Positions 1 through 64,000 of a stretch of 64,000 nt of DNA are shown piece by piece. The translations under genes were made by a program, and so were the position numbers. The notes beneath the pieces are model-generated. The model worked only from the letters and a program-made list of their open reading frames with translations. It searched no databases and was not told the DNA's origin. Origin of the DNA: Methanoplanus endosymbiosus (GTDB lineage Archaea; Halobacteriota; Methanomicrobia; Methanomicrobiales; Methanomicrobiaceae); NCBI RefSeq assembly GCF_024662215.1, contig NZ_CP096115.1:2108001-2172000 (forward strand), in the 5' to 3' direction. Numbering within the stretch: the first letter of the stretch is position 1; every line of letters starts with the position of its first letter.

Positions 1-603
1 GCACTCAATGTCGAGAGAAAACCTTTCACAGCAGAGTCCGGCGTGCCTGAAGGCATTGTTAAATGGACTGAGTCACTCTGTGACGGCTGTGGTGTCTGTT
101 CAGAGATCTGCCCGTCAGATGCTATTACTGTAGCAAAAGAGGCTGAATCTGTACAGAAGAAGTATGGTAAGGTCACTATCGAGGAGAACTGCTGCAGCTG
201 CCGCTGGTGTGCAGAGAACTGTCCAACAGAAGCAATTACAGTTACAAAGCCCTTTGTTGGAGAGATTGAATTCCACGCAGAGAAATGTCCTGGCGGATGT
301 TCGACCTGTATGGACATCTGTCCTGCAAATGCAATCTACATGCCCTCACCAAAATCACCTGCTGATATGCATGGTAAAGTAGAGGCAAACATTGCAGTCA
401 ATCAGGACTTCTGTATTCTCTGTGGCGTATGTGTCAATGCATGCCCTGGTGAGGATATCATTGTCATGAAACGTACTGGCATCAATGTGACCGGAAAGGA
501 GACAGATCTCTTCTTAACGATCAAGGAAAAACTTCTCCAGCCGAGGACTTCCAAGGTAAAGGAGAATGTAGAGGTTGGTGAAGTGGAGCTCAAAACAGTT
601 TGA
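1..603 (+). CDS. fwdF: Formylmethanofuran dehydrogenase polyferredoxin subunit F, 3' part
   Basis: The reading frame is open from the first base, so the N-terminus lies outside the window; a GTG at 43 is internal to the frame and need not be the start. At least 200 residues are visible with four ferredoxin-type cysteine clusters (LCDGCGVCSEICP, CCSCRWCAENCP, CPGGCSTCMDICP, FCILCGVCVNACP). FwdF is the polyferredoxin that wires electrons into the tungsten/molybdenum formylmethanofuran dehydrogenase, and full-length family members have about eight [4Fe-4S] clusters, so roughly half is seen. It is followed after 13 bases by hdrC and belongs to one operon with hdrCBA, mvhD and fwdDBAC, which makes FwdF the natural electron link between heterodisulfide reductase and Fwd. 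A generic polyferredoxin is the alternative; the context favours FwdF. Confidence 0.85.
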   Translation, partial: ALNVERKPFTAESGVPEGIVKWTESLCDGCGVCSEICPSDAITVAKEAESVQKKYGKVTIEENCCSCRWCAENCPTEAITVTKPFVGEIEFHAEKCPGGCSTCMDICPANAIYMPSPKSPADMHGKVEANIAVNQDFCILCGVCVNACPGEDIIVMKRTGINVTGKETDLFLTIKEKLLQPRTSKVKENVEVGEVELKTV

Positions 604-616
604 GTGAGGTTATAAT

Positions 617-1198
617 ATGGCTGTAGAAAAGAATTACGGAAATCCTGAACTTGAAGAGAAACTTCAGGATACATATTACTATACATCAGATTCAAATCCT
701 GATTTTCTGAAAGAAGTAGAGAGAATCAGCCTTACAATTCCGCATATGTGTTATCAGTGTGGAACATGTACTGGTTCATGCCCGTCTGCACCCCGCAGCT
801 CATACCGTATCAGGAAATTTATGAGAAGGGCTGTTCTCGGACTTGAGGAAGAAGCACTTAAGGATCCGGATCTATGGTTATGCACAACATGTTACTCATG
901 TACAGACAGATGTCCGCGTGGTATTGCACCAACAGACGTTATCATGGGTATGAGAAACATTGCATTCCAGAAATATGGAATTGCTCCGAGGAACTTCTTA
1001 AAATCAATTCAGGTAATGTACCAGTTTGGTCACGTTGTGCCTAACAATGATGTAAACAGGGCTGCACGTGTAAAACTTGGCCTTGATGCAGAACCACCAA
1101 CAGTACATTCATACCCTGAATTTATGGACGGAATCAGAAAGATTCTGGACCACTACAAGATGAAAGAAACTGCAGACCGCATCCTTTCAGAGGAGTGA
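617..1198 (+). CDS. hdrC: CoB-CoM heterodisulfide reductase subunit C
   Basis: This 193-residue iron-sulfur protein matches HdrC in length and motifs. It has two classical [4Fe-4S] motifs, Cys45-48-51-55 (CYQCGTCTGSCP) and Cys89-92-95-99 (CTTCYSCTDRCP). In the cytosolic HdrABC complex, HdrC passes electrons from the HdrA flavin to HdrB, which reduces the CoM-S-S-CoB heterodisulfide. The gene sits 13 bases after fwdF and 8 bases before hdrB in a nine-gene operon. The order C-B-A-mvhD immediately ahead of fwdDBAC suggests co-production with the CO2-fixing enzyme. No oddities were seen. Confidence 0.96.
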   Translation: MAVEKNYGNPELEEKLQDTYYYTSDSNPDFLKEVERISLTIPHMCYQCGTCTGSCPSAPRSSYRIRKFMRRAVLGLEEEALKDPDLWLCTTCYSCTDRCPRGIAPTDVIMGMRNIAFQKYGIAPRNFLKSIQVMYQFGHVVPNNDVNRAARVKLGLDAEPPTVHSYPEFMDGIRKILDHYKMKETADRILSEE

Positions 1199-1206
1199 AT
1201 TAAAAT

Positions 1207-2112
1207 ATGTCAAATAATATGGAACATTCATATGCATTCTTCCTTGGTTGCATAGCACCTAACCGTTATCCGGGGTGTGAAGCATCTGCAATCAAAACCA
1301 GTGCAAAACTGGGAATTGAACTGCTTCCTTTAAAGGGAGCGAGCTGCTGTCCTGCACCAGGAGCGTTTGGTGCTGTGGACCTCAGGGTCTGGTATGCAAT
1401 GGCAGCACGTAATATCTGCCTGGCAGAAGAGATGGGCAAGGATATTGCACTTATCTGCAATGGCTGTTACAAATCCATTTACGAAGTCAATGAAAAACTC
1501 AAGCACAACGATGAACTTCGTGACGGAGCAAACGAGGTGCTTGCAGAAGCTGACATGGAATTTAAGGGTTCAATTGATGTCTGGCATCTGATTGAGTTAT
1601 ACAAAGATGAAAAGATCTGTGGTGTAGAGAAGGTACGTGACAGTGTCGTAAGACCACTGGGCGGAGTTAAAGTTGCACCTCACTACGGATGCCACCTGTT
1701 AAAGCCAAAGTCAGAGCGCCATTTCGGTGATACCGAGAATCCAATGTGGTTTGAGGAACTCATTGACGCACTTGGCTGTGAATCTGTTCAGTATAAGAAT
1801 AAGATGCAGTGTTGCGGTGCCGGTGGCGGTGTCCGTGGATACGACATTCTCCACTCACTTGATATCACAAATGAAAAGATGATCAATATGAGTGAAGTCG
1901 GTGCAGATGCAATCACTGAATTCTGTCCATTCTGTCAGCTTCAGTTTGACAGGGGTCAGATAGAAATTCAGGAGAATTTTGGCCAGAGATACAATATACC
2001 TGTCCTTCACTACAATGAACTTCTCGGACTTGCACAGGGTATGTCCCCACAGGATCTTGCCCTTGATCTGCATGCAATTGACTGCAAACCATTCCTGGAG
2101 AAAATTGAATAA
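1207..2112 (+). CDS. hdrB: CoB-CoM heterodisulfide reductase subunit B
   Basis: This 301-residue protein has two CCG-type domains. The N-terminal one has Cys15, the Cys47-Cys48 pair and Cys84/Cys87; the C-terminal one has YGCHLL, then MQCCGAGGG, then FCPFCQLQFD. In known HdrB these cysteines bind two non-cubane [4Fe-4S] clusters that split the heterodisulfide into CoM-SH and CoB-SH. The ATG at 1207 lies about 11 bases after a GGAG in the 3' end of hdrC; a second ATG five codons in is possible. The 12-base gap to hdrA contains AAGGAGG, a strong ribosome binding site for hdrA. Confidence 0.97.
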   Translation: MSNNMEHSYAFFLGCIAPNRYPGCEASAIKTSAKLGIELLPLKGASCCPAPGAFGAVDLRVWYAMAARNICLAEEMGKDIALICNGCYKSIYEVNEKLKHNDELRDGANEVLAEADMEFKGSIDVWHLIELYKDEKICGVEKVRDSVVRPLGGVKVAPHYGCHLLKPKSERHFGDTENPMWFEELIDALGCESVQYKNKMQCCGAGGGVRGYDILHSLDITNEKMINMSEVGADAITEFCPFCQLQFDRGQIEIQENFGQRYNIPVLHYNELLGLAQGMSPQDLALDLHAIDCKPFLEKIE

Positions 2113-2124
2113 GGAGGTTGACAA

Positions 2125-4152
2125 ATGGCAGAAAATCAGGAACCAAGAATAGGTGTATTCATTTGTCACTGCGGTACAAACATCGCAGGTTCACTTTCCG
2201 TTGAGGAAGTCAAAGATTATGCAATGACACTTTCGGGTGTAATTGTTGCAGATGAATACCAGTATATGTGCTCCACTCCTGGTCAGAATAAGATCATGGA
2301 TGCAATTAAAGAGCATGACCTAAATGGAATTGTCGTTGCAGCATGTTCCCCACGTCTTCACGAGCCGACATTCAGGACGGCAACTGAAGTGGGTGGGCTT
2401 AACAAGTTCCGTTTCGAGATGGCAAACATCCGTGACCAGAACTCATGGGTTCACATGCATGACTGGGACGGAGCAACGGCCAAGGCAAAGGATCAGGTCA
2501 GGATTGCAGTTGCAAAAGCAAAACTGCTCGAAGATCTCCAGCCAAAGTCTGTTCCGGTCGAACACGCAGCAATGGTTGTTGGTGCAGGTGTCGGCGGAAT
2601 GCAGGCAGCACTTGACCTTGCGAATGCAGGTATCAAGACATATCTTGTCGAGAAAGATCCTACGATCGGTGGACGCATGTCCCAGCTCGACAAGACATTC
2701 CCTACACTTGACTGTTCACAGTGTATTCTTACACCAAAGATGGTCGATGCAGGACGTCACCCTAATATCATTCTGAAGACATATACCGAAGTCGAAAATG
2801 TAGAGGGTTACATTGGAAACTTTGAGATCACACTCAGAAAGAAGGCCCGCGGAACAAGAGACCCTGAAGAGATGCTTGCAGCCGGAATCGAAGGTTCAGG
2901 ATGCAACGGCTGTGGTGACTGTGCAGAGGTATGTCCGGTAATAAAGCCAAATCCATTTGAGATGGGAATGGCACCGAGAAAGGCAATCTACATCTATCAT
3001 CCGCAGGTTATGCCGCTTCAGTACACCATTGACTTTGAGTCCTGTGTAAAGTGCGGTCTCTGTGCAGAGATCTGCGGACCGGAGAAGAATGCAGTTGACC
3101 TTAACATGGTTGATGAGCTTGAGAAGGTCAAAGTCGGCTGTGTAATTCTTGCAACAGGATATGATCTCATCCCTATCGAAGAGAAGAACGAATGGGGATA
3201 CAAGAGACATGAGAATGTCATAACAGGTCTTGAATTTGAGCGCCTTATCTGTGCATCCGGACCAACCGGCGGACATCTTATCAGACCATCAGACGGTGCA
3301 ACACCGATGAAGGTAGGATTTGTTCTCTGTGCAGGATCAAGAGACAATACAGGCGGTGTTGCAAAGCCGTACTGTTCAAGGTTCTGCTGTATGTACTCGC
3401 TCAAGCACGCTCACCAGATCATGGAAAAGATTCCGGGCGCTGTTCCGTATATCTTCTACATGGATATCCGTTCATTTGGTAAGATGTATGAGGAGTTCTA
3501 CTACCGTATCCAGCACGAGGGTGCAAAGTTCATCCGTGGACGTGTAGCAGAGATTCTCGAAGATCCGGCAACAAAGAACCTGATCGTCAAGACAGAAGAT
3601 ACACTTCTCGGAAGACCTGTATCTATTGAGTGTAACATGGTTGTACTCGCAGCGGCAATTCAGCCAAAGCCTGATGCAGAACCTATCCGCCAGATGTTTG
3701 GTATCTCCAAATCACAGGACGGATGGTATCTTGAGGCACATCCAAAGCTCAACCCGTGCGGTACAACAACAGCTGGTATCTTCCTTGCTGGTGTCTGCCA
3801 GGGACCAAAGGATATTCCTGACACAGTAGCACAGGCAGAGGGAGCAGCATCCGCAGCATCCATCCCTATTCATCAGGGAGAGGTTCAGCTTGAGCCTTAC
3901 TTTGCACAGTGTATGGAAGACCTCTGTGCAGGCTGTGGTATGTGTGTGACTCAGTGTCCATACGGTGCCCTTGCACTGATTGAAAAGGACGGAAGACAGG
4001 TTATGGAAGTAACCGAAGCAAAGTGCAAAGGTTGCGGAACATGCGGTGGATTCTGCCCAGGTGGCGCTATACGCATGCAGCATTTCACATCACAGCAGAT
4101 TGTAGCACAGATTGATGCATTCCTTCTTAACCCGCTTGGAGGCGAAGAGTAA
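2125..4152 (+). CDS. hdrA: CoB-CoM heterodisulfide reductase subunit A (flavin bifurcation subunit)
   Basis: This 675-residue protein is the FAD-containing subunit that bifurcates electrons between the heterodisulfide and ferredoxin/Fwd. An N-terminal Cys-containing domain (FICHCGTN; YMCSTPGQ) is followed by a Rossmann FAD fold at about residues 149-180 (VVGAGVGGMQAALDLANAG), the HdrA hallmark LDCSQCILTPKM, and an inserted ferredoxin domain (CNGCGDCAEVCP; CVKCGLCAEICG). Two C-terminal [4Fe-4S] motifs start near residue 601 (CAGCGMCVTQCP) and residue 634 (CKGCGTCGGFCP). Length is normal for the family. The stop codon is directly abutted by the mvhD start. All expected cysteines are encoded as Cys, with no sign of selenocysteine. 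Confidence 0.97.
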   Translation: MAENQEPRIGVFICHCGTNIAGSLSVEEVKDYAMTLSGVIVADEYQYMCSTPGQNKIMDAIKEHDLNGIVVAACSPRLHEPTFRTATEVGGLNKFRFEMANIRDQNSWVHMHDWDGATAKAKDQVRIAVAKAKLLEDLQPKSVPVEHAAMVVGAGVGGMQAALDLANAGIKTYLVEKDPTIGGRMSQLDKTFPTLDCSQCILTPKMVDAGRHPNIILKTYTEVENVEGYIGNFEITLRKKARGTRDPEEMLAAGIEGSGCNGCGDCAEVCPVIKPNPFEMGMAPRKAIYIYHPQVMPLQYTIDFESCVKCGLCAEICGPEKNAVDLNMVDELEKVKVGCVILATGYDLIPIEEKNEWGYKRHENVITGLEFERLICASGPTGGHLIRPSDGATPMKVGFVLCAGSRDNTGGVAKPYCSRFCCMYSLKHAHQIMEKIPGAVPYIFYMDIRSFGKMYEEFYYRIQHEGAKFIRGRVAEILEDPATKNLIVKTEDTLLGRPVSIECNMVVLAAAIQPKPDAEPIRQMFGISKSQDGWYLEAHPKLNPCGTTTAGIFLAGVCQGPKDIPDTVAQAEGAASAASIPIHQGEVQLEPYFAQCMEDLCAGCGMCVTQCPYGALALIEKDGRQVMEVTEAKCKGCGTCGGFCPGGAIRMQHFTSQQIVAQIDAFLLNPLGGEE

Positions 4153-4578
4153 ATGTCAGACGGAGAATGGAAACCAAAGATTATCGCAATCATCTGCAAC
4201 TGGTGCTCATATGCTGGTGCAGATCTTGCAGGAGGAGCACGTATCCAGTACCCACCGGATATCCGTGCAATACGTGTAATGTGTACAGGCCGTGTTGACC
4301 CGCTTTTCATTCTGAAAGCATTCCAGGACGGAGCAGATGGCGTACTTGTATCAGGTTGCCACTTTGGTGACTGTCATTACCTAGAAGGTAACTATAAGTG
4401 TGCAAAGCGTATGTTCCTCTTAAAGAATGTTCTGAAGAATATCGGACTTAACGATAACAGACTTAGAATGACTTTCGTTTCAGCATCTGAGGGTGCAAAA
4501 TGGGGTATGGTCATGGAAGATGTCGTTAAGACTGTAAAGGAACTAGGTCCAAGCCCATTGGCTGAAAAAAAGAACTAA
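4153..4578 (+). CDS. mvhD: MvhD/FrhD-type iron-sulfur adaptor subunit
   Basis: This 141-residue protein has the MvhD pattern: an N-terminal CNWCSYAGADLAG, then VMCTGRVDP, then GCHFGDCHYLEGN, with cysteines that bind a [2Fe-2S] cluster. MvhD feeds electrons from a hydrogenase or formate dehydrogenase into the HdrA flavin. It starts immediately after the hdrA stop with no spacer, so translation is probably coupled. No mvhA/G or fdhAB gene is visible in the window, so the electron donor must be encoded elsewhere. In Methanomicrobiales that lack the Mvh hydrogenase, formate dehydrogenase or F420 hydrogenase is the known or proposed partner. Confidence 0.93.
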   Translation: MSDGEWKPKIIAIICNWCSYAGADLAGGARIQYPPDIRAIRVMCTGRVDPLFILKAFQDGADGVLVSGCHFGDCHYLEGNYKCAKRMFLLKNVLKNIGLNDNRLRMTFVSASEGAKWGMVMEDVVKTVKELGPSPLAEKKN

Positions 4579-4602
4579 TCCCATTTTATGGGGTGAATTA
4601 TT

Positions 4603-4995
4603 GTGGCAGAAAAGATTGAACTGAACCTGATTTCAGGTAGAACAATCATGCAGGGCGTGACAATGGAGGGAGGAAAGGAAAAACCTGCCTACCGTGATGC
4701 CTGTGGCATTATTGAACTCAACCCTGAAGATCTCAAAGAACTTGGGATATGGCACGGAACAAATGTCCGTGTAGCCAGCCAGCATGGATGGGTCATTGTC
4801 AAAGCCATAAAGGCGACACAGGGACCCCACCCCGGTCTTGGATGGATTCCAATGGGGCCATGGGCAAACAGGGTAATTGATCCGAATACCTACTCCATGG
4901 GAATGCCGACATTCAAAGGTGTTCCTGTGACTGTCGAACCGGCACCTGATGAGAAGGTTCTGGACTCGCTTGCAGTACTAGAGGAAATGCTTTAG
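4603..4995 (+). CDS. fwdD: Formylmethanofuran dehydrogenase subunit D
   Basis: This 130-residue protein corresponds to the molybdopterin-dinucleotide-binding C-terminal domain of the large DMSO-reductase-like enzymes, which in Fwd/Fmd is a separate subunit. Visible signatures include LISGRTIMQGVTMEGG near the N-terminus and a glycine/proline-rich cofactor loop followed by GMPTFKGVPVTVEPAP. The likely start is GTG at 4603, preceded by GGGGTGA at 4590-4596. It is first of a fwdD-B-A-C block downstream of hdrA-mvhD. It has a paralogue at 12945-13328 on the other strand, with the same family layout. Confidence 0.93.
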   Translation: MAEKIELNLISGRTIMQGVTMEGGKEKPAYRDACGIIELNPEDLKELGIWHGTNVRVASQHGWVIVKAIKATQGPHPGLGWIPMGPWANRVIDPNTYSMGMPTFKGVPVTVEPAPDEKVLDSLAVLEEML

Positions 4996-5009
4996 TTGGT
5001 GAACAAATT

Positions 5010-6323
5010 ATGACAAAACTGATAACAGATGTGGTTTGCCCGTTTTGCGGCACACTCTGTGACGATCTCGAAGTTGTTGTAAGCGACGATGGCAAAGAGC
5101 TCCTTGAGGTAAACAATGCCTGCGCAATCGGTGCTGAAAAGTTTCTGCACTCACAGGCAAAAGACAGGCTGACCCGTCCAAGAATGAGAAATGAGGATGG
5201 ATCATGGAGAGAAGTCTCTTATGATGAAGCAGCCGAGTTTACCGCACAGATGCTTGCAAAGTCCAAAAAACCACTGATGTACGGATGGAGTTCAACAAAC
5301 TGTGAATCACAGGTTGTTGGATCCCACGTTGCAGAACTTGTGGGTGGACAGCTTGACAATACAGCAACTGTATGTCACGGATCAACTCTCATTGCAGTAC
5401 AGGATGTTGGTGTACCAAGCTGTACTCTTGGAGAGATCAAAAACCGTGCTGACATGGTTGTGTTCTGGGGATGTAACCCGGCACATGCACATCCACGTCA
5501 CATGAGCCGTTACTCACTCTTCCCGCGTGGATTTTTCACAGCAAAAGGACACAGGGGCAGAACTGCTGTAGTGGTTGATCCAAGACCTACTGACTCTGCA
5601 AACCTCGCAGATATATACCTCCCTGTAGAGCAGGGGCGTGACTATGAACTTCTGTCGGCACTTCGTGTGGCATTCCGTAATGAACAGCTTCCTGACGTAG
5701 TTGCAGGAATTTCAAAGGAGAAAATCTACGAAGTTGCAGAGAAGATGAAGAATGCAAGATTTGGCTGCATCTTCTTCGGAATGGGTGTTACACACTCACT
5801 CTCAAATAATCACAACATTGACATAGCTATCCAGGTAACCCGTGACTTAAACGAGTTTACGAAATGGAGTATTATGCCAATGCGTGGTCACTACAATGTT
5901 ACCGGAGCCGGTGAAGTATGGGGATGGCAGTTCGGATTCCCGTTCTGTGTTGATCTCTCCAGAGGATTTGCAAGATATAATCCTGGTGAGTCTTCCTCAA
6001 ACGATCTTCTCATGAGAGAAGAGATCGACTCTGTATTCGTACTTGGCAGTGATCCCGGAGCACACTTCCCGTTCAGCTCTGTAAAGAAGATGAACGCACT
6101 TCCGTGTGTTGTTGTCGATCCTCATATCACACCTTCAACAGTTGTTGCAGATCTCCACGTTCCTGTGGCATTTGTCGGTGTTGAAGTCGGTGGATGTGCA
6201 TACAGAATGGACAGTGTCCCTATTGAGTCACACAAGGTAGTTGATGCTCCTGAAGGTATGCTGACAGACGAAGAGTTCCTTAAACTTGTCCTTGCACGTG
6301 TCAAGGAGATTAAGGGGGTATAA
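5010..6323 (+). CDS. fwdB: Formylmethanofuran dehydrogenase subunit B (Mo/W-bis-pterin catalytic subunit)
   Basis: This 437-residue catalytic subunit reduces CO2 to formate, which is then condensed with methanofuran by FwdA. It has an N-terminal [4Fe-4S] motif (CPFCGTLC, Cys10/13/17, with Cys38) and the active-site segment TVCHGST, where Cys122 is the expected metal ligand; it is Cys rather than selenocysteine. Other family signatures are CTLGEIKNRADMVVFWGCNP and HPRHMSRY. It lies 14 bases after fwdD and 4 bases before fwdA. Sequence alone does not say whether Mo or W is used. The second FwdB at 11659-12948 has the equivalent Cys114. Confidence 0.95.
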   Translation: MTKLITDVVCPFCGTLCDDLEVVVSDDGKELLEVNNACAIGAEKFLHSQAKDRLTRPRMRNEDGSWREVSYDEAAEFTAQMLAKSKKPLMYGWSSTNCESQVVGSHVAELVGGQLDNTATVCHGSTLIAVQDVGVPSCTLGEIKNRADMVVFWGCNPAHAHPRHMSRYSLFPRGFFTAKGHRGRTAVVVDPRPTDSANLADIYLPVEQGRDYELLSALRVAFRNEQLPDVVAGISKEKIYEVAEKMKNARFGCIFFGMGVTHSLSNNHNIDIAIQVTRDLNEFTKWSIMPMRGHYNVTGAGEVWGWQFGFPFCVDLSRGFARYNPGESSSNDLLMREEIDSVFVLGSDPGAHFPFSSVKKMNALPCVVVDPHITPSTVVADLHVPVAFVGVEVGGCAYRMDSVPIESHKVVDAPEGMLTDEEFLKLVLARVKEIKGV

Positions 6324-6327
6324 ATCA

Positions 6328-8043
6328 ATGGCTGAATACATTATTAAGAACGGTTTTGTAGTTGATCCTACACAGGGTATCAACTGCGAAAAGATGGATG
6401 TAGCAGTTAAGGACGGCAAAATTGTCGATGCATCTGAAGTTATGGGTGCAAAGGTAATTGACGCATCCGGAAAGCTTGTAATGGCTGGTGCTGTTGATGT
6501 ACACTCCCACTCCGCAGGGCCGAAGGTCAATGTAGGAAGGAATCTCCGTCCGGAAGAGAAGCTCAACTGCTATAATCCGGCAAAGGGTGCTAAACGCATG
6601 GAGGCAGGTTTCTCTGTCCCTACAGCGATTTCATCCGGTTATATATTCTCAAGAATGGGATATGGTTTTGCAATGGAAGCAGCAATGCCTCCGCTGTATG
6701 CACGCCATACCCATGAGGAGATGAGGGATACACCTATCGTTGATGAGGCTGCACTTCCTGTCTTTGGAAACAACTGGTTTGTTATGGAATATCTCAAAAA
6801 CAATGAGATAGAGAATACAGCCAGCTACATCTCATGGCTTCTTAAGGTCACAAAGGGATATGGTATTAAATGCGTAAATCCCGGAGGATCAGAAGCCTGG
6901 GGATGGGGTATGAACTGTCTGACAATTGACGATCCCGTTCCTTTCTTCGATGTAACACCAAAGCAGATCATTACCGGTCTTATTGAGGCAAATGAGTACC
7001 TCAGGCTTCCGCACTCAATGCACCTGCACACCAACTCACTTGGAGAACCGGGCAATTATCAGATCACAATTGACTCGCTGAAATGTGCAGAAGGTATCAA
7101 GGCAGACAATGACTTCGGACGTGAGCAGGTTCTTCACCACACTCACCTTCAGTTCCACTCATACGGTGGGGATTCATACTCATCAAAGAGCTTTGAGTCA
7201 AGGTCCAAGGAAGTCATGGATTACTTCAACAGTACTGATAACCTTACCTTTGATATCGGACAGGTTACACTTGATGAAACAACAACAATGACAGCAGACG
7301 GACCGTTTGAGTACCATCTCTCTCATATGAACAATCTCAAGTGGGTAAACAAGGATGTTGAGCTTGAAACCTGTGCAGGTGTTGTTCCTTTCATTTACAA
7401 CCCGAACTCATTCATTGGTGTTGCCCAGTGGGCAATCGGTCTTGAACTTGCACTCCAGTGTAAGGACATGACGAAGTGCTACCTCACATCGGATGCACCA
7501 AATGCAGGTCCCCTGTGCAGATACCCGCGTGTCATGAAATGGCTCATGAGCTTAAAGTCACGTGACGAGATTCTTGATGCATGCAAGTACGGTGAATCTG
7601 TACGCAGACAGTGTTATATCGGTGAATTTGACCGTGAACTTACTCTGTACGAACTTGCGCAGATGAACCGTCAGGGAGCTGCAAGGATGCTTGGTCTTTC
7701 CAATATGTTTGGTTCACTTAAACCGGGCATGGAGGGTGACGTTGTTGTCTATCCGCTTAACCCTGAATCTGATCTTGATGATGGTGAGAAGATTGAGCAT
7801 GCCTTTGGCAATGCAGAATACTTCATCAAGAAGGGAGAACTGATTATTAACGACAGTGAAATAATCAGCAACGGAAGCAAGCGTACTTTCTGGGTAAATG
7901 CCGGAAAAGAGCTTACACCGCAGGTTGAGCGCGATGTATCAGAGCGTTTCAAGAAATACTATACCGTTACCAGGAACAACTACGAGGTAAAAGAACACCA
8001 CTATGTTCCAAACGAGTATATGATTGAGGTAAACGCTGCATAA
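6328..8043 (+). CDS. fwdA: Formylmethanofuran dehydrogenase subunit A (amidohydrolase)
   Basis: This is the binuclear-zinc amidohydrolase subunit that condenses formate with methanofuran. The HxH metal motif is in VDVHSHSAG, a likely carboxylated-lysine region is in KGYGIKCVNPGGSEAWGWG, and a conserved aspartate region is in LTSDAPNAGP. I chose ATG 6328 (MAEYIIKNG, 571 residues), which lies 4 bases after the fwdB stop with GGGGT upstream. An in-frame start at 6286 would add 14 residues unlike the family. The overall length is normal. The paralogue at 9962-11662 keeps the same motifs. Confidence 0.95.
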   Translation: MAEYIIKNGFVVDPTQGINCEKMDVAVKDGKIVDASEVMGAKVIDASGKLVMAGAVDVHSHSAGPKVNVGRNLRPEEKLNCYNPAKGAKRMEAGFSVPTAISSGYIFSRMGYGFAMEAAMPPLYARHTHEEMRDTPIVDEAALPVFGNNWFVMEYLKNNEIENTASYISWLLKVTKGYGIKCVNPGGSEAWGWGMNCLTIDDPVPFFDVTPKQIITGLIEANEYLRLPHSMHLHTNSLGEPGNYQITIDSLKCAEGIKADNDFGREQVLHHTHLQFHSYGGDSYSSKSFESRSKEVMDYFNSTDNLTFDIGQVTLDETTTMTADGPFEYHLSHMNNLKWVNKDVELETCAGVVPFIYNPNSFIGVAQWAIGLELALQCKDMTKCYLTSDAPNAGPLCRYPRVMKWLMSLKSRDEILDACKYGESVRRQCYIGEFDRELTLYELAQMNRQGAARMLGLSNMFGSLKPGMEGDVVVYPLNPESDLDDGEKIEHAFGNAEYFIKKGELIINDSEIISNGSKRTFWVNAGKELTPQVERDVSERFKKYYTVTRNNYEVKEHHYVPNEYMIEVNAA

Positions 8044-8061
8044 TCCGGAGGTTATTGTAAT

Positions 8062-8862
8062 ATGAGCACTGTAGAATTAACATTAAAACAGCAGCCTGAA
8101 CTTTACCTTGAAACAGAGAAGATAACTCCTGATTCATTTGCCGGAAAGTCAGCTGATGAGATCGCTGCTCTTGATGTTTATGAGGGAAATCTTACCCATA
8201 AACTCGGTGATTTTTTCACAATCTCCGGAACTCCGGGACAAACCGCACAGGATACTGTAATCAAAGTAAAAGGTGATCTTCTTCGTATCAAGTGGATTGG
8301 CGCAAAGATGACTGCCGGAAAGGTTATAGTTGATAGTAATACGGATATGTACACCGGCGCTTTCATGGAAGGCGGAGAGATCATTGTAAACGGCAACACC
8401 GGTCATTTCACAGCTCTTGGTATGAAGGGTGGCAACATCCACATCAAAGGTAGTGCAGGCAACTACCTTGGTGCTGCATACCGTGGAGACTGGCGTGGTA
8501 TGATGGGCGGAGTCCTCCGTGTAGACGGAGATGCAGGCAGTGATGTCGGAACTTTCATGCGTGGCGGTGAGATTATCATCGGCGGAAATACCGATGTTCA
8601 CGTAGGTACCCACCAGGAAGGCGGAAAGATAGTAGTTAAGGGCAATGCAAAGAGCAAAGTCGGCGGTCAGATGGTCAAGGGCGAAATAATTGTTTTTGGT
8701 ACAATTGATGTCATGATGCCGGGATTTGCGCACCGCGATAATATTGATCTTGAAGTAGATGGTGCAAAGGCTACCTTTAAGCGCTTTGAGGGAGATCTCG
8801 GCGAGAGACACCCAAAGTCCAAAGGCAAAGTCATCTATGGACAGCTATATATCAAGGCCTAA
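8062..8862 (+). CDS. fwdC: Formylmethanofuran dehydrogenase subunit C
   Basis: This 266-residue protein has the repetitive beta-helical GXXMXGGXIXVXG fold of FwdC, which is related to the C-terminal domain of glutamate synthase. Repeats such as GAFMEGGEIIVNGNTG, GMKGGNIHIKGSAGN and GTFMRGGEIIIGGNT recur from about residue 90 to 200. FwdC scaffolds FwdA and FwdB; it has no catalytic residues of its own. A GGAGG lies at 8046-8050 ahead of ATG 8062. It is the last gene of the operon and is followed by a T8 tract. The paralogue on the opposite strand (9177-9965) has the same repeats. Confidence 0.95.
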   Translation: MSTVELTLKQQPELYLETEKITPDSFAGKSADEIAALDVYEGNLTHKLGDFFTISGTPGQTAQDTVIKVKGDLLRIKWIGAKMTAGKVIVDSNTDMYTGAFMEGGEIIVNGNTGHFTALGMKGGNIHIKGSAGNYLGAAYRGDWRGMMGGVLRVDGDAGSDVGTFMRGGEIIIGGNTDVHVGTHQEGGKIVVKGNAKSKVGGQMVKGEIIVFGTIDVMMPGFAHRDNIDLEVDGAKATFKRFEGDLGERHPKSKGKVIYGQLYIKA

Positions 8863-8902
8863 ATAATTTTTTTTGATTTTGGGTATTAAAAACATTATAC
8901 CC
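8863..8902 (+). terminator. Putative terminator of the fwdF-hdr-fwdDBAC operon
   Basis: Directly after the fwdC stop there is a T8 tract (8867-8874), followed by an inverted repeat GGGTAT (8881-8886)/ATACCC (8897-8902). Archaeal transcription often ends at T-runs without a hairpin, so the T8 alone may suffice; the hairpin comes after it. The position between two convergent operons supports a termination role. Confidence 0.6.
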
Positions 8903-9176
8903 AATTTGACGGAGAAGAGTTACCTTTGGGTTTAGACTTTTCTTTTTGTTCGCTCTTTGTGTATTTCTTCAGCATAAGTTCCCATGCAGGATAGGATTGC
9001 AGTGGGAATCAGGCTTATCTGAAGATACTGGTTCGTTTGGAACAGGTGTTCAGTTCAGGCGTAATATACACCGGCAAACCCTGCCGTGAATGAGAATAAC
9101 TGTGTGTTTGCGGTTGTTAATATCAGATACTTCCGGAAATTTTGGGGTTCGTTAAAAAAAGGATTTATATACTTAA
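8903..9176. ncRNA. Intergenic region between convergent fwd operons with a strong hairpin; candidate structured RNA
   Basis: No credible protein gene is seen. At 8979-9008, TTCCCATGCA pairs with TGCA-G-TGGGAA around a 9-base loop (one bulged G). It is followed near 9026-9046 by a weaker GTTC...GAAC hairpin. A good TATA-like box (TTTATATA, 9164-9171) sits just beyond the fwdC2 stop. It reads as a box A on either strand, and on the minus strand it would start a transcript near 9140 covering the hairpins. This is inference from sequence shape only; it could also be a 3'-UTR processing structure. Confidence 0.3.
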
Positions 9177-9965
9177 CTATTCATGAATCCTGTAATCTTT
9201 TGCGTAAATCCTGCCTTTGGGTTTACGGTTTGCGTGATCGCCTGAAAATTCAAAGAATCCGGTTTTGAACTCATCTATGTTTTTTTTGCCTTCTTCCAGC
9301 ATGAAAGTCGGCAGTATATCAAAGGCAGTTCCGCAGATAATACATACTCCGTCTTTCATATTCGCACCCGGAATTTCAGCATCCTTTCCGATTATGATCT
9401 CTCCGCCCTGCATCTCAGCACCGGGCATGTTTCCTGCATTCCCGTCAACAATGATTTTGCCGCCCCAGAGTGTTTCGCCGAGGAAATCTCCGGCATCTCC
9501 GTATATATGGATTAAGCCGCCTCTCATGCCCTTCTTTTCACCGCGATATCCTGATCCGCAGTAGAGTGCCGCATTGCCCCTGCATATTATCTCGCCGCCT
9601 CTCATCTCCCTGCCAAGCCATGAATCAGCATTGCCCTTTATTTCAATCACACCTCCGGACATGAAATTTCCGCAGTGCATTCCGATGTCGCCTTCAACTG
9701 TGATCTTTCCGCCGGTCATGTATTCGCCGATTCTCTTTACCTTTGAGCAGTCACCGGAGAGAATAATATGTACATCCTCAGCAGTCTCTGCATTACCTTC
9801 AGTATCCACAGTGAAGAGATCTTCAAGTCTTTTCTCCTGATTGCCTGACCAGATGCTGATATCCTGAAGTTCGTCTCCAAGGAATGTTTCTGTTGTTATC
9901 CTCTCCGCTTCAACCGGAAGATAAGGGTTTTTTATCTCCTTTCTCTTCAGCCTTACAGTCTTCAT
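9177..9965 (-). CDS. fwdC: Formylmethanofuran dehydrogenase subunit C, second copy
   Basis: This 262-residue paralogue of the FwdC at 8062-8862 has the same beta-helix repeats (GGKITVEGDIGMHCGN, MRGGEIICRGNA, MQGGEIIIGKDA). It is the last gene of a minus-strand operon fwdD2-B2-A2-C2 with 4-base ATGA overlaps at each junction, so the four subunits are translationally coupled. It lacks the adjacent hdr/mvhD/polyferredoxin genes of the first operon, so it must share FwdF/FwdG with that operon or use others elsewhere. Such duplicate sets in methanogens usually differ in metal (W versus Mo) or in regulation; which is which cannot be read here. Confidence 0.93.
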   Translation of the reverse strand: MKTVRLKRKEIKNPYLPVEAERITTETFLGDELQDISIWSGNQEKRLEDLFTVDTEGNAETAEDVHIILSGDCSKVKRIGEYMTGGKITVEGDIGMHCGNFMSGGVIEIKGNADSWLGREMRGGEIICRGNAALYCGSGYRGEKKGMRGGLIHIYGDAGDFLGETLWGGKIIVDGNAGNMPGAEMQGGEIIIGKDAEIPGANMKDGVCIICGTAFDILPTFMLEEGKKNIDEFKTGFFEFSGDHANRKPKGRIYAKDYRIHE

Positions 9966-11662
9966 AATTCAGTCTCCGTCTCAATACATATATTCCGGTT
10001 GAGGTACTCCTCCTCAACCGGATAATTGGCCAGATTTACAGTATAGTATCTCTCAAATCTTTTTATGAACTCAGGATCCTTTGAGATGTCGTAATTTTCA
10101 GGAATCTTTGGTTTAACCCAGATTGTTGCATTGTCGCCAAAGACAAGGCAGTTGCCGTCTCTTGATACCGTCCTGCCGCGTTTTATCGTGTGGGTGGTGA
10201 CTGAGAGACCTTTTATCACCTTCTCATATTCCTGTGCAGGATCTGTTTCTCCGGTCTTTATCGGGTAGATTGCGATGTCTGCATCTGCCCCCACTCCAAG
10301 ATGTCCTTTTCCGAGATCAACAATGCCGAGCGCCTTTGCCTGTGCAGCCCTTGTCATTATGGCGATCTCATTCCAGTTCATCTCTCTGTCAAGTGAAGAG
10401 AGGAATGTACGTTTTTCAGTACCTTTCTGTAATGTTGAGAACTCCTCGTCCCTGTATTTACTGCTCATCAGAAGGGCTATCACTTCCGGATATTTGACAA
10501 ACGGTGCACCGTTCGGGTTATCGGTTGCAAGCATGCACTGCCAGGGGTTTTTCGTCATAAGTGCAAGTTCAAGCCCGATTGACCACATGATTGAGTTTAC
10601 GAGATTCTTCTTTGAATAAAGAACCGGTATGATGCCTGATCCGGTTTCAAGCTCAACGTCATGGTTGCTCCATTTGTTGTTGTACAGCCGGTAGAGGTTA
10701 AACTCCATCGGCCCGTCTGCCGTCATGGTGGTTGTCTTTCCAAACATCACCTGTCCCATGTCTATTGCTATCTGTGGTTTTCTGTTTATCATCCAGGCGA
10801 CATCATCGGCCTTTGAACAGAAGTCAGCCCACTTTGATCCACCGTAGGAGTGGAACTGGACATGGGTCATATAAAGGGTCTGGCGCTTATCATTCAGGTC
10901 CGGAGTTCTCTGCATTCTTTCAAGTGTGCACTTGTAATTGCCGGGTTTTCCGAGGTTGTTGTTGTGGAGATGCGCTGAGTGTGGGAGATTTAAGAGTTCA
11001 TTCGCCCGGATAAGGTAATCGGTAATTTCTGCTGCGGTTACACCAAAATAATCCACCTTTGTGTGCATACATCCGACATCCTTGCCCCACCCCCACATCT
11101 CTGTCCCGCCGGGGTTTGTGATCTTTACTGCAAAACCTTTTACGGCTGCAAGTGTCCACCCGACAATAGCGGCAACTTTTTTCAGGTCATTGTCTGCCAC
11201 TGCCTCCATTACAGCCCAGTTGCCGTCAAAGAGCGTGTTTGCCATTGTGTCCTGAAGGGTGTTGTATGAGAACTCCTCGTGGGTATGCCTCGCCTCAAGG
11301 GGTGCCATCGCACCTTCAAGTACTGTGGTGTATCCCAGACTGCTGTACCTGTAGGTATTTCCATATACGGTCGGGACACTGTATCCGGAAACCGGGTACA
11401 TGTACTTCTGTGCCCTTCCGCGTCCGGCACGCATATCCTCAGGACTCATGTACCGCCCGAAGTTTACTTTTGTACCGCAGATATGGGTGTGCGAATCAAC
11501 ACCTCCGGGAAGGGTAAGGTTGCCCTTTGCATCAATTACATTTGAGGAATCCTTTACAGACTCCACAATTTTCCCGTCCTTTACGGCTATGTCCATAATT
11601 TCGCCGTTAATTTCGTTTATCGGGTCAATTACAAAGGCATTTTTTACCAGAAGTTCACTCAT
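9962..11662 (-). CDS. fwdA: Formylmethanofuran dehydrogenase subunit A, second copy
   Basis: This 566-residue amidohydrolase-type subunit keeps the HxH metal motif (VDSHTHICGTK), the lysine region KGFAVKITNPGGTEMWGWG and the aspartate region LATDNPNGAP. It condenses formate with methanofuran in the FwdABCD complex. The start overlaps the fwdB2 stop by 4 bases and its stop overlaps the fwdC2 start by 4 bases. It differs from FwdA at 6328-8043 through much of its length, so this is an old paralogue and not a recent duplication. Confidence 0.94.
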   Translation of the reverse strand: MSELLVKNAFVIDPINEINGEIMDIAVKDGKIVESVKDSSNVIDAKGNLTLPGGVDSHTHICGTKVNFGRYMSPEDMRAGRGRAQKYMYPVSGYSVPTVYGNTYRYSSLGYTTVLEGAMAPLEARHTHEEFSYNTLQDTMANTLFDGNWAVMEAVADNDLKKVAAIVGWTLAAVKGFAVKITNPGGTEMWGWGKDVGCMHTKVDYFGVTAAEITDYLIRANELLNLPHSAHLHNNNLGKPGNYKCTLERMQRTPDLNDKRQTLYMTHVQFHSYGGSKWADFCSKADDVAWMINRKPQIAIDMGQVMFGKTTTMTADGPMEFNLYRLYNNKWSNHDVELETGSGIIPVLYSKKNLVNSIMWSIGLELALMTKNPWQCMLATDNPNGAPFVKYPEVIALLMSSKYRDEEFSTLQKGTEKRTFLSSLDREMNWNEIAIMTRAAQAKALGIVDLGKGHLGVGADADIAIYPIKTGETDPAQEYEKVIKGLSVTTHTIKRGRTVSRDGNCLVFGDNATIWVKPKIPENYDISKDPEFIKRFERYYTVNLANYPVEEEYLNRNICIETETEL

Positions 11663-12948
11663 TCCTTCCTCACCTCCAGAACTTTTTTGTATATTCTGTC
11701 AATGATCTCTGTATCATTTGGGTGGACAGTATCTGTTACTTTTTTTGTTCTGAGTGGTATGCCATCCATTCTGTATGCTGTGCCCGGCGTTTCTATCCCG
11801 GTGACTGCGACAGGCAGCTGAACATCACTTAACAGGGTTGTACAGTTGATGTGGGGATCTATCTGGATTACAGGAATCTCTGCCATATGTTCGGCGCACT
11901 TCCTTGGCATATGTGCAGCGGGATCACTGGCAACGACGAACATGGCATCACACTCCTTTTTTGCGAGGATATCAACTGCGGTTGTCTCTCCGGGGTTGTA
12001 AAATGCTATTCCTCTGCTGAAATCGACACCGTAAGGGTATCCTGTCAGCCACGTCATCACCTCGTTTGACCCGTAAACGTTCCAGTGTCCGCGCATAGGG
12101 GTGATGGTGAACTTTGTGTGCCGGGAGAGCAGGTCTGTCAGTTCAATGGCGTTCCTGATATTTTTGTACTTGTTCTTTGTCATTGTAAGGCCGAGGCCAA
12201 AGAATATAGCTCCGAATTTTGCCTCCAGACACATTTTGGCAACCCTTTCAAGCTGGCTTTTGGCCACTCCTGCAACGTAGTCCGGGAGAATATCTCCTTT
12301 GCCCCTTATGATTGCTCTTAAAGCTGAGAATACTGCATAATCCCCGCCTGGTTTTATCTGTATGAATTCATCTGCAAGGTTTGCAGACTCTGTTTTTCTG
12401 ACATCCGCGACAATGAGTTTTCTCTCCCTGAATGCATTATTAAGGAAAAATCCGTCTGCATAATAGGTGTATCTGCTCATGTGCCGGGGGTGAGCTTCTA
12501 CCGGATTACAGCCCCAGTAGATGATCAGGTCAGCTCTGTTCTTGATCTGGCCAAGTGTGCACCCCGGATGGCCGACCTCCTGTATTGCAAGAATGGAAGG
12601 GCCGTGGCATATGGATGATGTGTTGTCAATAACGCCGCCTAACAGCTCACAGAGGTGTACACCTGAACACTGCGCCTCTCCCTGTGTTCCACTCCATCCA
12701 AAGAGAAGCGGCCTTTCAGAATCTTTAAGTATGTCAGCCGCTTCGCCCACTGCTTCGTCATATCCTGTCTCCCTGAATCTGTCACCGTCTTTTATTATCG
12801 GGTTGTTCAGCCTGTCGGTGTGCATGAATTTTGCTTCTGCAAGGGCACACCCGTTATCTACACCGACAACTGCGTTGTTTTCAATGGTAACTGTGAGGTC
12901 ATCACAGAGGCATCCGCAGAATGGGCAGATAACATCGGTAATTTTCAC
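11659..12948 (-). CDS. fwdB: Formylmethanofuran dehydrogenase subunit B, second copy
   Basis: This 429-residue Mo/W-bis-pterin catalytic subunit has the N-terminal [4Fe-4S] motif CPFCGCLC (Cys8/11/15) with Cys34, and the active-site SSICHGPS with Cys114 as the expected metal ligand. It is flanked by fwdD2 and fwdA2 with 4-base overlaps. Its CHGPS version differs from CHGST in the first FwdB. The nearby moeA operon and Mo/W transporters fit a role as the more metal-regulated isoenzyme, but that is inference. Confidence 0.94.
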   Translation of the reverse strand: MKITDVICPFCGCLCDDLTVTIENNAVVGVDNGCALAEAKFMHTDRLNNPIIKDGDRFRETGYDEAVGEAADILKDSERPLLFGWSGTQGEAQCSGVHLCELLGGVIDNTSSICHGPSILAIQEVGHPGCTLGQIKNRADLIIYWGCNPVEAHPRHMSRYTYYADGFFLNNAFRERKLIVADVRKTESANLADEFIQIKPGGDYAVFSALRAIIRGKGDILPDYVAGVAKSQLERVAKMCLEAKFGAIFFGLGLTMTKNKYKNIRNAIELTDLLSRHTKFTITPMRGHWNVYGSNEVMTWLTGYPYGVDFSRGIAFYNPGETTAVDILAKKECDAMFVVASDPAAHMPRKCAEHMAEIPVIQIDPHINCTTLLSDVQLPVAVTGIETPGTAYRMDGIPLRTKKVTDTVHPNDTEIIDRIYKKVLEVRKE

Positions 12949-13328
12949 AGGGTCACACCTCCCATATCTCTGAATAATTCTTCAACCGTTTTTAAATCCT
13001 CATCTGTTTCTTCAATTCTGACAGGTGTTGATTTGAAATCCGGCATTCCTGTGCCATGTGTCTCATGGGAGGTTATGACATTGCAGTAAGGGCCGTAAGC
13101 TATGAATATCATGCCCGCTGTTAGTGTGTTGTCCTCGACTGCTGCCATAACAACTTCTCCGTAATTGCTGATTATTTTTATATGATTTCCTTCGTTAAGT
13201 CCGAGATCCATCATATCGAGCGGATTCATTCTGCATGCAGATGTCTCTTTTTTGTAATCTGCCGACAGTTTTCTTTCCACCCCCACTCCCTGTTTAACAG
13301 TTCTTCCGGTAATCATGTGAAATATCAT
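12945..13328 (-). CDS. fwdD: Formylmethanofuran dehydrogenase subunit D, second copy
   Basis: This 127-residue molybdopterin-dinucleotide-binding subunit has MITGRTVKQGVGVERK at the N-terminus and HGTGMPDFKSTPVRIEETD at the C-terminus. It is the first gene of the second fwd operon. The start ATG at 13328 is about 40 bases downstream of an AT-rich TATA-like stretch on the minus strand (around 13368-13378, read as TTATAAATATTAA). It lacks a strong Shine-Dalgarno sequence. It is shorter at its C-terminal region than many fused counterparts but normal for FwdD. Confidence 0.92.
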   Translation of the reverse strand: MIFHMITGRTVKQGVGVERKLSADYKKETSACRMNPLDMMDLGLNEGNHIKIISNYGEVVMAAVEDNTLTAGMIFIAYGPYCNVITSHETHGTGMPDFKSTPVRIEETDEDLKTVEELFRDMGGVTL

Positions 13329-13638
13329 ATGGATCTCCGATTCTCCGGTTATTATCCCGAATTTTAATATTTATAATGCTGAGTAATAACTACTTATTTC
13401 GCAATTAAATTAAAGGTTTGTTCTTTGTTTGAAATTAAAGAAACGTGGTTTTGTCTGACATGTTAATTATTGTGGTCTGTTAATTAAATGTTGTTTATAA
13501 TTTCTGATTATTTTGAAATGACTTTGGGCAGAATCCTTTCTGTCTCTGACTGATGACAGGTTGTTCAGGTTCTGGATTTTCTTCCTGATGATCCGGGTTT
13601 TCAGTTACTTCTTCAGTTTACGAAAAAAACAGGCAGAA
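13329..13638 (-). promoter_or_regulatory. Upstream region of the second fwd operon
   Basis: No gene is seen in this AT-rich stretch. A minus-strand TATA-like element lies near 13368-13378, giving an expected start site around 13345. Two direct copies of TGTTAATTA occur at 13461-13469 and 13478-13486, resembling TGTTAA elements near the moe operon and the two modA genes. They might be operator half-sites for a Mo/W regulator, but the composition is AT-rich and the match may be chance. Confidence 0.4.
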
Positions 13639-13670
13639 GGCCCACGACTTTAGTCGCAGGAGTATGCCGG
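13639..13670 (+). mobile_element. IS200/IS605-like end hairpin remnant
   Basis: The segment GGCCCACGACTTTAGTCGCAGGAG holds the perfect stem CGACT/AGTCG around TT (13645-13656). It closely resembles the CCCACGACTTTAGTCGTGGGAG-type right-end hairpin of IS200/IS605 elements that carry tnpB. No tnpA or tnpB frame is present, so this would be a solo end or a small non-autonomous relic. The identification rests on recalled resemblance and was not searched. Confidence 0.45.
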
Positions 13671-13728
13671 TGAAAAAAAGTGGAAATAAGTTCTGGCTGT
13701 CGCTCTCCCTGACCAATGGATCCGGTTA

Positions 13729-13767
13729 TCTGTTTTTAAAAACCGGAAAGATCAGATATTTCTGATC
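13729..13767 (-). terminator. Terminator of the moeA operon
   Basis: GATCAGA (13750-13756) and TCTGATC (13761-13767) form a 7-base stem with a TATT loop, flanked by CCGG on both sides. On the minus strand this is followed by CCGGTTTTTAAAAA, a T5 tract. The hairpin overlaps the stop codon of the MoeA-fusion gene, which is the last gene of the operon. Confidence 0.65.
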
Positions 13768-15605
13768 TCCCCGGTATTTGCAGTGTCATACCCGCCAAGG
13801 GAGGTTAGCTGTGATTTGAATTCGTCACTCTTTATTATCTCAAGTATTGCGGTAATCCTTTCGTCCTGAATGGATTCTGCCGGAATTGCAAGTTCATACC
13901 TCTCCTTTGCAACCGGACTGAATTTCAGGCCGAGTGCTTTTGCCGCACTATATACACACATGCCCCCGTCCGCCTCACCGTTTTTAACCGCAAGCGCGAC
14001 ATCGAGGTGTGTGGTCATCTCCCTGTCATAACCATTGACGGCTGAAGGGGTGATGCCATGCTCATTAAGCATGTAGTCAAGCAGTATTCTTGTCCCTGAT
14101 CCCTTCTGCCGGTTTACATAACTTAGTTCAGTTATTTCATCAAAACCGGCTCCTGATACAGATGCAATGCCCTGTTCCCTCTCTGCAACACAGAATAGTG
14201 AGATCTCCTTATCCGGAAGATATTTTCTGATGTAGGAGACATTGTAATCACCGTCATCTGAGAGAAGGTGTACAGGCGCGGCATGGCAGTAGTTCTTCTT
14301 AAGTGCCAAAACCCCGCCCATGCTTCCGGAATGCACAGAAAATACCTGGATGCCCTTCTCTGATGCAAGGCTTGCAAGATAGTCGAGGCATGGGTCATGG
14401 CTGCCGACAATTAATAATGAATTGTCTGCAAGGTCGGGTGTGACGGTAAATGTCGCTTCTGTTCTCTCTCCGGAAGAGATTCCTTCGGATTCTGCCGGAA
14501 TTTTAATGTATGCATTTGCCCTGACGGCAGACATCTGCACTCCTGCTCCTCTTGACATCGGCACGCCGATATAGCGCCCCTCCACCTTTCCGACAGACAT
14601 CATCACAAATTCATCGGTTCCGATTGGTGAATGAAGCGATGTTGATAGTTCGATGTCGGTTCTGTACCTGTAAGGGCTTTTGAATCCGTACATTTCGGCC
14701 ATCGGCATTACTATCTCACGCATGATGGTCATGGCGGCAAGCGGGTATCCGGGGAGACCTATGACGGGCTTACCGTCAATTCTGCCGATTATTGCCGGTT
14801 TTCCAGGTTTTATGGCTATGCCGTGAATGAGAACCTCACCAAGTTCTGCAATGACGGTTGCTGTATGGTCCTTTGTTCCGGCAGAAGAGCCTGCTGATGT
14901 GATGAGAAAGTCGTTCTCTGCAATGCCTTTCTTTACGGCGTTTTTGATCAGGTCAAAATCATCTTCAACAATCGGGTAGCGGGTGGAGCAGATGCCGGCT
15001 TCACCAAGGATTGCGCCTGCCATGATGGAATTGCTGTCTATCACCTTTCCCGGCTCAAGTTCGCTCCCCGGTTCAAGCAGTTCCGATCCTGTGGGTATAA
15101 TTCCGGCTTTAAGAGAGAGAACATCCACTTCAGAGACTCCATAGCTTGCAAGGGCGGCAGTGTCGTTGGATCGTATCCTGTGCAGTGATGGGATTATCAT
15201 CTCAGATTCTCCTATATCCTCACCGACAGGCCGTACATGCTGATACGGTGCTGCTGCTTTCCTGATAGCAAATCCGCCTTCTGCCTCCCAGGTGTCTTCG
15301 ATCATTATGACTGCGTCATAGCCGGACGGGATTATATTTCCGGTGTTGACTCTCTTAAAATCTGTAATTCTGACCGTTTTTGCCTCAGATGCACCTTTTG
15401 TCTCTTCTGATTTTACGGCTATGCCGTCCATTGCAGAGAGGTGAAGCATGGGAACTGAGTACTTTGAAAAGACCGGCCCTGCTGATATCTTTCCGGGTGC
15501 GTCCTGAAGAGTTGTTTTTTCTCTCCCGGGAATCAGTGAAAATTCTCTCTTTATTGTATCCTTTGCCTCTTTTAAGGATACCATATCAAGATAGCGTTTT
15601 ACCAT
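13752..15605 (-). CDS. moeA: MoeA-like molybdopterin molybdotransferase fused to a PBP-like (LysR substrate-binding-type) domain
   Basis: The 617 residues comprise a MoeA region (about 1-400; signatures SAMDGIAVK, TGNIIPSGYDAVIMIED, SAGSSAGTKDHT, IKPGKPAIIG, GLPGYPLAAM) and a C-terminal domain of about 200 residues. The latter begins LLIVGSHDPCLDYLASLA and resembles the periplasmic-binding-like domain known in MoeA/LysR-type fusions. MoeA inserts molybdate or tungstate into adenylylated molybdopterin; the extra domain could sense metal or ligand, which is inference. It is the third and last gene of the operon, overlapping the preceding moeA by 7 bases. Two MoeA paralogues in one operon may separate Mo from W insertion. 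Confidence 0.9.
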   Translation of the reverse strand: MVKRYLDMVSLKEAKDTIKREFSLIPGREKTTLQDAPGKISAGPVFSKYSVPMLHLSAMDGIAVKSEETKGASEAKTVRITDFKRVNTGNIIPSGYDAVIMIEDTWEAEGGFAIRKAAAPYQHVRPVGEDIGESEMIIPSLHRIRSNDTAALASYGVSEVDVLSLKAGIIPTGSELLEPGSELEPGKVIDSNSIMAGAILGEAGICSTRYPIVEDDFDLIKNAVKKGIAENDFLITSAGSSAGTKDHTATVIAELGEVLIHGIAIKPGKPAIIGRIDGKPVIGLPGYPLAAMTIMREIVMPMAEMYGFKSPYRYRTDIELSTSLHSPIGTDEFVMMSVGKVEGRYIGVPMSRGAGVQMSAVRANAYIKIPAESEGISSGERTEATFTVTPDLADNSLLIVGSHDPCLDYLASLASEKGIQVFSVHSGSMGGVLALKKNYCHAAPVHLLSDDGDYNVSYIRKYLPDKEISLFCVAEREQGIASVSGAGFDEITELSYVNRQKGSGTRILLDYMLNEHGITPSAVNGYDREMTTHLDVALAVKNGEADGGMCVYSAAKALGLKFSPVAKERYELAIPAESIQDERITAILEIIKSDEFKSQLTSLGGYDTANTGEIRNI

Positions 15606-16801
15606 AGAATCACCTCAACATTTTCTCCTGCTTCCAGTCCTTCAGAGCCTGCCGGAATTTTTAACACGCCGTCACTGTTGATGAGCGTATTTAACAGACC
15701 TGATTTCCCGAATACGGGTACTGCACCATCAGGGGTTATCTTAACCCTGATGTAGTCCTCCCTACCCTGTGCTGATGAGATATTCTGCGTAAGGGTCATA
15801 TTTTTCGTTGAGAATTCCGCCTCCCGGTCCCTGTATGCCTCAAGCAGTTCTGATATGAGTATGTGCAGGACAACGTAGGCGGATGCCGGATGTCCGGGCA
15901 GTCCGATTACAGGTTTTTCAAGTGCCTTTCCGATTATGGTCGGTTTTCCGGGTGAGATGGCAATGCCGTGTATCAGGACTTCTCCGAGTTCATCGATAAT
16001 CAGTGATGTGTTGTCCCTGAGATCTTTGGAACTGCCCCCGGAGATGAGAACGATGTCACACTCTTCTGCGGCTGTTTTTACAGCCGAAAATAGTGTCTGC
16101 CTGTCGTCTGCGACAATGCCGTATCTCTTAGGTATGCAGCCGTGCTTCTCTGCAAAGCCTGAACAGAGCATCGAGTTTACATCCCTTACCTTCCCGAATC
16201 CGGGCACTTCCCCGACAGGAACAAGTTCGTTTCCGGTTGAGATGATACCGACAACCGGTCTTCTGAATACGCTGATTTTTAAAAAACCGAGCGCGGCAAG
16301 CACCCCGCATTCCTGCGGCCTCAGGGTGGTTCCTGCCTTTAAGACAACTTCAGATTCTGCAAAGTCCTCATTGGCAAAGACGATGTTTTCACCGTCTGCC
16401 ATAGGCCGGTAGATGAGCACCTGATCGCCTATCTCCTCACAGTACTCAATCATTGCAACGGCATCGGCACCATCCGGAACATTTCCTCCGGTCGGGACAT
16501 ATGCGCAGCTGCCCGGCTTGATCTCAAATGCTGCGGGCTGACCCATCTCAACCCTGCCTGTGTAGTCAGGCATTGCGGGGAGTGATTCTGATGCGCCGAG
16601 CGTGTCTCTGGAAAAGACCGCATAACCGTCAACTATAGATCTTGAAAAACCCGGAAGATCCATTGGAGAGGTAATATCCTCTGCCAGTGTTCTTCTGTGG
16701 GATTCTGTGAGATCTGTTATCTCTGTCTCTTTTTTTCCGGCTATGCTTTTTAATGTGATTTTTGCAGATTCTACTGATTTTAGTGATAAAAACAGGCTCA
16801 T
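15599..16801 (-). CDS. moeA: Molybdopterin molybdenumtransferase MoeA
   Basis: This 400-residue protein is a standard MoeA: N-terminal SRSIVDGYAVFSRDT, PTGGNVPDGADAVAMIEY, the MoCF-biosynthesis core ISGGSSKDLRDNT, and SPGKPTIIGKA followed by GLPGHPASAYV. It catalyses metal insertion into the molybdopterin cofactor needed by both Fwd enzymes. Its start overlaps the stop of the 61-codon upstream gene in an ATGA arrangement, and its end overlaps the MoeA-fusion gene. It lacks the C-terminal PBP-like extension of its neighbour. Confidence 0.95.
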   Translation of the reverse strand: MSLFLSLKSVESAKITLKSIAGKKETEITDLTESHRRTLAEDITSPMDLPGFSRSIVDGYAVFSRDTLGASESLPAMPDYTGRVEMGQPAAFEIKPGSCAYVPTGGNVPDGADAVAMIEYCEEIGDQVLIYRPMADGENIVFANEDFAESEVVLKAGTTLRPQECGVLAALGFLKISVFRRPVVGIISTGNELVPVGEVPGFGKVRDVNSMLCSGFAEKHGCIPKRYGIVADDRQTLFSAVKTAAEECDIVLISGGSSKDLRDNTSLIIDELGEVLIHGIAISPGKPTIIGKALEKPVIGLPGHPASAYVVLHILISELLEAYRDREAEFSTKNMTLTQNISSAQGREDYIRVKITPDGAVPVFGKSGLLNTLINSDGVLKIPAGSEGLEAGENVEVILW

Positions 16802-16983
16802 TTAAAGCAGCCCAGCTGACATTTTCTGATCTTTACACTGTTTGCATTGCAGAATCTTGTAATGTCGATCTTTCTTATGTCATATTTTTCACAGATGTCA
16901 AATGCCTGCTGGCACTGGATCGTATCTGTGATGCCGGTTTCTTCAAATGCCTTTGCGATTTTTATTTTCAGTTCTTCGTCCAT
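16798..16983 (-). CDS. Small cysteine-rich protein leading the moeA operon
   Basis: This 61-residue protein is not assigned to a family here. It has five cysteines (24, 31, 45, 55, 59), ends in CQLGCFK, and the segment IQCQQAFDICEKYDIRKIDITRFCNA looks like a short helical DNA- or metal-binding fold. Its stop overlaps the moeA start by four bases, which supports a real, co-translated gene. Association with MoeA suggests a job in molybdenum/tungsten cofactor handling, perhaps as a metal-binding accessory or regulator. No function is claimed. Confidence 0.75.
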   Translation of the reverse strand: MDEELKIKIAKAFEETGITDTIQCQQAFDICEKYDIRKIDITRFCNANSVKIRKCQLGCFK

Positions 16984-17294
16984 ATACTGTATCTGATCTT
17001 TTGATCAGAATAGTTTATCGTTATGTCTGAACTTTTCATGAATGTAATGTGGTTGTCTATTGTGGGGTTGTTGTTTACATGATCGATTTGTCTATTTTGT
17101 TAAATTTATTGAATTTATAATCGCAAATGTTAAGTTCAATTAAAATATATTTTATTTTGCCGACCCTGTAAATATTACGGGATTAAAAGATCTTAAAATG
17201 GGATAAAGTTGGCAATGCCACAATGACACCGCTCTTACATGCCGGAATTTTCCGGTTTTCTTTTTTTTGGTAATTTATACTCTTTGATCGTTTT
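16984..17294. promoter_or_regulatory. Region between the moeA operon and the VWA operon
   Basis: No gene is seen in this roughly 310-base AT-rich stretch. It holds the promoter of the minus-strand moe operon and the 3' end of the minus-strand VWA operon. TGTTAA occurs at 17098-17103 (followed by ATTTA) and at 17129-17134 (followed by GTTCAATTA), similar to elements near modA. TATTGTGG at 17059-17066 also occurs upstream of the second fwd operon (13468-13475). Confidence 0.35.
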
Positions 17295-18842
17295 TTATAT
17301 CTGAGATTTATTGTTATGTTTATTGTCTGCTGTAATTTCCGTCTGCTGTGCCGGAATTACTGATTTAATCTCATCAAGGAGGGTTTTAAACTCCTCTTCT
17401 GTAATCTCCTCTTCTGAAAATCTTTGTCTTTCTGAGGATTTTATGATTCTGATAACTGTATCATTTATTCCGGGTTGTCCGTCTGACCGCAGGCGTTCTC
17501 TGCATTCCCTGTCCGAGATCTCTTCGCCATTTGAAAATTCATTCGGGACACTTCTCCTGAGTGCTCTCACTGCCATACAGACCGCCTCTTTTTTATGTCC
17601 ATGAATGAAGAGTATTTCCGCATTTTTCAGAAGATCAGGTTCGGTTCTGTCCGTATTTTTGGGTGAGGGCGTTTCTTTCCGGGTGTTACCGGAGTATCCG
17701 GTTATTACTGAATAATAGATATAGACTGCAATGGCATTGGCAGAGGTGAAAATCAGTATCAGTATGGACAGTATGTAGAAGGGCACCACATCATCTTTTT
17801 TCAGAGTGACTGAGGTTACATTTCCGTTCTCTGATACTGCATGTATTTCTGCTGAATATATGCCCATTTTGTATGTGAGTTTTAATTCTGAATGGACTGC
17901 TGAACTGCTGCTGTATAATGAAATGTTTACTTCAGTGCCGGACTTTTCAAATCCATCTGACTCTGTCTCCGATATTATATCTGCCAGTGTTGTATTTTTT
18001 TGGAAATCATGTGGCAGAATTATTGTTGCGTTTGTCTCTTCAAGAATCTCTGTTACTTTTCCTTCATCCACAGTGCCGGATACTGAAACGATTCCGTCAT
18101 TGCTGTTAATGTATGCCGAATAGAAATAACCTGAGTTTCTTCCTCCGGGGTTTACTGCAAATGATATCTTTGAGAAATTCTGTTCATACAGTGAACTGTT
18201 TATTCCCTGAAGTATTGTGTTGTTATATGCTGCTCTGACGACTGCGTTTTTTCTGAACTCTTTCTCTATCTCCTCCTCCATCATTGTTTTTTTCAGTGCG
18301 GATGGGTCTGAGTACTCTTCAGCGGCATTGATTTCATCATCCGCGTTTCCGGAAGAATATGACGGTTTATCCTGACTGTCTGCCTTTATCTCTGAAGTTC
18401 CTTTTACAGGCGCTGAATTTCGTTCGTTGTCCTCTTCGTATTCTGCCGGACTGCTGCTGAAGCTTATGCTTATTCCGTTCAGTTCTGAGCTGTATACGGG
18501 TGAATTTCCGTATTCAAACGATATGTCTATTAGGAGATCTCTCTCCTCCCCGGAATTTCCGGCTGAGACGTAATAGGTCTCCTCTCCTGAAAATGCCGTG
18601 ACCTGCTTTCTCTGTGAGGATGAGTATTCTCCGGTTTTTGGGTCTTTCACCTTCACCACAAGGGTTCCGGGAATATCCTTCCCAAGACTGTTTGTTATTT
18701 TAACAGGTATCTGTGACTCCTCATCTGCTGAAAAACCGTAATGTGCAGAGTCGGTTGAGATGAATAAAGCCTCTTCTGCACATGCGGTTCCTGAGAGTGC
18801 TGCTGTGAGCAGCAGTATGAGGAGGAAGGACGGAGATTTCAA
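17295..18842 (-). CDS. Secreted or membrane-anchored protein of the MoxR-VWA operon, function unknown
   Basis: The 515 residues begin with a signal peptide (MKSPSFLLILLLTAALSGTA, then CAEEA), followed by a large extracellular region rich in Ser/Glu/Asn. One membrane helix lies near residues 360-385 (VPFYILSILILIFTSANAIA), and a cytoplasmic C-terminal domain of about 120 residues is charged and helical. The start overlaps the preceding VWA gene by 4 bases. The family was not recognised; the position suggests a partner of the VWA/MoxR system, analogous to the Bat proteins downstream of moxR in bacteria. Confidence 0.75.
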   Translation of the reverse strand: MKSPSFLLILLLTAALSGTACAEEALFISTDSAHYGFSADEESQIPVKITNSLGKDIPGTLVVKVKDPKTGEYSSSQRKQVTAFSGEETYYVSAGNSGEERDLLIDISFEYGNSPVYSSELNGISISFSSSPAEYEEDNERNSAPVKGTSEIKADSQDKPSYSSGNADDEINAAEEYSDPSALKKTMMEEEIEKEFRKNAVVRAAYNNTILQGINSSLYEQNFSKISFAVNPGGRNSGYFYSAYINSNDGIVSVSGTVDEGKVTEILEETNATIILPHDFQKNTTLADIISETESDGFEKSGTEVNISLYSSSSAVHSELKLTYKMGIYSAEIHAVSENGNVTSVTLKKDDVVPFYILSILILIFTSANAIAVYIYYSVITGYSGNTRKETPSPKNTDRTEPDLLKNAEILFIHGHKKEAVCMAVRALRRSVPNEFSNGEEISDRECRERLRSDGQPGINDTVIRIIKSSERQRFSEEEITEEEFKTLLDEIKSVIPAQQTEITADNKHNNKSQI

Positions 18843-19804
18843 GGGATTGCCTGCCTCCTTCCGAATGCTTTCAGTATGGCGGCAATCAGTGCGACCGCAG
18901 CAAGCAGATAAAATATGTAATCTATGTCAGTCTCCTCTGCCTCACGGACTATTGCCTGGTTAAGGCCTGAGTATATCTCACTAAGTGTCTCTTCATCTAC
19001 TGATCTGAAGTATCTGCCGTTCGTCTCTTCTGCGATATTTTTCAGCACCTCTTCATCCAGATTGGCATAGAGGGGATTTCCGAATGTGTCATAGTCATAT
19101 AATACAGGTTCGTCTGATCCAAGGCCGATGGTGAATACCTGAATATTCCGGTTTTCTGCAAATGATATGGCCTCCTGCGGGGTGATGCCTCCTGCATTGT
19201 TTTCACCGTCAGATAGCAGTATGACAACTTTTCTTCTGTCAGGAATGGAGTCTGCCATATCGGCTGCAAGTGCAAGACCGTCACCAATTGCTGTATTCCC
19301 GTCTTTTATGCTTACTGCCATCAGTTTTCTGCCGGTTTTTTCCTTGTCAGGGCTCAGGTAGGCAGCTGATGCGGCTCCGGAACTGAATGTCACAACCCCG
19401 GCAAAGTCCTTCTCTCCAAGGCTTTCTATCAGTGTGAGAGCAGATTCTTTTGCCACCTCAAGCCTGTCGGGTTTATAATCGGTTGCATGCATGCTCCCGG
19501 AGACATCCATTGCAAGGACAACATTTACTCCCTCTTTTTCAGTTTCAAGTGGCATATGCGGCCCTGCAAGTCCGATAAATATAAGTCCGGATGCCAGCAG
19601 GAGGAGAATAAGTACAGTATTTTTCGGGCCGAAATACTTCGATGCCGGATTTGTATCCCTTGCCATTGCTGCCTTTGCAAAGGAGAGTTTTGAAAATTCA
19701 AGTGACCTGCGCCGGCTGTGCTTTTCGTGGTATATGTAGTAATAAATCAGGCATGGTATAAGGAGCAGTCCTGCCAGAAATTCCGGGTGGTAAAATCCGG
19801 ACAT
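18839..19804 (-). CDS. VWA-domain membrane protein (BatA-like)
   Basis: This 321-residue protein has an N-terminal membrane anchor (FLAGLLLIPCLIYYYIYH and ILLLLASGLIFIGLAGP), then a von Willebrand A domain with an intact MIDAS motif DVSGSM, followed by VTFSSG and ILLSDGENNAG, and a C-terminal helix (FYLLAAVALIAAILKAFG). The layout matches BatA/aerotolerance-type proteins. Genes of this type lie with MoxR AAA ATPases and DUF58 proteins and are thought to act as metal- or folding-related chaperone systems. The adjoining DUF58 gene ends one base upstream. Confidence 0.88.
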   Translation of the reverse strand: MSGFYHPEFLAGLLLIPCLIYYYIYHEKHSRRRSLEFSKLSFAKAAMARDTNPASKYFGPKNTVLILLLLASGLIFIGLAGPHMPLETEKEGVNVVLAMDVSGSMHATDYKPDRLEVAKESALTLIESLGEKDFAGVVTFSSGAASAAYLSPDKEKTGRKLMAVSIKDGNTAIGDGLALAADMADSIPDRRKVVILLSDGENNAGGITPQEAISFAENRNIQVFTIGLGSDEPVLYDYDTFGNPLYANLDEEVLKNIAEETNGRYFRSVDEETLSEIYSGLNQAIVREAEETDIDYIFYLLAAVALIAAILKAFGRRQAIP

Positions 19805-20719
19805 TTATGCTGCTCTCCGGAAAAATGCTGAGAGTTTCAGATGAAGATCCCTGTAAGGGTCGGATGTTATAATGTTTAACTCCGGAATTCTGTTCTTTCT
19901 GAATAATTGTGAGAGATCTCTCTGGTATTCTTCTGTTATCTCCCTGTACCTCTCCCTGAAATACCTGTCAGATGTATCGATCATCATCTGTTCACCTGTT
20001 TCAGGATCTGAGATCTCCACCAGGCCAATGTCCGGCAGTTCAGTTTCATGACTGTCTGATACTCTTATTGCCTGAACGTCATGCTTCTTTCCAAGGATTG
20101 ATATGGCCTCTGAGAAATCAGGTGAGTCAAAGTCTGAGATGATTATAATATGGCTCTTCCGTTTAAGTCTTGAGAGGAGAAATTCTGCGGCATTCTTTAT
20201 GTCTGTTCTCCTGGAAGCTGTTTTATGCGAGATTATTGTGTTTATGGCCAGTGCGGAGTGTCTTCTTCCCTTGCGTGCCGGAATAAATCTCTCTATTTCA
20301 TCGGTGAATAAGAGAATGCCTGAGGCATCCCCGTCTTTTAGTAATGAGTAAATTATTGTCGCTGAGATCTCAAGGATTTTTAAGTCCTTTGAGATCTCTG
20401 TCCCGAAGGAGGAGGATGCCGAACGGTCGATCATCAGATATACTGCCCTCTCACGCTCTTCGTGGTATATTCTTACATGGGGCTTTCTGTATCTTGCAGT
20501 GACCTTCCAGTCCATTGATCTGATGTCATCGCCGTACTCGTATTCTCTTATATCTGCAAGATCGATGCCGCCTCCCCTGAATAGTGAACTGTGAATGCCC
20601 GTCTGTGTTCTCTCGGTCCGGCTGCGGCTGATTATTCTGATTCTGCTGACAATCTCCAGGCAATCTTTTACGGAATATCCGGCAAATGATGAAAAACTCT
20701 CTTCATCTTTGGAGTTCAA
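19805..20719 (-). CDS. DUF58 domain protein
   Basis: This 304-residue protein carries the DUF58 signature YGDDIRSMDWKVTARYRKP followed by a VWA-like region beginning VYLMIDRSASSSFG. It is a soluble partner of MoxR ATPases in the MoxR-DUF58-VWA clusters found in bacteria and archaea. The start overlaps the moxR stop by 4 bases. No signal peptide is visible, so it should act on the cytoplasmic side. Confidence 0.9.
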   Translation of the reverse strand: MNSKDEESFSSFAGYSVKDCLEIVSRIRIISRSRTERTQTGIHSSLFRGGGIDLADIREYEYGDDIRSMDWKVTARYRKPHVRIYHEERERAVYLMIDRSASSSFGTEISKDLKILEISATIIYSLLKDGDASGILLFTDEIERFIPARKGRRHSALAINTIISHKTASRRTDIKNAAEFLLSRLKRKSHIIIISDFDSPDFSEAISILGKKHDVQAIRVSDSHETELPDIGLVEISDPETGEQMMIDTSDRYFRERYREITEEYQRDLSQLFRKNRIPELNIITSDPYRDLHLKLSAFFRRAA

Positions 20720-21735
20720 GGGATCTTCACCTTTAAGAGAATCTCATCAATTATCTCTTCTGTACTGATCCCGTCTGCTTCGGCCTTATAATTCAGGATT
20801 ATTCTGTGTCTCAGAACCGGACGGGCCATCTCCCTTAGATCGTCCGGGATGACATAATCCCTCTTCTCCATCATTGCCTTTGCCTTTGCGGATAATATCA
20901 GACTTATTGATGCCCTCGGTGATGCCCCGAATTCGATATAGTCTTTATGCGTTATTCCGTATTTTTCCGGGTGCCTTGTTGAATCAACGATCTCCGCTGC
21001 GTAATTTTCAACAGGAGAACCGCAGTATATCTTTCTTATTTCTGACTGTATCTCCAGAATGCCGCTGTTATCTATTATTTTTTCCGGGGACGGGCTGATG
21101 CCGCCTGTAAAATTCCTGATAATCTGAATCTCTTCCTCTTTTGACGGATAGTTCATCATCAGCTTGAGCATAAATCTGTCAGTCTGCGCCTCAGGCAGCG
21201 GGTATGTGCCTTCTGATTCTATTGGGTTTTGTGTTGCAAGGACAAAAAAAGGCGGAGTTATGCCGTGCCTGTCGCCCTGTATTGTAACCTGCTTCTCCTG
21301 CATCGCTTCAAGAAGTGCGGACTGGACCTTTGGCGGGGCACGGTTTATCTCATCGGCAAGTATTATGTTTGAGAATACCGGCCCTTTTACCGTTTCAAAG
21401 GATGACTTCTCAAATCTGTATATTTTTGTGCCTGTGATGTCAGCCGGAAGAAGGTCTGGTGTAAACTGTATTCTGCTGAAATTGCAGCCTGTACATTCGG
21501 AGAGTGTCTTTACAAGCAGTGTCTTTGCAATGCCGGGAACTCCCTCCAAAAGGACGTGGCCCCCTGCTGCAAAGGCTATTATTAATTCCCGGATTGCACT
21601 CTCGTGTCCGATTATTACTTTTTTTATCTCTGATTCGAGGAGGAGAAGTTTCTCAGAATAGCTGTCCGGAGATTTATCCGTGATGTTTTCATCTATCTTT
21701 GGCCTTTTATGTTTATCTTCCGGCATTAAATTCAC
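20716..21735 (-). CDS. moxR: MoxR family AAA+ ATPase
   Basis: This protein of about 339 residues has Walker A GVPGIAKTLL, Walker B ILADEINRAPPKVQSALLEAMQE, sensor ATQNPIESEGTYPLPEAQTDRF, and the C-terminal lid region beginning GASPRASISLILSAKA. MoxR ATPases are chaperones that assemble or insert metal cofactors into partner complexes. Here it heads a four-gene operon next to Mo cofactor genes, which fits but does not prove a metal-insertion role. The start is GTG 21735 or ATG 21726. Confidence 0.93.
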   Translation of the reverse strand: MNLMPEDKHKRPKIDENITDKSPDSYSEKLLLLESEIKKVIIGHESAIRELIIAFAAGGHVLLEGVPGIAKTLLVKTLSECTGCNFSRIQFTPDLLPADITGTKIYRFEKSSFETVKGPVFSNIILADEINRAPPKVQSALLEAMQEKQVTIQGDRHGITPPFFVLATQNPIESEGTYPLPEAQTDRFMLKLMMNYPSKEEEIQIIRNFTGGISPSPEKIIDNSGILEIQSEIRKIYCGSPVENYAAEIVDSTRHPEKYGITHKDYIEFGASPRASISLILSAKAKAMMEKRDYVIPDDLREMARPVLRHRIILNYKAEADGISTEEIIDEILLKVKIP

Positions 21736-21948
21736 AGATAAGTTATTGAAGTTAAATATTTATGAAATTATCATGTCCTGTGGCAGGATCTGATTTATGT
21801 TTGGCACCATGTTGTAAATGTAGTTAATTTAACTCAAAAATAAATTCTGACATTAAATGTGAGGATTTATATGGTTTCTGAAATAGAGAGTTATTGGTTA
21901 TTTCAAAATTATTTATATCTCATACTTGTTTAACTTCGGTTGGTTCTC
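21736..21948. promoter_or_regulatory. Divergent promoter region of moxR and the DUF3344-ECF operon
   Basis: It contains a palindrome AGTTAA-T-TTAACT (21822-21834). The longer motif GTTGTAAAT, three bases, GTTAATTTAA (21811-21832) recurs with only the three central bases changed at 40642-40663, upstream of modA. A TATA box TTTATAT (21912-21918) sits about 26 bases before an expected start near 21941, implying a leader of only a few bases ahead of ATG 21949. Which divergent gene the palindrome controls is not decided by position. Confidence 0.55.
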
Positions 21949-24900
21949 ATGGTTTCTGAAAGATTTAATTCGTTTATTCCGGTACTAAAAATTCTGGCTG
22001 TAATATTTATATTGTCTATATCTGTTCAGTCAGTGGGGGCGAAGAGTGCCTCTCTGCCTGATTATAACAATCTGTATATTCAGACTGCAAATGATCCCCG
22101 CTTTGATGACTGGGGCAACGGGACATACTGGTTTTGGTTCCCTGAAAATGCGGGCCTTAATACCCTGCATATTACTGATGATTATACTGACTCCTACGGG
22201 CAGGTTACCCGGACTGCGGAGATGTCAGGATCTTTTTATATCACAGATACGGGGGGGATGAATTATAAAGATGACATTCTTCTTCTTCTGGCTGTAAATG
22301 GTTCTGTAAGTGATAATTTCTCAGTAAATCTCAGATGCAACGGTTTACAGTGGACACCCAATTCAACCGGACATATTCCTCCTGTAGAGAGCGAGGTCAC
22401 TTATGTGAAGGACTGTCTGAATGCAGACTTTAATAAGGATAATTTCTCCGTTTATGGTGGAAATAACGTAAAGCAGAACTGGAAACTTTACAATTCCTCC
22501 GATTATCCGCTTTACTACGGGCAGGATGTTTCAGATGCCGGCAATTCATTTAAGCTGATGTTCATTGATCTGAATGCCGGAGTTTTAAATGCTCAGAAAC
22601 TTGGTTATACTTCACTTAAGAACAGTGGTTCACTGAAGGTCAGTTATGAATTCAGCAATCTTGATGACTGTTATGCAGCATTCAATGTCTATGCCTACGC
22701 AAAGATGCCTGAGCTTGACACCCGCAGTGTGGATAAGACTGTGCAGTGGACCAACAGGCTCAATGATGAGTCCGGAAGATCAGTCAGCGGATATTCGGTC
22801 TGGTCCCTCTTTGTTCCTAAACTGACTTCTGTAACTGTTTCTCCGGAATCATCGGTGGTTGAACCTGCATCTGGCCTTCAGATGACTGCAAAGGGTCTGG
22901 ACCAGGGCGGCAATGAGATTCCGGGTGTAATATTTGACTGGCAGTCTGATGATGCCACTGTAGGATCTGTAAATTCAGACGGCCTCTTTACGGCAGTCAG
23001 CCGGGGTATATGCAATGTAACCGCATCAAACGGAAGCATAACCGGGAAGAGCCGGATCGTTGTCTCTCCGGCCGTATCTCCCCTTTACGTTGCTGGTGAC
23101 GGAAGCGGCAATTATACAGCAATATCGGATGCAGTAACCTTTGCCCACGCAGGAACTGAAATTATTGTAAGAGACGGCATATACACAGAGAGTGTGGATA
23201 TTCCAAGAACTCTCTTTATACGTTCTGAAAACGGGCCGGATAAAACAGTTCTCGATCTATCGGGACTTCCGGCAAATACTGACGGATTTGTATTCAATGC
23301 AGATTCTGTAAATGTTTCCGGCTTTAATATAACAGGTGCGTCCGGTGACGGAACCACAGGCGGTTTTGCAGTAAGGTTCAATTCAGCATCTGACAGTATC
23401 CTGCATAATAATGTGATCTCCGGAAATTCAGACGGAATATATTTCAATTCCGGAGATAACAATACAGTTTCCGGTAATGTTATCAGCTGCCCGGAGTCTG
23501 CTGATCACTATGCCCTTTCTATCAAGAAAAATTCCGGTGCGAATAAAATTTTCCGCAATTCCTTTTTATCCGGAAATCTGAAGAAAGCAGGGCAGTCGTC
23601 AGGAAATCTCTGGAATACACAGGATATATGGCAGTACACCTATTCGGACGGTTCTGAAGTCTATCAGGGCAGTTCAAAGGTGGGAAATTTCTGGAAAGGT
23701 TATGCCGGTGTTTCCGGGGATAAGCCCGGTATCGGTTCCTCTGCATATGAAATTCCTGATGTCGGAACTGACAGCTATCCGCTAATTTCACCGGTCTGCA
23801 ACTATACATTCGGTTCTTCAATTCCGGCAGGGGATACATTCTATGTCGGCCCTGATGAGGATTTCAGGACGATTCAGTCGGCGGTCGATGCCGCAAATCC
23901 GGGTTACAGGGTCATTGTCAGGGACGGGACATACTATGAATCGGTCAGTATCCGCAAAAACCTGACAGTCCGCTCTGAGAACGGTGCCGGAGCAGTGACA
24001 GTTCAGTCTGCCGGTTACAGGGGATTTTTCCTGAATGCAGATGGGATTCTGCTTGACGGGTTTACGGTTTCAAATGTTTCAGATGAATCGGATTCCGGCG
24101 GTATTTTCCTGTATAATGCCTCAGACTGCACAGTTACCAACAATTCGGTCGGTGGTGACGGTGTCGGTATTGTTATAGACGGAGATTCGGACAGGAATCT
24201 TATATCCTTCAATACAGTCAGCCTGAACTCCGATAAGAAGAGGATGTTCTCGGTAAAATCTGCCGAATGCGGGGATAACCGGGTATGTGAAAACACTTTC
24301 TCAAAAGGAAAGGGGCCAAAGGATGAGGGTTCCGGAAATCTCTACAACACCACTGATGTCGTAAAGAATTATGTCTATAAAGGACGGCAGAGTTCCTCCT
24401 TCCTTGGCAATTACTGGACTGGTGCGGATAAGACTGATTCTGACGGAAACGGCATCGCCGACAGTCCTTATTCAGACGGTGTAACTGATAATTACCCGCT
24501 TGTATCTGAATTCAGCAGTTATTATCTGAACGGTGATTATAACGGAGATGTTACTGAAGACGTTCCGCTCAACCCTCCGGAGTGCACATTCATTGGTGTT
24601 CCCGGTTCACAGTCTGTGGTAGTTGACAACAGTTCAGGACATGCCACAGTATCAGGCAACAGCATAAGGCTTTCAGAGAACGGCTTTGATATAATCATAA
24701 ACACAGTCAATCCTCCGGGTGGAAACATCGGCTCGATAACGGGTGATATAAGTTCGGTTGAGATTGTTACGTCAGAGATTAGAACTAATTTCAACAGTAC
24801 AGGTGCAGCGGGAGGTTCTGTATCAGTGAACCTGACCGGACTTTCTCCGGGATCTGAAATAAACTCCTCTGTAAACAGAACTGTTTCGGCAGGTGATTTA

Positions 24901-25938
24901 TCCGTATTCTCATCCATTGTCTCTGCCGGCGGACTAAATCCCGGAGATATTGCATTTACACTTCGTATTGTAAAATCAGCAGGATTTGATGGTCTTGTAA
25001 ACAATGCAAATGTAACTATGAGAATAGGTTCCGGGTGGGTTGATGCACATGGCGGACCTTCAGCAGTCCGCATTTTAAGAATTGCTGACAGCGGTGACGG
25101 CCAGGTGCTTTCGACAACCTTTACAGGTCCGGTTAATGGTGTTTACACCTTTTACGGCTACAGCCCGTCCGGTCTTTCACTCTTCGGCCTGTCATCCGTC
25201 TCTGCTCCCACGCCATCAGGAGATACAGGTTCATCAGGCAGCAGCGGCGGTGGTGGATCAAGTTCAGTCGGAGTTGTATTTAAGAAGGGAGTAACTGCCG
25301 GAGAGGAAGTTGATTTCATAATTGACGAGACGGCTATATCTGAGATCTCCGTTGCTGCAAAAGTTGATATAAAGGAGATTATGCTCACCGCAGAAAAGGG
25401 CAGGATGCCTTCAGGAGCAGTGAAGCCGTCCGGAGATGTTTACCAGTATATCAGCGTAACGCTTTACAAGGCAGATCCGTCAGAGATTGAGAGAACAACT
25501 CTCAGTTTTGCCGTTGATAAGAGTGCTTTTACAGGCGGATATGATCCTGAACTGACTGAGCTTGTTTATTATAATGCTGATGAAGAGTCATGGCAGAGCC
25601 TCTCCACTGTTTATGATGGTGAGAGAGGCAGTTCATATGAATTCTTCGCTGACAGTGCCTCGCTTGGGAACTTTGCAATAGTTCTGCATAAGGGTGATGC
25701 CTCTGCCGGAGAGAAAGTTCCGGCTGAGACTGTAAAATCAGGTCTAACAGAATCAGAACAGTCATCCGGTGATGGTAACTCTGTTTCTGAAAAAGAGAAT
25801 AAAGAAATTCCTGCCAGACCATCAGGTCTTCTCTTCGGAGGTTGGCTTTCGGTAATTGGTGCAGTCTGTGTGACTGCACTCATATCATTTGCAGCATTAA
25901 GAAGAAGAGAATATGAAAATACCGGCAGAAGGAAGTAA
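21949..25938 (+). CDS. Large cell-surface protein: DUF3344, Big-like, two NosD-type beta-helices, PGF-pre-PGF domain, C-terminal anchor
   Basis: The 1329-residue secreted protein has a signal sequence (IPVLKILAVIFILSISVQSV), a DUF3344 region (about 35-285; AGLNTLHIT, SGSFYITDTGG, YGQDVSD), and a Big_2-like domain (about 290-375; ASGLQMTAKGLDQGGNEIPG, NVTASNGSITG). Two right-handed beta-helix NosD-like blocks follow, each opening with a DGIY/DGTY-ES repeat (about 380-615 and 620-860). A PGF-pre-PGF-type domain (about 1110-1240) precedes a C-terminal helix (GGWLSVIGAVCVTALISFAA) and an Arg/Lys tail. It is probably an S-layer-associated or envelope-anchored binding protein. I chose ATG 21949 over TTG 21940. 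It is the first gene of the operon leading to the ECF importer, 24 bases before the next gene. Confidence 0.88.
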   Translation: MVSERFNSFIPVLKILAVIFILSISVQSVGAKSASLPDYNNLYIQTANDPRFDDWGNGTYWFWFPENAGLNTLHITDDYTDSYGQVTRTAEMSGSFYITDTGGMNYKDDILLLLAVNGSVSDNFSVNLRCNGLQWTPNSTGHIPPVESEVTYVKDCLNADFNKDNFSVYGGNNVKQNWKLYNSSDYPLYYGQDVSDAGNSFKLMFIDLNAGVLNAQKLGYTSLKNSGSLKVSYEFSNLDDCYAAFNVYAYAKMPELDTRSVDKTVQWTNRLNDESGRSVSGYSVWSLFVPKLTSVTVSPESSVVEPASGLQMTAKGLDQGGNEIPGVIFDWQSDDATVGSVNSDGLFTAVSRGICNVTASNGSITGKSRIVVSPAVSPLYVAGDGSGNYTAISDAVTFAHAGTEIIVRDGIYTESVDIPRTLFIRSENGPDKTVLDLSGLPANTDGFVFNADSVNVSGFNITGASGDGTTGGFAVRFNSASDSILHNNVISGNSDGIYFNSGDNNTVSGNVISCPESADHYALSIKKNSGANKIFRNSFLSGNLKKAGQSSGNLWNTQDIWQYTYSDGSEVYQGSSKVGNFWKGYAGVSGDKPGIGSSAYEIPDVGTDSYPLISPVCNYTFGSSIPAGDTFYVGPDEDFRTIQSAVDAANPGYRVIVRDGTYYESVSIRKNLTVRSENGAGAVTVQSAGYRGFFLNADGILLDGFTVSNVSDESDSGGIFLYNASDCTVTNNSVGGDGVGIVIDGDSDRNLISFNTVSLNSDKKRMFSVKSAECGDNRVCENTFSKGKGPKDEGSGNLYNTTDVVKNYVYKGRQSSSFLGNYWTGADKTDSDGNGIADSPYSDGVTDNYPLVSEFSSYYLNGDYNGDVTEDVPLNPPECTFIGVPGSQSVVVDNSSGHATVSGNSIRLSENGFDIIINTVNPPGGNIGSITGDISSVEIVTSEIRTNFNSTGAAGGSVSVNLTGLSPGSEINSSVNRTVSAGDLSVFSSIVSAGGLNPGDIAFTLRIVKSAGFDGLVNNANVTMRIGSGWVDAHGGPSAVRILRIADSGDGQVLSTTFTGPVNGVYTFYGYSPSGLSLFGLSSVSAPTPSGDTGSSGSSGGGGSSSVGVVFKKGVTAGEEVDFIIDETAISEISVAAKVDIKEIMLTAEKGRMPSGAVKPSGDVYQYISVTLYKADPSEIERTTLSFAVDKSAFTGGYDPELTELVYYNADEESWQSLSTVYDGERGSSYEFFADSASLGNFAIVLHKGDASAGEKVPAETVKSGLTESEQSSGDGNSVSEKENKEIPARPSGLLFGGWLSVIGAVCVTALISFAALRRREYENTGRRK

Positions 25939-25962
25939 AAAGATTATTTGGAGATAGTATAA

Positions 25963-26667
25963 ATGAAAATTTTTGTTGCTATGGATGACACTGACAATCT
26001 GAATTCACGCGGTACAGGAAAACTTGCAAGGGATACTGCGGCAGCGATTATGAAGGAGTTTCATGTGGACGGGATAACCCGGCATCAGCTCTTTGTACAT
26101 GAGGATATTCCATTTACATCGCATAACAGCTGTGCTGTGATTCATGTTGAGGCACGTGAGACGGATGACAAGGAGTGGCTCTTTGAGACTGCAAAAGAGT
26201 GCATGCTCAATGATTTTGTTGAGGGGAGCGATCCCGGTCTTGCAGTGGCATGTGCTGATGAGGTCATCCCGCCGCTGATCGCTTTTGGCAGGGATGCACA
26301 GAGGGTTGTCTTAAACCAGGAGAAGGCAAGGGGTATTGCAAAAAATCTCGGCATTCGTCTTGAGGGGCTTGGCGGTACTGAAGACGGTGTCATCGGGACA
26401 ATGGCCGGGCTTGGACTTGCAAAAGGCGGCAATGACGGCAGGTACCTGTTGTGTGGTGGTGTAAGGGATATGACCGGACCGGCTGATGTTGACAGTCTCA
26501 TTGAAGCAGGAATTGATGCTGTATTTAACATTCACGGAGGGGAAGTGAAGGAAGGCAGGATCATTATTGAGGAAGGAAAATCTGCAAAGCCCTGTCCTGT
26601 TGATGGCCGGAAAATCCTCTTTGTGGAGGATATAGACGGTAAGTATCACGCTGTTAAGAGAGGATGA
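25963..26667 (+). CDS. TiaS-like DDTDN protein (short form)
   Basis: The 234 residues open with VAMDDTDNLNSRGTGKLA, the ATP-binding DDTD motif of the TiaS (tRNA-Ile2 agmatinylcytidine synthetase) N-terminal domain. They continue with GSDPGLAVAC and GLGGTEDGVIGTMAGLGLA, which match the TiaS middle region. Full TiaS is about 420 residues with OB and zinc domains; these are absent, so this is a stand-alone core with a different job or a paralogue. The ATG lies 24 bases after the surface-protein gene, with a weak GGAG upstream, and its stop overlaps the next start (ATGA). Its presence in a transporter operon is unexplained. Confidence 0.75.
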   Translation: MKIFVAMDDTDNLNSRGTGKLARDTAAAIMKEFHVDGITRHQLFVHEDIPFTSHNSCAVIHVEARETDDKEWLFETAKECMLNDFVEGSDPGLAVACADEVIPPLIAFGRDAQRVVLNQEKARGIAKNLGIRLEGLGGTEDGVIGTMAGLGLAKGGNDGRYLLCGGVRDMTGPADVDSLIEAGIDAVFNIHGGEVKEGRIIIEEGKSAKPCPVDGRKILFVEDIDGKYHAVKRG

Positions 26668-27479
26668 CCGGGACAGAGATATTCAGGAGAAGAGTCGGAA
26701 TCGCCTTTGTGGTTCTGATTCTCTTTGCCGGATCTATGTTTGCCCTTCAGGTCGGCGGTGAGGAGTGGGTAAAGGGTATAAGCCCTGATAAGATAACCCC
26801 TCTTTCTGATGCCGGGATGAAGGAGACCTTTTACCGGAGCGATTTTAATTACGGGCCGCAGGAGTGGAGGCCGTATAAGACTCCGCTGAATATCTCAAAT
26901 ACCCCTTATGGGGAGAATGAATGGTACCTGATGTTTGTAAAGGCCAATGCAACACCATACGGCGGCAACCCATCCTTTCACAGGAGGGGGAATGTGCTTG
27001 TGAATTATTCATTTGAAAACCTTGCCGGAACGGCGGCTTTTCATGTTATCGGTTTTGATGTAACTGCGAAATGCAGGACAAATCAGCAGGACGGCTATGG
27101 CTCCTCTTCGTATTATGTTACCGGAAGTTCTGCTGCCGGCACTTCTCTTCCGGAATCTTCCCCGATGAGTTCATGGAATAATGTGGCTGTTCTTCCTCCG
27201 GGTGAGTATGATACTGATGAGGGTGTGGAGGAGTATTACTATTTCATATATTTTGATCCTCTTTCAGGTGGTGCCGGTTCTCTTCACATTACCGATGAGA
27301 ATACTCAGGAGAGGATAAAGGGTGGAGTTATTGAGACTACAGAGCAGTCCGGAAGTTTTTATGTTACCCATACGGGAGGCAGTCTTGTTGAGGATCTGCT
27401 TATTGTCGTCTGTGTCAGTGAGGTGCAGCCTGATGATTTCAGGCTTGATATTGAGACCTCTTTTGTGAGGAGGGAATGA
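26664..27479 (+). CDS. DUF3344-type membrane-anchored surface protein with permuted halves
   Basis: This 271-residue protein has an N-terminal membrane anchor (VGIAFVVLILFAGSMFALQ) and an extracellular domain. It contains the same two half-motifs as the neighbouring DUF3344 proteins but in the opposite order. The FNYGPQEW...YLMFVKANA...NYSFENLAGTAAFHVIGF half comes first, and the GAGSLHIT...SGSFYVTHTGG...PDDFRLDI half comes last. Both ends overlap neighbours by four bases, so it is tightly coupled to the TiaS-like gene and the ECF S-component gene. A ligand-binding or capture role at the cell surface is inference. Confidence 0.75.
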   Translation: MTGTEIFRRRVGIAFVVLILFAGSMFALQVGGEEWVKGISPDKITPLSDAGMKETFYRSDFNYGPQEWRPYKTPLNISNTPYGENEWYLMFVKANATPYGGNPSFHRRGNVLVNYSFENLAGTAAFHVIGFDVTAKCRTNQQDGYGSSSYYVTGSSAAGTSLPESSPMSSWNNVAVLPPGEYDTDEGVEEYYYFIYFDPLSGGAGSLHITDENTQERIKGGVIETTEQSGSFYVTHTGGSLVEDLLIVVCVSEVQPDDFRLDIETSFVRRE

Positions 27480-28042
27480 ATTTGCGTATTGAGAAGTACT
27501 TTTCACTGAACGAAATATTGCTGCTGACTCTTTGTGGTGCCCTGATATTTGTCTTAAAAGTTATTTTTAAGCTGCCGATTCACCTGCCCGGTCATTCCGG
27601 TGCATTCTGGGTAATTCCTCTGATAATCGGAGTATCATTTGTTAAAAAACCCGGTTCAGGACTCTACATAGGACTTGTATCCGGCCTTCTGGCTTCTTTT
27701 TTTGGAATAGGGGCACTTCATGTTTTTGATTTAGTAAAATACCTCTCCATAGGTGCAGCAACTGATCTGTTCGCGGTTTTATTTGCTTACAGATTTGATA
27801 ATGTGGCGGTCGCAGTGATTACGGGTATTTTTGCAAATGTAATTAAAATGCTTGTAAATTATTCCATTCAGCTGGTTCTTGGTGTACAGCCTTTCTTCAT
27901 TATACTTGGAATTGGTGTCAGTTCTGTGACGCACATAGTATTTGGTGCTATTGGCGGGTTAATATCTGCATTTATTATTCAGAGGCTCATTAGGGCAGGT
28001 CTTGTAGGTGAAAATAATGAATCATCCTCTGATTTCAGTTGA
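27476..28042 (+). CDS. ECF transporter S component (substrate-binding membrane subunit)
   Basis: This 188-residue protein has about five to six hydrophobic helices (LNEILLLTLCGALIFVLKVI, FWVIPLIIGVSF, YIGLVSGLLASFFGIGAL, AVAVITGIFANVIKML, FIILGIGVSSVTHIVFGAIG). The size and layout fit S components of energy-coupling-factor importers. It lies directly before fused ABC ATPases and an EcfT protein. The substrate is not evident: I see no clear ThiT, BioY or RibU signature. The start ATG 27476 overlaps the upstream stop; the downstream ATPase gene begins inside its 3' end. Confidence 0.8.
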   Translation: MNLRIEKYFSLNEILLLTLCGALIFVLKVIFKLPIHLPGHSGAFWVIPLIIGVSFVKKPGSGLYIGLVSGLLASFFGIGALHVFDLVKYLSIGAATDLFAVLFAYRFDNVAVAVITGIFANVIKMLVNYSIQLVLGVQPFFIILGIGVSSVTHIVFGAIGGLISAFIIQRLIRAGLVGENNESSSDFS

Positions 28043-29606
28043 GGATTTTTCATTCTCCTATAACTCCGGGTCAGTTTCCCAGAGAAAAAAAGCTCTTTGT
28101 AGTGTCAATCTTGAAATATGCAGTGGTGAAAAGGTTATCATAGCCGGATCCAGTGGTTCGGGTAAATCAACCCTAATTCAGGCATTAACCGGGATTATCC
28201 CGTGGTCGGTTAAAGGATTGATTCGTGGCAGTGTTCATGTCAGAGGGATGGATACAAAAGATTACAGCATCTCTGATATCTCATCGGTAGTCGGCTATGT
28301 ATTTCAGAATCCTGATCATCAGATTATAACAAACGATGTTGATTCAGAGATTGCTTTTGGTCCTGAACAGAAAGGTATGGATACGGCAGATATAGAATCT
28401 GAAATTGATCTGGTAACAGAGGCTCTCGGAATAAGCAACCTGAGGGGACGTGAGATTCCTGAACTTTCCTGGGGCGAAAAACAGAAAGTTGCCATAGCCT
28501 CTGTCCTTGCCCTGAAACCTGATCTTCTTCTTCTTGATGAACCACTGTCGGGACTTGACAGTAATTCAGCAGTACGCCTTCTTAAATATCTGAGTATGGT
28601 AAATGAAAAATATGGCACAGCAATAGTGGTGGTTGAGCACAGAATTGATCATCTTGACTCTTTTGCAGACAGAGCGGTTCTTCTGGAAGACGGAAAAATT
28701 GTCTCCGACATATCTGCCGGGGAATATTTTTCCGCAGAATATTCTGATAAGTACAGACCGTCCCGGAAGAGTGCTTCAGAAGAGATCATTTGCCATACAG
28801 ATATTCCGGATAATCTTTTTTACCCGGAATTATTGGGTGGTAAAAATAATCCGGGTTTAAATATCCGTAATATTAATCGTCCGATCCCGTCATTGAAGGT
28901 CAGGAATCTGTTTTATGCATATCCCGGACAGATAAAATATGTCCTTAAAGGCCTGAATGCCGATTTCTTTCCCGGAGAAGCTACTGTGATCTTTGGATCA
29001 AATGGTTCGGGTAAGAGTACTTTTGGCAGGCATCTCAACGGACTTTTAAGACCGGTGTCCGGATCAGTTATTCTGAATGGCGAAGATCTGTCAGGTTATA
29101 CTGTTGCTGAGGCGTCACGGCAGGTATCATTACTCTCTCAGCATGCGGATTATCAGCTGTTTGGAGAGACCATATGTGAGGAGGTTACATTTGGTCCCAG
29201 GAATATATACCCTGATTATGCCTGTATTGACAGAAATACAGAGGATGTTATGGAGATGCTTGATATTCTCCGTCTTGGAATGGATGCCCGTCCTTTAAAA
29301 CTGTCAGTCGGGGAGAAGCAGCGTGTTGCCATAACGGGCTGCCTCGCGACGGATACTCCGGTTGTAGTTATGGACGAACCAACCCTTGGACTTGATTTCA
29401 GTCTTAAGGAGAGGCTTGGACTGTTAATTATGTCCTTAAAAAGGCGGGGTAAAACAGTGATAGTCTTCACACATGACCGCGAATTTGGTTATTCTTTTGC
29501 GGATAAAGTCTGCATTTTCAGAGACGGGGTTTTGCACAATGTTACGGGGAACACTGATAATTCCCCGTATGGTGCTGGCTATAAAGATATGGGGGACTTT
29601 CAGTGA
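28017..29606 (+). CDS. ecfA: ECF transporter duplicated ATPase (A-A' fusion)
   Basis: This protein of about 529 residues contains two ABC ATPase domains. The first has Walker A GSSGSGKST (about 44-52), signature LSWGEKQKVAIA and LLLDEPLSGLD. The second has GSNGSGKSTFGRHL, LSVGEKQRVAITG and VVMDEPTLGLD. This is the fused EcfA-EcfA' arrangement. I prefer ATG 28017 with GGTGA at 28007-28011 over GTG 28008; either way it overlaps the S-component gene. It powers import by the S and T membrane subunits. Confidence 0.92.
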   Translation: MNHPLISVEDFSFSYNSGSVSQRKKALCSVNLEICSGEKVIIAGSSGSGKSTLIQALTGIIPWSVKGLIRGSVHVRGMDTKDYSISDISSVVGYVFQNPDHQIITNDVDSEIAFGPEQKGMDTADIESEIDLVTEALGISNLRGREIPELSWGEKQKVAIASVLALKPDLLLLDEPLSGLDSNSAVRLLKYLSMVNEKYGTAIVVVEHRIDHLDSFADRAVLLEDGKIVSDISAGEYFSAEYSDKYRPSRKSASEEIICHTDIPDNLFYPELLGGKNNPGLNIRNINRPIPSLKVRNLFYAYPGQIKYVLKGLNADFFPGEATVIFGSNGSGKSTFGRHLNGLLRPVSGSVILNGEDLSGYTVAEASRQVSLLSQHADYQLFGETICEEVTFGPRNIYPDYACIDRNTEDVMEMLDILRLGMDARPLKLSVGEKQRVAITGCLATDTPVVVMDEPTLGLDFSLKERLGLLIMSLKRRGKTVIVFTHDREFGYSFADKVCIFRDGVLHNVTGNTDNSPYGAGYKDMGDFQ

Positions 29607-30403
29607 AAAAAAAGGCGGGTGTAGCATATATTCCCGGTGACTCTGTTATCCACAGGCTTGATCCAAGGACTAAATTACTTATTATGATCTCTGTAAGTCT
29701 GACAGCTTTTCTTGTATCAGGTGTTTTTCTCATGTTGCCTGTATTTTTAACTGTACTTCTGCTGGTTTTTCTATCCGGAAATCCGGCCGGATGGGTCAGT
29801 TCAATGAAACTTATTCTCCCCCTGCTGATTTTTATAGTATTTATTGAACTGTTATTCTGTCCTGAAGATCCCGGCAGAATAATATATTCTGTGAATTTAG
29901 GACCTTTGAATGCTGTATTGAGTGAAGGCAGTATCAGTTATTCTCTGCTGCTTGGTTTAAGGGTTCTTTCAGTGACCGGAATTTCATTTTTATTTGTTCT
30001 GACTACAAAGTACAGTGATTTTGTTAAAAGTCTTCAGCTAATGAAATTTCCACCAATAATTTCATTTTCCCTTGGTTATGCCCTGAGGGCAACAACCACA
30101 CTGTCTGCTGATACCCGTGCGATAATGGATGCCCAGAGGTCAAGAGGCCTTGAATTTGACAGAAATTCATTGTTTAAAAACCGGAATAAATTACTTTCAC
30201 TATTTATTCCCATGACTGTGACAGTTTTAAACCGGTCCTCACAGGTGTCTGATGCCATGCAATGCAGGGGATATGGAGGCGGCAGTTCTGTCAGTATATA
30301 TAATCCTCCGTCTTTTGGCAGAAATGACTTTATTATCGCTGTAATTGTTGTATTTACAGAAATAATTCTGATAAATCTTTCATATTATGAGGTTCTACGA
30401 TGA
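29603..30403 (+). CDS. ecfT: ECF transporter transmembrane coupling subunit EcfT
   Basis: This 266-residue membrane protein has the conserved coupling-helix motifs AQRSRG (near 178) and QCRGYGG (near 220), which touch the ATPases in EcfT family proteins. Several hydrophobic segments precede them. The start is a GTG that overlaps the ATPase stop as GTGA; the stop overlaps the next start as ATGA. It completes an S-AA'-T importer. Confidence 0.92.
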   Translation: MKKKAGVAYIPGDSVIHRLDPRTKLLIMISVSLTAFLVSGVFLMLPVFLTVLLLVFLSGNPAGWVSSMKLILPLLIFIVFIELLFCPEDPGRIIYSVNLGPLNAVLSEGSISYSLLLGLRVLSVTGISFLFVLTTKYSDFVKSLQLMKFPPIISFSLGYALRATTTLSADTRAIMDAQRSRGLEFDRNSLFKNRNKLLSLFIPMTVTVLNRSSQVSDAMQCRGYGGGSSVSIYNPPSFGRNDFIIAVIVVFTEIILINLSYYEVLR

Positions 30404-33018
30404 CTGTTAATTTACTAAGTTATCCGGATAAAAAATTCCTGAAAAAAGCATTTTTAATTCTGTTTACGATCTCTCTGCTTGTTTCATGCACTTCTGCCGC
30501 AGATCTGCCCTCTAATCCTATTGCCGGTGCAATGCACGTAAATATCAATACCGCAAATTCGGGTGGATATTACATCAAATTCGACGGAGGCGGTTTAAAC
30601 GCATTACATATGACCACAAGTACCTCTGATTACTATGGTCAGCTTACAACCACTTCAATGCAGAGCGGAACGTTTTTCATCTCAGATACCGGCGGCAGGG
30701 GTTTTTTCAATAACATGCTGCTCATGATTGCCCTTAGAAAACCATCTGATGATGAAGAACAGATTCCTGATGACTTCAGAATTAAAATCCGTTCGAGCGG
30801 CTATAAATGGCCCTCCACAGGCGTACTGAATATGCCTCCTTCACCCGGTAACACTGAATATGTCTCCGGAGCAGTGGATCAGGCATTTACTTTGAGTTCC
30901 TTCGGCTACGGTCCTCAGAAGTGGAAACCTGCCGGGAATAACGATCCTCTGAACTATCCGATATATGGCGATCAGGATATGTCGGATTATGAGGAGTTTT
31001 ACATCTTCTTTGTGGATCTGAAAGTCGGAGCACTGGGTGAGAATTCCGGTTTTTCAGGACTGACGGACAACGGCATGGTAAAGGTCGAATACACCATTGA
31101 AAATCTGGATTCCGGCCTTGTCGCATTTAACACATATGGGTGGTGCGATGAGAACCAGGCAAATCAGGGTGCGGGAGTATCATGGACTAACAGAGTTTCA
31201 GGTGAGGGCACCAGCGGATATGTAGTAAACATTGTCGGTTCAGGCGGTGGTGAGGGAGGTTCTTCCTCCGGAAAACTTGATTACGGCTCTGACCGTTCAA
31301 GTTCATCAGAGAGCTGGAAGCCCAAAGTCGGAAACCTTAATATCTCCTCCATTCCTGAAGGGGCTAAAGTTTACCTGGACGGGGTGTATTCCGGACAGGA
31401 AACGAATGCGTCATTTGTTGATCTTCCGGCAGGGGATTATGTCATAACCCTTGAACTTGACGAATATGAGACCGCAGGGCCTGAGACCGTGACTGTCAAA
31501 AGCGGATATATCATTGAAAAGGGATATAACATGACCCGTGGATCAGGCTCATGCTTTGTCTCATCAATTCCTGACGGGGCTGACATCTTCATAGACGGTA
31601 CGGATACACTCTGGCATACCAATTCCCTGATTACAGATATAATCTCCGGAAACCATACCGTTACGGTTTACAGGGATGGTTATGAACCGCAGTCTTCCAA
31701 CGTCAGTATTAAAATGAATCAGAGATCAGAACTGAGCTTTACGTTTGGTGAGGAAGGTGCTGCACAGGAGACTTCCGGTGCATCCGGGGAAAGTCAGGGC
31801 ACCCCAGAATCAGATGCAGCACCTGCCATTTCCGTTCAGTCCGGTAAGCTTCCGGCTGAAAAAGAAGAGATAGGCAGAGAAGAGGAGGATTATGCAGATT
31901 CTCTCTCACAGGATGATGGCGGCATATTAAGCTTCATTACCGCACTCTTCGGAGGGTTCTTCTCTGCACAGCCTGATACAGCAGCTGACCAGTCTGAACC
32001 GGCAGGGCTTAAAAGTGACTCCTCAAAGGCCGATGCAGTGCATGAGGTGCCTGAAACAGCAGGGATAACAGAAATAACAGATCCGGTCACTCCTTCAGGT
32101 GAACTTCCTGGTGAGAATATATCTTCCGAAGCAACAGGAGGCCTTTATGTGACATCTTATCCGGATAATCTTGATATTATACTAAATGGTGTAAAGACAG
32201 ATTTCTCAACCCCACATTATTTTTACGGTCTGAAAGAGGGCTCGCATAAGGTGAAGGTGACTGCTTCAGATGCAGCCAAATCAGCACAGAAGACTGTATT
32301 TGTCATTGCAGGTGAGGATAGTTACGTAAAGCTTGAGCCTGAGGTTTTCACACAGAAAGTTCCGGTTACAGTTCAGTCAAAATACTTTAAAGACTCTGTC
32401 TTCCTGATTGAAGGCGAATATCCGGAGTACCCCTTCCCTTCAAAAGTAAACCTGGAGAAGAGCGGGACATTTATTACTGTGGAAAAGGACGGAGTATTTT
32501 ATACATTTAATACCGGTTATCGGGAGGAGAATTCAGCAATAAATATCGGAAATTCCGGCCTAAAGGATACTGCCGGCAGTATCACTGTGACAACAGAGCC
32601 TGATGGTGCTTCTGTTACAATAGACAGCCATAACACAGGCTTAAAAACTCCATGCACAATTGGTGGGATTACAGAAGGGCATCACACTCTTGTGGTGTCA
32701 AAAGCCGGCTATTATCCGGAAGGGGAGAATTTACGGTTCGTAAACACCGGAGATTTGAGGGATTCAGAGTATGATTTCATGCTTGATGAGTACTCATACG
32801 GCAGCCTGTTTATTGACAGCAGTCCTCCCGACAGTATGATCTATCTGAAAGGGAGTTATACCGGTGTTAAAACCCCGCATAAATTTGAATATATACCGAT
32901 TGGCAGTTATGACGTTGGGATCGTGTATAACCGCACAGTCTTTAAGGAAAGTATTGTAACTGTTGAGCCGTATGAGAAATCCGGAATAACTGTTTATAAT
33001 ACAACTCTCGATCTATAA
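30400..33018 (+). CDS. Secreted DUF3344 protein with five PEGA repeats
   Basis: The 872 residues begin with a signal peptide (FLKKAFLILFTISLLVS, CTSAA), followed by a DUF3344 region (about 40-270; GGLNALHMTTS, FISDTGG, YGPQKWKP). A Ser/Gly linker leads to two PEGA domains (about 305-440; SSIPEGAKVYLDG, SSIPDGADIFIDG), an acidic low-complexity linker (about 455-590), and three more PEGA-like domains (SYPDNLDIILNG, TEPDGASVTIDS, SSPPDSMIYLKG). PEGA domains mediate surface or scaffold contacts. A C-terminal membrane anchor is not visible, so retention may be through the N-terminus or by binding. It is the last gene of the operon, overlapping ecfT by four bases. Confidence 0.85.
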   Translation: MTVNLLSYPDKKFLKKAFLILFTISLLVSCTSAADLPSNPIAGAMHVNINTANSGGYYIKFDGGGLNALHMTTSTSDYYGQLTTTSMQSGTFFISDTGGRGFFNNMLLMIALRKPSDDEEQIPDDFRIKIRSSGYKWPSTGVLNMPPSPGNTEYVSGAVDQAFTLSSFGYGPQKWKPAGNNDPLNYPIYGDQDMSDYEEFYIFFVDLKVGALGENSGFSGLTDNGMVKVEYTIENLDSGLVAFNTYGWCDENQANQGAGVSWTNRVSGEGTSGYVVNIVGSGGGEGGSSSGKLDYGSDRSSSSESWKPKVGNLNISSIPEGAKVYLDGVYSGQETNASFVDLPAGDYVITLELDEYETAGPETVTVKSGYIIEKGYNMTRGSGSCFVSSIPDGADIFIDGTDTLWHTNSLITDIISGNHTVTVYRDGYEPQSSNVSIKMNQRSELSFTFGEEGAAQETSGASGESQGTPESDAAPAISVQSGKLPAEKEEIGREEEDYADSLSQDDGGILSFITALFGGFFSAQPDTAADQSEPAGLKSDSSKADAVHEVPETAGITEITDPVTPSGELPGENISSEATGGLYVTSYPDNLDIILNGVKTDFSTPHYFYGLKEGSHKVKVTASDAAKSAQKTVFVIAGEDSYVKLEPEVFTQKVPVTVQSKYFKDSVFLIEGEYPEYPFPSKVNLEKSGTFITVEKDGVFYTFNTGYREENSAINIGNSGLKDTAGSITVTTEPDGASVTIDSHNTGLKTPCTIGGITEGHHTLVVSKAGYYPEGENLRFVNTGDLRDSEYDFMLDEYSYGSLFIDSSPPDSMIYLKGSYTGVKTPHKFEYIPIGSYDVGIVYNRTVFKESIVTVEPYEKSGITVYNTTLDL

Positions 33019-33207
33019 TCTTTTTTTAAGGGTAATATACGGGTTTTTCCTGTTATTTTATTATCTGAGAATTGTGCTGCCATTAATGTGCAGTCTGGCT
33101 GGTAGTTTTTTTATGTATGTTCTGCTTTAATTATTAATTATTTGTAGTAAAAATTTATGATTTATTGTGAACTTTTCTCTATTTCTTATCGATGATAATC
33201 AGGTTTC

Positions 33208-33243
33208 ATTAATATTTCAAATTTTTTCAAAACAAATATTAAT
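33208..33243. promoter_or_regulatory. Inverted repeat upstream of tupA, putative operator
   Basis: ATTAATATTT (33208-33217) and AAATATTAAT (33234-33243) are perfect reverse complements separated by 16 bases, ending about 21 bases before the tupA start. The second arm overlaps the expected TATA position, so a bound regulator would block transcription. The stem is all A/T, so chance is possible, though a perfect 10-base match close to the start is notable. No ModE-type regulator gene is visible in the window. Confidence 0.45.
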
Positions 33244-33267
33244 TACTTACAGACAAATATTCAGGTG

Positions 33268-34299
33268 ATGGAGATTAAGAATTTTAAGGTTCTGGCAATT
33301 CTTCTTCTGTCTGCATTTGCATCTGTGATGCTTACAGCAGGATGTACAGGAACTGATGGTTCAGCACAGACTGCAACTCCCACTGCAACCGCAGAGCAGA
33401 CTGTGACAGCAACTCCGGCTCCGGCCGAAACTGCCCAGAAAGAGTACGCAGACAACGAACTGCTTATTGCAACCACAACAAGTCTTTATGCAACAGGTCT
33501 TCTTGATCAGCTCGCAGGAGAGTTCATGAACGATACCGGCGTTGACATTAAGATTACAGCAGTAGGCACCGGAACAGCCCTTGAATACGGGGCAAACGGT
33601 GATGTTGATCTCATCATGGTTCACGACCGTGCAAGGGAAAATGCATTTATTGAAGACGGCTCAGGCACTGACCGCAGGGTATTTGGCTACAATTATTTCG
33701 TAATCGTAGGCCCTGAGAGTGACCCTGCCGGAATTAAAGGCATGGCCCCGACAGAAGCACTTGAGACTATTCTTACAAAAGGCAGTGGAGGTGCTGAAGG
33801 TGTAAAGTTTGTCTCCCGTGGCGACAGTTCAGGAACACACGGCAAAGAGAAGGCACTCTGGTCTGTAGCAGGCTATGACTATGCCGAGTATGAACCTGTC
33901 TGGGTAAAAGAAGACTGGTATGTTGAGGCCGGCACAGGAATGGGCGGCACACTCACAATGGCAGACGAGATGGACGCTTACACTCTAACCGATATCGGGA
34001 CCTACCTTAAATATCAGGGAGACGGAACCATCAACCTTGCAGAACTTGTAAATGAAGGCGATGACCTGATTAACATCTACGGCGCTATACTTGTAAATCC
34101 GGATAAATATTCTGACACCAATGTTGAAGTCGGAAAGGACTGGGTTAACTACCTGATTACTGATGATGTTCAGGACGAAATTAAGGTATTTGGCGTAAAA
34201 GATTACGGTCAGCCTCTCTTCTTCCCTGCAATGGGCGCTTTGGATGTGCTCTCACCTTCAGGTGTAACACAGGACGAGATTTCCGCACCGCTTGCATGA
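33268..34299 (+). CDS. tupA: Tungstate ABC transporter substrate-binding protein TupA
   Basis: This protein of about 343 residues is a lipoprotein with signal and lipobox (ASVMLTAGCTG) followed by a Thr/Ala/Pro-rich linker. The TupA ligand motifs are intact: LLIATTTSLYATGLLDQL, VGTGTALEYGANGDVDLIMVH, FVSRGDSSGTHGKEKALW. TupA binds tungstate with very high affinity. ATG 33268 and GTG 33265 are both possible starts; no separate Shine-Dalgarno is present, so the transcript may be nearly leaderless. It is the first of three tup genes, followed by a terminator-like hairpin before tupB. Confidence 0.94.
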   Translation: MEIKNFKVLAILLLSAFASVMLTAGCTGTDGSAQTATPTATAEQTVTATPAPAETAQKEYADNELLIATTTSLYATGLLDQLAGEFMNDTGVDIKITAVGTGTALEYGANGDVDLIMVHDRARENAFIEDGSGTDRRVFGYNYFVIVGPESDPAGIKGMAPTEALETILTKGSGGAEGVKFVSRGDSSGTHGKEKALWSVAGYDYAEYEPVWVKEDWYVEAGTGMGGTLTMADEMDAYTLTDIGTYLKYQGDGTINLAELVNEGDDLINIYGAILVNPDKYSDTNVEVGKDWVNYLITDDVQDEIKVFGVKDYGQPLFFPAMGALDVLSPSGVTQDEISAPLA

Positions 34300-34307
34300 A
34301 CAATGAT

Positions 34308-34330
34308 TCCGGGATTCCCGGATTTTTTTT
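34308..34330 (+). terminator. Intrinsic-type terminator between tupA and tupB
   Basis: TCCGGG (34308-34313), loop ATT, CCCGGA (34317-34322), then T8 (34323-34330). It lies 9 bases after the tupA stop and 62 bases before tupB. Partial termination here would give more TupA than membrane and ATPase subunits, a common arrangement for binding-protein-dependent importers. Confidence 0.75.
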
Positions 34331-34392
34331 GTTTTTTATCAGGGACATATTAATATTCTTTAATGTTTTACTGAAATGAGAGGGTTGATATT

Positions 34393-35079
34393 ATGAATTA
34401 CATTGCTGAGGGTGTTTATCAGGCCTTTGTGATGATAATCACCCTGAATCCTGATGTTGTGGATATCACACTAAGAACTCTCACAATTACTCTCAGTGCA
34501 ACCCTTATTGCATCGGTAATCTGTATTCCTCTGGGAATTTATATTGCCTTTAATGAGTTTTATGGCCGGAAAACTCTGATCAGTGTTATCCAGACATTAT
34601 ATGCCCTGCCTACTGTGGTTGTTGGCCTTGTGATGTATATGATCCTCTCCAATAACGGGCCTCTGGGGTTTCTTGATCTTTTATTCACTTCTACAGGGGT
34701 TATGCTTGGACAGGTTGTACTGATCCTTCCGATAATTACCGGGCTTACAATATCTGCCCTCTCAAACCTTGATTCAACAATACGTGACACAATAGTCTCT
34801 CTTGGGGCAACAACAGGCCAGTTTTTCTCATCAATGATTCTTGAGGCGAGATTTGCAATAATGTCCGCCGTAATTATGGGTTTTTCACGTGCGATATCGG
34901 AAGTCGGTGCGGCAATAATGATTGGAGGCAATATAAAGGGCCACACAAGAATTCTTACAACCGCAATTACACTTGAGACCAATATAGGCAATTTTTCACT
35001 CTCGGTTGCACTTGGAATTATTCTCCTGCTTATTGCACTGACTGTCACCATGATTGTATCCAGATTTCAGCAGAGTTGA
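34393..35079 (+). CDS. tupB: Tungstate ABC transporter permease TupB
   Basis: This 228-residue integral membrane protein has the typical permease layout (VDITLRTLTITLSATLIASV, TLYALPTVVVGLVMYMIL) and a coupling loop with the EAA-type motif DTIVSLGATTGQFF. It is shorter than ModB proteins, as is usual for TupB. The preceding ATGAGAGGGTTGAT carries a possible ribosome binding site. The tupC gene starts directly at its end. Confidence 0.92.
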   Translation: MNYIAEGVYQAFVMIITLNPDVVDITLRTLTITLSATLIASVICIPLGIYIAFNEFYGRKTLISVIQTLYALPTVVVGLVMYMILSNNGPLGFLDLLFTSTGVMLGQVVLILPIITGLTISALSNLDSTIRDTIVSLGATTGQFFSSMILEARFAIMSAVIMGFSRAISEVGAAIMIGGNIKGHTRILTTAITLETNIGNFSLSVALGIILLLIALTVTMIVSRFQQS

Positions 35080-35084
35080 ACAAT

Positions 35085-36167
35085 ATGATTGAGATTGATA
35101 ATATCCATAAAAGTTTTGAGGCCAATAATGTCTTAAAAGGTGTTTATGCCGATATAAATAAGGGTGAAATATTCACAATAATCGGCCCTTCAGGGCAGGG
35201 TAAATCGACCCTTTTAAGAATTCTCAATACTCTTGAAAGGCCAACGTCCGGTCAGATTTTTTTTGACAGCAATGACCTTTTTTCCGGAAAAAAAACGCCT
35301 GTGGAAGTGAGAAGGCGTATGTCTATGGTCTTTCAGAAGACTGCTGTCTTTGATATGAATGTCTTTGACAATATTGCAATCGGGCTTAAATACCGTGGTT
35401 ACAGTAAAACTGATATCAATGAAACTGTAAGCCGGGCACTTGATGAGATTGGACTGTCAGGGTATGGCGGGAGAAGTGCCAGGACACTTTCCGGAGGGGA
35501 GATGCAGAGAGTTGCCCTTGCAAGGGCAATTGTCTCCAAACCGGATGTTCTGTATCTTGATGAACCAACGGCAAGTCTTGATCCTGTAAATACGGAAAAG
35601 ATTGAAGATCTGATCCTGCATTACAATAAGGAATACGGAACCACGATTGTCATGTCAACCCATGACATGCTTCAGGGGCAGAGGCTCTCAGACAGAATCG
35701 GTGTCATGATGGATGGCAGATTCCTCCAGATTGCAACTCCGGATGAGATATTCTCAAGGCCGGGCAATGAGAATGTTGCACGTTTTATTGGAATTAATAA
35801 TGTCTTTTACGGGACTATTAAGGAAAAGTACAGCGACGGGGTCAATGGTACCTTAAAATCCGGAAATGTGACTCTTATCGTTAAAAGTGAATTTAAATTC
35901 GGTGACAGGGTGACATTCTGCATCAGGCCTGAAGAGATCACTGTTCATAACCACAGGGCAGAACCGATAAAAGGCAGAAATATGCTCCCCGGAAAAATTG
36001 CCGGCATTCACCGGCAGGGCAGGATGATGTATGCTGATATTGATGCAGGGATAAGGATCAGCGCTATGGTTACCTGGGAGCAGTATGAGGGAAGCGGGTT
36101 TGAGGAAGGGGATGATGTTATGATCTCATTTAAACCCAGGTCGGTATTTGTTATGGGAAAAATGTGA
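35085..36167 (+). CDS. tupC: Tungstate ABC transporter ATPase TupC
   Basis: This protein of about 360 residues has Walker A GPSGQGKSTLL, signature LSGGEMQRVALA, Walker B VLYLDEPTASLD and a His-loop near MSTHDM. A C-terminal regulatory extension of about 120 residues resembles the TOBE/mop region that can bind oxyanion (RNMLPGKIAGIHRQGRMMYA). I prefer ATG 35085 just past the tupB stop; a TTG at 35076 overlapping that stop is an alternative. A separate wtp gene set follows after a gap of about 90 bases. Confidence 0.92.
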   Translation: MIEIDNIHKSFEANNVLKGVYADINKGEIFTIIGPSGQGKSTLLRILNTLERPTSGQIFFDSNDLFSGKKTPVEVRRRMSMVFQKTAVFDMNVFDNIAIGLKYRGYSKTDINETVSRALDEIGLSGYGGRSARTLSGGEMQRVALARAIVSKPDVLYLDEPTASLDPVNTEKIEDLILHYNKEYGTTIVMSTHDMLQGQRLSDRIGVMMDGRFLQIATPDEIFSRPGNENVARFIGINNVFYGTIKEKYSDGVNGTLKSGNVTLIVKSEFKFGDRVTFCIRPEEITVHNHRAEPIKGRNMLPGKIAGIHRQGRMMYADIDAGIRISAMVTWEQYEGSGFEEGDDVMISFKPRSVFVMGKM

Positions 36168-36255
36168 ATCTGTCTTATTTTTATCACCGTCATCATTGTT
36201 TCAAAAAAATTAGAATCAAAAGATAATAAAAGGTAAACAGTCTAAAATTTACATT

Positions 36256-37356
36256 ATGAAAAAGTTTATGGGATTTTTTCTGGTTGCTGCACTGATATGT
36301 GCAACAGTCATGATGTGTGGATGCACAGGCACAGGAGATAACACTCCGGCTGCAACACCCACAGAGGCATCAACGGCACAGGCAACTGAGCAGCCAACCG
36401 CGGCTCAGTCAGCATCTGAAAAGACTACTCTTAAGGTATTCCATGCCGGAAGTCTGGCAAGTCCTATGGAGCAGATGGAAGCAGCTTACGAGGCTGAATG
36501 TCCTGATGTCGATGTACAGCTCTATGCAGGCGGCAGCACAAAGCTTGCAAAGGAGATAGTTGAGCTTGGAAAGGTTGCTGATGTCTATGCATCTGCTGAC
36601 TATTCACTTATTCCTGGTCTGATGGTTCCTGACTATGCAGACTGGTATGTGACATTTGCAAAGAACAGAATGGTTCTCTGCTACACAGACAAGAGCAAGT
36701 ATGCAGATGAAGTAACTGCTGACAACTGGTATGAAATTCTTGGAAAAGACGATGTCGCATGGGCATTCTCAGATCCAAACCTTGATCCATGCGGTTACAG
36801 GTCCCTTATGGTCATTCAGCTTGCAGAGTTAAATTACAACGATGAGATGATCTTTGACAACCTTGTCGGAGTAAGAAGCGGCATATCACACACATTTGAT
36901 GACGGAGTCTCTACCATTCATGCAAAAGATCCGGCACCTGTGTACCCGCTCTCAATTGATGAGAAGAGTGTAAATCTCATTGCAGGACTTGAGGCAGGAA
37001 ACCTTGATTACGCATGGGAATACATGAGTGTTGCGGAACAGAATGCAGATTCCGGTGTTAAATACATTGAACTTCCGGAGGCAATCGATCTCTCATCCAT
37101 TGACTATGCAGACATATATGCAAAGGTTCAGGTTGAGACTGCCGGCGGAATGATGAAAGGCAAGCCGATTGTATATGGCGTTACAGTTCCTACAACTGCG
37201 GATCAGCCTGAAAATGGAGATAAGTTTGTCGCTATGCTCATCGGTGAGACAGGACAGAAGATCATGGCAGACGCAGGTCAGCCTCCAATTGTTCCTGCAA
37301 CAGGATTCCTTGACATTCCCTCCTCACTCTCAGCACTTGCTGAAATGAGCAGCTAA
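36256..37356 (+). CDS. wtpA: Tungstate/molybdate ABC transporter substrate-binding protein WtpA (ModA-like)
   Basis: This 366-residue lipoprotein (lipobox TVMMCGCTG) has a long Thr/Ala/Gln-rich linker and the WtpA signature LKVFHAGSLASPMEQME, plus YAGGSTKLAKEIVELGKVADVYASADY. WtpA binds tungstate and molybdate tightly with octahedral coordination in known structures. No strong Shine-Dalgarno precedes the ATG. It is followed after 21 bases by a permease gene; a T8 run lies in that spacer (37370-37377 region). Confidence 0.93.
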   Translation: MKKFMGFFLVAALICATVMMCGCTGTGDNTPAATPTEASTAQATEQPTAAQSASEKTTLKVFHAGSLASPMEQMEAAYEAECPDVDVQLYAGGSTKLAKEIVELGKVADVYASADYSLIPGLMVPDYADWYVTFAKNRMVLCYTDKSKYADEVTADNWYEILGKDDVAWAFSDPNLDPCGYRSLMVIQLAELNYNDEMIFDNLVGVRSGISHTFDDGVSTIHAKDPAPVYPLSIDEKSVNLIAGLEAGNLDYAWEYMSVAEQNADSGVKYIELPEAIDLSSIDYADIYAKVQVETAGGMMKGKPIVYGVTVPTTADQPENGDKFVAMLIGETGQKIMADAGQPPIVPATGFLDIPSSLSALAEMSS

Positions 37357-37377
37357 AACCAAACCTATTTTTTTATC

Positions 37378-38190
37378 ATGTCTGCGAAATTTTCCCGCCC
37401 GGACAGCTGCATAATCTCTTTCTCACTCATCGGCGGGCTTATTGTATTTCTGACAGTTCTCTCACTTCTAAATATCACACTTGCACAGCTGGGTGACATC
37501 CCGTATCTCATATCCGTTGCATCAGAGTCAAAGGTGATTGATTCGGTTATTCTCACTCTTGCAGCGGGGCTTAATGCAGTAATACTGCTCCTTATTCTTG
37601 GAACACCCCTTGCATATGTCCTTGCAAGGGTGAATTTCAGGGGTAAGGGATTTATTGAAGGGCTTGTGGATCTCCCGATTATGCTTCCCCATACAGTCGC
37701 CGGAATTCTGGTGTATATTCTCTTCATGAGAAGGGGTATTATCGGTGAACCGCTCGGAACGCTTGGCTTTGTCTTTGAAGATGCATACCTGGGCATTGTC
37801 GCCGCTATGTTCTTCGTATCCTCTCCGTATTACATCAATACAGTCAGGGAGGGTTTTGAGAAAGTGCCCGTTCATCTTGAAAATGTGGCACGGACACTTG
37901 GCGCTACGAGATTTGCAGCATTTCGAAAGATCGTTTTGCCGTTAAGCGTGAGACATATATTCAGCGGCAGTGTCCTTGCATGGGGGCGGGCGATAGGTGA
38001 GTTTGCAGCAGTAATAATGATTGCATATTATCCTATGATAATTTCAACGCTCATATATTACCGGTTCACAACAAGCGGCTTAAAAGAGAGCAGCACTATA
38101 GCTTTTATTATTATTGTGATCTGCTTTGTTGTCTTTGCCGCACTGAGACTGCTGATAAAACGCCTGGAGAATTATGATGAGAGGGTCTGA
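37378..38190 (+). CDS. wtpB: Tungstate/molybdate ABC transporter permease WtpB
   Basis: This 270-residue membrane permease has helices such as FSLIGGLIVFLTVLSLLN and SVILTLAAGLNAVILLLILG, and the EAA-loop VARTLGATRFAAFRKIVLPL followed by WGRAIGEFAAVIM. It belongs to the ModB/CysTW family. The ATPase gene begins near or within its 3' end. It pairs with wtpA and wtpC by position. Confidence 0.92.
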   Translation: MSAKFSRPDSCIISFSLIGGLIVFLTVLSLLNITLAQLGDIPYLISVASESKVIDSVILTLAAGLNAVILLLILGTPLAYVLARVNFRGKGFIEGLVDLPIMLPHTVAGILVYILFMRRGIIGEPLGTLGFVFEDAYLGIVAAMFFVSSPYYINTVREGFEKVPVHLENVARTLGATRFAAFRKIVLPLSVRHIFSGSVLAWGRAIGEFAAVIMIAYYPMIISTLIYYRFTTSGLKESSTIAFIIIVICFVVFAALRLLIKRLENYDERV

Positions 38191-38203
38191 GCAGGAGTTT
38201 ATT

Positions 38204-39265
38204 ATGATAGAATTTGATGATGTAAACCTCTCCCTTGGCAGTTTCAGCCTCTATAATGTCTCGATGAAGATCAATAAAGGTGAATATTTCTTTATAATCG
38301 GACCATCGGGTGCAGGTAAGACAATTCTTCTTGAGACCATAGCCGGACTTCACCTGCCTGATTCAGGAAGGGTTCTGATAAGAGGTGAGGATGTATTCCT
38401 TAAACCTCCGGAGAAGAGGGATATCGCTCTGGTATATCAGGACTATTCTCTCTTCCCGCATATGACTATCTTTGATAATGTGGCATTTGGGCTTAGGATG
38501 GCAAAGAAGAGCCGTGCAGAAGTTAAAGAATCTGTTGGAAGAATGCTGAATCATTTCGGAATCAGTCACCTGAGTGAGAGAAAACCCCTTACTATGAGTG
38601 GCGGCGAACAGCAGAGGGTGGCTCTTGCAAGGGCGCTTGTTATAAATCCGGAAATCCTGCTTCTTGATGAACCACTCTCTGCGATGGACCCTGTCAACCG
38701 TGACCGGTTTATAAAAGATCTTGACAGCATCCACAAAGAGTTTGGAATAACCATAGTTCAGGTGACACATTCAAGGGAGGAGGCGATATCACTTGCAGAC
38801 AGAATTGCTGTTATCGCTGATGGCCGGCTTGAGCAGACCGGAAGTCTGAATGAGGTTTTTAAAACGCCTGCATCGCCGGTTGTTGCCAGAATGGCAGGCA
38901 TTGATAACATATTTGACGGTGTTGTTACAGATGCCGGAGATGATGGCATCTGTCTCATCGATCTCGGAGGGGTCAGCTTAAAAGTGTTATATTCCGGAAA
39001 AAAGGGTGACAATGTCAACCTGTATATCCATGCGTCTGATGTTCTCCTGATGGACAGTATGCCTGAAAATGGTCCGGATAATATTTTAAATGGAAAAATT
39101 GAAGGAATATTTCAGAGAAATAATTATTTCAGGGTCATTGTTGACTGTGGCGAATCTATATATTCCTCCCTTTCTCCAAGGGAGATGGCTGAGAGTAATT
39201 TTAAACCGGGAATGGAGGTCTATGTTGCTTTCAGCTCCGCTAATGTTCATATTACCGGCACATGA
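38204..39265 (+). CDS. wtpC: Tungstate/molybdate ABC transporter ATPase WtpC
   Basis: This protein of about 353 residues is an ABC ATPase: Walker A GPSGAGKTILLE, signature MSGGEQQRVALA, Walker B LLLDEPLSAMD, and His-loop VTHSREEA. A C-terminal mop/TOBE-like region (GPDNILNGKIEGIFQRNNYF) follows. The start at 38204 has AGGAG 38193-38197 upstream and falls 13 bases after wtpB. An ATG at 38174 in the same frame would overlap wtpB and add residues unlike the family. The next gene, MOT1, is convergent. Confidence 0.92.
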   Translation: MIEFDDVNLSLGSFSLYNVSMKINKGEYFFIIGPSGAGKTILLETIAGLHLPDSGRVLIRGEDVFLKPPEKRDIALVYQDYSLFPHMTIFDNVAFGLRMAKKSRAEVKESVGRMLNHFGISHLSERKPLTMSGGEQQRVALARALVINPEILLLDEPLSAMDPVNRDRFIKDLDSIHKEFGITIVQVTHSREEAISLADRIAVIADGRLEQTGSLNEVFKTPASPVVARMAGIDNIFDGVVTDAGDDGICLIDLGGVSLKVLYSGKKGDNVNLYIHASDVLLMDSMPENGPDNILNGKIEGIFQRNNYFRVIVDCGESIYSSLSPREMAESNFKPGMEVYVAFSSANVHITGT

Positions 39266-39343
39266 CATCCCTTAAATGTCCTTAATCATATCTGTATCTT
39301 TTTTTCCTGAAAATAACCCCGGATATTTTTCCCGTAAATATTT

Positions 39344-40465
39344 TTATTTATCCGGAATGGTCTGCCCAATACCTTTTTTTCTGTAAATTTCGATATATGC
39401 AAGCAGCATTCCGGCAATAAAAGCAACGGTCATACCTGCAAATGGTGCAAGTATTGCAGTAATTGCTGTTACCATTACGGAATCTGTATTTGCCGATGCC
39501 TTCAGAAGCGGAATTGCGGCAAAGATTAAAAGACCGCCGAATATCCCCAGTGGAATTATGCCGAGCATCTCAGGTTTTGCAAAAAAGAGGGCCAGTCCGA
39601 GGAAAATTATGCCCGCAATTATATTGCTGCCGCCTGTTCTTGCCCCAAAACGGTGCATTGCACCCATTCCACCTGCACCGTGGCACATCGGAAATCCTCC
39701 CAGTGGGCAGGATATCAGATTCATGAACCCTATCGTTTTGGAGAGTTTGTCTGGGTTTATATCCTTCTTAAAGAGGTCATGGGCCAGCAGTGATGTCGCA
39801 AGAATTGCATTGGTAAGGGTGAGCGGGATCTGCGGGATGACCAGATTCCATGAGGAGAATGCAAAGTCGTTCACATCCGGAATTATTACCTGCGGAAGGG
39901 CAATAAAGCTCATCTCCGGAATTCCGGCTGTCACAATCCCGGCCGCAATTCCGATTCCTACCACTATCAGTGCTGACAGGTCAGGAAATGCGGTCTTCAT
40001 CGTTATAAGGAGGAATATGAGGATAATTATGACTGAAACTGCTGAATAGAAGATGTCGTTTACAACAAAATTCAGTGATGTCTTAAGGAGGAGAAGTGCA
40101 AGCCCTGCCTGTATGCCTCTTATGACATTTTTTGGAATCCATCTCTGAATTTTTGACATTCCTCTGAGATATCCGATTGCGATAAAAATTATTCCGATTA
40201 TAATTCCCGATGCAGCAATCTCAGGAGATGTCAGCCCTTCGGCAATCACTATTGCGCCTATCGCCTTCATAGGTTCGACGGGTACTGGAAGTCTGTACAG
40301 TATGCCAACTGCAGTGTACCAGACCGCAAAGAAAAGTAATATTGTGCCAAGATTGATGTCAGTGACTACTGCAACACCAAATATTATCGGCAGAATTGTG
40401 CCAAAGTCCCCCACTGAGCCTGCTGCCTCATTCAGATTAAATTTAATTCCGTGAATTCTGTTCAG
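39344..40465 (-). CDS. MOT1-type molybdate permease
   Basis: This membrane protein of about 373 residues carries the two MOT1 family motifs: GSVGDFGTILPI at the N-terminus and VPVEPMKAIGAIVIAEG, plus PMCHGAGGMGAMHRFGARTGG. MOT1 is the molybdate transporter first described in plants and algae and related to the SulP family. The first ATG/GTG-type codon (GTG 40414) falls inside the conserved GSVGDFGT motif. The real start is probably upstream, and the only candidates after the in-frame stop are CTG codons. CTG at 40465-40463 lies 7 bases after AGGAGG. The gene is divergent from modA. Confidence 0.85.
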   Translation of the reverse strand: MNRIHGIKFNLNEAAGSVGDFGTILPIIFGVAVVTDINLGTILLFFAVWYTAVGILYRLPVPVEPMKAIGAIVIAEGLTSPEIAASGIIIGIIFIAIGYLRGMSKIQRWIPKNVIRGIQAGLALLLLKTSLNFVVNDIFYSAVSVIIILIFLLITMKTAFPDLSALIVVGIGIAAGIVTAGIPEMSFIALPQVIIPDVNDFAFSSWNLVIPQIPLTLTNAILATSLLAHDLFKKDINPDKLSKTIGFMNLISCPLGGFPMCHGAGGMGAMHRFGARTGGSNIIAGIIFLGLALFFAKPEMLGIIPLGIFGGLLIFAAIPLLKASANTDSVMVTAITAILAPFAGMTVAFIAGMLLAYIEIYRKKGIGQTIPDK

Positions 40466-40727
40466 TTATACTCCTCCTTTCTGGTATGCAGATCTCTGAT
40501 CTTTATCAACCAATCTTCCGCGTATTATTGATCTAAGTTTTCTTCGGATAATTCTGTATTCTGAAAATTTTGTTATTTATTGGTCCTAATCCTAAGGTTT
40601 TTAGTTTATCTCTGTTTAATCTTTTTAATTCTTATTTCTATGTTGTAAATTGTGTTAATTTAATAATGTTAATTTTAAAAAAATTGTAACAATGTATTTA
40701 TTGCGGTGTTTTTTTAGAGATTTATTG
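40466..40727. promoter_or_regulatory. Divergent control region of MOT1 and modA
   Basis: The motif GTTGTAAAT, TGT, GTTAATTTAA (40642-40663) matches a motif upstream of the DUF3344-ECF operon. TGTTAATT occurs twice (40653-40660 and 40667-40674), and ATTGT-A-ACAAT (40683-40693) is a perfect short palindrome near the modA start. Such clustered sites between two molybdate-transport genes suggest a shared metal-responsive operator. No regulator is assigned. Confidence 0.45.
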
Positions 40728-41552
40728 ATGAGTAAGGGTTTTATCCGGTTTTCAGCAATAATTCTGCTTATTGCTGTGATTATGGCCTGTGGCTGTACAT
40801 CAGGAGAGACAAAGGAGAACAAGGCAGAATCCGGCAATTCTGCATCAGATGAGTCTCTTATAGTCTATTGCGGTGCAGGACTCCGTGTTCCTATGGAAAC
40901 TGCGGCAGAAGTCTTTGAGGAGAAGGAAGGTATAAAGATCAAATATTCATACGGCGGTGCGGCACAGCTGCTCTCACAGATGGAACTTCTGGGAGAGGGA
41001 GACCTTTACATGCCCGGTGCAAAGGCATACCTTGACTCTGCGGCAGAGAAGGGATTCGTCTCCGATACCAGGGATGTTGTGTACCATGTGGTGACAATTG
41101 CAGTACAAAAGGGCAATCCAGAGAATATCACATCAGTTGAAGATCTTAACCGTGACGGAATCAGGGTTGGAATCGGCGAACCTGACGGCCCTGCGATTGG
41201 AAAGGCTGCAAAGAAGATCTTTGAGAAGAATGGCATGTGGGAAGATATGCAGGACAATATCGTTGTTCAGTCTGGCACTGTCAATGAACTGCTTGTATTC
41301 CTGAAGATGGACCAGGCTGATGCAGTTGTAATCTTTGAAGATCTCTTAAATGAAGAGAGTATTGAGAAGGTTAATATCCCTGTGGAAGATGGTTTTGTAA
41401 AGATTGTTCCCATTGCAACGCTTGAGTTCAGTGAACATCCTGAAAATGCTAAAAAGTATATGGAATTTGTAGCGTCAGATGAAGGAAAAGAGATCTTCCG
41501 CAATGCGGGTTTTGATACATACCCCTGTGAGAAGTATGCCAATATCAAATAA
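40728..41552 (+). CDS. modA: Molybdate ABC transporter substrate-binding protein ModA, copy 1
   Basis: This lipoprotein of about 274 residues (lipobox VIMACGCTS) has the ModA pattern ESLIVYCGAGLRVPMETAAE, then YSYGGAAQLLSQMELLGEGDLYMPGAKAYLDSAAEKGFV and VGIGEPDGPAIGKAAKKIFEK. It binds molybdate or a related oxyanion. I chose ATG 40728 (MSKGFIRFSA), since the ATG at 40692 would put 12 residues before the signal peptide. A second, similar modA follows at 41671. The first stands alone as to permease, so both probably feed the modB/C pair downstream. Confidence 0.9.
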   Translation: MSKGFIRFSAIILLIAVIMACGCTSGETKENKAESGNSASDESLIVYCGAGLRVPMETAAEVFEEKEGIKIKYSYGGAAQLLSQMELLGEGDLYMPGAKAYLDSAAEKGFVSDTRDVVYHVVTIAVQKGNPENITSVEDLNRDGIRVGIGEPDGPAIGKAAKKIFEKNGMWEDMQDNIVVQSGTVNELLVFLKMDQADAVVIFEDLLNEESIEKVNIPVEDGFVKIVPIATLEFSEHPENAKKYMEFVASDEGKEIFRNAGFDTYPCEKYANIK

Positions 41553-41670
41553 ATTCTGATTTTTTTGGATAATGGTGTTAATCTAGCTTTAAATATGTGT
41601 GTTAAGTTAATGTGGTTAATTCTGCACATATGAGTAAATTATTTTATCAGTTGTAATGGAGATATTTGTT

Positions 41671-42507
41671 ATGCATAAAAAGCTATTGTTGGTTTTTACT
41701 GTGTTTGCAGCCTTTGCACTCATCCTGGGTGCAGGCTGTGTCTCCGGAAATTCCGGAGAGGAAAAGGATGCGGGGGCACAGGCCTCCGGAGGCGAAGAAT
41801 TATCTGAAGAGTCACTTATTGTTTACTGTGGCGCGGGTCTCCGCGTTCCGATGGACAATATAGCAGAGGCATTTGAAGAGCAGAAGAATGTGAAGATTAA
41901 GTACACCTACGGCGGGTCTGCTCAGCTTCTCTCACAGATTGAGCTGTTGCAGGAAGGAGATGCCTACATGCCCGGAGCAAAGTCATATATTGACTCTGCT
42001 GTGGAGAAAGGCTTTGTATCTGACAGCAATGATGTTGTTTATCATGTGATGACAATTGCTGTTCCTAAGGGTAATCCTAAGAATATTACATCTCTTGAAG
42101 ACCTGACAGAAGAAGGTCTCAGGGTAGGCATCGGCGAACCTGACGGCCCTGCGGTTGGAAAGGCAGCAAAAAAACTCCTTGAGAAGAATAATCTATGGGA
42201 AGGCATTCAGGATAATATCGTTGTTCAGTCCGGCACTGTCAATGAACTTCTCGTCTATCTCAATATGGATCAGACAGATGCGGTAATCATCTGGGAAGAT
42301 CTCTTAAACGAAGAGACTATGGATAAGGTGGATATTCCTGTGAGTGCGGGTTTTGTCAAGGTTGTTCCGGTTGGTATGCTGACATTTACGGAGAAAGAAG
42401 ATACTGCAAAGCAGTTTATTGATTTTGTATCTTCAGATGCCGGTAAGGCATACTTTGAGGAAGCAGGTTTTGACACTTATCCGTGTGATAAGTATTCAGA
42501 TCTGTAA
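41671..42507 (+). CDS. modA: Molybdate ABC transporter substrate-binding protein ModA, copy 2
   Basis: This lipoprotein of about 278 residues (lipobox ILGAGCVSG) is strongly similar to the copy at 40728: the same ESLIVYCGAGLRVPM, YGGSAQLLSQIELLQEGDAYMPGAKSYIDSA and VGIGEPDGPAVGKAAKKLLEK. The start at 41671 has GGAG at 41658-41661 upstream; ATG 41656 is less likely. A copy with a distinct linker and altered side chains may differ in affinity or in ligand (molybdate versus tungstate). It is followed by trmO/tsaA, modB and modC. Confidence 0.9.
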   Translation: MHKKLLLVFTVFAAFALILGAGCVSGNSGEEKDAGAQASGGEELSEESLIVYCGAGLRVPMDNIAEAFEEQKNVKIKYTYGGSAQLLSQIELLQEGDAYMPGAKSYIDSAVEKGFVSDSNDVVYHVMTIAVPKGNPKNITSLEDLTEEGLRVGIGEPDGPAVGKAAKKLLEKNNLWEGIQDNIVVQSGTVNELLVYLNMDQTDAVIIWEDLLNEETMDKVDIPVSAGFVKVVPVGMLTFTEKEDTAKQFIDFVSSDAGKAYFEEAGFDTYPCDKYSDL

Positions 42508-42541
42508 ATTAATATAATATTAACTGTTTTTTGGTGCTATT

Positions 42542-43084
42542 ATGGCTTTTAATGAAGATATTGGGAGAGTTAAGGAGATGGAAATATGCTACCGTCCAAT
42601 CGGGATAATCCATTCGGAGCATACGATACAGGAGGATACCCCGATACAGGGAATATTCAATCCTTCAAAAGGTTATATTGAGATATTCGATGAATTTGTC
42701 CCTGGTCTTAAAGATGTCGAAAACTTCTCCCATCTGATACTGCTGTATCATTTTGACAGGGCAGGTAAATGTGAAATTGTGAGAAAACCATTCCTCGATC
42801 TTGAAGAGGACAGGGGTATATTTTCGATCAGACATTTTAACAGGCCAAATCCGGTAGGATTCTCAATTGTGGACCTATTGTCTGTTAAAGGCAACAGGCT
42901 TGAAATTAGTGCTGTGGATATACTTGACGGCACACCGCTAATTGATATAAAGCCGTATGTCTATCAGTTTGACCACCGTGATGAGGTCAGAAACGGATGG
43001 GTTGATTCGTCACATTCCGAAGAGATAGGAGAATGGAATGCTACTCCAAAAGGGCTAAGGGACAAAGAGAGGACAAATATTTGA
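42542..43084 (+). CDS. trmO: TsaA/TrmO-like tRNA N6-methyltransferase domain protein
   Basis: This 180-residue protein has the TsaA/VirR beta-barrel: YRPIGIIHSEHTIQEDTPIQG, PGLKDVENFSHLILLYHFDR, RHFNRPNPVGFSIVDLL and DILDGTPLIDIKPYV. TrmO methylates t6A37 in tRNA, but archaeal relatives are often found in molybdate-transport operons, where their role is unknown. The start may be ATG 42542 or ATG 42578; GGTG precedes the first. Its 3' end overlaps modB, so the two are translationally linked. Confidence 0.85.
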   Translation: MAFNEDIGRVKEMEICYRPIGIIHSEHTIQEDTPIQGIFNPSKGYIEIFDEFVPGLKDVENFSHLILLYHFDRAGKCEIVRKPFLDLEEDRGIFSIRHFNRPNPVGFSIVDLLSVKGNRLEISAVDILDGTPLIDIKPYVYQFDHRDEVRNGWVDSSHSEEIGEWNATPKGLRDKERTNI

Positions 43085-43878
43085 AGCCACTCACAAGCTG
43101 GGATGCAGTAAAGGTATTTACTGTATCAGCGGCCCTTATTCTCTCAGCTTTTATTGTTTCATTGCTTATCCTCATTGTAACTCATCCTGATCCATCGTCT
43201 GTTGTACAATCACTTATGAGTGAGGAGATTCAGTTTGCAATATATTTAAGTCTTGTAACTTCTGTCGCATCGACTGCTTTGTGTATAGTTGTCGGTGTTC
43301 CTGCGGCATATGGTCTTGCGAGGTATGATTTTTTTGGGAAAAGCATTGTCAATACGCTTCTTGACCTTCCTCTGGCTCTGCCTCCGCTTGTTGCAGGTGT
43401 GGGTCTGCTTCTGCTCTTCGGAACAACGGCATTTGGAGATGCCCTTGAGAGTATAGGTCTTGTCTTTGTATTCACTCCGCTTGGAATTATCATAGCGCAG
43501 TTCTTTGTAAACCTGCCTTTTATGCTCAGGATAATGAGGTCTACATTTGAGGGGATCAGTCCGAGATATGAGTATGTCGCCCGGACGCTTGGGTGCACCA
43601 ATGCTGAGAGTATTTTCAGGGTTACCATTCCTATGGCTGCGAATGGTTTTTTTGCCGGTGCAGTAATTACGTGGGCAAAGGGTATTGGCGAATTCGGCGC
43701 TGCTCTTATGCTTGCCGGAGCTACAAGGTTTAAAACCGAGACACTTCCGATTTCGCTATTCCTGAATATGTCATGCGGAGATCTTGAAATGGCTATCTCT
43801 GCGGCGATCATCCTGATAGGAATTTCGGTTGTTTCCCTCTATATATTTGAGGTTTATGGAGGATCTGCTAAATTTTAG
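43033..43878 (+). CDS. modB: Molybdate ABC transporter permease ModB
   Basis: This integral membrane permease has helices starting VFTVSAALILSAFIVSLLIL and the EAA-loop YVARTLGCTNAESIFRVTIP followed by WAKGIGEFGAALMLAGATRF. ATG 43033 follows GGAG and lies inside the trmO gene. TTG 43081, which overlaps the trmO stop as TTGA, is a plausible shorter start. It receives substrate from the two ModA proteins upstream. Confidence 0.92.
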   Translation: MECYSKRAKGQREDKYLKPLTSWDAVKVFTVSAALILSAFIVSLLILIVTHPDPSSVVQSLMSEEIQFAIYLSLVTSVASTALCIVVGVPAAYGLARYDFFGKSIVNTLLDLPLALPPLVAGVGLLLLFGTTAFGDALESIGLVFVFTPLGIIIAQFFVNLPFMLRIMRSTFEGISPRYEYVARTLGCTNAESIFRVTIPMAANGFFAGAVITWAKGIGEFGAALMLAGATRFKTETLPISLFLNMSCGDLEMAISAAIILIGISVVSLYIFEVYGGSAKF

Positions 43879-43890
43879 TGGTTTTTTATC

Positions 43891-44988
43891 ATGCTTAAAT
43901 TAGATAATATTTCTAAAAACCTTGGGGAATTCCGTATTGACAATGCCAGCCTTGATGTGATAAAAGGTGAGTATATGGTAATTATCGGCCCTACAGGTGC
44001 GGGTAAGACAATTCTGCTTGAGACTGTCGCAGGCATATATCCTCCGGACTCCGGAAGAGTGATTATGGGTGGCCGGGATATTACCGATGCGCAGCCAAAG
44101 GACAGAAACATTGCAATGGTCTATCAGGATTTTGTTCTCTTTCCGCATCTCACAGTCGAGGCAAATATCGGGTTCGGTCTGAAAAGCAGGAAGGTGCCAC
44201 GTCCTGAGATCGAAAAGAAGGTGAGGGATATAGCATCTGTAATGGGAATTGACCATCTGCTCCATCGATATCCGGGAACTCTGAGTGGAGGAGAGAAGCA
44301 GAGGACTGCCATATGCCGTGCCATCCTGATGGAGCCAGATATTCTGCTCCTTGATGAACCCTTAAGTGCCCTTGATACACAGACGAGGGAAAACCTGAGA
44401 GGGGAGTTAAAGAAGCTTCATAAGATGTTTAACACGACTTTCATTCATATCACCCACAATTATGAGGAGGTATTCTCACTTGCAGACAGGGTTGTTATCA
44501 TGAATGAGGGCAATATCTTACAGATCGGAGATCCTGATGAGGTATTCAGAAAACCAAAGACTGAGTTTATTGCTTCTTTTGTTGGTTTTGAGAATATATA
44601 TCCCTGTAAATGGTTAAGATCAGGTAAATGTCTGAATCTCAGCATTGACAATGTGGATCTGGTCTCGGAATCATATGATTCTTCTATTGCGGGAGATCGT
44701 GCCACTGCTGTCCTGCGAATGGAGGACGTAATTGTCACACCCACAGTTCCTGCCGGAGATGAGTCATGCAATAAGCTTAAGGGAATTATTGATGAGATCC
44801 GTGACAGCGGAGGTTTTGTAAGGATTACTATTGATGCGGGAATCAGGATTAAGGCAGTTATGATGAAGAGGGATTTTTTAAGGATGAATCTGTCTGTGGG
44901 CGACACCGCATATGCAGTATTTCCCTTTGAGGCATTTCATGTCATTCCCTGTGGTGAAGAGGGAATGAATCCGGAACTGAAAGAATAG
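43891..44988 (+). CDS. modC: Molybdate ABC transporter ATPase ModC
   Basis: This 365-residue ATPase has Walker A GPTGAGKTILLE, signature LSGGEKQRTAIC, Walker B LLLDEPLSALD and a mop-like C-terminal region (CNKLKGIIDEIRDSGGFVR). It is the last gene of the modA-A-trmO-B-C operon. The gap to modB is 12 bases. It is convergent with a small regulator gene, whose stop lies 6 bases away. Confidence 0.93.
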   Translation: MLKLDNISKNLGEFRIDNASLDVIKGEYMVIIGPTGAGKTILLETVAGIYPPDSGRVIMGGRDITDAQPKDRNIAMVYQDFVLFPHLTVEANIGFGLKSRKVPRPEIEKKVRDIASVMGIDHLLHRYPGTLSGGEKQRTAICRAILMEPDILLLDEPLSALDTQTRENLRGELKKLHKMFNTTFIHITHNYEEVFSLADRVVIMNEGNILQIGDPDEVFRKPKTEFIASFVGFENIYPCKWLRSGKCLNLSIDNVDLVSESYDSSIAGDRATAVLRMEDVIVTPTVPAGDESCNKLKGIIDEIRDSGGFVRITIDAGIRIKAVMMKRDFLRMNLSVGDTAYAVFPFEAFHVIPCGEEGMNPELKE

Positions 44989-44993
44989 GTTAA

Positions 44994-45344
44994 TCAGCCG
45001 GAATATACGGAATAACCAGTGAGTGCTTTCAGAATTTCCGGATTAATTATCTCTTCGCATTTTTCCGGAAATTTTTCCGTAATCAGCTTAATCATGATTT
45101 TCGTGCCTCTGTCTGTCGTCCAGATACCCACTCTCTCTTCTCTTGTAATCATCTCTGATTTTTCCATTTCCGAGAATGCCGGAAGTACATAATAATGGGG
45201 CACATGCAGGGTTTCCGCGATCTGCCTCGTTGTGGGTAATTTTAATTTTATCTTTTTATCTTCAATTCTGATCTGAATTGTCCCTTTATCTGCCAGAATT
45301 TCTGCTGATGCATTGAAGAGTGTTTCACTGTTGATATTGGGCAT
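44994..45344 (-). CDS. Small winged-helix protein, possible regulator
   Basis: This 116-residue protein contains a helix-turn-helix-like segment LPTTRQIAETLHVPHYYVL followed by strands of a winged-helix wing (ITREERVGIWTTDRGTKIMIK). No enzyme motif is seen. It lies 6 bases from the modC end and 12 bases from a co-directional small gene, upstream of the storage-protein homologue. Its position makes it a reasonable candidate metal-responsive regulator, though its family was not recognised. Confidence 0.7.
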   Translation of the reverse strand: MPNINSETLFNASAEILADKGTIQIRIEDKKIKLKLPTTRQIAETLHVPHYYVLPAFSEMEKSEMITREERVGIWTTDRGTKIMIKLITEKFPEKCEEIINPEILKALTGYSVYSG

Positions 45345-45356
45345 AAAAAAGGGGTT

Positions 45357-45575
45357 TTAGTCTTTCATTTTGCCGTGTTCTGATTCACTGGCAGGTTCAA
45401 GATAGATTATTTCTGCACCAATTTCTTTTGCCATCTGTTCAAGTTCGGTCTTTCTGTAGTGGCTTGCAAGGAATTTTACCTTTGGGTTGTCCTCGCCTAC
45501 GAGGGCCATTACTCTGAATCTTGGCTGTTTGACTCCCTCGCCTACTTTCTGCCTCTCGCGGACATAGATTTTCAT
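45357..45575 (-). CDS. Small conserved-looking protein, function unknown
   Basis: This 72-residue protein has RERQKVGEGVKQPRFRVMALVG, then LASHYRKTELEQMAKEIG and a charged C-terminus. It has a strong GGAGG upstream on the minus strand (45585-45589), so it is a real gene. It is the first gene of a two-gene operon with the winged-helix gene. It resembles a small protein common in methanogens by memory; I do not assign a role. Confidence 0.7.
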   Translation of the reverse strand: MKIYVRERQKVGEGVKQPRFRVMALVGEDNPKVKFLASHYRKTELEQMAKEIGAEIIYLEPASESEHGKMKD

Positions 45576-45660
45576 TTATATTTCCTCCTTTTTCAGCTGT
45601 TATATCAGCTGGTTTACGGAACATTACTTATCCTTTGTAGTATATTAATATTTGTATCAC

Positions 45661-46467
45661 ATGAGTAAGAGAAAGGAGATTAAAAATAAATTACAGGGTG
45701 AGACCCTGGTTCGCAAGGGACTTATGCATGAGAGATCCGGGGTTGAAACTATCAGGATCACACCTGAGCTCAATGTTATTAAAGTCGGTGGTCATGGTAC
45801 AATTGACTTTGGCAAGGAGGTAGTTATACCAATTGTCGAAGAACTTGGTGAACTGTCGCGTGAGCATCAGATGCTTATCGTAACCGGAGGGGGCGTGCGT
45901 GTCAGGCATATTATGGATATTGGAATTGATCTTGGGATGCCCACCGGAATTTTAGCTGAACTTTCGGGCACAATCAGTGAGCAGAATGCACTTATGCTCT
46001 CTGTTCTTATGGCAAAGTACAATGCAGTTAAAATAAGCAATGACGATCTTCTGGATATCCCCATGCTTTTAAGTCTTGGGCAGGTTCCGATTATGAGGGG
46101 CACTCCAATTTACAGCTTTTACGAAACCCCGACAGTCGTTGGGCCGATTCCAAGTCACAGAACCGATACCGGTGCATTCCTCGCAGCTGAGGTTATGGGT
46201 GCTAAAAACTGTATTCTTGTAAAGAATGTGGACGGCCTCTTCGATAAAAACCCGCTCCTGTATGATGACGCAGAGCTGATTGAGGACATCAGGGCAGAAG
46301 AGGTCCTTGAGATGGATCTCGAGGATCTCGTGCTTGAGGAGGCAGTTCTTGAGATGCTTCAGCATTCAAAGAATATGCATGAGGTTAAGATCGTAAACGG
46401 GCATGTAAGGGGCAATATAACAAAAGTGCTGAACGGCGAGAAGGTCGGAACAATAATCCGGCAGTAG
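45661..46467 (+). CDS. Molybdenum storage protein homologue (MosA/MosB, amino-acid-kinase fold)
   Basis: This 268-residue protein matches the MoSto pattern: VIKVGGHGTIDFGKEVVIP, LIVTGGGVRVRHIMDIGIDL, IPSHRTDTGAFLAAEVMG, NVDGLFDKNPL and VKIVNGHVRGNITKVLNGEK. In Azotobacter, MosA/MosB store Mo or W as polyoxometalate clusters using ATP. A single gene is present here, so the protein would be a homo-oligomer. The start is ATG 45661 (a TTG at 45652 would add three residues), with no Shine-Dalgarno. A general uridylate-kinase-like protein is an alternative, but context and motifs favour MoSto. Confidence 0.85.
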   Translation: MSKRKEIKNKLQGETLVRKGLMHERSGVETIRITPELNVIKVGGHGTIDFGKEVVIPIVEELGELSREHQMLIVTGGGVRVRHIMDIGIDLGMPTGILAELSGTISEQNALMLSVLMAKYNAVKISNDDLLDIPMLLSLGQVPIMRGTPIYSFYETPTVVGPIPSHRTDTGAFLAAEVMGAKNCILVKNVDGLFDKNPLLYDDAELIEDIRAEEVLEMDLEDLVLEEAVLEMLQHSKNMHEVKIVNGHVRGNITKVLNGEKVGTIIRQ

Positions 46468-46527
46468 TCTGAAAAAAGTTTCTGCCTATGGTAATTATTC
46501 GGGCAGTAATATCTTGGAATGATCATG

Positions 46528-46553
46528 CAGGGTTTTGATCTTCAAAAACCCTG
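46528..46553. terminator. Strong hairpin between the storage-protein gene and mobB-moaE
   Basis: CAGGGTTTT (46528-46536) pairs perfectly with AAAACCCTG (46545-46553) around the 8-base loop GATCTTCA. It lies between convergent genes. The 9-base stem could act as a bidirectional terminator or 3'-end stabiliser; there is no long T tract right after it. Confidence 0.5.
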
Positions 46554-46610
46554 AACTGATTATAAATACATAATTATTTTATGACGCATAAGTTTCCGGA
46601 AGAACGGGTT

Positions 46611-47372
46611 CTATGCGTCATGCAGTTCTGATTTGATTCTGTCAACTGCATCCTGAACCGCTGCAAAACCTTCCTCCCTGTGAGATGCGGCAACAGCAAT
46701 GTATGTGATGTCATCACCGGCGTTTATCCTCCCGGAATTGTGGTGAATGCGGACACCGAGTATTCCCTCTCTGTTTTTAATATCTTCAGTTACGCCGTCT
46801 ATTATTCTTTTAAGTTTATCTGTGTCGGTGAATTCAAGATATTTGGTGATATTCTCTCCGGTGATTTCCCTGACAATCCCGTTGAATGTAATTATGCAGC
46901 CCGTTTTCGGGAGTTCGATATTTTCCCTTAAATCCCTGACAAGTCCCTGCATTGTGAAGAAGTCATCAAATTTATCAAGTGACTCCACAATTTCTGATAC
47001 ATCCGGATTCTTAAAGATACAGTTTTCCGCTTCCAGATCTCCGAGGCAGACCTTTCTGAAATTATATTTTTTAAAACCCTCGATGACTGCATATTTAATT
47101 CCGGCATCTGAGAGGTGTCCAAGTATGTTGTTCAGGTCATTTTCTTCTGCATATATTACCGATTTTTCACCGTCAATTCCTGTGACAACCTTTGCACCGT
47201 TCTCAAAATGCCCTGTCATATCCTTTCCGGGATTTAAGTCATAGTTGTGATGTCCGAGATGTTTTATCACGCCGGTCTTTCCGGGGTATTTTTCCTCAAG
47301 TATTGTTACGAGTTTTTTTATTAATACTGTTTTTCCTGAATTGGAATATCCCGCGATATGAATTATTTTCAT
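46611..47372 (-). CDS. MobB-MoaE fusion protein
   Basis: The 253 residues consist of a MobB-type P-loop domain (IHIAGYSNSGKTVLIKKL, GVIKHLGHH; about 1-140) and a MoaE-type domain (about 150-253; GIVREITGENITKYLEF, IHHNSGRINAGDDITYIAVAASHREEGF). MobB helps attach the GMP part of the cofactor and MoaE is the large subunit of molybdopterin synthase. The protein ends at RIKSELHDA; the usual C-terminal WKKE-type catalytic lysine motif of MoaE is absent, though the preceding Lys is kept. Fusions of this type are known in methanogens. Confidence 0.87.
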   Translation of the reverse strand: MKIIHIAGYSNSGKTVLIKKLVTILEEKYPGKTGVIKHLGHHNYDLNPGKDMTGHFENGAKVVTGIDGEKSVIYAEENDLNNILGHLSDAGIKYAVIEGFKKYNFRKVCLGDLEAENCIFKNPDVSEIVESLDKFDDFFTMQGLVRDLRENIELPKTGCIITFNGIVREITGENITKYLEFTDTDKLKRIIDGVTEDIKNREGILGVRIHHNSGRINAGDDITYIAVAASHREEGFAAVQDAVDRIKSELHDA

Positions 47373-47833
47373 CTGTTCACTATTGTATGTCTGCCGGAAT
47401 AATAAAAGAATTACCTGATTTATTTTGGTATTGGTTTATTCATTGAATGGTCAGTTCTGAAATATGGTTTTTTGCTGCTTATTTTCTTAAAATAATTGAC
47501 ATACGCTCGTAATTTTTGTGAGCGCATATGAATTTTAAGTTTAACCCATTTCATTGTCATAAAGAGTATTACTATATATCATAAATCGTAACACTTGTCG
47601 TTAAAAATCAAAGAATTGGTTTTTATTAATTAATATTTACTAGATTTGGATTGTATTTTTTAAAATTTATATTGAGTATTATTAGGAATGCTTATATCCG
47701 GAGATATGTTAATGTACGATTGTCCCATGCGGGGACGTGCAGTAGTGAATATCATCAATTTCCGGCGGGTAATAATCCGTCGTTGTTCAGTGAAAGTAAT
47801 GCATTGCACTTATAGGGTATAGGAGGAAAAAAT
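47373..47833 (+). promoter_or_regulatory. Promoter and long structured 5' leader of mcr
   Basis: TATA-like elements occur near 47666-47674 (AATTTATATTG) and 47691-47697 (TTATATC). A GAGCG/CGCTC hairpin lies further upstream (47504-47524). In the probable leader, GTCCC/GGGAC (47722-47736) and CGGCGG/CCGTCG (47763-47782) form two hairpins. AGGAGG (47820-47825) precedes ATG 47834. With a start near 47720 the leader would exceed 100 bases, unusual in archaea that often have short leaders. Confidence 0.55.
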
Positions 47834-49138
47834 ATGGCAAAATATTCCGACACAATTGATCTTTATTCAGATGATGGTAAACTTCTGAAGAGTGGTGTTG
47901 AGCTAAATAAGATAAGTCCGCTTGTAAATCCGGCAACTCTTAAGCTCATCGACCAGACAAAGAGAAACATCGCTGTAAACCTTGGCGGTATCGAAAAAGC
48001 TCTTAAAACCGGTAAACTCGGAAAGGGCGGCAAGATTCTCGGACGTGAACTTGATCTTCCAATTATGGAGAACAAGGAAGCAGTTGTTGCAAAAATCCAG
48101 GAATACGTAGGTGTTGAAGGCGAAGATGCAACAATCCGCGAATTCAAGGGCGGAAACCTGCTTCTTGTTGAAGTACCAAAGGCACGCCTGAATGCAGCAT
48201 CCACATATGATGCAGCAATCACATCAGTTGCAGCAGCAACAACATACGCAATTGTCGATGAATTCGGCGTTGATATGTTTGATGCATCAACTGTAAAGGC
48301 AGCAACATTCGGTGCATACCCACATACCATGGATATGGAAGGTGCACTTGTATCATCAGTTCTTGCAGTTCCGCAGAACAATGAAGGTCTTGGTTTCTCA
48401 CTCCGTAACATCGGTGTTAACCACTACGTTATGATGACAGGAAGAAATGCAATGCAGGGTGCAGCACTTGCAGCAACCCTTGAGACAGCAGGAGAGTTCG
48501 AGATGGGCGGTGCAATCGGTCCGTTCGAGCGCCACATGCTTCTCCAGTACGCATACCAGGGTCTTAACGCAAACAACCTTGTATATGATCTCGTAAAGGA
48601 GAACGGCCAGACAGGAACAGTCGGAACTGTTGTCCAGTCACTTGTCGAGAAGGCAATTGAGGACAAAGTAATCGTCCCAGGAAAGAAGGGCGGATACTTC
48701 CAGTTCTACGACACAAAGGATCCAATGCTGTGGAATGCATACGCAGCAGCAGGTACACTTGCAGCAACCATGGTCAACTGTGGTGCAGGACGTTTCGCAC
48801 AGGCAGTTTCATCAACACTGCTCTACTTCAACGATCTGCTTGAGCACGAGACCGGCCTTCCATCAACTGATTTCGGTCGTGTAATGGGTACAGCTGTCGG
48901 TTTCTCATTCTTCAGCCACTCAATCTACGGTGGTGGAGGTCCAGGTATCTTCAATGGAAACCACGTTGTCACACGCCACGCAAACGGCTGTGCAATTCCA
49001 TGTGTAGTTGCAGCATGTGCACTTGATGCAGGTACACAGATGTTCACTCCAGAGGGAACATCAGCAGTTATGGGCGAAACATACGGTCAGATCCCTGAGT
49101 TCAACAAACCAATGGATCAGATCGCAAACGGAGTCTGA
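47834..49138 (+). CDS. mcrB: Methyl-coenzyme M reductase subunit beta
   Basis: This 434-residue protein is McrB: ELDLPIMENKEAVVAKIQEYV near the N-terminus, VNHYVMMTGRNAMQGAALAATLE, and the C-terminal YGGGGPGIFNGNHVVTRH. McrABG catalyses the final step, CH3-S-CoM plus CoB-SH to methane and heterodisulfide. The start ATG is 8 bases after AGGAGG. It is first in the classical mcrBDCGA operon, and the codon usage looks like a highly expressed gene. Confidence 0.98.
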   Translation: MAKYSDTIDLYSDDGKLLKSGVELNKISPLVNPATLKLIDQTKRNIAVNLGGIEKALKTGKLGKGGKILGRELDLPIMENKEAVVAKIQEYVGVEGEDATIREFKGGNLLLVEVPKARLNAASTYDAAITSVAAATTYAIVDEFGVDMFDASTVKAATFGAYPHTMDMEGALVSSVLAVPQNNEGLGFSLRNIGVNHYVMMTGRNAMQGAALAATLETAGEFEMGGAIGPFERHMLLQYAYQGLNANNLVYDLVKENGQTGTVGTVVQSLVEKAIEDKVIVPGKKGGYFQFYDTKDPMLWNAYAAAGTLAATMVNCGAGRFAQAVSSTLLYFNDLLEHETGLPSTDFGRVMGTAVGFSFFSHSIYGGGGPGIFNGNHVVTRHANGCAIPCVVAACALDAGTQMFTPEGTSAVMGETYGQIPEFNKPMDQIANGV

Positions 49139-49160
49139 ATAGATCACATTTAGGTTTGGA

Positions 49161-49634
49161 ATGACTAAAAGCCAAAAAGTATATCCACAATGCAGGGTAG
49201 TCCCTCTCCGCATGCTGTCACCTGAAACTGCTGAAATCTTTCTTGATAAGGTGGTTAAGGTTGAAGGGATCAGAAGAATGACCATAAATGGTCCTTCTCT
49301 TCCAAAAACCGTTCCTTACGGTCCTGCACGCGGAAAACCCAATCCCAATACCAACAGGAGAGCCATTCATATCGGTAACACTGAGGTTGAACTCAGGGTA
49401 CAGGCAGGAATGTTTGTCTTTGAACTTGAGGGTGAGGATGTAATAGAAAATATCAGGGCAGTCTGTGATGAAATATTCATAAAGTTTCCATATCAGCTCC
49501 AGGTCGGAAAATATATGAAAACATCCCCGACACTGTCTGATTACTGTAAATACGGCCCTGATGCTGACGAGAATATGATTGGACTTTCCGACCCGAGAAA
49601 AGACGGGCCGGTAATCTTACAGGGTTTTAAATAA
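49161..49634 (+). CDS. mcrD: Methyl-coenzyme M reductase operon protein D
   Basis: This 157-residue McrD has PQCRVVPLRMLSPETAEIFL, the RRMTINGPSLPKTVPYGPARG core, and a C-terminal half with YGPDADENMIGLSDPRKDGP. McrD helps with assembly or activation of Mcr; its exact mechanism is not settled. It is 22 bases after mcrB, and its stop directly abuts the mcrC start. Confidence 0.95.
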   Translation: MTKSQKVYPQCRVVPLRMLSPETAEIFLDKVVKVEGIRRMTINGPSLPKTVPYGPARGKPNPNTNRRAIHIGNTEVELRVQAGMFVFELEGEDVIENIRAVCDEIFIKFPYQLQVGKYMKTSPTLSDYCKYGPDADENMIGLSDPRKDGPVILQGFK

Positions 49635-50255
49635 ATGCCTATAGGTCGTGTCACCCAGGTTGTTGACTGCCGCGAAAGTATGGGTATGGGTAAAGGTGGC
49701 GGCCTTGCCCAGAGAGGTACTATATCCGAATGCCGCCATCCGGATGTAATAGTCGTTGGCATGTCTCCAGGCAGGCGACACGTAACAAAACCAGTCTGTG
49801 ATATAACATCAGGCCTCAGAAGAGAAGGTGTTGAATTTTCGGTCAGCACTCTTGTCTTAAACGCCGGAAGCGGCGTTCCCCCCGATGCTCCGGCGATAGC
49901 CGGTTCGGTTCTGGGGGCATATTTCGGCCTGAACCCGAAAGAAACTGCACAGATAGAGCAGCATAAAGTTGCAATTCTTCATCACGGCAATGTGAGATCT
50001 CATGTTGTGGAGAAGGTTCGCTTTATTCTCGAGAGATGTGATATCGATGCAGTTGTTGTATCGCAGGCACCTGTGGATTACGAAGATCTTGCAAAAGTTG
50101 GTGTTAAAACCGCTTATGTGATGCCGTCACCTGATAAGGTGAAGACAAAAGGCAGGGTCATTCGCATCGTCAGCGGAGTTACAAGAGGACAGACCCCTAC
50201 AAGGGAGAAACTGGCAGAAGTTATTTCGGCTGTAATGAAATCAATGAAACAATAA
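49635..50255 (+). CDS. mcrC: Methyl-coenzyme M reductase operon protein C
   Basis: This 206-residue McrC opens with RVTQVVDCRESMGMGKGGGL and has SPGRRHVTKPVCDITSGLRR and HHGNVRSHVVEKVRFILERC. McrC takes part in the ATP-dependent activation of Mcr together with Hdr-type proteins. The start abuts mcrD without spacer. No anomalies were seen. Confidence 0.96.
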   Translation: MPIGRVTQVVDCRESMGMGKGGGLAQRGTISECRHPDVIVVGMSPGRRHVTKPVCDITSGLRREGVEFSVSTLVLNAGSGVPPDAPAIAGSVLGAYFGLNPKETAQIEQHKVAILHHGNVRSHVVEKVRFILERCDIDAVVVSQAPVDYEDLAKVGVKTAYVMPSPDKVKTKGRVIRIVSGVTRGQTPTREKLAEVISAVMKSMKQ

Positions 50256-50273
50256 TTTAAAGGTGAAATTAAT

Positions 50274-51035
50274 ATGGCATATACACCACAGTATGGGCCA
50301 GGAACCTCTGTTATCGCTGAAAACAGGCGCAGACAGATGAACCCTGCAGTCCAGCTTGAGAAGGTTCGTGAGGTTACTGACGAAGATATCGTTCTTATCC
50401 TTGGTCACCGTGCACCAGGATCAGCATACCCAACAGCACACCCGCCGCTCGCAGAGCAGCAGGAACCAGACTGCCCAATCAGAAAGATTGTTGCACCAAC
50501 AGAGGGAGCAAAGGCAGGAGACCGCGTACGTTACATTCAGTTCGCAGACTCAATGTACAACGCACCATCACAGCCATACCAGCGCACATACTCGGAGTGC
50601 TACCGCTTCCGTGGCATTGACCCGGGTACTCTTTCCGGACGTCAGATCGTAGAGTGCCGTGAGAGGGATCTTGAACAGTACTCAAAGCTTCTCATTGAAT
50701 CAGAGATGTTTGACCCGGCTCTTGTAAGCTGCCGTGGTGCAACAGTTCACGGTCACTCACTGCGTCTTGCAGAAGATGGCCTTATGTTTGATATGCTCCA
50801 GCGCTGTATCTTAAAAGACGGCAATGTAAAGTATGTCAAAGACCAGATTGGAGAGCCACTTGACCGTGAGGTTGATGTAGGCAAGCCAATGGATGAGGAA
50901 TGGCTCAAAGCACACTCAACAATCTTCCACTCACTTGTTGGTGCTGCATACCGTGACGATGCAGAATATATCGAATACATTCAGCGCATCCACGCACTTA
51001 GAACAAAATACGGCTTTATGCCAAAGGAGGAGTGA
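50274..51035 (+). CDS. mcrG: Methyl-coenzyme M reductase subunit gamma
   Basis: This 253-residue McrG has YTPQYGPGTSVIAENRRRQM, LILGHRAPGSAYPTAHPPL and YRFRGIDPGTLSGRQIVECR. It lies 18 bases after mcrC and 5 bases before mcrA, whose ribosome binding site GGAGG sits in the mcrG 3' end. The length is normal for the family. Confidence 0.98.
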   Translation: MAYTPQYGPGTSVIAENRRRQMNPAVQLEKVREVTDEDIVLILGHRAPGSAYPTAHPPLAEQQEPDCPIRKIVAPTEGAKAGDRVRYIQFADSMYNAPSQPYQRTYSECYRFRGIDPGTLSGRQIVECRERDLEQYSKLLIESEMFDPALVSCRGATVHGHSLRLAEDGLMFDMLQRCILKDGNVKYVKDQIGEPLDREVDVGKPMDEEWLKAHSTIFHSLVGAAYRDDAEYIEYIQRIHALRTKYGFMPKEE

Positions 51036-51040
51036 TTTAG

Positions 51041-52747
51041 ATGGGTAAAATTGAGAGATCACAGAAACTTTTCCTTGATGCACTTAAACAGAAGTTCCAG
51101 GGAGAAGACGTAGAATCAGTAAAGACAACATTCTACAACTTTGACGGTGTCCGCCAGTCCCCACGTAAGCGTGAGTTCATGGAGGCAACAAAGGCTGTCG
51201 AAGCAAAGCGTGGAATGGCCATGTACGATCCAGAGCACTGCCACCTTGGTGGTCTGCCAATGGGTCAGAGACAGCTCATGACCTACGAAGTGTCCGGATC
51301 AGGTACATTTGTAGAGGGTGATGATCTTCACTTCGTCAACAATGCAGCAATGCAGCAGTTCTGGGATACAATCCGCAGATCAGTTATTGTCGGAATGGAT
51401 CTTGCACACGCAACACTCCAGAAGCGTCTCGGAAAGGAAGTTACTCCTGAGACAATCAACGAGTACCTCCACATCTTAAACCACGCAATGCCTGGTGCAG
51501 CAGTTGTTCAGGAACACATGGTCGAGACACATCCTGGCCTTGTCGATGACTGTTACGTAAAGGTATTCACCGGTGACGATGAGATGGCTGACGACATTGA
51601 GCCACAGTTCCTCATTAACGTTGAGAAGCTCTTCCCTGCAGATCAGGCAGAAGTTCTCAAGGCAGAGGTCGGCAAGTCAATGTACCAGGCAATCCACATA
51701 CCAACAATTGTCTCAAGGACATGCGATGGTGGAACAACCTCCAGATGGTCAGCAATGCAGATCGGAATGTCATTCATCGCAGCATACAGAATGTGTGCAG
51801 GTGAAGCAGCAGTCGCAGATCTTTCATTCGCAGCAAAACACGCCGGTGTAGTTCAGATGGCATCTATTCTGCCTGCCCGCCGTGCACGTGGTCCTAACGA
51901 ACCTGGTGGAATTAAGTTCGGTCTCTTCTCCGATATCATCCAGGCAAACCGTACACATCCAAACGACCCTGCAAAGGCATCCCTTGAGGTAGTCGGTGCA
52001 GGTACAATGCTCTTCGACCAGATCTGGCTCGGATCATACATGTCTGGTGGTGTTGGATTTACACAGTATGCAACAGCTGCATACACTGACAACATCCTCG
52101 ATGAGTACACATACTACGGTATGGACTACATCAAGGACAAATATGGCGTAGACTACACCAACCCTGACCCCGCAAAGATCGTCAAGCCAACACAGGATGT
52201 TGTAAATGACATTGCATCCGAGGTTAACCTCAATGCAATGGAGCAGTATGAACAGTTCCCGACAATGATGGAGGATCACTTCGGTGGTTCACAGCGTGCC
52301 GGTGTCATGGCAGCAGCATGTGGTCTGTCCACATCTATCGCAACCGGAAATTCAAACGCAGGTCTGAATGGATGGTACCTTTCAATGCTTATGCACAAGG
52401 AAGGATGGTCACGTCTCGGATTCTTCGGATACGATCTTCAGGACCAGTGTGGTTCAGCAAACTCACTCTCTATGGAACCAGACCGTGGTCTCATTGGAGA
52501 ACTGCGTGGACCAAACTATCCAAACTATGCAATGAATGTCGGTCACCAGGGAGAGTATGCAGCTATTGTAGGTGCAGCTCACTACGGACGCGGCGATGCA
52601 TTCTGTTTCAACCCGCTTGTTAAGATCTGCTTCGCAGACCCATCAATCGGATTTGACTACGCAGAGCCACGTAAGGAATTCGCAAGGGGAGCAATCCGCG
52701 AGTTCATGCCATCAGGCGAGCGCTCACTGATCATACCAGCAAGGTAA
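51041..52747 (+). CDS. mcrA: Methyl-coenzyme M reductase subunit alpha
   Basis: This 568-residue catalytic subunit binds F430. It has the arginine-methylation region [14 protein letters not shown] and the active-site segment [17 protein letters not shown]. The GFFGYDL glycine-tyrosine motif carries the thioglycine and the Cys in DQCG is modified in known enzymes. Length and motifs are those of canonical methanogenic Mcr, not alkane-oxidising variants. It ends the operon and is followed by a hairpin terminator. Confidence 0.99.
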
Positions 52748-52779
52748 GATCACCCAAAATATTTTTTTAATCTGTTTTA

Positions 52780-52804
52780 TTCCGGTTATTTGCCGGAATT
52801 TTTT
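52780..52804 (+). terminator. Terminator of the mcr operon
   Basis: TTCCGG (52780-52785) pairs with CCGGAA (52793-52798), followed by a run of T (52799-52804). A T7 tract already occurs 14 bases after the mcrA stop (52762-52768). Two successive signals fit strong transcription of mcr. Confidence 0.7.
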
Positions 52805-53286
52805 ATGCTATTATTTTTTGTCCCTGCTGTTTGCAGAATAAATTATGCTTTTTTCCTGAAACTCTGATTTTTGCTGTTTTCATTGCTGTTAGAATGTTTA
52901 TTCCCTGTGGATTTTGACTATATTAAATTTAAACGTTGTTTTGCGCTTTTTTATCGGAATGTGTGGATGTTAATCTGCGGCTTATTCACCGGATTTTTCC
53001 GCCCGGAAATATTTATTGCCCGGATGGTTTTTGATCTCAAAAATAGCGCAGATTTTTTTGTAATATTGGATTGTATAAGCATAGATTTGTGCTCAAATAA
53101 CTTTGAATTAAAACAAAATAGTCAGGTGTATTCATTTATTTTCCTTAAATACTCATATTTTGCGTATTTTTTCAGGAAATTCTTTCGAAACCTTTAATTA
53201 AATACTAAACGACTTTAATTTGAATCCAAAAGGGTTTCGTGTATATGTGTATCTCTGGTGCATATGGCACTCAGGAGGACGCCTGA
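52805..53286 (+). promoter_or_regulatory. Intergenic region and leader ahead of mtrE
   Basis: No credible gene is seen in this AT-rich stretch of about 480 bases. The most likely promoter lies around 53190-53205 (TTTAATTAAATAC). The leader ends with TCAGG (53271-53275) and CCTGA (53282-53286) forming a hairpin around the Shine-Dalgarno AGGAGG, just before ATG 53287. This is a plausible translation-control structure. Confidence 0.5.
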
Positions 53287-54195
53287 ATGGAAGAGTTACT
53301 GTTTGGTATCGGCATTAGTGCCGTTGCAGGCGCTCTGGCCACCGTTTCCGGTGCTGCGGAAGATACTGAGTCTGATATCGGTTCACAGGGTGACCCGAAT
53401 TCACAGGTTCAGCTCGCTCCGCAGATGGGATATATTCATCGTATTTATAGTAAAGCTATATCCGGTGAACCCCCAGCATACGGACTTTGGTGCGCTCTTG
53501 GAGCAGGCCTTGCATGGGCTTTAATGGCGATAAATTATAATCCGGTACTTGCGATAGTCTTAGGATCAGCTATAGCTGTATTTGTACAGGGTGTGTATGC
53601 AACTACAGCATATCTGGGAAGGACTGCAAGTCTGGCGAAGTTTGAACAGCCGGTTTACATCGACCTTATTAAGTCGGTTACAACCGTGACTATGGCGCAT
53701 GCATTTGTCGCAATCTTTACATGCGTATCAATGTGTTTCCTTATGGTAAACGCACTTGGACATCCGTTCCCGCTTCCGCTGCTGGGACTTGTCTGGGGTA
53801 TCGCTCTCGGTGCAGCAGGATCTGCAACCGGAAATCCGTTCTACGGAAAAGAGCGCCAGTACCAGACACAGGCCTTTGGAGCAGGTGTACCTATCTCAGC
53901 ATCCGGTAATATTGTCCGCTATGCAGAGGCAGGACAGCGCAGTTCGCTTGACAACGGCTGGTTTACATCTAAGATGGGCGGCCCGGCATCGGGTGTCTGT
54001 TTCGGACTTATTGTGTTCCTTGAACTGTGGCGTACAATCTTCTTTGAAGAATTCGCAGCAGGCTGGGGTGCAGTAATTGCCGGTATCGTGCTTATTCTGA
54101 TCTTTATGATCATTGACAGATTTGTTGAGACATGGGCACGCAAGACCTATGGACCATACAACACTGAAGAGTCCGCAGAGGAGGCCTCATCATGA
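53287..54195 (+). CDS. mtrE: Tetrahydromethanopterin S-methyltransferase subunit E
   Basis: This 302-residue integral membrane subunit has ISAVAGALATVSGAAEDTES near the N-terminus, several helices (LGAGLAWALMAINYNPVLAI), and the EAA-like cytoplasmic loop GNPFYGKERQYQTQAFGAGV. MtrCDE form the sodium-translocating part of the methyltransferase that moves methyl groups from H4MPT to CoM. The start follows AGGAGG, and the stop overlaps mtrD by four bases. Confidence 0.97.
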   Translation: MEELLFGIGISAVAGALATVSGAAEDTESDIGSQGDPNSQVQLAPQMGYIHRIYSKAISGEPPAYGLWCALGAGLAWALMAINYNPVLAIVLGSAIAVFVQGVYATTAYLGRTASLAKFEQPVYIDLIKSVTTVTMAHAFVAIFTCVSMCFLMVNALGHPFPLPLLGLVWGIALGAAGSATGNPFYGKERQYQTQAFGAGVPISASGNIVRYAEAGQRSSLDNGWFTSKMGGPASGVCFGLIVFLELWRTIFFEEFAAGWGAVIAGIVLILIFMIIDRFVETWARKTYGPYNTEESAEEASS

Positions 54196-55025
54196 GTGCA
54201 CTCGGCGGAGGTTCCGGTGGTGGAGAGGGAATTAATCCTGTAGGAACAGTAGTTGGTATTGTACTTCTGCTGATTTCACTGGGTCTGATTTACGTCTTAT
54301 CACCAGGAATGGCACTGATGGCTCTTATCGGAGTTATTGTCGGTGGTCTTCTCATCGGTTTTGGTGTTCACTTTGTTCCTGTCGGAGGAGCTCCGGCAGC
54401 TATGGGTCAGTCACCAGGTATTGCAACTGGTGTTACCATGCTTGCAGCAGGTGCAGGTCTCGCAGGCCTCTTTGGCGGAGCATGGGCAGCAGAACTTGGT
54501 TTCGGAGTTGCTCTCGCAGGTGGTGCAATAGGCGGCGGTCTTATGATGGCTATCACATGTCTGATGGTCAATGTAGTCTATGTCTATGCAATGGGTATTC
54601 CGGCTGCATCCGGTAAGGTTGCAAAGGACCCAATCACAGGAGACACTTTTGAAGCATACAAGTCACAGGGAACTGAAGGACACGGTCTTCCGTTTGTTTC
54701 ATACGTTGGTGGTGTCATCGGCGGTGCCCTTGGTGGTCTTGGTGGAACACTCATTTATCTTGAACTTCTCTCAGTCTATGAGGAATTCCTCCCTGCAGCG
54801 CTCAATGCGCCTGCTGAGCAGATTATTCCGCTCGCAGTAAGTATGGCAGGAGTTTTTGCAGTCGGTATGTTCCTTGTAAATGCTGTAATTGCAGCATACA
54901 ATATTACAGGTACAATCGAAGGTCCTCATGACCCGAAATTCAAGAGATTCCCGCGTGCAGTCATTGGATGTGCAGTTGCTTCAGCAGTCTGCGGTCTTAT
55001 GGCAATTCTGGTAGCAGTATTGTGA
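54192..55025 (+). CDS. mtrD: Tetrahydromethanopterin S-methyltransferase subunit D
   Basis: This 277-residue integral membrane subunit has helices GIVLLLISLGLIYVLSPGMALMALIGV and the cytoplasmic loop PAASGKVAKDPITGDTFEAY. It is part of the sodium pump MtrCDE. It is translationally coupled to mtrE by a 4-base overlap, and mtrC follows after 10 bases with a GAGG ribosome binding site. Confidence 0.97.
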   Translation: MSALGGGSGGGEGINPVGTVVGIVLLLISLGLIYVLSPGMALMALIGVIVGGLLIGFGVHFVPVGGAPAAMGQSPGIATGVTMLAAGAGLAGLFGGAWAAELGFGVALAGGAIGGGLMMAITCLMVNVVYVYAMGIPAASGKVAKDPITGDTFEAYKSQGTEGHGLPFVSYVGGVIGGALGGLGGTLIYLELLSVYEEFLPAALNAPAEQIIPLAVSMAGVFAVGMFLVNAVIAAYNITGTIEGPHDPKFKRFPRAVIGCAVASAVCGLMAILVAVL

Positions 55026-55035
55026 GGTATGAAGT

Positions 55036-55905
55036 ATGTCAGTAGAAATTACAGTCAGTGAAGGCGGAGTGCCCCACAATAAGATCATGATGATTGGTCT
55101 TGTCGGTGCAGTAGTCTGTCTTTATCTTACATACCTGAATCAGATGGCCGGAACAGAGATGTTCTCATTCTTTGGCGGAATCGCAGCAGTACTTGCACTC
55201 TGGTGGGGTACAGACACTATCAAGCACCTTTGCAGTTATGGTCTTGGTACTGGTGTCCCTTCAGCAGGTATGATTGCACTTGGTTCAGGTGTAATAGCAA
55301 TGGTACTCAGTACAAAACTGAGTGCAATGGGATTTGTATCATCTCCGCTTATCATCCCAATCGGATGTATAATTATTGCAGCAATTCTTGGTGCAATTCT
55401 CGGATATATTGCAAATAACATTGTAAATATGAATATTCCTGTAATGGTTGTTTCACTTGCCGAACTCTGTATTGTCGGTGCTGTTACAGTCCTTGGTCTT
55501 TCAGCAATGGTTGACGGAAGTTTTATCTTTGCAGATCTTGTTACAGGCTCAAAGGAATTCTTCGGAGTTGCAGTTCCTGATTATCAGGCATCTGTGATTG
55601 GCGGAGGAATTATTGCAGTAATATTCATGCTCGGTGGTATTGCAGTTCAGCATGCATTCAATGCATGTCTGGGACCAAACGAGTCACAGGACCGGACACT
55701 TATGCTTGCAGCAGAGTGTGGATTTTTAAGCATGATTGTTGTCTCAATTATGTCTTTTGCATTCATCTCCATGACAGCAGCAGTTGTCTCATTCATCGTA
55801 TCCGTAATCGGATGGGTTTACACATACAATCAGTACATTGTATTGTCTAAGCGTGATGCATTCATGTGGCTTGATGCACAGCCAATTCGCGAGAAGGAGG
55901 CCTGA
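55036..55905 (+). CDS. mtrC: Tetrahydromethanopterin S-methyltransferase subunit C
   Basis: This 289-residue integral membrane subunit has IMMIGLVGAVVCLYLTYLNQ, a long series of helices, and VQHAFNACLGPNESQDRTLM. It belongs to the sodium-pumping MtrCDE core. The stop lies 2 bases before mtrB. Confidence 0.97.
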   Translation: MSVEITVSEGGVPHNKIMMIGLVGAVVCLYLTYLNQMAGTEMFSFFGGIAAVLALWWGTDTIKHLCSYGLGTGVPSAGMIALGSGVIAMVLSTKLSAMGFVSSPLIIPIGCIIIAAILGAILGYIANNIVNMNIPVMVVSLAELCIVGAVTVLGLSAMVDGSFIFADLVTGSKEFFGVAVPDYQASVIGGGIIAVIFMLGGIAVQHAFNACLGPNESQDRTLMLAAECGFLSMIVVSIMSFAFISMTAAVVSFIVSVIGWVYTYNQYIVLSKRDAFMWLDAQPIREKEA

Positions 55906-55907
55906 AA

Positions 55908-56192
55908 ATGGGATACATACAAGTTCTCCCCGAATATGGTCTTGTTGCAGACCCAGTTATTGGTCTTGTAACTACCGCAGGCGCATCACTCGGACCGGTA
56001 ATTGATGAGGTTGAGAGACTTGAGAAGATCACAGATGATGTGGTCGGCATGCTCTCAGGAGAAGGTTCATTCCGTTCTTCTTTCCCGAACAGGGAAAAGG
56101 CCCTTGTCTATGCCGGAGGTGTGACTGCAATGTGGTACGGTATAGCTGTTGGATTACTTATTGCAGGTGTGGTTGCACTTGCATTGCTCTGA
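55908..56192 (+). CDS. mtrB: Tetrahydromethanopterin S-methyltransferase subunit B
   Basis: This 94-residue subunit has a soluble N-terminus (IQVLPEYGLVADPVIGLVTT) and a single C-terminal helix (MWYGIAVGLLIAGVVALALL). MtrB is a small stalk subunit of the complex. AAGGAGG in the mtrC 3' end lies about 8 bases before the ATG. It is followed by mtrA after 11 bases. Confidence 0.95.
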   Translation: MGYIQVLPEYGLVADPVIGLVTTAGASLGPVIDEVERLEKITDDVVGMLSGEGSFRSSFPNREKALVYAGGVTAMWYGIAVGLLIAGVVALALL

Positions 56193-56203
56193 GGTGAAAA
56201 ATA

Positions 56204-56926
56204 ATGGCAGATAAAAGAGCTCCGGCATCCGGATGGCCAAAAATTCAGGGTGACTATCATGCAGGCAACGCAGAAAGCCCTGTAGCGGTAGTTACTGTTG
56301 GATCACACCTTGATGAGCAGGGTATCTGTGACGCAGGCGCTGCAATATGTGGTTCCTGCAAAACAGAGAACCTCGGTCTTGAGAAGATCGTTGCAAATGT
56401 GGTTGCAAACCCTAACATCAGGTTCATGGTTACCTGTGGAACTGAGGTTAAGGGTCACCTTTCCGGTCAGTGCCTTATTGCACTCCATGCAAATGGTCTT
56501 GAAGGCGGAAAGATTGTCGGTGCAAAGGGTGCTATTCCTTTCATTGAGAATCTCACTGAGGAATCAATCCAGCGCTTCCGTGATCAGATCGAGATGGTTG
56601 ATATCATGCCATCTGAAGACATGGGTGCAATCAAAGCTAAGATCGATGAGCTTACAGCCAGAGATCCGGGCGCATTTGATGGTGAACCCATTGTTCTTGA
56701 AGTCAAGGAAGATGATGGCGATGCAGCCGGCGGTGAAGGTGTAGAGACTCCTATGACCGCGGAGCTTGCTCTCATTCATGCAAGACTCAAGACAATTCAG
56801 ATGATGGTCACAGACATTGGATACCGCAACCGCTTTGCAGCGGGTGTCTATTCAGGTAAAGTTGAAGGACTCATGATCGGTCTGATCGTGTCATTTGCTC
56901 TGCTGGGCTTCCTTTTAATGGGGTGA
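56204..56926 (+). CDS. mtrA: Tetrahydromethanopterin S-methyltransferase subunit A, corrinoid carrier
   Basis: This 240-residue subunit has the cobamide-binding domain: [33 protein letters not shown] and [10 protein letters not shown] with His85, the expected axial cobalt ligand. A C-terminal helix ([22 protein letters not shown]) anchors it. It shares a block of 98 identical bases (56432-56529) with the MtrA-MtrG fusion gene downstream. MtrA carries the methyl group between H4MPT and CoM. Confidence 0.97.
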
Positions 56927-56931
56927 TATAA

Positions 56932-57144
56932 ATGTCAGATGAAGAAAATTCAGGTCCGGCAACAATCAGAATGGCGGCAATAAAGGACATGATGACAGAT
57001 ATAGAATTCAAGGCCCAGGTAATGGCCAGAACCAACAAACTTGAGTCCGGTATTATGGACTCCGGTGGAATTGGATTTGGTCTGGGTATGATTATCTCAC
57101 TTGTACTTGTTCTTGCCCCGGTATTTCTGATGGGAGGCATCTAA
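56932..57144 (+). CDS. mtrF: Tetrahydromethanopterin S-methyltransferase subunit F
   Basis: This 70-residue protein has the N-terminal amphipathic part [20 protein letters not shown] and a C-terminal helix ([20 protein letters not shown]). The sequence resembles the C-terminal stalk-plus-helix of MtrA ([20 protein letters not shown]), as known for this family. It sits 5 bases after mtrA and 1 base before the fusion gene. Confidence 0.93.
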
Positions 57145-57145
57145 G

Positions 57146-57886
57146 ATGGCTGACAAGAGATCTCCGGCTTCAGGCTGGCCAAAGATTCAGGGTGATTATC
57201 ACGCTGGAGATGCGGAAAGTCCTGTTGTTGTGGTAACTGTCGGTTCACATCTTGATGAACAGGCCGTCTGTGACGCAGGCGCTGCAATGTGCGGTTCCTG
57301 TAAGACAGAAAATCTTGGTCTTGAAAAGATTGTTGCAAATGTAATTGCAAACCCTAATATCAGGTTTATGATAACCTGTGGAACTGAGGTTAAGGGTCAC
57401 CTTTCCGGTCAGTGCCTTATTGCACTCCATGCAAATGGTCTTGAAGGCGGAAAGATTGTCGGTGCAAAGGGAGCTATACCTTTCATCGAAAACCTTACTG
57501 ATGAAGGGGTCCAGCGTTTCCGTGAGCAGGTCGAGATTATCGACATCATGCAATCTGAGGACATGGGTACAATCAAGGCAAAAATTGAAGAGCTGAAAGG
57601 AAGAGATCCCGGTGCATTCAACGCTGATCCGATAGTTATCGAGGTCAAAGAGGATGGAGCCGGCGGAGAGGGTGCACTTGCTGCAACCGCAAATCCACAG
57701 TTCCTTGAAGTTGAATCACGCCTCAATGAGATTGAGAAGAGGCTTGAATTCGCAGACGCAGAAATTGCCCAGCGTGTAGGCCGCAAAGTAGGCAGGGATA
57801 TCGGTATCCTCTACGGTCTTGTCGCAGGTTTGATTGTATTCATGATGTTGCTGGTATTACTCCCGAAACTTATGGCAATGATATAA
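57146..57886 (+). CDS. mtrA: MtrA-MtrG fusion subunit of the methyltransferase
   Basis: The 246 residues begin with a complete second MtrA corrinoid domain ([25 protein letters not shown] with His85). The C-terminal 67 residues (from about 180) form MtrG, with the coiled-coil-like [33 protein letters not shown] and one membrane helix. It takes the place of mtrG between mtrF and mtrH in the standard operon order. The MtrA membrane anchor is replaced by MtrG. The complex would therefore carry two corrinoid domains if both copies assemble. A 98-base stretch identical to mtrA points to gene conversion or recent duplication. Confidence 0.95.
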
Positions 57887-57901
57887 GGAGGAGTGACAAA
57901 A

Positions 57902-58924
57902 ATGTTCAAATTCGAGAAAGAGCAGACGGTACACGACTTTAATGGTACCAAGATCGGCGGGCAGCCTGGAGAATATCCAAGGGTGCTCGGCGCTTCCATC
58001 TTCTATAACAAGCACGAGACTGTTATTGATGATGAGAAGGGAATAATTGACAAGGATCGTGCAGAGGCTCTCTGGAACAGGTGTCTTGAACTCTCTGATA
58101 TTACAGGGGTTCAGCATTTCATCCAGATCATCTCTGAAACATCGGAAGCATTTGAAAGCTATTTCAGCTGGTTTGACTCAATTGATTCAAAGACAGCGTT
58201 CTTAATGGACTCTTCAAATCCTCCGGCACTTGCACATGCATGTGAGTATGTAACAGAAGTCGGTCTTGCAGACCGTGCAATCTACAACTCCATTAACGGT
58301 TCAATCGGCCCTGAGAATATCGAGGCTTTAAAGAACAGTGATGTTAATGCAGCTATTGTTCTTGCATTCAACCCTGGTGACCCAACAGTCCGCGGACGTG
58401 AGGCAGTACTCGCAGAGGGTGGCGTTGCAGGTCAGGAAAAATCCATGCTTCAGATTGCAGAAGAGTGCGGAATTACACGCCCTATTCTTGATACCGCAGC
58501 AACTCCGCTCGGTATTGGTTCAGGCGGTTCATTCCGTGAGATTCTTGCATGCAAGGCAATCCATGGTCTTCCAACCGGTGGTGCATACCACAACATGACA
58601 GTCTCATGGACATGGCTTAAGCGCTGGAGAAAGAATGTTCTTGCTGAGCAGTATGTTGGCAAGGACCTTCTTCTTGAACAGATGGCACACCATCACTTTG
58701 GTGGATTCGAGGGAATCAGGCAGACTGCATGGGCAGCTCCTGATATCGGCTGTAATATTATGGCTGCAACCCTTGGTGCAGATCTTATCATGTACGGACC
58801 TATCGAGAACTGCGAAGGTGCATCTACTGCAATCGCATTCTCAGATATCGTACTTGCTGAGGCAGCCAAGGAGTTTGGCCTTGAGCCACAGGTGGACACA
58901 CATCCACTCTTCCATTTGGTATAG
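57902..58924 (+). CDS. mtrH: Tetrahydromethanopterin S-methyltransferase subunit H
   Basis: This protein of about 340 residues is the peripheral methyltransferase subunit that takes the methyl group from methyl-H4MPT to the corrinoid of MtrA. It has the TIM-barrel signature PRVLGASIFYNKHETVIDD, LADRAIYNSINGSIGPENIEAL and HHHFGGFEGIRQTAWAAPDIG. I prefer ATG 57902, 10 bases after AGGAGG (57886-57891), over GTG 57893. A T7 tract follows the stop (58938-58945), ending the operon. Confidence 0.97.
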   Translation: MFKFEKEQTVHDFNGTKIGGQPGEYPRVLGASIFYNKHETVIDDEKGIIDKDRAEALWNRCLELSDITGVQHFIQIISETSEAFESYFSWFDSIDSKTAFLMDSSNPPALAHACEYVTEVGLADRAIYNSINGSIGPENIEALKNSDVNAAIVLAFNPGDPTVRGREAVLAEGGVAGQEKSMLQIAEECGITRPILDTAATPLGIGSGGSFREILACKAIHGLPTGGAYHNMTVSWTWLKRWRKNVLAEQYVGKDLLLEQMAHHHFGGFEGIRQTAWAAPDIGCNIMAATLGADLIMYGPIENCEGASTAIAFSDIVLAEAAKEFGLEPQVDTHPLFHLV

Positions 58925-59114
58925 AACCCTAAAAAATATTTTTTTACGTTTTGAAAGTCAGATATTAATTATCTGAATTCCAAAATATTTGTGTGCGGAA
59001 TTTTAATCGGTCGTGTGCAGCTTTTTTCTTAATTTTCAATCCGTTTGTTTTAATTAATTCTGATGCCATTATCTCATCTGCGGGACAGAAATACCGTGTG
59101 GTGGTTTGGTCTTT

Positions 59115-60560
59115 ATGGCATCCGGCAAAGGAAGGAGAAGCAATGTTCTGGAGAATAATTCCTCTGTATTGGCGGAGAGGAATGTTTTGGGAGAAAGCCG
59201 CAGAAACAATCCTTTTAGAAAAAAACTGATTCTTCTGGACCGGAAATCTTCGTGGCTCCTCTTTTTTGTGACTTTTCTTACGGTTATCACCGGTTATTTG
59301 CTTACAAGAACCGAAAGTCAGCCTGTTCCGACAGTTGTTCACGTGATTTTGTCGGTTTTATTTGCAGTACTGCTGTCATATCATGTTTATGTCTATACTT
59401 TTCTTGTGAAATATAACTGGAATAATGGTTTTAATTCTTTATTAAGAAGAAAGTTCTCCGGAATTTCTTTTATTATCCTGATATTGAGGGTGTCCGGTGT
59501 AATTATTTTATTTTCTGGTTTATTTGTCTTAATAAGCGGTTTAGACTATTATTTCGTTTTGAATGAGCCATTCAGTCTGTCCAGCCATGTCATAATTGAC
59601 AATATTTTTTATGTTGCGTTTTCTGTTCATATGGCCGCAGGCCTGAAACTGTTACTGCACAGGAAGAAGAGGTCACGTTTTGTTCAGAATTTATCTTCAG
59701 TTCTCTTTTTAATGGTTCTTCTTCTTGTGGCTTTTGCATTTGAATCCGGTTTTGTGTATAATGTTACTGAAGACCCGGGCAATTCTGTTCAGATTGATGG
59801 TGTTGTTTACAGTGTCAGTCCTCAGTTTATGTCACAGTCAAGGCCTGACATCTTTCAGGAAGGAAAGTATTCCATGTTTGATGCTCTTGTGATGGTTTCT
59901 GAGAAGAAAGGGCTTAATCTGAAGTACCATTATGATCCTGAGGTGGAGACAAATGTCATAGATTCCCTGAAAGGGAGCAGTAACTGGTGGTATGAGGGAT
60001 ACTATGACGGCGGTTTTACATCCATTCCTTTTGGTGAGATAAATTACCAGAGGATGGATGAGTACCCGTGGAAGGAGGGTGCTATTTTAAGGATGATTAG
60101 AGTAAGTCCGGCTGAACTGGAGGAGAGGTATGAGATTTTCAGAACCGAAATTATGCGGAAGAATGAGAACGGGGGTAAGATAATAATTCCGAGGGTAATA
60201 ATTGAGGGAAGGACAAATATCTATAATTATGGTTCAGTTGAGGTTTATGCCCATAATCTCAGGAATGATACCTTCAGAGACGGCGTTGTAACAGCGATTG
60301 ATACTGTCATGACGCTTGGTGATCTGGGAGATCTCAATTATACACTTAAGTGGTATGAGAGTATAGGAACAGCGGAGATTGTAAGAAGCTACTTTGTTGA
60401 GAGTATTGACGGAGATTCCGGCTATAACAGATGCGGGTTTGTGTACGAATGCGGCGAACCCGGTTATGAATTCTTCAGTGGAAATCATATACACATTCCG
60501 TCCGACTGGAGAGTGCTTAAGTCTCCTGAGTATCTGAAATATTTCTGGATCTGCATCTGA
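59115..60560 (+). CDS. Membrane protein with two H-x13-H helices, putative bis-haem or metal-binding (DUF4405/cytochrome b561-like)
   Basis: This protein of about 481 residues has five predicted membrane helices (starting LLFFVTFLTVITGYLL) and a long C-terminal extracellular domain of about 270 residues rich in Tyr/Gly/Asp. Two helices have histidines spaced 14 residues apart: VVHVILSVLFAVLLSYHVY and SSHVIIDNIFYVAFSVHMA, the geometry of bis-His haem b binding. Methanomicrobiales are held to lack membrane cytochromes, so this is noteworthy but needs biochemistry. The start is uncertain: ATG 59115 or TTG 59106. It stands alone after the mtr operon. Confidence 0.7.
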   Translation: MASGKGRRSNVLENNSSVLAERNVLGESRRNNPFRKKLILLDRKSSWLLFFVTFLTVITGYLLTRTESQPVPTVVHVILSVLFAVLLSYHVYVYTFLVKYNWNNGFNSLLRRKFSGISFIILILRVSGVIILFSGLFVLISGLDYYFVLNEPFSLSSHVIIDNIFYVAFSVHMAAGLKLLLHRKKRSRFVQNLSSVLFLMVLLLVAFAFESGFVYNVTEDPGNSVQIDGVVYSVSPQFMSQSRPDIFQEGKYSMFDALVMVSEKKGLNLKYHYDPEVETNVIDSLKGSSNWWYEGYYDGGFTSIPFGEINYQRMDEYPWKEGAILRMIRVSPAELEERYEIFRTEIMRKNENGGKIIIPRVIIEGRTNIYNYGSVEVYAHNLRNDTFRDGVVTAIDTVMTLGDLGDLNYTLKWYESIGTAEIVRSYFVESIDGDSGYNRCGFVYECGEPGYEFFSGNHIHIPSDWRVLKSPEYLKYFWICI

Positions 60561-60628
60561 CATTTTCAGCCTGATGGGATATATCAACAGAGTTAAGGGG
60601 ATAGCTAATATATTTCATACTGTTGATT

Positions 60629-61540
60629 ATGGGTGTTCCTGATTTTCAAAAGCTTATGCTTCCTATTCTGAAAAGTTTAGAGGATGGTTCTGTTTATTCA
60701 ATGGGTGAAGTTATTCAGAGATGCTCTGATTATCTGAATCTGCCGGATTCTTTGAGAAATGAACTTCTTCCCAGCGGGAAACAGAAAAAATTTGATAACC
60801 GGATCCACTGGGCAAAAAAGTATCTTCTTGAAGCTGGTTTATTAGAAAACCCTAAGAGAGGGCAGATAAAAATTACAGGGCGTGGACTTGAAGTCTTGGG
60901 TAGTAATCCTGATATTATTGATGTAAATTATCTCAAACAGTTTCCTGAGTTTCAGAAATTTGGCAATAATAAAGATAGGAATTCAAAACAGGGTGTATCT
61001 GAGGATTCTGTTCAGTCAGTTTATACTCCGAGGGAAGTTCTTGATAATAGTTATAATGAAATTAGGAAATCACTATCAATTGAGCTGCTTGAAAAAGTAA
61101 AGAGCTGCTCTCCATATTTTTTTGAGCAGCTTGTTATTGATCTTCTTGTCTCTATGGGATATGGGGGTTCTCTGCACGGTTCTGCTGAAGTAACCTGTAA
61201 AACCGGAGATGGTGGTATTGATGGCCTCATTAAAGAGGATAAGCTTGGTCTAGAAGTCATTTATGTGCAGGCAAAGAGATGGAAAAATGTTGTAGGGAGA
61301 CCGGAAATACAGAGTTTTGTTGGTAGTCTTGCTGGGATGCAGTCAAAAAAAGGGATTTTTATAACAACTTCCGGTTTTACTAAAAATGCCTGTGATTATG
61401 CTGAAAAAGTGGAGCAGAAAATAATTCTGATCGATGGTTCTGAGCTTGCAGGGTATATGGTTGACTATGATATTGGTGTTTCAGAAGAGGACCGGTATGT
61501 TGTTAAGAGAATTGATTATGATTATTTTGAAGAGTCATGA
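60629..61540 (+). CDS. mrr: Mrr-type restriction endonuclease
   Basis: This protein of about 303 residues has an N-terminal winged-helix Mrr_N domain (PDFQKLMLPILKSLEDGSVY; about 1-100) and a C-terminal PD-(D/E)XK nuclease domain: FFEQLVIDLLVSMGYGG, DGGIDGLI and the catalytic QAKRW, then GIFITTSGFTKNA. Mrr proteins cut modified foreign DNA (type IV restriction). ATG 60629 is preferred over 60623. It stands as a single gene near a tRNA integration site. Confidence 0.92.
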   Translation: MGVPDFQKLMLPILKSLEDGSVYSMGEVIQRCSDYLNLPDSLRNELLPSGKQKKFDNRIHWAKKYLLEAGLLENPKRGQIKITGRGLEVLGSNPDIIDVNYLKQFPEFQKFGNNKDRNSKQGVSEDSVQSVYTPREVLDNSYNEIRKSLSIELLEKVKSCSPYFFEQLVIDLLVSMGYGGSLHGSAEVTCKTGDGGIDGLIKEDKLGLEVIYVQAKRWKNVVGRPEIQSFVGSLAGMQSKKGIFITTSGFTKNACDYAEKVEQKIILIDGSELAGYMVDYDIGVSEEDRYVVKRIDYDYFEES

Positions 61541-61581
61541 TCGGGTAAATACTCTTTTTTAAGATTAGTTTGAGTCAGTTT

Positions 61582-62142
61582 TTATTCAATTACATATGGT
61601 ATTGTATCCTCTTTGTCCTCCGGATTTCTGCTGAAGACAACAACGGATGAATTTCTGTCGCTGATGTTTGTTATCCTGTGGGCGACAAAGGGTTTTATGT
61701 GGATTAATCTGCATTCTCCGGATTTATCATCAGCATCAAGAATAAGATCAGCTCTCTTCTGTCCTTTCTTTTCTGCATTATATCCAATATTTTTTCCAGT
61801 GTTTGATCCTGTATCCTTCCCTGTATTCTTCTCTTCTATCTCTTCTCTTTCCTCTTCCTTTTTCCCTTTCTCATTTTCCTTCTTCTCTTCGTCAATCCAT
61901 TCAAGTGAGAGAATTATTTTTCCGGAGGTGATGGCAATCCACTCCTCCTTTTTTCTGTGGTAATGATTTGCCCTTGACCTGCCCGGACTGACTGAAACCA
62001 GATATGAATGAATGCCGGTGAATGGTTCGTCATCATACACTTCTGAGACAAGTTCAGAGAGCCACCCGTCCTCCCTCGCGTGTTTCTGCCTCTTCAGGCA
62101 TATGTTATCTGTTAAAAAATCGTCTGTCAAAAGATCATCCAT
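61582..62142 (-). CDS. Cupin-domain protein with a charged low-complexity insert
   Basis: This 186-residue protein has a cupin pattern: SPGRSRANHYHRKKEEWIAI gives metal-binding His60, His62 and Glu66/67, and FVAHRITNI gives His155. Between the two halves of the barrel (about 84-131) is an insert of repeated Glu/Lys and GKDTGS/NTGKN units that looks like tandem-repeat expansion. The fold is like sugar 3,5-epimerases or WxcM-type proteins; no function is claimed. The insert is not expected to be structured. Confidence 0.75.
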   Translation of the reverse strand: MDDLLTDDFLTDNICLKRQKHAREDGWLSELVSEVYDDEPFTGIHSYLVSVSPGRSRANHYHRKKEEWIAITSGKIILSLEWIDEEKKENEKGKKEEEREEIEEKNTGKDTGSNTGKNIGYNAEKKGQKRADLILDADDKSGECRLIHIKPFVAHRITNISDRNSSVVVFSRNPEDKEDTIPYVIE

Positions 62143-62349
62143 GATTGTTTTTTCTGTTTATAACTGTAAAATGGTCAGAATATCCTTATTATGTGGTTAT
62201 TTTTCATGGTTTAAACAATTTCTGACTATTTCTGTGTGGTGTGGATATTTTGTTCATGATGGGGTCATCAGGGTAAAATTCCGGATTAAAAAAGAATCAT
62301 TTATATGTCTCCTGTGACAGATATTATAGAGCACCACGGTGTTAAAACA

Positions 62350-62424
62350 GGGCTCGTGGTCTAGCTGGTTTATGACGTCGCCTTGACACGGCGGAGGTCT
62401 TGAGTTCGAATCTCAACGAGCCCA
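62350..62424 (+). tRNA. tRNA-Val (anticodon GAC)
   Basis: Acceptor GGGCTCG (62350-62356) pairs with CGAGCCC (62417-62423), followed by discriminator A 62424. Anticodon stem TCGCC/GGCGG encloses the loop TTGACAC with anticodon GAC. T arm TTGAG-TTCGAAT-CTCAA is intact. No CCA is encoded. A TATA-like TTTATATG near 62299-62306 lies upstream. The 3' half of this gene is the probable attachment site of the adjacent element. Confidence 0.95.
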
Positions 62425-62744
62425 CTAACTTTTCTGTTTTTGTCGTTATTTTGTGCTTCATTCGTCAATAGAGCATCTGTTAATCTATCAATCTTAAATT
62501 CTAAGGTATTTATCCGGCTGTTCAGTGATTCCGGCGTTTTATCCTGTTGCAACAATTCATCCTGATATTTACCATCTGAGAACCTGATATTATAGCCTCC
62601 GGGTACCTCCTGAATGATAATTTCCTTACCGACTTTATCCGCCAATTCATTGACAGGAAACCGAATAGAGGCATAAGAATAGTTATTTCTAATTTTGTGC
62701 TGCGTTATTTTTCCGCTCCATTTTCTCAGTTCTGTTGTGCTCAT
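62370..62744 (-). CDS. Element gene ending in the antisense strand of tRNA-Val
   Basis: This 124-residue protein begins MSTTELRKWSGKITQHKI after GAGGTT. Its C-terminal 18 or so residues (VEIRTQDLRRVKATS) are read from the antisense strand of the tRNA. Such read-through is a hallmark of genes created or cut at an archaeal tRNA attachment site. The N-terminal half resembles a short DNA-binding fold (SIRFPVNELADKVGKEIII), but no family was recognised. No integrase is visible in the window. Confidence 0.65.
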   Translation of the reverse strand: MSTTELRKWSGKITQHKIRNNYSYASIRFPVNELADKVGKEIIIQEVPGGYNIRFSDGKYQDELLQQDKTPESLNSRINTLEFKIDRLTDALLTNEAQNNDKNRKVSGLVEIRTQDLRRVKATS

Positions 62745-62971
62745 AACCTCTATTCTGATGTTGCAACATTTAAGGATAACCGCCGCCGCAAAAGCCTGTC
62801 AGGTGCCTTATATTGTAATGTAATTATGAATCTATAGTAAATGTCATGCTGGATAATAACGGCGCTCTGTGTGCCTCCTGTAAGCCATTTTACGGGCATT
62901 TATTTAGATAATGGATATTTCCTATAGCCTGACTAATTAAAAAAGGTTGGAATTATTATTTGTTGGTAATA

Positions 62972-63178
62972 TTAGCCTCTGGTGTGTGCGCCTGTGGTGT
63001 TTCTGCCATTTGATGGAAGAATAATAACACTTTTTCCGGCTGCGTGTGCCTGGTCAATATGTGCCTGTTGTTCCGGTGTTGTTATGTCGTCAATGATGAA
63101 TACCGTCTGCGTGAATTGATCTTGGCTGGATGCTTCAATTTTATCTAAAATATTATGAAGTTGGTTTATTGTCTTCAT
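62972..63178 (-). CDS. Small element protein, unknown
   Basis: This 68-residue protein begins MKTINQLHNILDKIEASS and contains FIIDDITTPEQQAHIDQAH, then GKSVIILPSNGR. The ATGA overlap with the upstream gene and GGAG about 8 bases before fix the start at 63178; a GTG at 63187 is possible. No family was recognised. It lies in a three-gene run with the next two entries. Confidence 0.6.
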   Translation of the reverse strand: MKTINQLHNILDKIEASSQDQFTQTVFIIDDITTPEQQAHIDQAHAAGKSVIILPSNGRNTTGAHTRG

Positions 63179-63471
63179 CAATTCCACTCCTTTACCTTCT
63201 CTGACTTTTGCCTGTTCTCAAGTTCATCTATCCGGCGCTCAAGTTCCAATAACTCCTCATCCTTCAGGCATGAATTTAAGGTCTGGCTTATCTGACTGAA
63301 GGTTCTGGCATATGCTAAATAAATCTGGTCGCTCTCTTTCGCTCTGAACCTGTCGGTTGCAATTCGTTTATATAATTTTTTTGAGACTTCAGAGAGCATT
63401 TTAACGAGTTCTTCACGTTTAAGCGCCTGCGCATCCTTATTCTTTGGTTTGAATGGTTCGTTATCTGCCAT
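63178..63471 (-). CDS. Small helical element protein, unknown
   Basis: This 97-residue, highly charged, mostly helical protein begins MADNEPFKPKNKDAQALKR and ends ERRIDELENRQKSEK, suggesting a coiled coil. The start at 63471 follows GGAAGGCG; the stop overlaps the downstream start as ATGA. No family was recognised. Confidence 0.65.
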   Translation of the reverse strand: MADNEPFKPKNKDAQALKREELVKMLSEVSKKLYKRIATDRFRAKESDQIYLAYARTFSQISQTLNSCLKDEELLELERRIDELENRQKSEKVKEWN

Positions 63472-63473
63472 AT

Positions 63474-63800
63474 TTACGCCTTCCATTCCGGATGGTGTGT
63501 TTGTCCGGCCGCCTCTGCTTCAGCCTTACGGCGTGCATTTCCTGCACCAATCTTCTTAAGCTCCGGCGGCATTTGTCCGGACGTTATGCCGGTAATCTCA
63601 AGTCTGAATAATGGATTACATGGAAGGATTACTATCGATTCCTTCCGGTTGAAAGTGTGAATACATCCACAAATCGGACATAGAATTTCTATCTTGTTCC
63701 TTTTGATGCTGCTATGTGCTATAACTGGTAACGGCTCTAATAAGTCATCAATTGTAAATTTTATGCCCCCGCTGCCGTCTGGATTTCTGATAATTTCCAT
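63474..63800 (-). CDS. Small zinc-finger-like element protein
   Basis: This 108-residue protein begins MEIIRNPDGSGGIKFT, with AGGAGG upstream fixing the start at 63800. It contains CPICGCIHTF followed 15 or so residues later by a cysteine (VILPCNP), a possible zinc-binding site. The C-terminus is Ala/Glu rich and helical. No family was recognised; a DNA-binding role in the element is conceivable. Confidence 0.65.
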   Translation of the reverse strand: MEIIRNPDGSGGIKFTIDDLLEPLPVIAHSSIKRNKIEILCPICGCIHTFNRKESIVILPCNPLFRLEITGITSGQMPPELKKIGAGNARRKAEAEAAGQTHHPEWKA

Positions 63801-63869
63801 GTTATAGCCTCCTGCCTGGTGTCGGCTGTGGTGGTTTGCCTGGAAAAGCACCAACCAGTATAAATAATG

Positions 63870-64000
63870 TTCGGTTATCTTCGGTTATCGTTCGGTTATC
63901 CTGAAATAGGATAACTGAACCGGACTTCATTTTATCCGCCAATCTGGAAATAATAGATTTATTGGCGTTGTTTTTTGTCAAAAATTGTTCAGTTATCCGG
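63870..64000. repeat. Iteron-like repeats TTCGGTTATC / TTCAGTTATC
   Basis: Direct copies of TTCGGTTATC lie at 63870-63879, 63880-63889 and 63891-63900. An inverted copy of the variant, GATAACTGAA, lies at 63910-63919, and TTCAGTTATC is at 63988-63997 near the window end. Tight tandem repeats upstream of the small element genes could be replication-origin iterons or operator sites for an element regulator. More copies may continue past the window. Confidence 0.7.

Follow-up and report, generated by a model that had tools for sequence, protein, structure and literature searches.

To our knowledge, every Methanomicrobiales methanogen needs tungsten or molybdenum for formylmethanofuran dehydrogenase, the enzyme with which CO2 reduction begins. 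In bacteria and some archaea, the ModE regulon has a conserved promoter element for molybdate uptake and molybdopterin-related genes, and in sulfate-reducing bacteria TunR, a bacterial system, exerts tungstate-responsive control of transporters. Among archaeal factors, Tfx of Methanothermobacter, the DNA-binding regulator of fmdECB (PDB 1NR3), links Mo/W to control of formylmethanofuran dehydrogenase; it binds downstream of the fmdECB promoter, and transcription of tfx is itself repressed by tungstate (PMC3087415). EnfR of Thermococcus onnurineus belongs to the same family and binds an AT-rich pseudo-palindrome (PMC10570040). Beyond Tfx, we found nothing on archaeal Mo/W operators in the literature examined and, for Methanomicrobiales, no described Mo/W operator.

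A repeated promoter element in a molybdenum/tungsten island

The window, the whole 64-kb stretch analyzed here, comes from a Methanomicrobiales methanogen and forms a molybdenum/tungsten island, which also holds a vWA/DUF58/MoxR operon, a MobB-MoaE fusion and mcr genes. The features used below are the following:

5010-8862: first fwd operon, with FwdB and FwdA
9177-13328: second fwdDBAC operon (by Pfam)
13479-13501, minus strand: site 4, weak; 4 mismatches, score 13.3
13752-16801: two moeA genes (by Pfam)
17087-17121, both strands: site 3, weak; overlapping matches with 3 to 5 mismatches, scores 17.4, 16.7 and 15.0
20716-21735, minus strand: MoxR AAA ATPase, divergent from site 1
21811-21833, plus strand: site 1, 1 mismatch to TTTGTAAATNNNRTTAANTTAAC, the best match in the window; divergent moxR/surface-protein-ECF promoter
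21940-25938, plus strand: large surface protein (NosD/beta-helix, Big_2, PGF-pre-PGF), first gene of the surface-protein/ECF operon
25963-33018, plus strand: ECF-type transporter genes (two unassigned proteins, ABC_cobalt/S, double ATPase, CbiQ/T) and a PEGA-repeat protein
33265-39265, plus strand: TupABC-like (binding protein at 33265) and WtpABC (binding protein at 36256) tungstate/molybdate transporters
39344-40414, minus strand: MOT1-type molybdate transporter (PF16983)
40642-40664, plus strand: site 2, 2 mismatches; divergent MOT1/modA promoter, upstream of a modA TATA-like box near 40693
40651-40690: accessory weaker overlapping matches adjoining site 2 (GTTAATTTAATAATGTTAATTTTAA...), scores 17.0 at 40651 and 9.2 at 40668
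40692-44988, plus strand: modA, modA, TrmO-like, modB, modC
44994-45344, minus strand: small unclassified protein of 116 aa with a winged-helix appearance and a weak GntR match
45652-46467, plus strand: homologue of molybdenum storage protein (PDB MoSto beta, E 6e-56)

The starting point was a sequence-only reading in which a 22-base motif was shared by two divergent promoters, with 19 outer bases identical around a variable central three. Read directly, 21811-21832 is GTTGTAAAT-GTA-GTTAATTTAA and 40642-40663 is GTTGTAAAT-TGT-GTTAATTTAA; the two 22-mers do differ in the central three bases alone, and the palindrome claimed at 21822-21834, AGTTAATTTAACT, is indeed perfect around one central T. 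At up to 3 mismatches to the 22-mer, these are the only two matches in the window; dinucleotide shuffles of the window averaged 0.01 matches, and none contained two. By pattern searches and targeted stretches, the motif also proved rare genome-wide, as that reading had proposed to check: across the complete genome of 3,163,021 bases, exact copies occur only at these two positions. The other matches comprise one with 2 mismatches and nine with 3, compared with two for the pattern read backward.

Alignment of the matches yielded a longer element, TTTGTAAAT-NNN-RTTAA-N-TTAAC. Its information is concentrated at positions 1 to 9 and 13 to 23, with almost none in the three-base gap or at position 18. 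The original 22 bases fall one short of the full length: the conserved element has 23 bases, ending with the C at 21833. Division of the motif into nine, three and ten bases fits this anatomy, since the three gap bases are nearly uninformative in other species as well (0.21, 0.48 and 0.13 bits).

A position weight matrix (PWM) built from 26 sites outside the taxonomic family of the window ranked 21811 first (30.8) and 40642 second (24.9). None of 200 column-permuted matrices reached either of these scores, and the maxima of shuffled windows averaged 11.5 and went no higher than 20.4. The scores at sites 1 and 2 are partly circular because the consensus was grown from those sites; the target genes and the two weaker sites in the window are free of that circularity. 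Next in rank come the cluster at 17087-17121 (moeA), the accessory matches at site 2, a match in a coding region at 24994 and the match at 13479 (second fwd operon). Site 3 lies about 300 bp upstream of the moeA-moeA operon (MoeA by Pfam), and site 4 precedes the second fwdDBAC operon (Fwd subunits by Pfam) by about 150 bp.

Several details of the gene models deserve mention. The label DUF3344, given earlier to the gene at 21940, was not borne out; Pfam finds NosD, Beta_helix and Big_2, and NCBIfam finds PGF-pre-PGF. The ATG at 21949 is the likelier start of this gene, judging from the sequence, and a 12-bp direct repeat, ATGGTTTCTGAA, at 21871-21882 and 21949-21960 has its second copy at this likely start codon. 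The product of the first gene of the ECF operon (25963-26667), whose homologue in genome G002 begins with an MTIYLAMDDTD-like sequence, looks by eye like the N-terminal part of TiaS; homologues also lie near MOT1 in G057 and G032. Finally, the true start of MOT1 may lie upstream of 40414: at 40455-40480 there is a strong ribosome-binding site for MOT1 (AAGGAGGA), and between it and the annotated GTG lies an in-frame CTG that may be the start codon.

Conservation and targets of the element across Methanomicrobiales

With the original motif at up to 3 mismatches, a search of 60 genomes gave many matches upstream of Mo/W genes in other genera. With the consensus at up to 2 mismatches, 55 matches were found in 36 of 150 Methanomicrobiales genomes, compared with 10 for the reversed pattern in the same genomes, all of them with 2 mismatches. 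Many genomes have no match at this threshold, implying that the motif drifts or is lost. At 3 mismatches, the count for the genome of the window is close to background (11 versus 5 for the control). Outside the order, only two of the sampled genomes had a match at 1 mismatch; one of these matches adjoins a moeA-like gene (L274), and the other falls within a gene.

When the window's proteins alone served as references, Mo/W genes lay within about 1.5 kb at 18 of 46 match loci, and ECF or surface genes at 6 others (24 of 46 in total). No such genes were found at any of 58 control loci (0 of 10 reversed-pattern, 0 of 20 tfx and 0 of 28 wHTH loci). By Fisher's test for Mo/W or surface genes, the difference gives P values of 0.003, 1.5e-5 and 4.8e-7 for these three sets, respectively. 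Five of the order's taxonomic families (f1 and f3 to f6) have the element. The sequence-only reading had named many unrelated genes, random positions or a lack of conservation in relatives as outcomes that would speak against it; what we see instead is that cross-family matches precede Mo/W and surface/ECF genes. Thus, a common element stands upstream of Mo/W transport and cofactor genes, just upstream of the following targets in relatives:

wtpA: L095, L113, L119
modA: L087, L088, L100, L116
binding-protein/permease operons: L075, L081, L084, L086
tupA and storage-protein genes: L072, L123
moaA/moeA: L080
moeA: L091, L115
fwdD/B: L085, L125
fwdF (PDB 7bkb subunit F, E 1e-169): L112, L122
MolA-like or FecCD/Peripla_BP_2 ABC transporters: L040, L079, L083, L101, L114
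ECF operon: L073, L074
surface proteins: L028, L092 to L094, L096, L118, L124
wHTH/Xre pair: L099, L121

The motif before the FecCD/Peripla_BP_2 transporters suggests that they are MolABC-type Mo/W importers; the binding protein at L083 weakly matches HI_1472 (E 1.6e-8), MolA of Haemophilus influenzae, a molybdate-binding protein.

The element is conserved at orthologous promoters in relatives for modA/MOT1, wtpA and the surface/ECF genes. In the congener, the 22-mer of site 1 is retained but for one base (L041); where site 2 would lie in its MOT1/modA promoter, the sequence differs and reads AATGTTAATTTGGTTAACTTAAC, retaining the core TGT-AAT-NNN-GTTAA-N-TTAA. Matches occur at the same promoter in G002, G013, G019 and Methanoculleus-type genomes. 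Among 28 MOT1 upstream regions from other genera, 43% had a match at P < 0.05, including TTTATACATTGGATCAAATTAAC in several genomes of family f4.

Some matches were set aside. Five identical 2-mismatch matches in the congener (G001; for example, L126 and L127) belong to a repeated element and probably do not serve as operators; those at L097 and L277 fall in the coding sequence of a radical-SAM gene and were discounted, and those at L078 and L098 could be explained away. A few matches precede genes with no known Mo/W link. In three genomes of one genus (L089, L090 and L117, near 1501), a match is flanked by a deoxyhypusine-synthase-like gene on one side and a TiaS-like or unassigned gene on the other, and no Mo/W gene is evident there.

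Genome G002 helps to tell which divergent gene site 1 serves: its island is syntenic, and moxR there follows the surface gene with the same orientation. In that genome, matches precede the surface gene, the ECF operon, the PEGA gene, wtpA and a second surface gene; none of up to 4 mismatches was found before moxR. The site stays with the surface gene, making the surface-protein/ECF operon the likely target; moxR is probably not one. Mo/W control had been proposed for either the operon or moxR, and it is for the operon that the proposal survives.

We consider it highly probable (roughly 85%) that TTTGTAAAT-NNN-RTTAA-N-TTAAC, so far a putative operator defined by its sequence and its neighbors, is that of a Methanomicrobiales Mo/W regulon. 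A sequence-specific regulator would bind it upstream of the Mo/W uptake promoters (mod, wtp, tup and MolA-like transporters), as well as those for storage, molybdopterin synthesis and formylmethanofuran dehydrogenase and that of the surface-protein/ECF operon (21940-33018), and would adjust these genes to metal supply. From the target genes, we infer that the signal is molybdate or tungstate. By eye, likely TATA boxes lie near 21909 (surface gene) and 40693 (modA), with sites 1 and 2 upstream of them; such an arrangement would fit activation, or modulation from upstream, better than a simple block of the TATA box.

Candidate regulators and competing explanations

A search for ModE was negative in all 60 relatives, including the genome of the window, and positive in Escherichia coli, Methanosarcina acetivorans and other control genomes. 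Although ModE regulons cover the same functional class of targets, this absence led us to reject ModE as the regulator, and classical ModE control through a diverged box is very improbable. Tfx, in contrast, was found in 57 of 60 genomes, with a clear homologue in the genome of the window. Being nearly universal, its co-occurrence with the motif does not discriminate. G012, an assembly 96% complete, has a 3-mismatch site and no Tfx match. A scan of contigs for Tfx returned almost only Methanomicrobiales, and it was by Tfx homologues in named records that the order was recognized. Of 61 tfx promoters, 21% had a match at P < 0.05 and most had no clear one; the only strong match was in one Methanocorpusculum genome (L268, 20.4 bits), and a partial GTTAACTTAAC is present in the tfx promoter of the window's genome and of some members of its family. 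Separately, tfx promoters across the order (L158 to L177 and L194 to L273) have in common GTTAA-N-GAAAAGTGTTTAAAT, about 25 to 45 bp before tfx. A Tfx-family regulator is the most likely factor, as a candidate that we put forward tentatively, at somewhat less than even odds.

Other readers of the operator can be envisioned. Nearly all genomes of the order have a wHTH/Xre gene pair (L128 to L157, about 1500), in many cases with a TGTTAAC-NNN-GTTAACA palindrome at the start codon that is probably autoregulatory. That the small winged-helix family of this pair, and not Tfx, reads the operator is unlikely. In its favor, the palindrome is a close cousin of TGTAAAT-NNN-RTTAA, with the same half-site and three-base gap; the wHTH gene is present in 54 of 60 relatives; in G003 and G009 a 2-mismatch site of the Mo/W type precedes the pair by 52 bp; and G014 has a 3-mismatch match to the original 22-mer beside it (L027). 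However, in most genomes the promoter of the pair has only its own palindrome, the best match there in the window's genome has 8 mismatches, and the pair is not colocated with Mo/W genes. Still less probable as a general reader is the winged-helix-like protein encoded at 44994-45344, which 59 of 100 relatives share, in many cases beside MOT1 or mod genes. It is missing from the near-complete genomes G008, G047, G062 and G067 despite good sites in their Mo/W promoters, which weakens the case for a universal regulator, and the promoters of its own gene are not enriched for the motif. It is a candidate for a local regulator of MOT1; its single-sequence fold was uninformative (pLDDT 41).

The signal, too, could be broader than Mo/W, with the metal genes only part of a regulon that answers to trace-metal or C1-metabolism status. 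Surface proteins, ECF and FecCD-type transporters and a CobW-type protein among the targets would fit such a cue; the identifiable targets are overwhelmingly Mo/W genes, however, and even the FecCD-linked binding protein resembles HI_1472, so that we regard this reading as improbable. Both promoters are AT-rich and the motif is mostly A and T, but a chance likeness between them has next to nothing in its favor given the rarity of matches in shuffled windows and the conservation at Mo/W genes across families, with zero in controls.

Relation to described metal-responsive systems

New here are a putative operator with its list of targets and the finding that ModE is absent, and the metal-responsive regulator behind the predicted site appears to be undescribed. 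A defined motif together with a target list makes that regulator identifiable, and points to a likely role in Mo/W nutrition for unexplained giant surface proteins, for MolA-like transporters and for an ECF transporter. The fuller picture is one that we hold more cautiously, as a possibility somewhat short of an even chance: an order-wide, ModE-independent Mo/W regulon read by a Tfx-family (or other archaeal) factor, in which the surface proteins and ECF transporter would form an unrecognized Mo/W acquisition system.

The resemblance to the ModE regulon lies in the class of genes served; the difference is that no ModE gene is found in the 60 relatives, and the motif is unlike the TATA-rich ModE palindrome. 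The EnfR site, 36 bp long and in a codh promoter (PMC10570040), has no reported Mo/W role and by eye no clear match to the motif. Methanothermobacter Tfx, for which we found no operator sequence in the literature examined, has a single operon as its known target.

Follow-up and report, generated by a model that had tools for sequence, protein, structure and literature searches.

The 271-residue protein encoded at 26664-27479 on the forward strand of the window is best read, from sequence comparison, as a circular permutant (Y-L) of a single all-beta domain, L-Y, for which sequence searches give no relative in Pfam or the PDB. The window is the whole stretch of DNA analyzed here, 64,000 nucleotides of Methanoplanus endosymbiosus (GCF_024662215.1, NZ_CP096115.1, positions 2,108,001-2,172,000 of the forward strand). 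In this reading the domain was permuted once and the Y-L form would have been retained to serve an ECF importer as an extracytoplasmic partner tethered to the membrane, with the L-Y form decorating large surface proteins.

Gene content of the window

Seven same-strand genes span 21940-33018 of the window, the last six overlapping by 4 or 35 bases. All lie on the forward strand, in the order L-Y/NosD protein, TiaS-like protein, Y-L, S component, fused ATPase, EcfT and L-Y/PEGA protein. The first encodes a 1332-residue surface protein (21940-25938, with a start possibly at the ATG at 21949) composed of an L-Y module, Big_2, a NosD/beta-helix region and a PGF-pre-PGF domain. HMM matches place its L half at residues 47-140 (22078-22359) and its Y half at residues 154-287 (22399-22800). 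The Y-L gene is an ATG open reading frame whose product consists of a hydrophobic N-terminal segment (about residues 10-28), the Y half (residues 48-152, 26805-27119), a linker and the L half (residues 179-271, 27198-27476), both halves again being HMM matches. The Y half carries the motifs YGPQ...AFHVIG and the L half LHIT...THTGG. The last gene (30400-33018), whose start overlaps the EcfT stop, encodes an 872-residue protein in which five PEGA stretches come after an L-Y module; HMM matches locate the L half at residues 41-138 (30520-30813) and the Y half at residues 153-276 (30856-31227).

Reversed order of the two halves

The sequence-only reading had claimed that the halves of the 271-residue protein are reversed and that the domain is circularly permuted. 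The reversal, Y-L in this protein against L-Y in the 21940 and 30400 proteins, is borne out by BLASTP, shuffled controls and hhalign, and the permutation is supported by sequence, profiles and predicted secondary structure. More specifically, two-sequence BLASTP searches without composition correction align residues 164-263 of the 271-residue protein with residues 35-131 of the 21940 protein (E 6.3e-13) and residues 28-143 with 131-265 (E 3.8e-5), while in the 30400 protein residues 45-161 correspond to 152-289 (E 2e-11) and 193-266 to 57-133 (E 1.6e-9). Because the matches cross with both proteins, the order is reversed against both. Like halves score 126 and 71 in the comparison with the 21940 protein and 105 and 119 with the 30400 protein, and shuffled maxima are 37-53 (300 shuffles each); the four pairs of unlike halves score 21-37, inside the shuffled range. 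Each half therefore matches its like half only, and the reversed order is correct and not a product of chance.

The same relationship is seen between family profiles built from 82 L-Y rows and 30 Y-L rows. With hhalign, columns 130-249 of the L-Y profile align to columns 18-127 of the Y-L profile (E 1.8e-25) and columns 7-107 to columns 135-236 (E 1.7e-24), a non-collinear pair of matches. When the Y-L profile is doubled, these become a single 230-column match in which columns 7-249 align to 135-366 (E 1.3e-45). No similarity between L and Y was detected by hhalign in any of the four half pairings (probability below 1%). The two forms accordingly have homologous halves in reversed order, match over their full length only when one copy is doubled and consist of halves that are not repeats of one another, which is the pattern of a circular permutation.

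Predicted structure of the domain

The AlphaFold model of L-Y (13 rows) is all-beta, with a pLDDT of 70.0 and a pTM of 0.76; the Y-L model (16 rows) is poor, with a pLDDT of 50.4 and a pTM of 0.57. When each half is aligned to its counterpart, the predicted secondary structures of the two forms agree at 85.6% of 202 aligned positions, compared with a mean of 50.3% and a maximum of 61.9% over 228 cyclic shifts, none of which reaches the observed value. Aligned with PDB structures, the L-Y model follows single beta-sandwich domains continuously from its L half to where its Y half ends, and the model thus makes it likely that both halves form one domain. A fold search with this model gave no clear match. 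The best Foldseek E-value was 4.3e-3, and the best VIA-align Z, in a comparison limited to the folds that Foldseek finds, was 6.7 to the PorA N-terminal domain, which may reflect a common arrangement only. Because no clear known fold emerges at this best Z, a ligand-binding role draws no support from a structural relative.

Relationship to DUF3344

The domain had been labeled DUF3344 from its sequence, and this label does not hold: in Pfam, the three proteins of the window show no DUF3344 match at E<=1. Among the 82 L-Y and 30 Y-L members there is likewise no match to DUF3344 (PF11824) at E<=0.1, the Pfam cut-off of 27.2 bits not being reached, and in hhalign comparisons with 15 rows of DUF3344, made with single and with doubled profiles, the best hits have probabilities of 0.3-1.7%. 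The DUF3344 model itself works in Methanomicrobiales, with true matches in 25 of 60 genomes searched, and the Methanoplanus endosymbiosus genome has its own DUF3344 located elsewhere. In two scanned proteins DUF3344 is a separate domain behind L-Y (L-Y at 52-277 with DUF3344 at 340-568, and L-Y at 43-267 with DUF3344 at 299-549). DUF3344 resembles L-Y in that both are extracellular domains on surface proteins of archaea, and it occurs in the same proteins, but it differs from both L-Y and Y-L in sequence and profile and sits after L-Y. On plasmids of Methanoperedens, one study places surface proteins with DUF3344 next to CbiMNQO and ECF transporters (PMC9674854).

A search of PDB sequences with the L-Y profile returned no hits up to E 10; with no Pfam match and no PDB profile hit, the L-Y domain belongs to no family of the libraries searched. 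Viral contigs yielded no relatives, the 29 pattern matches of one search and the single match of another including none, and one scan of genome contigs yielded 2 loci. The literature searched, which left most subscription journals out, contained no description of the L-Y domain or of Y-L. The L-Y domain defines a family missing from the Pfam copy used, and the DUF3344 label is corrected.

The Y-L gene within an ECF operon

Immediately downstream of Y-L in the window is the gene for an ECF S component, PF09819 (ABC_cobalt), at 27476-28042, overlapping the Y-L stop by 4 bases. This is followed by an ECF ATPase with two domains fused (EcfA-EcfA', 28008-29606) and an EcfT/CbiQ-type transmembrane protein (29603-30403). 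The genes for S, the fused ATPase and EcfT are thus all there, side by side, and make up an ECF transporter operon. PF09819 is matched by 22 of 23 S members and a riboflavin-type S by one member; the S profile has no convincing match in the PDB (best E 0.12).

The association of Y-L with this S component is constant. According to the S profile, 39 of 232 Methanomicrobiales genomes have the S component, and Y-L is found in the identical 39. S is the next gene downstream on the same strand at all 40 Y-L loci, within 53 nt at 39 of them and at 267 nt in one frame-broken draft copy. Among the 37 Y-L loci read, which come from 36 genomes, single-sequence search alone places S next downstream in 33, and the ATPase lies within 1 kb downstream in 36. 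The gene just upstream is TiaS-like in 34, the other three being one locus without upstream sequence and two with a longer called start. A hydrophobic N-terminal segment is present in 36 of the 37 Y-L proteins. That Y-L is always encoded beside one small-molecule importer suggests that the protein belongs specifically to this importer as one of its components.

Two of these loci call for separate comment. One genome, alone among the 39, has two Y-L/S pairs (L061 and L062), about 20 kb apart on one contig (G062:C15). In the Methanogenium cariaci JCM 10550 draft contig (L033), many homopolymer-length differences break frames, that of the Y-L gene included, in what appears to be a sequencing artefact.

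YkoEDC is a YkoE-type ECF importer with a fused ATPase and EcfT. Importers of this YkoE/ABC_cobalt type share with the present operon the PF09819 S component, followed by a fused ATPase and a CbiQ-type EcfT; the operon described here differs in adding a tethered or secreted Y-L and a TiaS-like protein, and in having an S component with no convincing PDB relative by sequence. Metal ECF systems have extracytoplasmic accessory parts, namely NikL, NikK and CbiL (DUF4198) and CbiN. Y-L resembles these in being a small protein, probably also on the outer face, that is encoded with one ECF importer; it differs in that DUF4198 is not among its Pfam matches.

The TiaS-like protein (234 residues, 25963-26667) overlaps the Y-L start by 4 bases and shows a weak match to tRNA(Ile2) agmatidine synthase TiaS over residues 1-151. 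The profile of its family gives weak TiaS matches (E 0.0032-0.0046), and the window copy matches no Pfam family. It falls below the cut-off for methanogenesis marker 11 and is kept directly ahead of Y-L. Possibly, it is an enzyme acting on the imported compound.

Distribution of L-Y proteins

L-Y proteins are found in 38 of the 39 genomes with Y-L and in only 7 of the 193 others (Fisher p 2.9e-35, kinship ignored); two of these 7 genomes are at least 95% complete. The first L begins at or before residue 75 in 73 of 88 L-Y open reading frames, some of which are cut by stretch ends, and in 43 of the 88 the final 40 residues include a hydrophobic segment. Domains found beside L-Y include PKD, Big_2, NosD, beta-propeller and CBM. 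L-Y loci are also found away from the ECF operon, in 8 fetched stretches, where the neighboring genes include neither an S component nor an EcfT of the kind seen here. Both these loci and the 7 genomes with L-Y alone weigh against the explanation preferred here.

Phylogeny and origin of the permuted form

When 156 units are put in one order, the 37 Y-L sequences form a single clan in an unrooted FastTree phylogeny (support 0.978), and the interim tree of a bootstrap run recovers the Y-L clan again, without support values. Within this clan, the sequence of one archaeon of another order in the same phylum (G257) is sister to the remaining 36, and Y-L is therefore a form present in two orders. 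L-Y or Y-L occurs in 25 of 392 genomes of a phylum sample, all but G257 belonging to Methanomicrobiales; in a second phylum sample of largely the same genomes there are 24 matches among 391, again with only G257 outside that order.

The likely route to Y-L is a duplication followed by loss of the outer halves, which would shift the chain ends from the seam between the Y end and the L start to that between the L end and the Y start. The intermediate expected from duplication is the tandem L-Y-L-Y of the L054 protein, in which two L-Y units are separated by a joint of 16 residues. Moved chain ends would allow the same fold to be tethered by another edge, and the two forms do appear to differ in this respect: L-Y mostly sits near the N-terminus of surface proteins with a long stalk behind it, whereas Y-L would be tethered at its own N-terminus. 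Potato type II inhibitors are described as natural circular permutants with tandem duplication as a route (PMC2259423), and cpRAS GTPases as natural circular permutants too (PMC2430557). Y-L is like these in being the same domain with shifted chain ends, and differs from them in the division between its two forms, the permuted one going with a single transporter and the unpermuted one with surface proteins.

Arrangement of the halves and alternative explanations

HMMs were built for L and Y and the order of halves was read in stretches from 38 genomes. The final set of 127 open reading frames with either half consists of 88 with 119 L-Y units, 37 Y-L proteins from 36 genomes, and two frames cut by the end of a fetched stretch, of which one has L alone and the other Y alone. 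Eighteen L-Y proteins are, like Y-L, shorter than 300 residues, and protein size is therefore not what decides the order. The joint within Y-L proteins, from Y to L, is 17-40 residues long (median 26).

The sequence-only reading had proposed two swappable units or a repeat unit running from one half into the next, and the family-wide arrangement speaks against both. That L and Y are independent domains able to stand in either order fits the difference between their sequences and their size of about 100 residues each, yet apart from the two end-cut frames the 127 contain only L-Y units or a lone Y-L, with no free L or Y, no L-L, no Y-Y and no mixed strings. The L-to-Y joint, moreover, is held at 6-20 residues (median 13) in all 119 units, and in the L-Y model the two halves pack together as a single unit (pTM 0.76), both being covered by the PDB alignments; swappable domains are thus very improbable. 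Still less credible is a running L-Y-L-Y repeat of which the short protein would be another register. Its best case is the L054 protein, where the Y-L profile matches across the 16-residue joint, but this is the one exception among the 31 Y-to-L gaps that separate units where a protein has more than one. The other 30 measure 51-978 residues, room for the Big_2, PKD and NosD domains found in these proteins, and 62 of the 88 L-Y open reading frames contain one unit only. The mutual dissimilarity of L and Y by hhalign counts against a repeat as well. A third possibility is that L-Y was never permuted into Y-L, both orders having been assembled separately from free L and Y genes by fission and fusion. 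Because the tree separates Y-L cleanly from L-Y, no source of Y-L within L-Y is visible, as such a history would have it; however, no free L or Y gene occurs in the loci read and the tandem form does exist, so that we consider separate assembly rather unlikely.

A more serious contender, though one we still regard as doubtful, makes Y-L a structural or adhesive protein of the cell envelope, placed in the ECF operon through co-regulation and having no part in transport. Its relatives on adhesin-like proteins with PKD, Big_2, NosD and PEGA favor such a role, as does the MoxR/DUF58/VWA cluster that is often near. Against it, Y-L and S co-occur and adjoin in 39 of 39 genomes, and their link is kept in the archaeon of another order, where no L-Y protein was detected. 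The explanation as a whole that accounts best for these observations, namely that Y-L is a permuted all-beta L-Y domain acting as a putative outer-face ECF partner and that L-Y is a module of surface proteins, is held with moderate confidence.

Functional implications

With Y-L as an ECF partner, the protein would sit on the outer face of the membrane beside S, held by its N-terminal segment, and by analogy might help to load substrate into the importer, as parts of the NikL/NikK/CbiL type do. The L-Y modules of surface proteins would probably recognize that ligand or partner too, or a related one. It is plausible that the two forms share a function, because 27 alignment columns have the same residue at a frequency of at least 75% in both forms, among them the histidine of LHIT, which is found in 37 of 37 Y-L and 95% of L-Y sequences. 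One speculative extension, which we put forward tentatively, is a relay: a nutrient in short supply would be captured by the L-Y modules of giant surface proteins and handed on to the permuted Y-L, itself docked on the importer's S component, permutation having turned the binding domain so that it can face both the outer proteins and the transporter. In such a relay Y-L would be an ECF accessory subunit of a new class, and circular permutation would have split capture from delivery.

The family offers a clean natural circular permutation in which each chain order has its own constant genomic role. If the transport link holds, it would reveal an unrecognised outer-face partner for vitamin and metal importers of a class that is widespread in methanogens, and would tie large surface proteins of obscure function to nutrient uptake.

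The surroundings of the genes, identified by eye, include several other systems. On the opposite strand of the window, 17295-21735 encodes MoxR, DUF58, VWA and 515-residue proteins, a cluster found near Y-L in many genomes, and after the operon 33265-36167 encodes what looks like a tungstate-type ABC importer (binding protein, permease and ATPase). Away from the ECF operon, three related genomes have a pair of L-Y genes near an apparent formylmethanofuran:H4MPT formyltransferase gene (L133, L134 and L139). A genome that is 99% complete and without Y-L (G119) encodes an L-Y protein at 116729-118843 of its contig (L076), near what seems to be a peptide/nickel-type ABC importer with methyltransferase genes.
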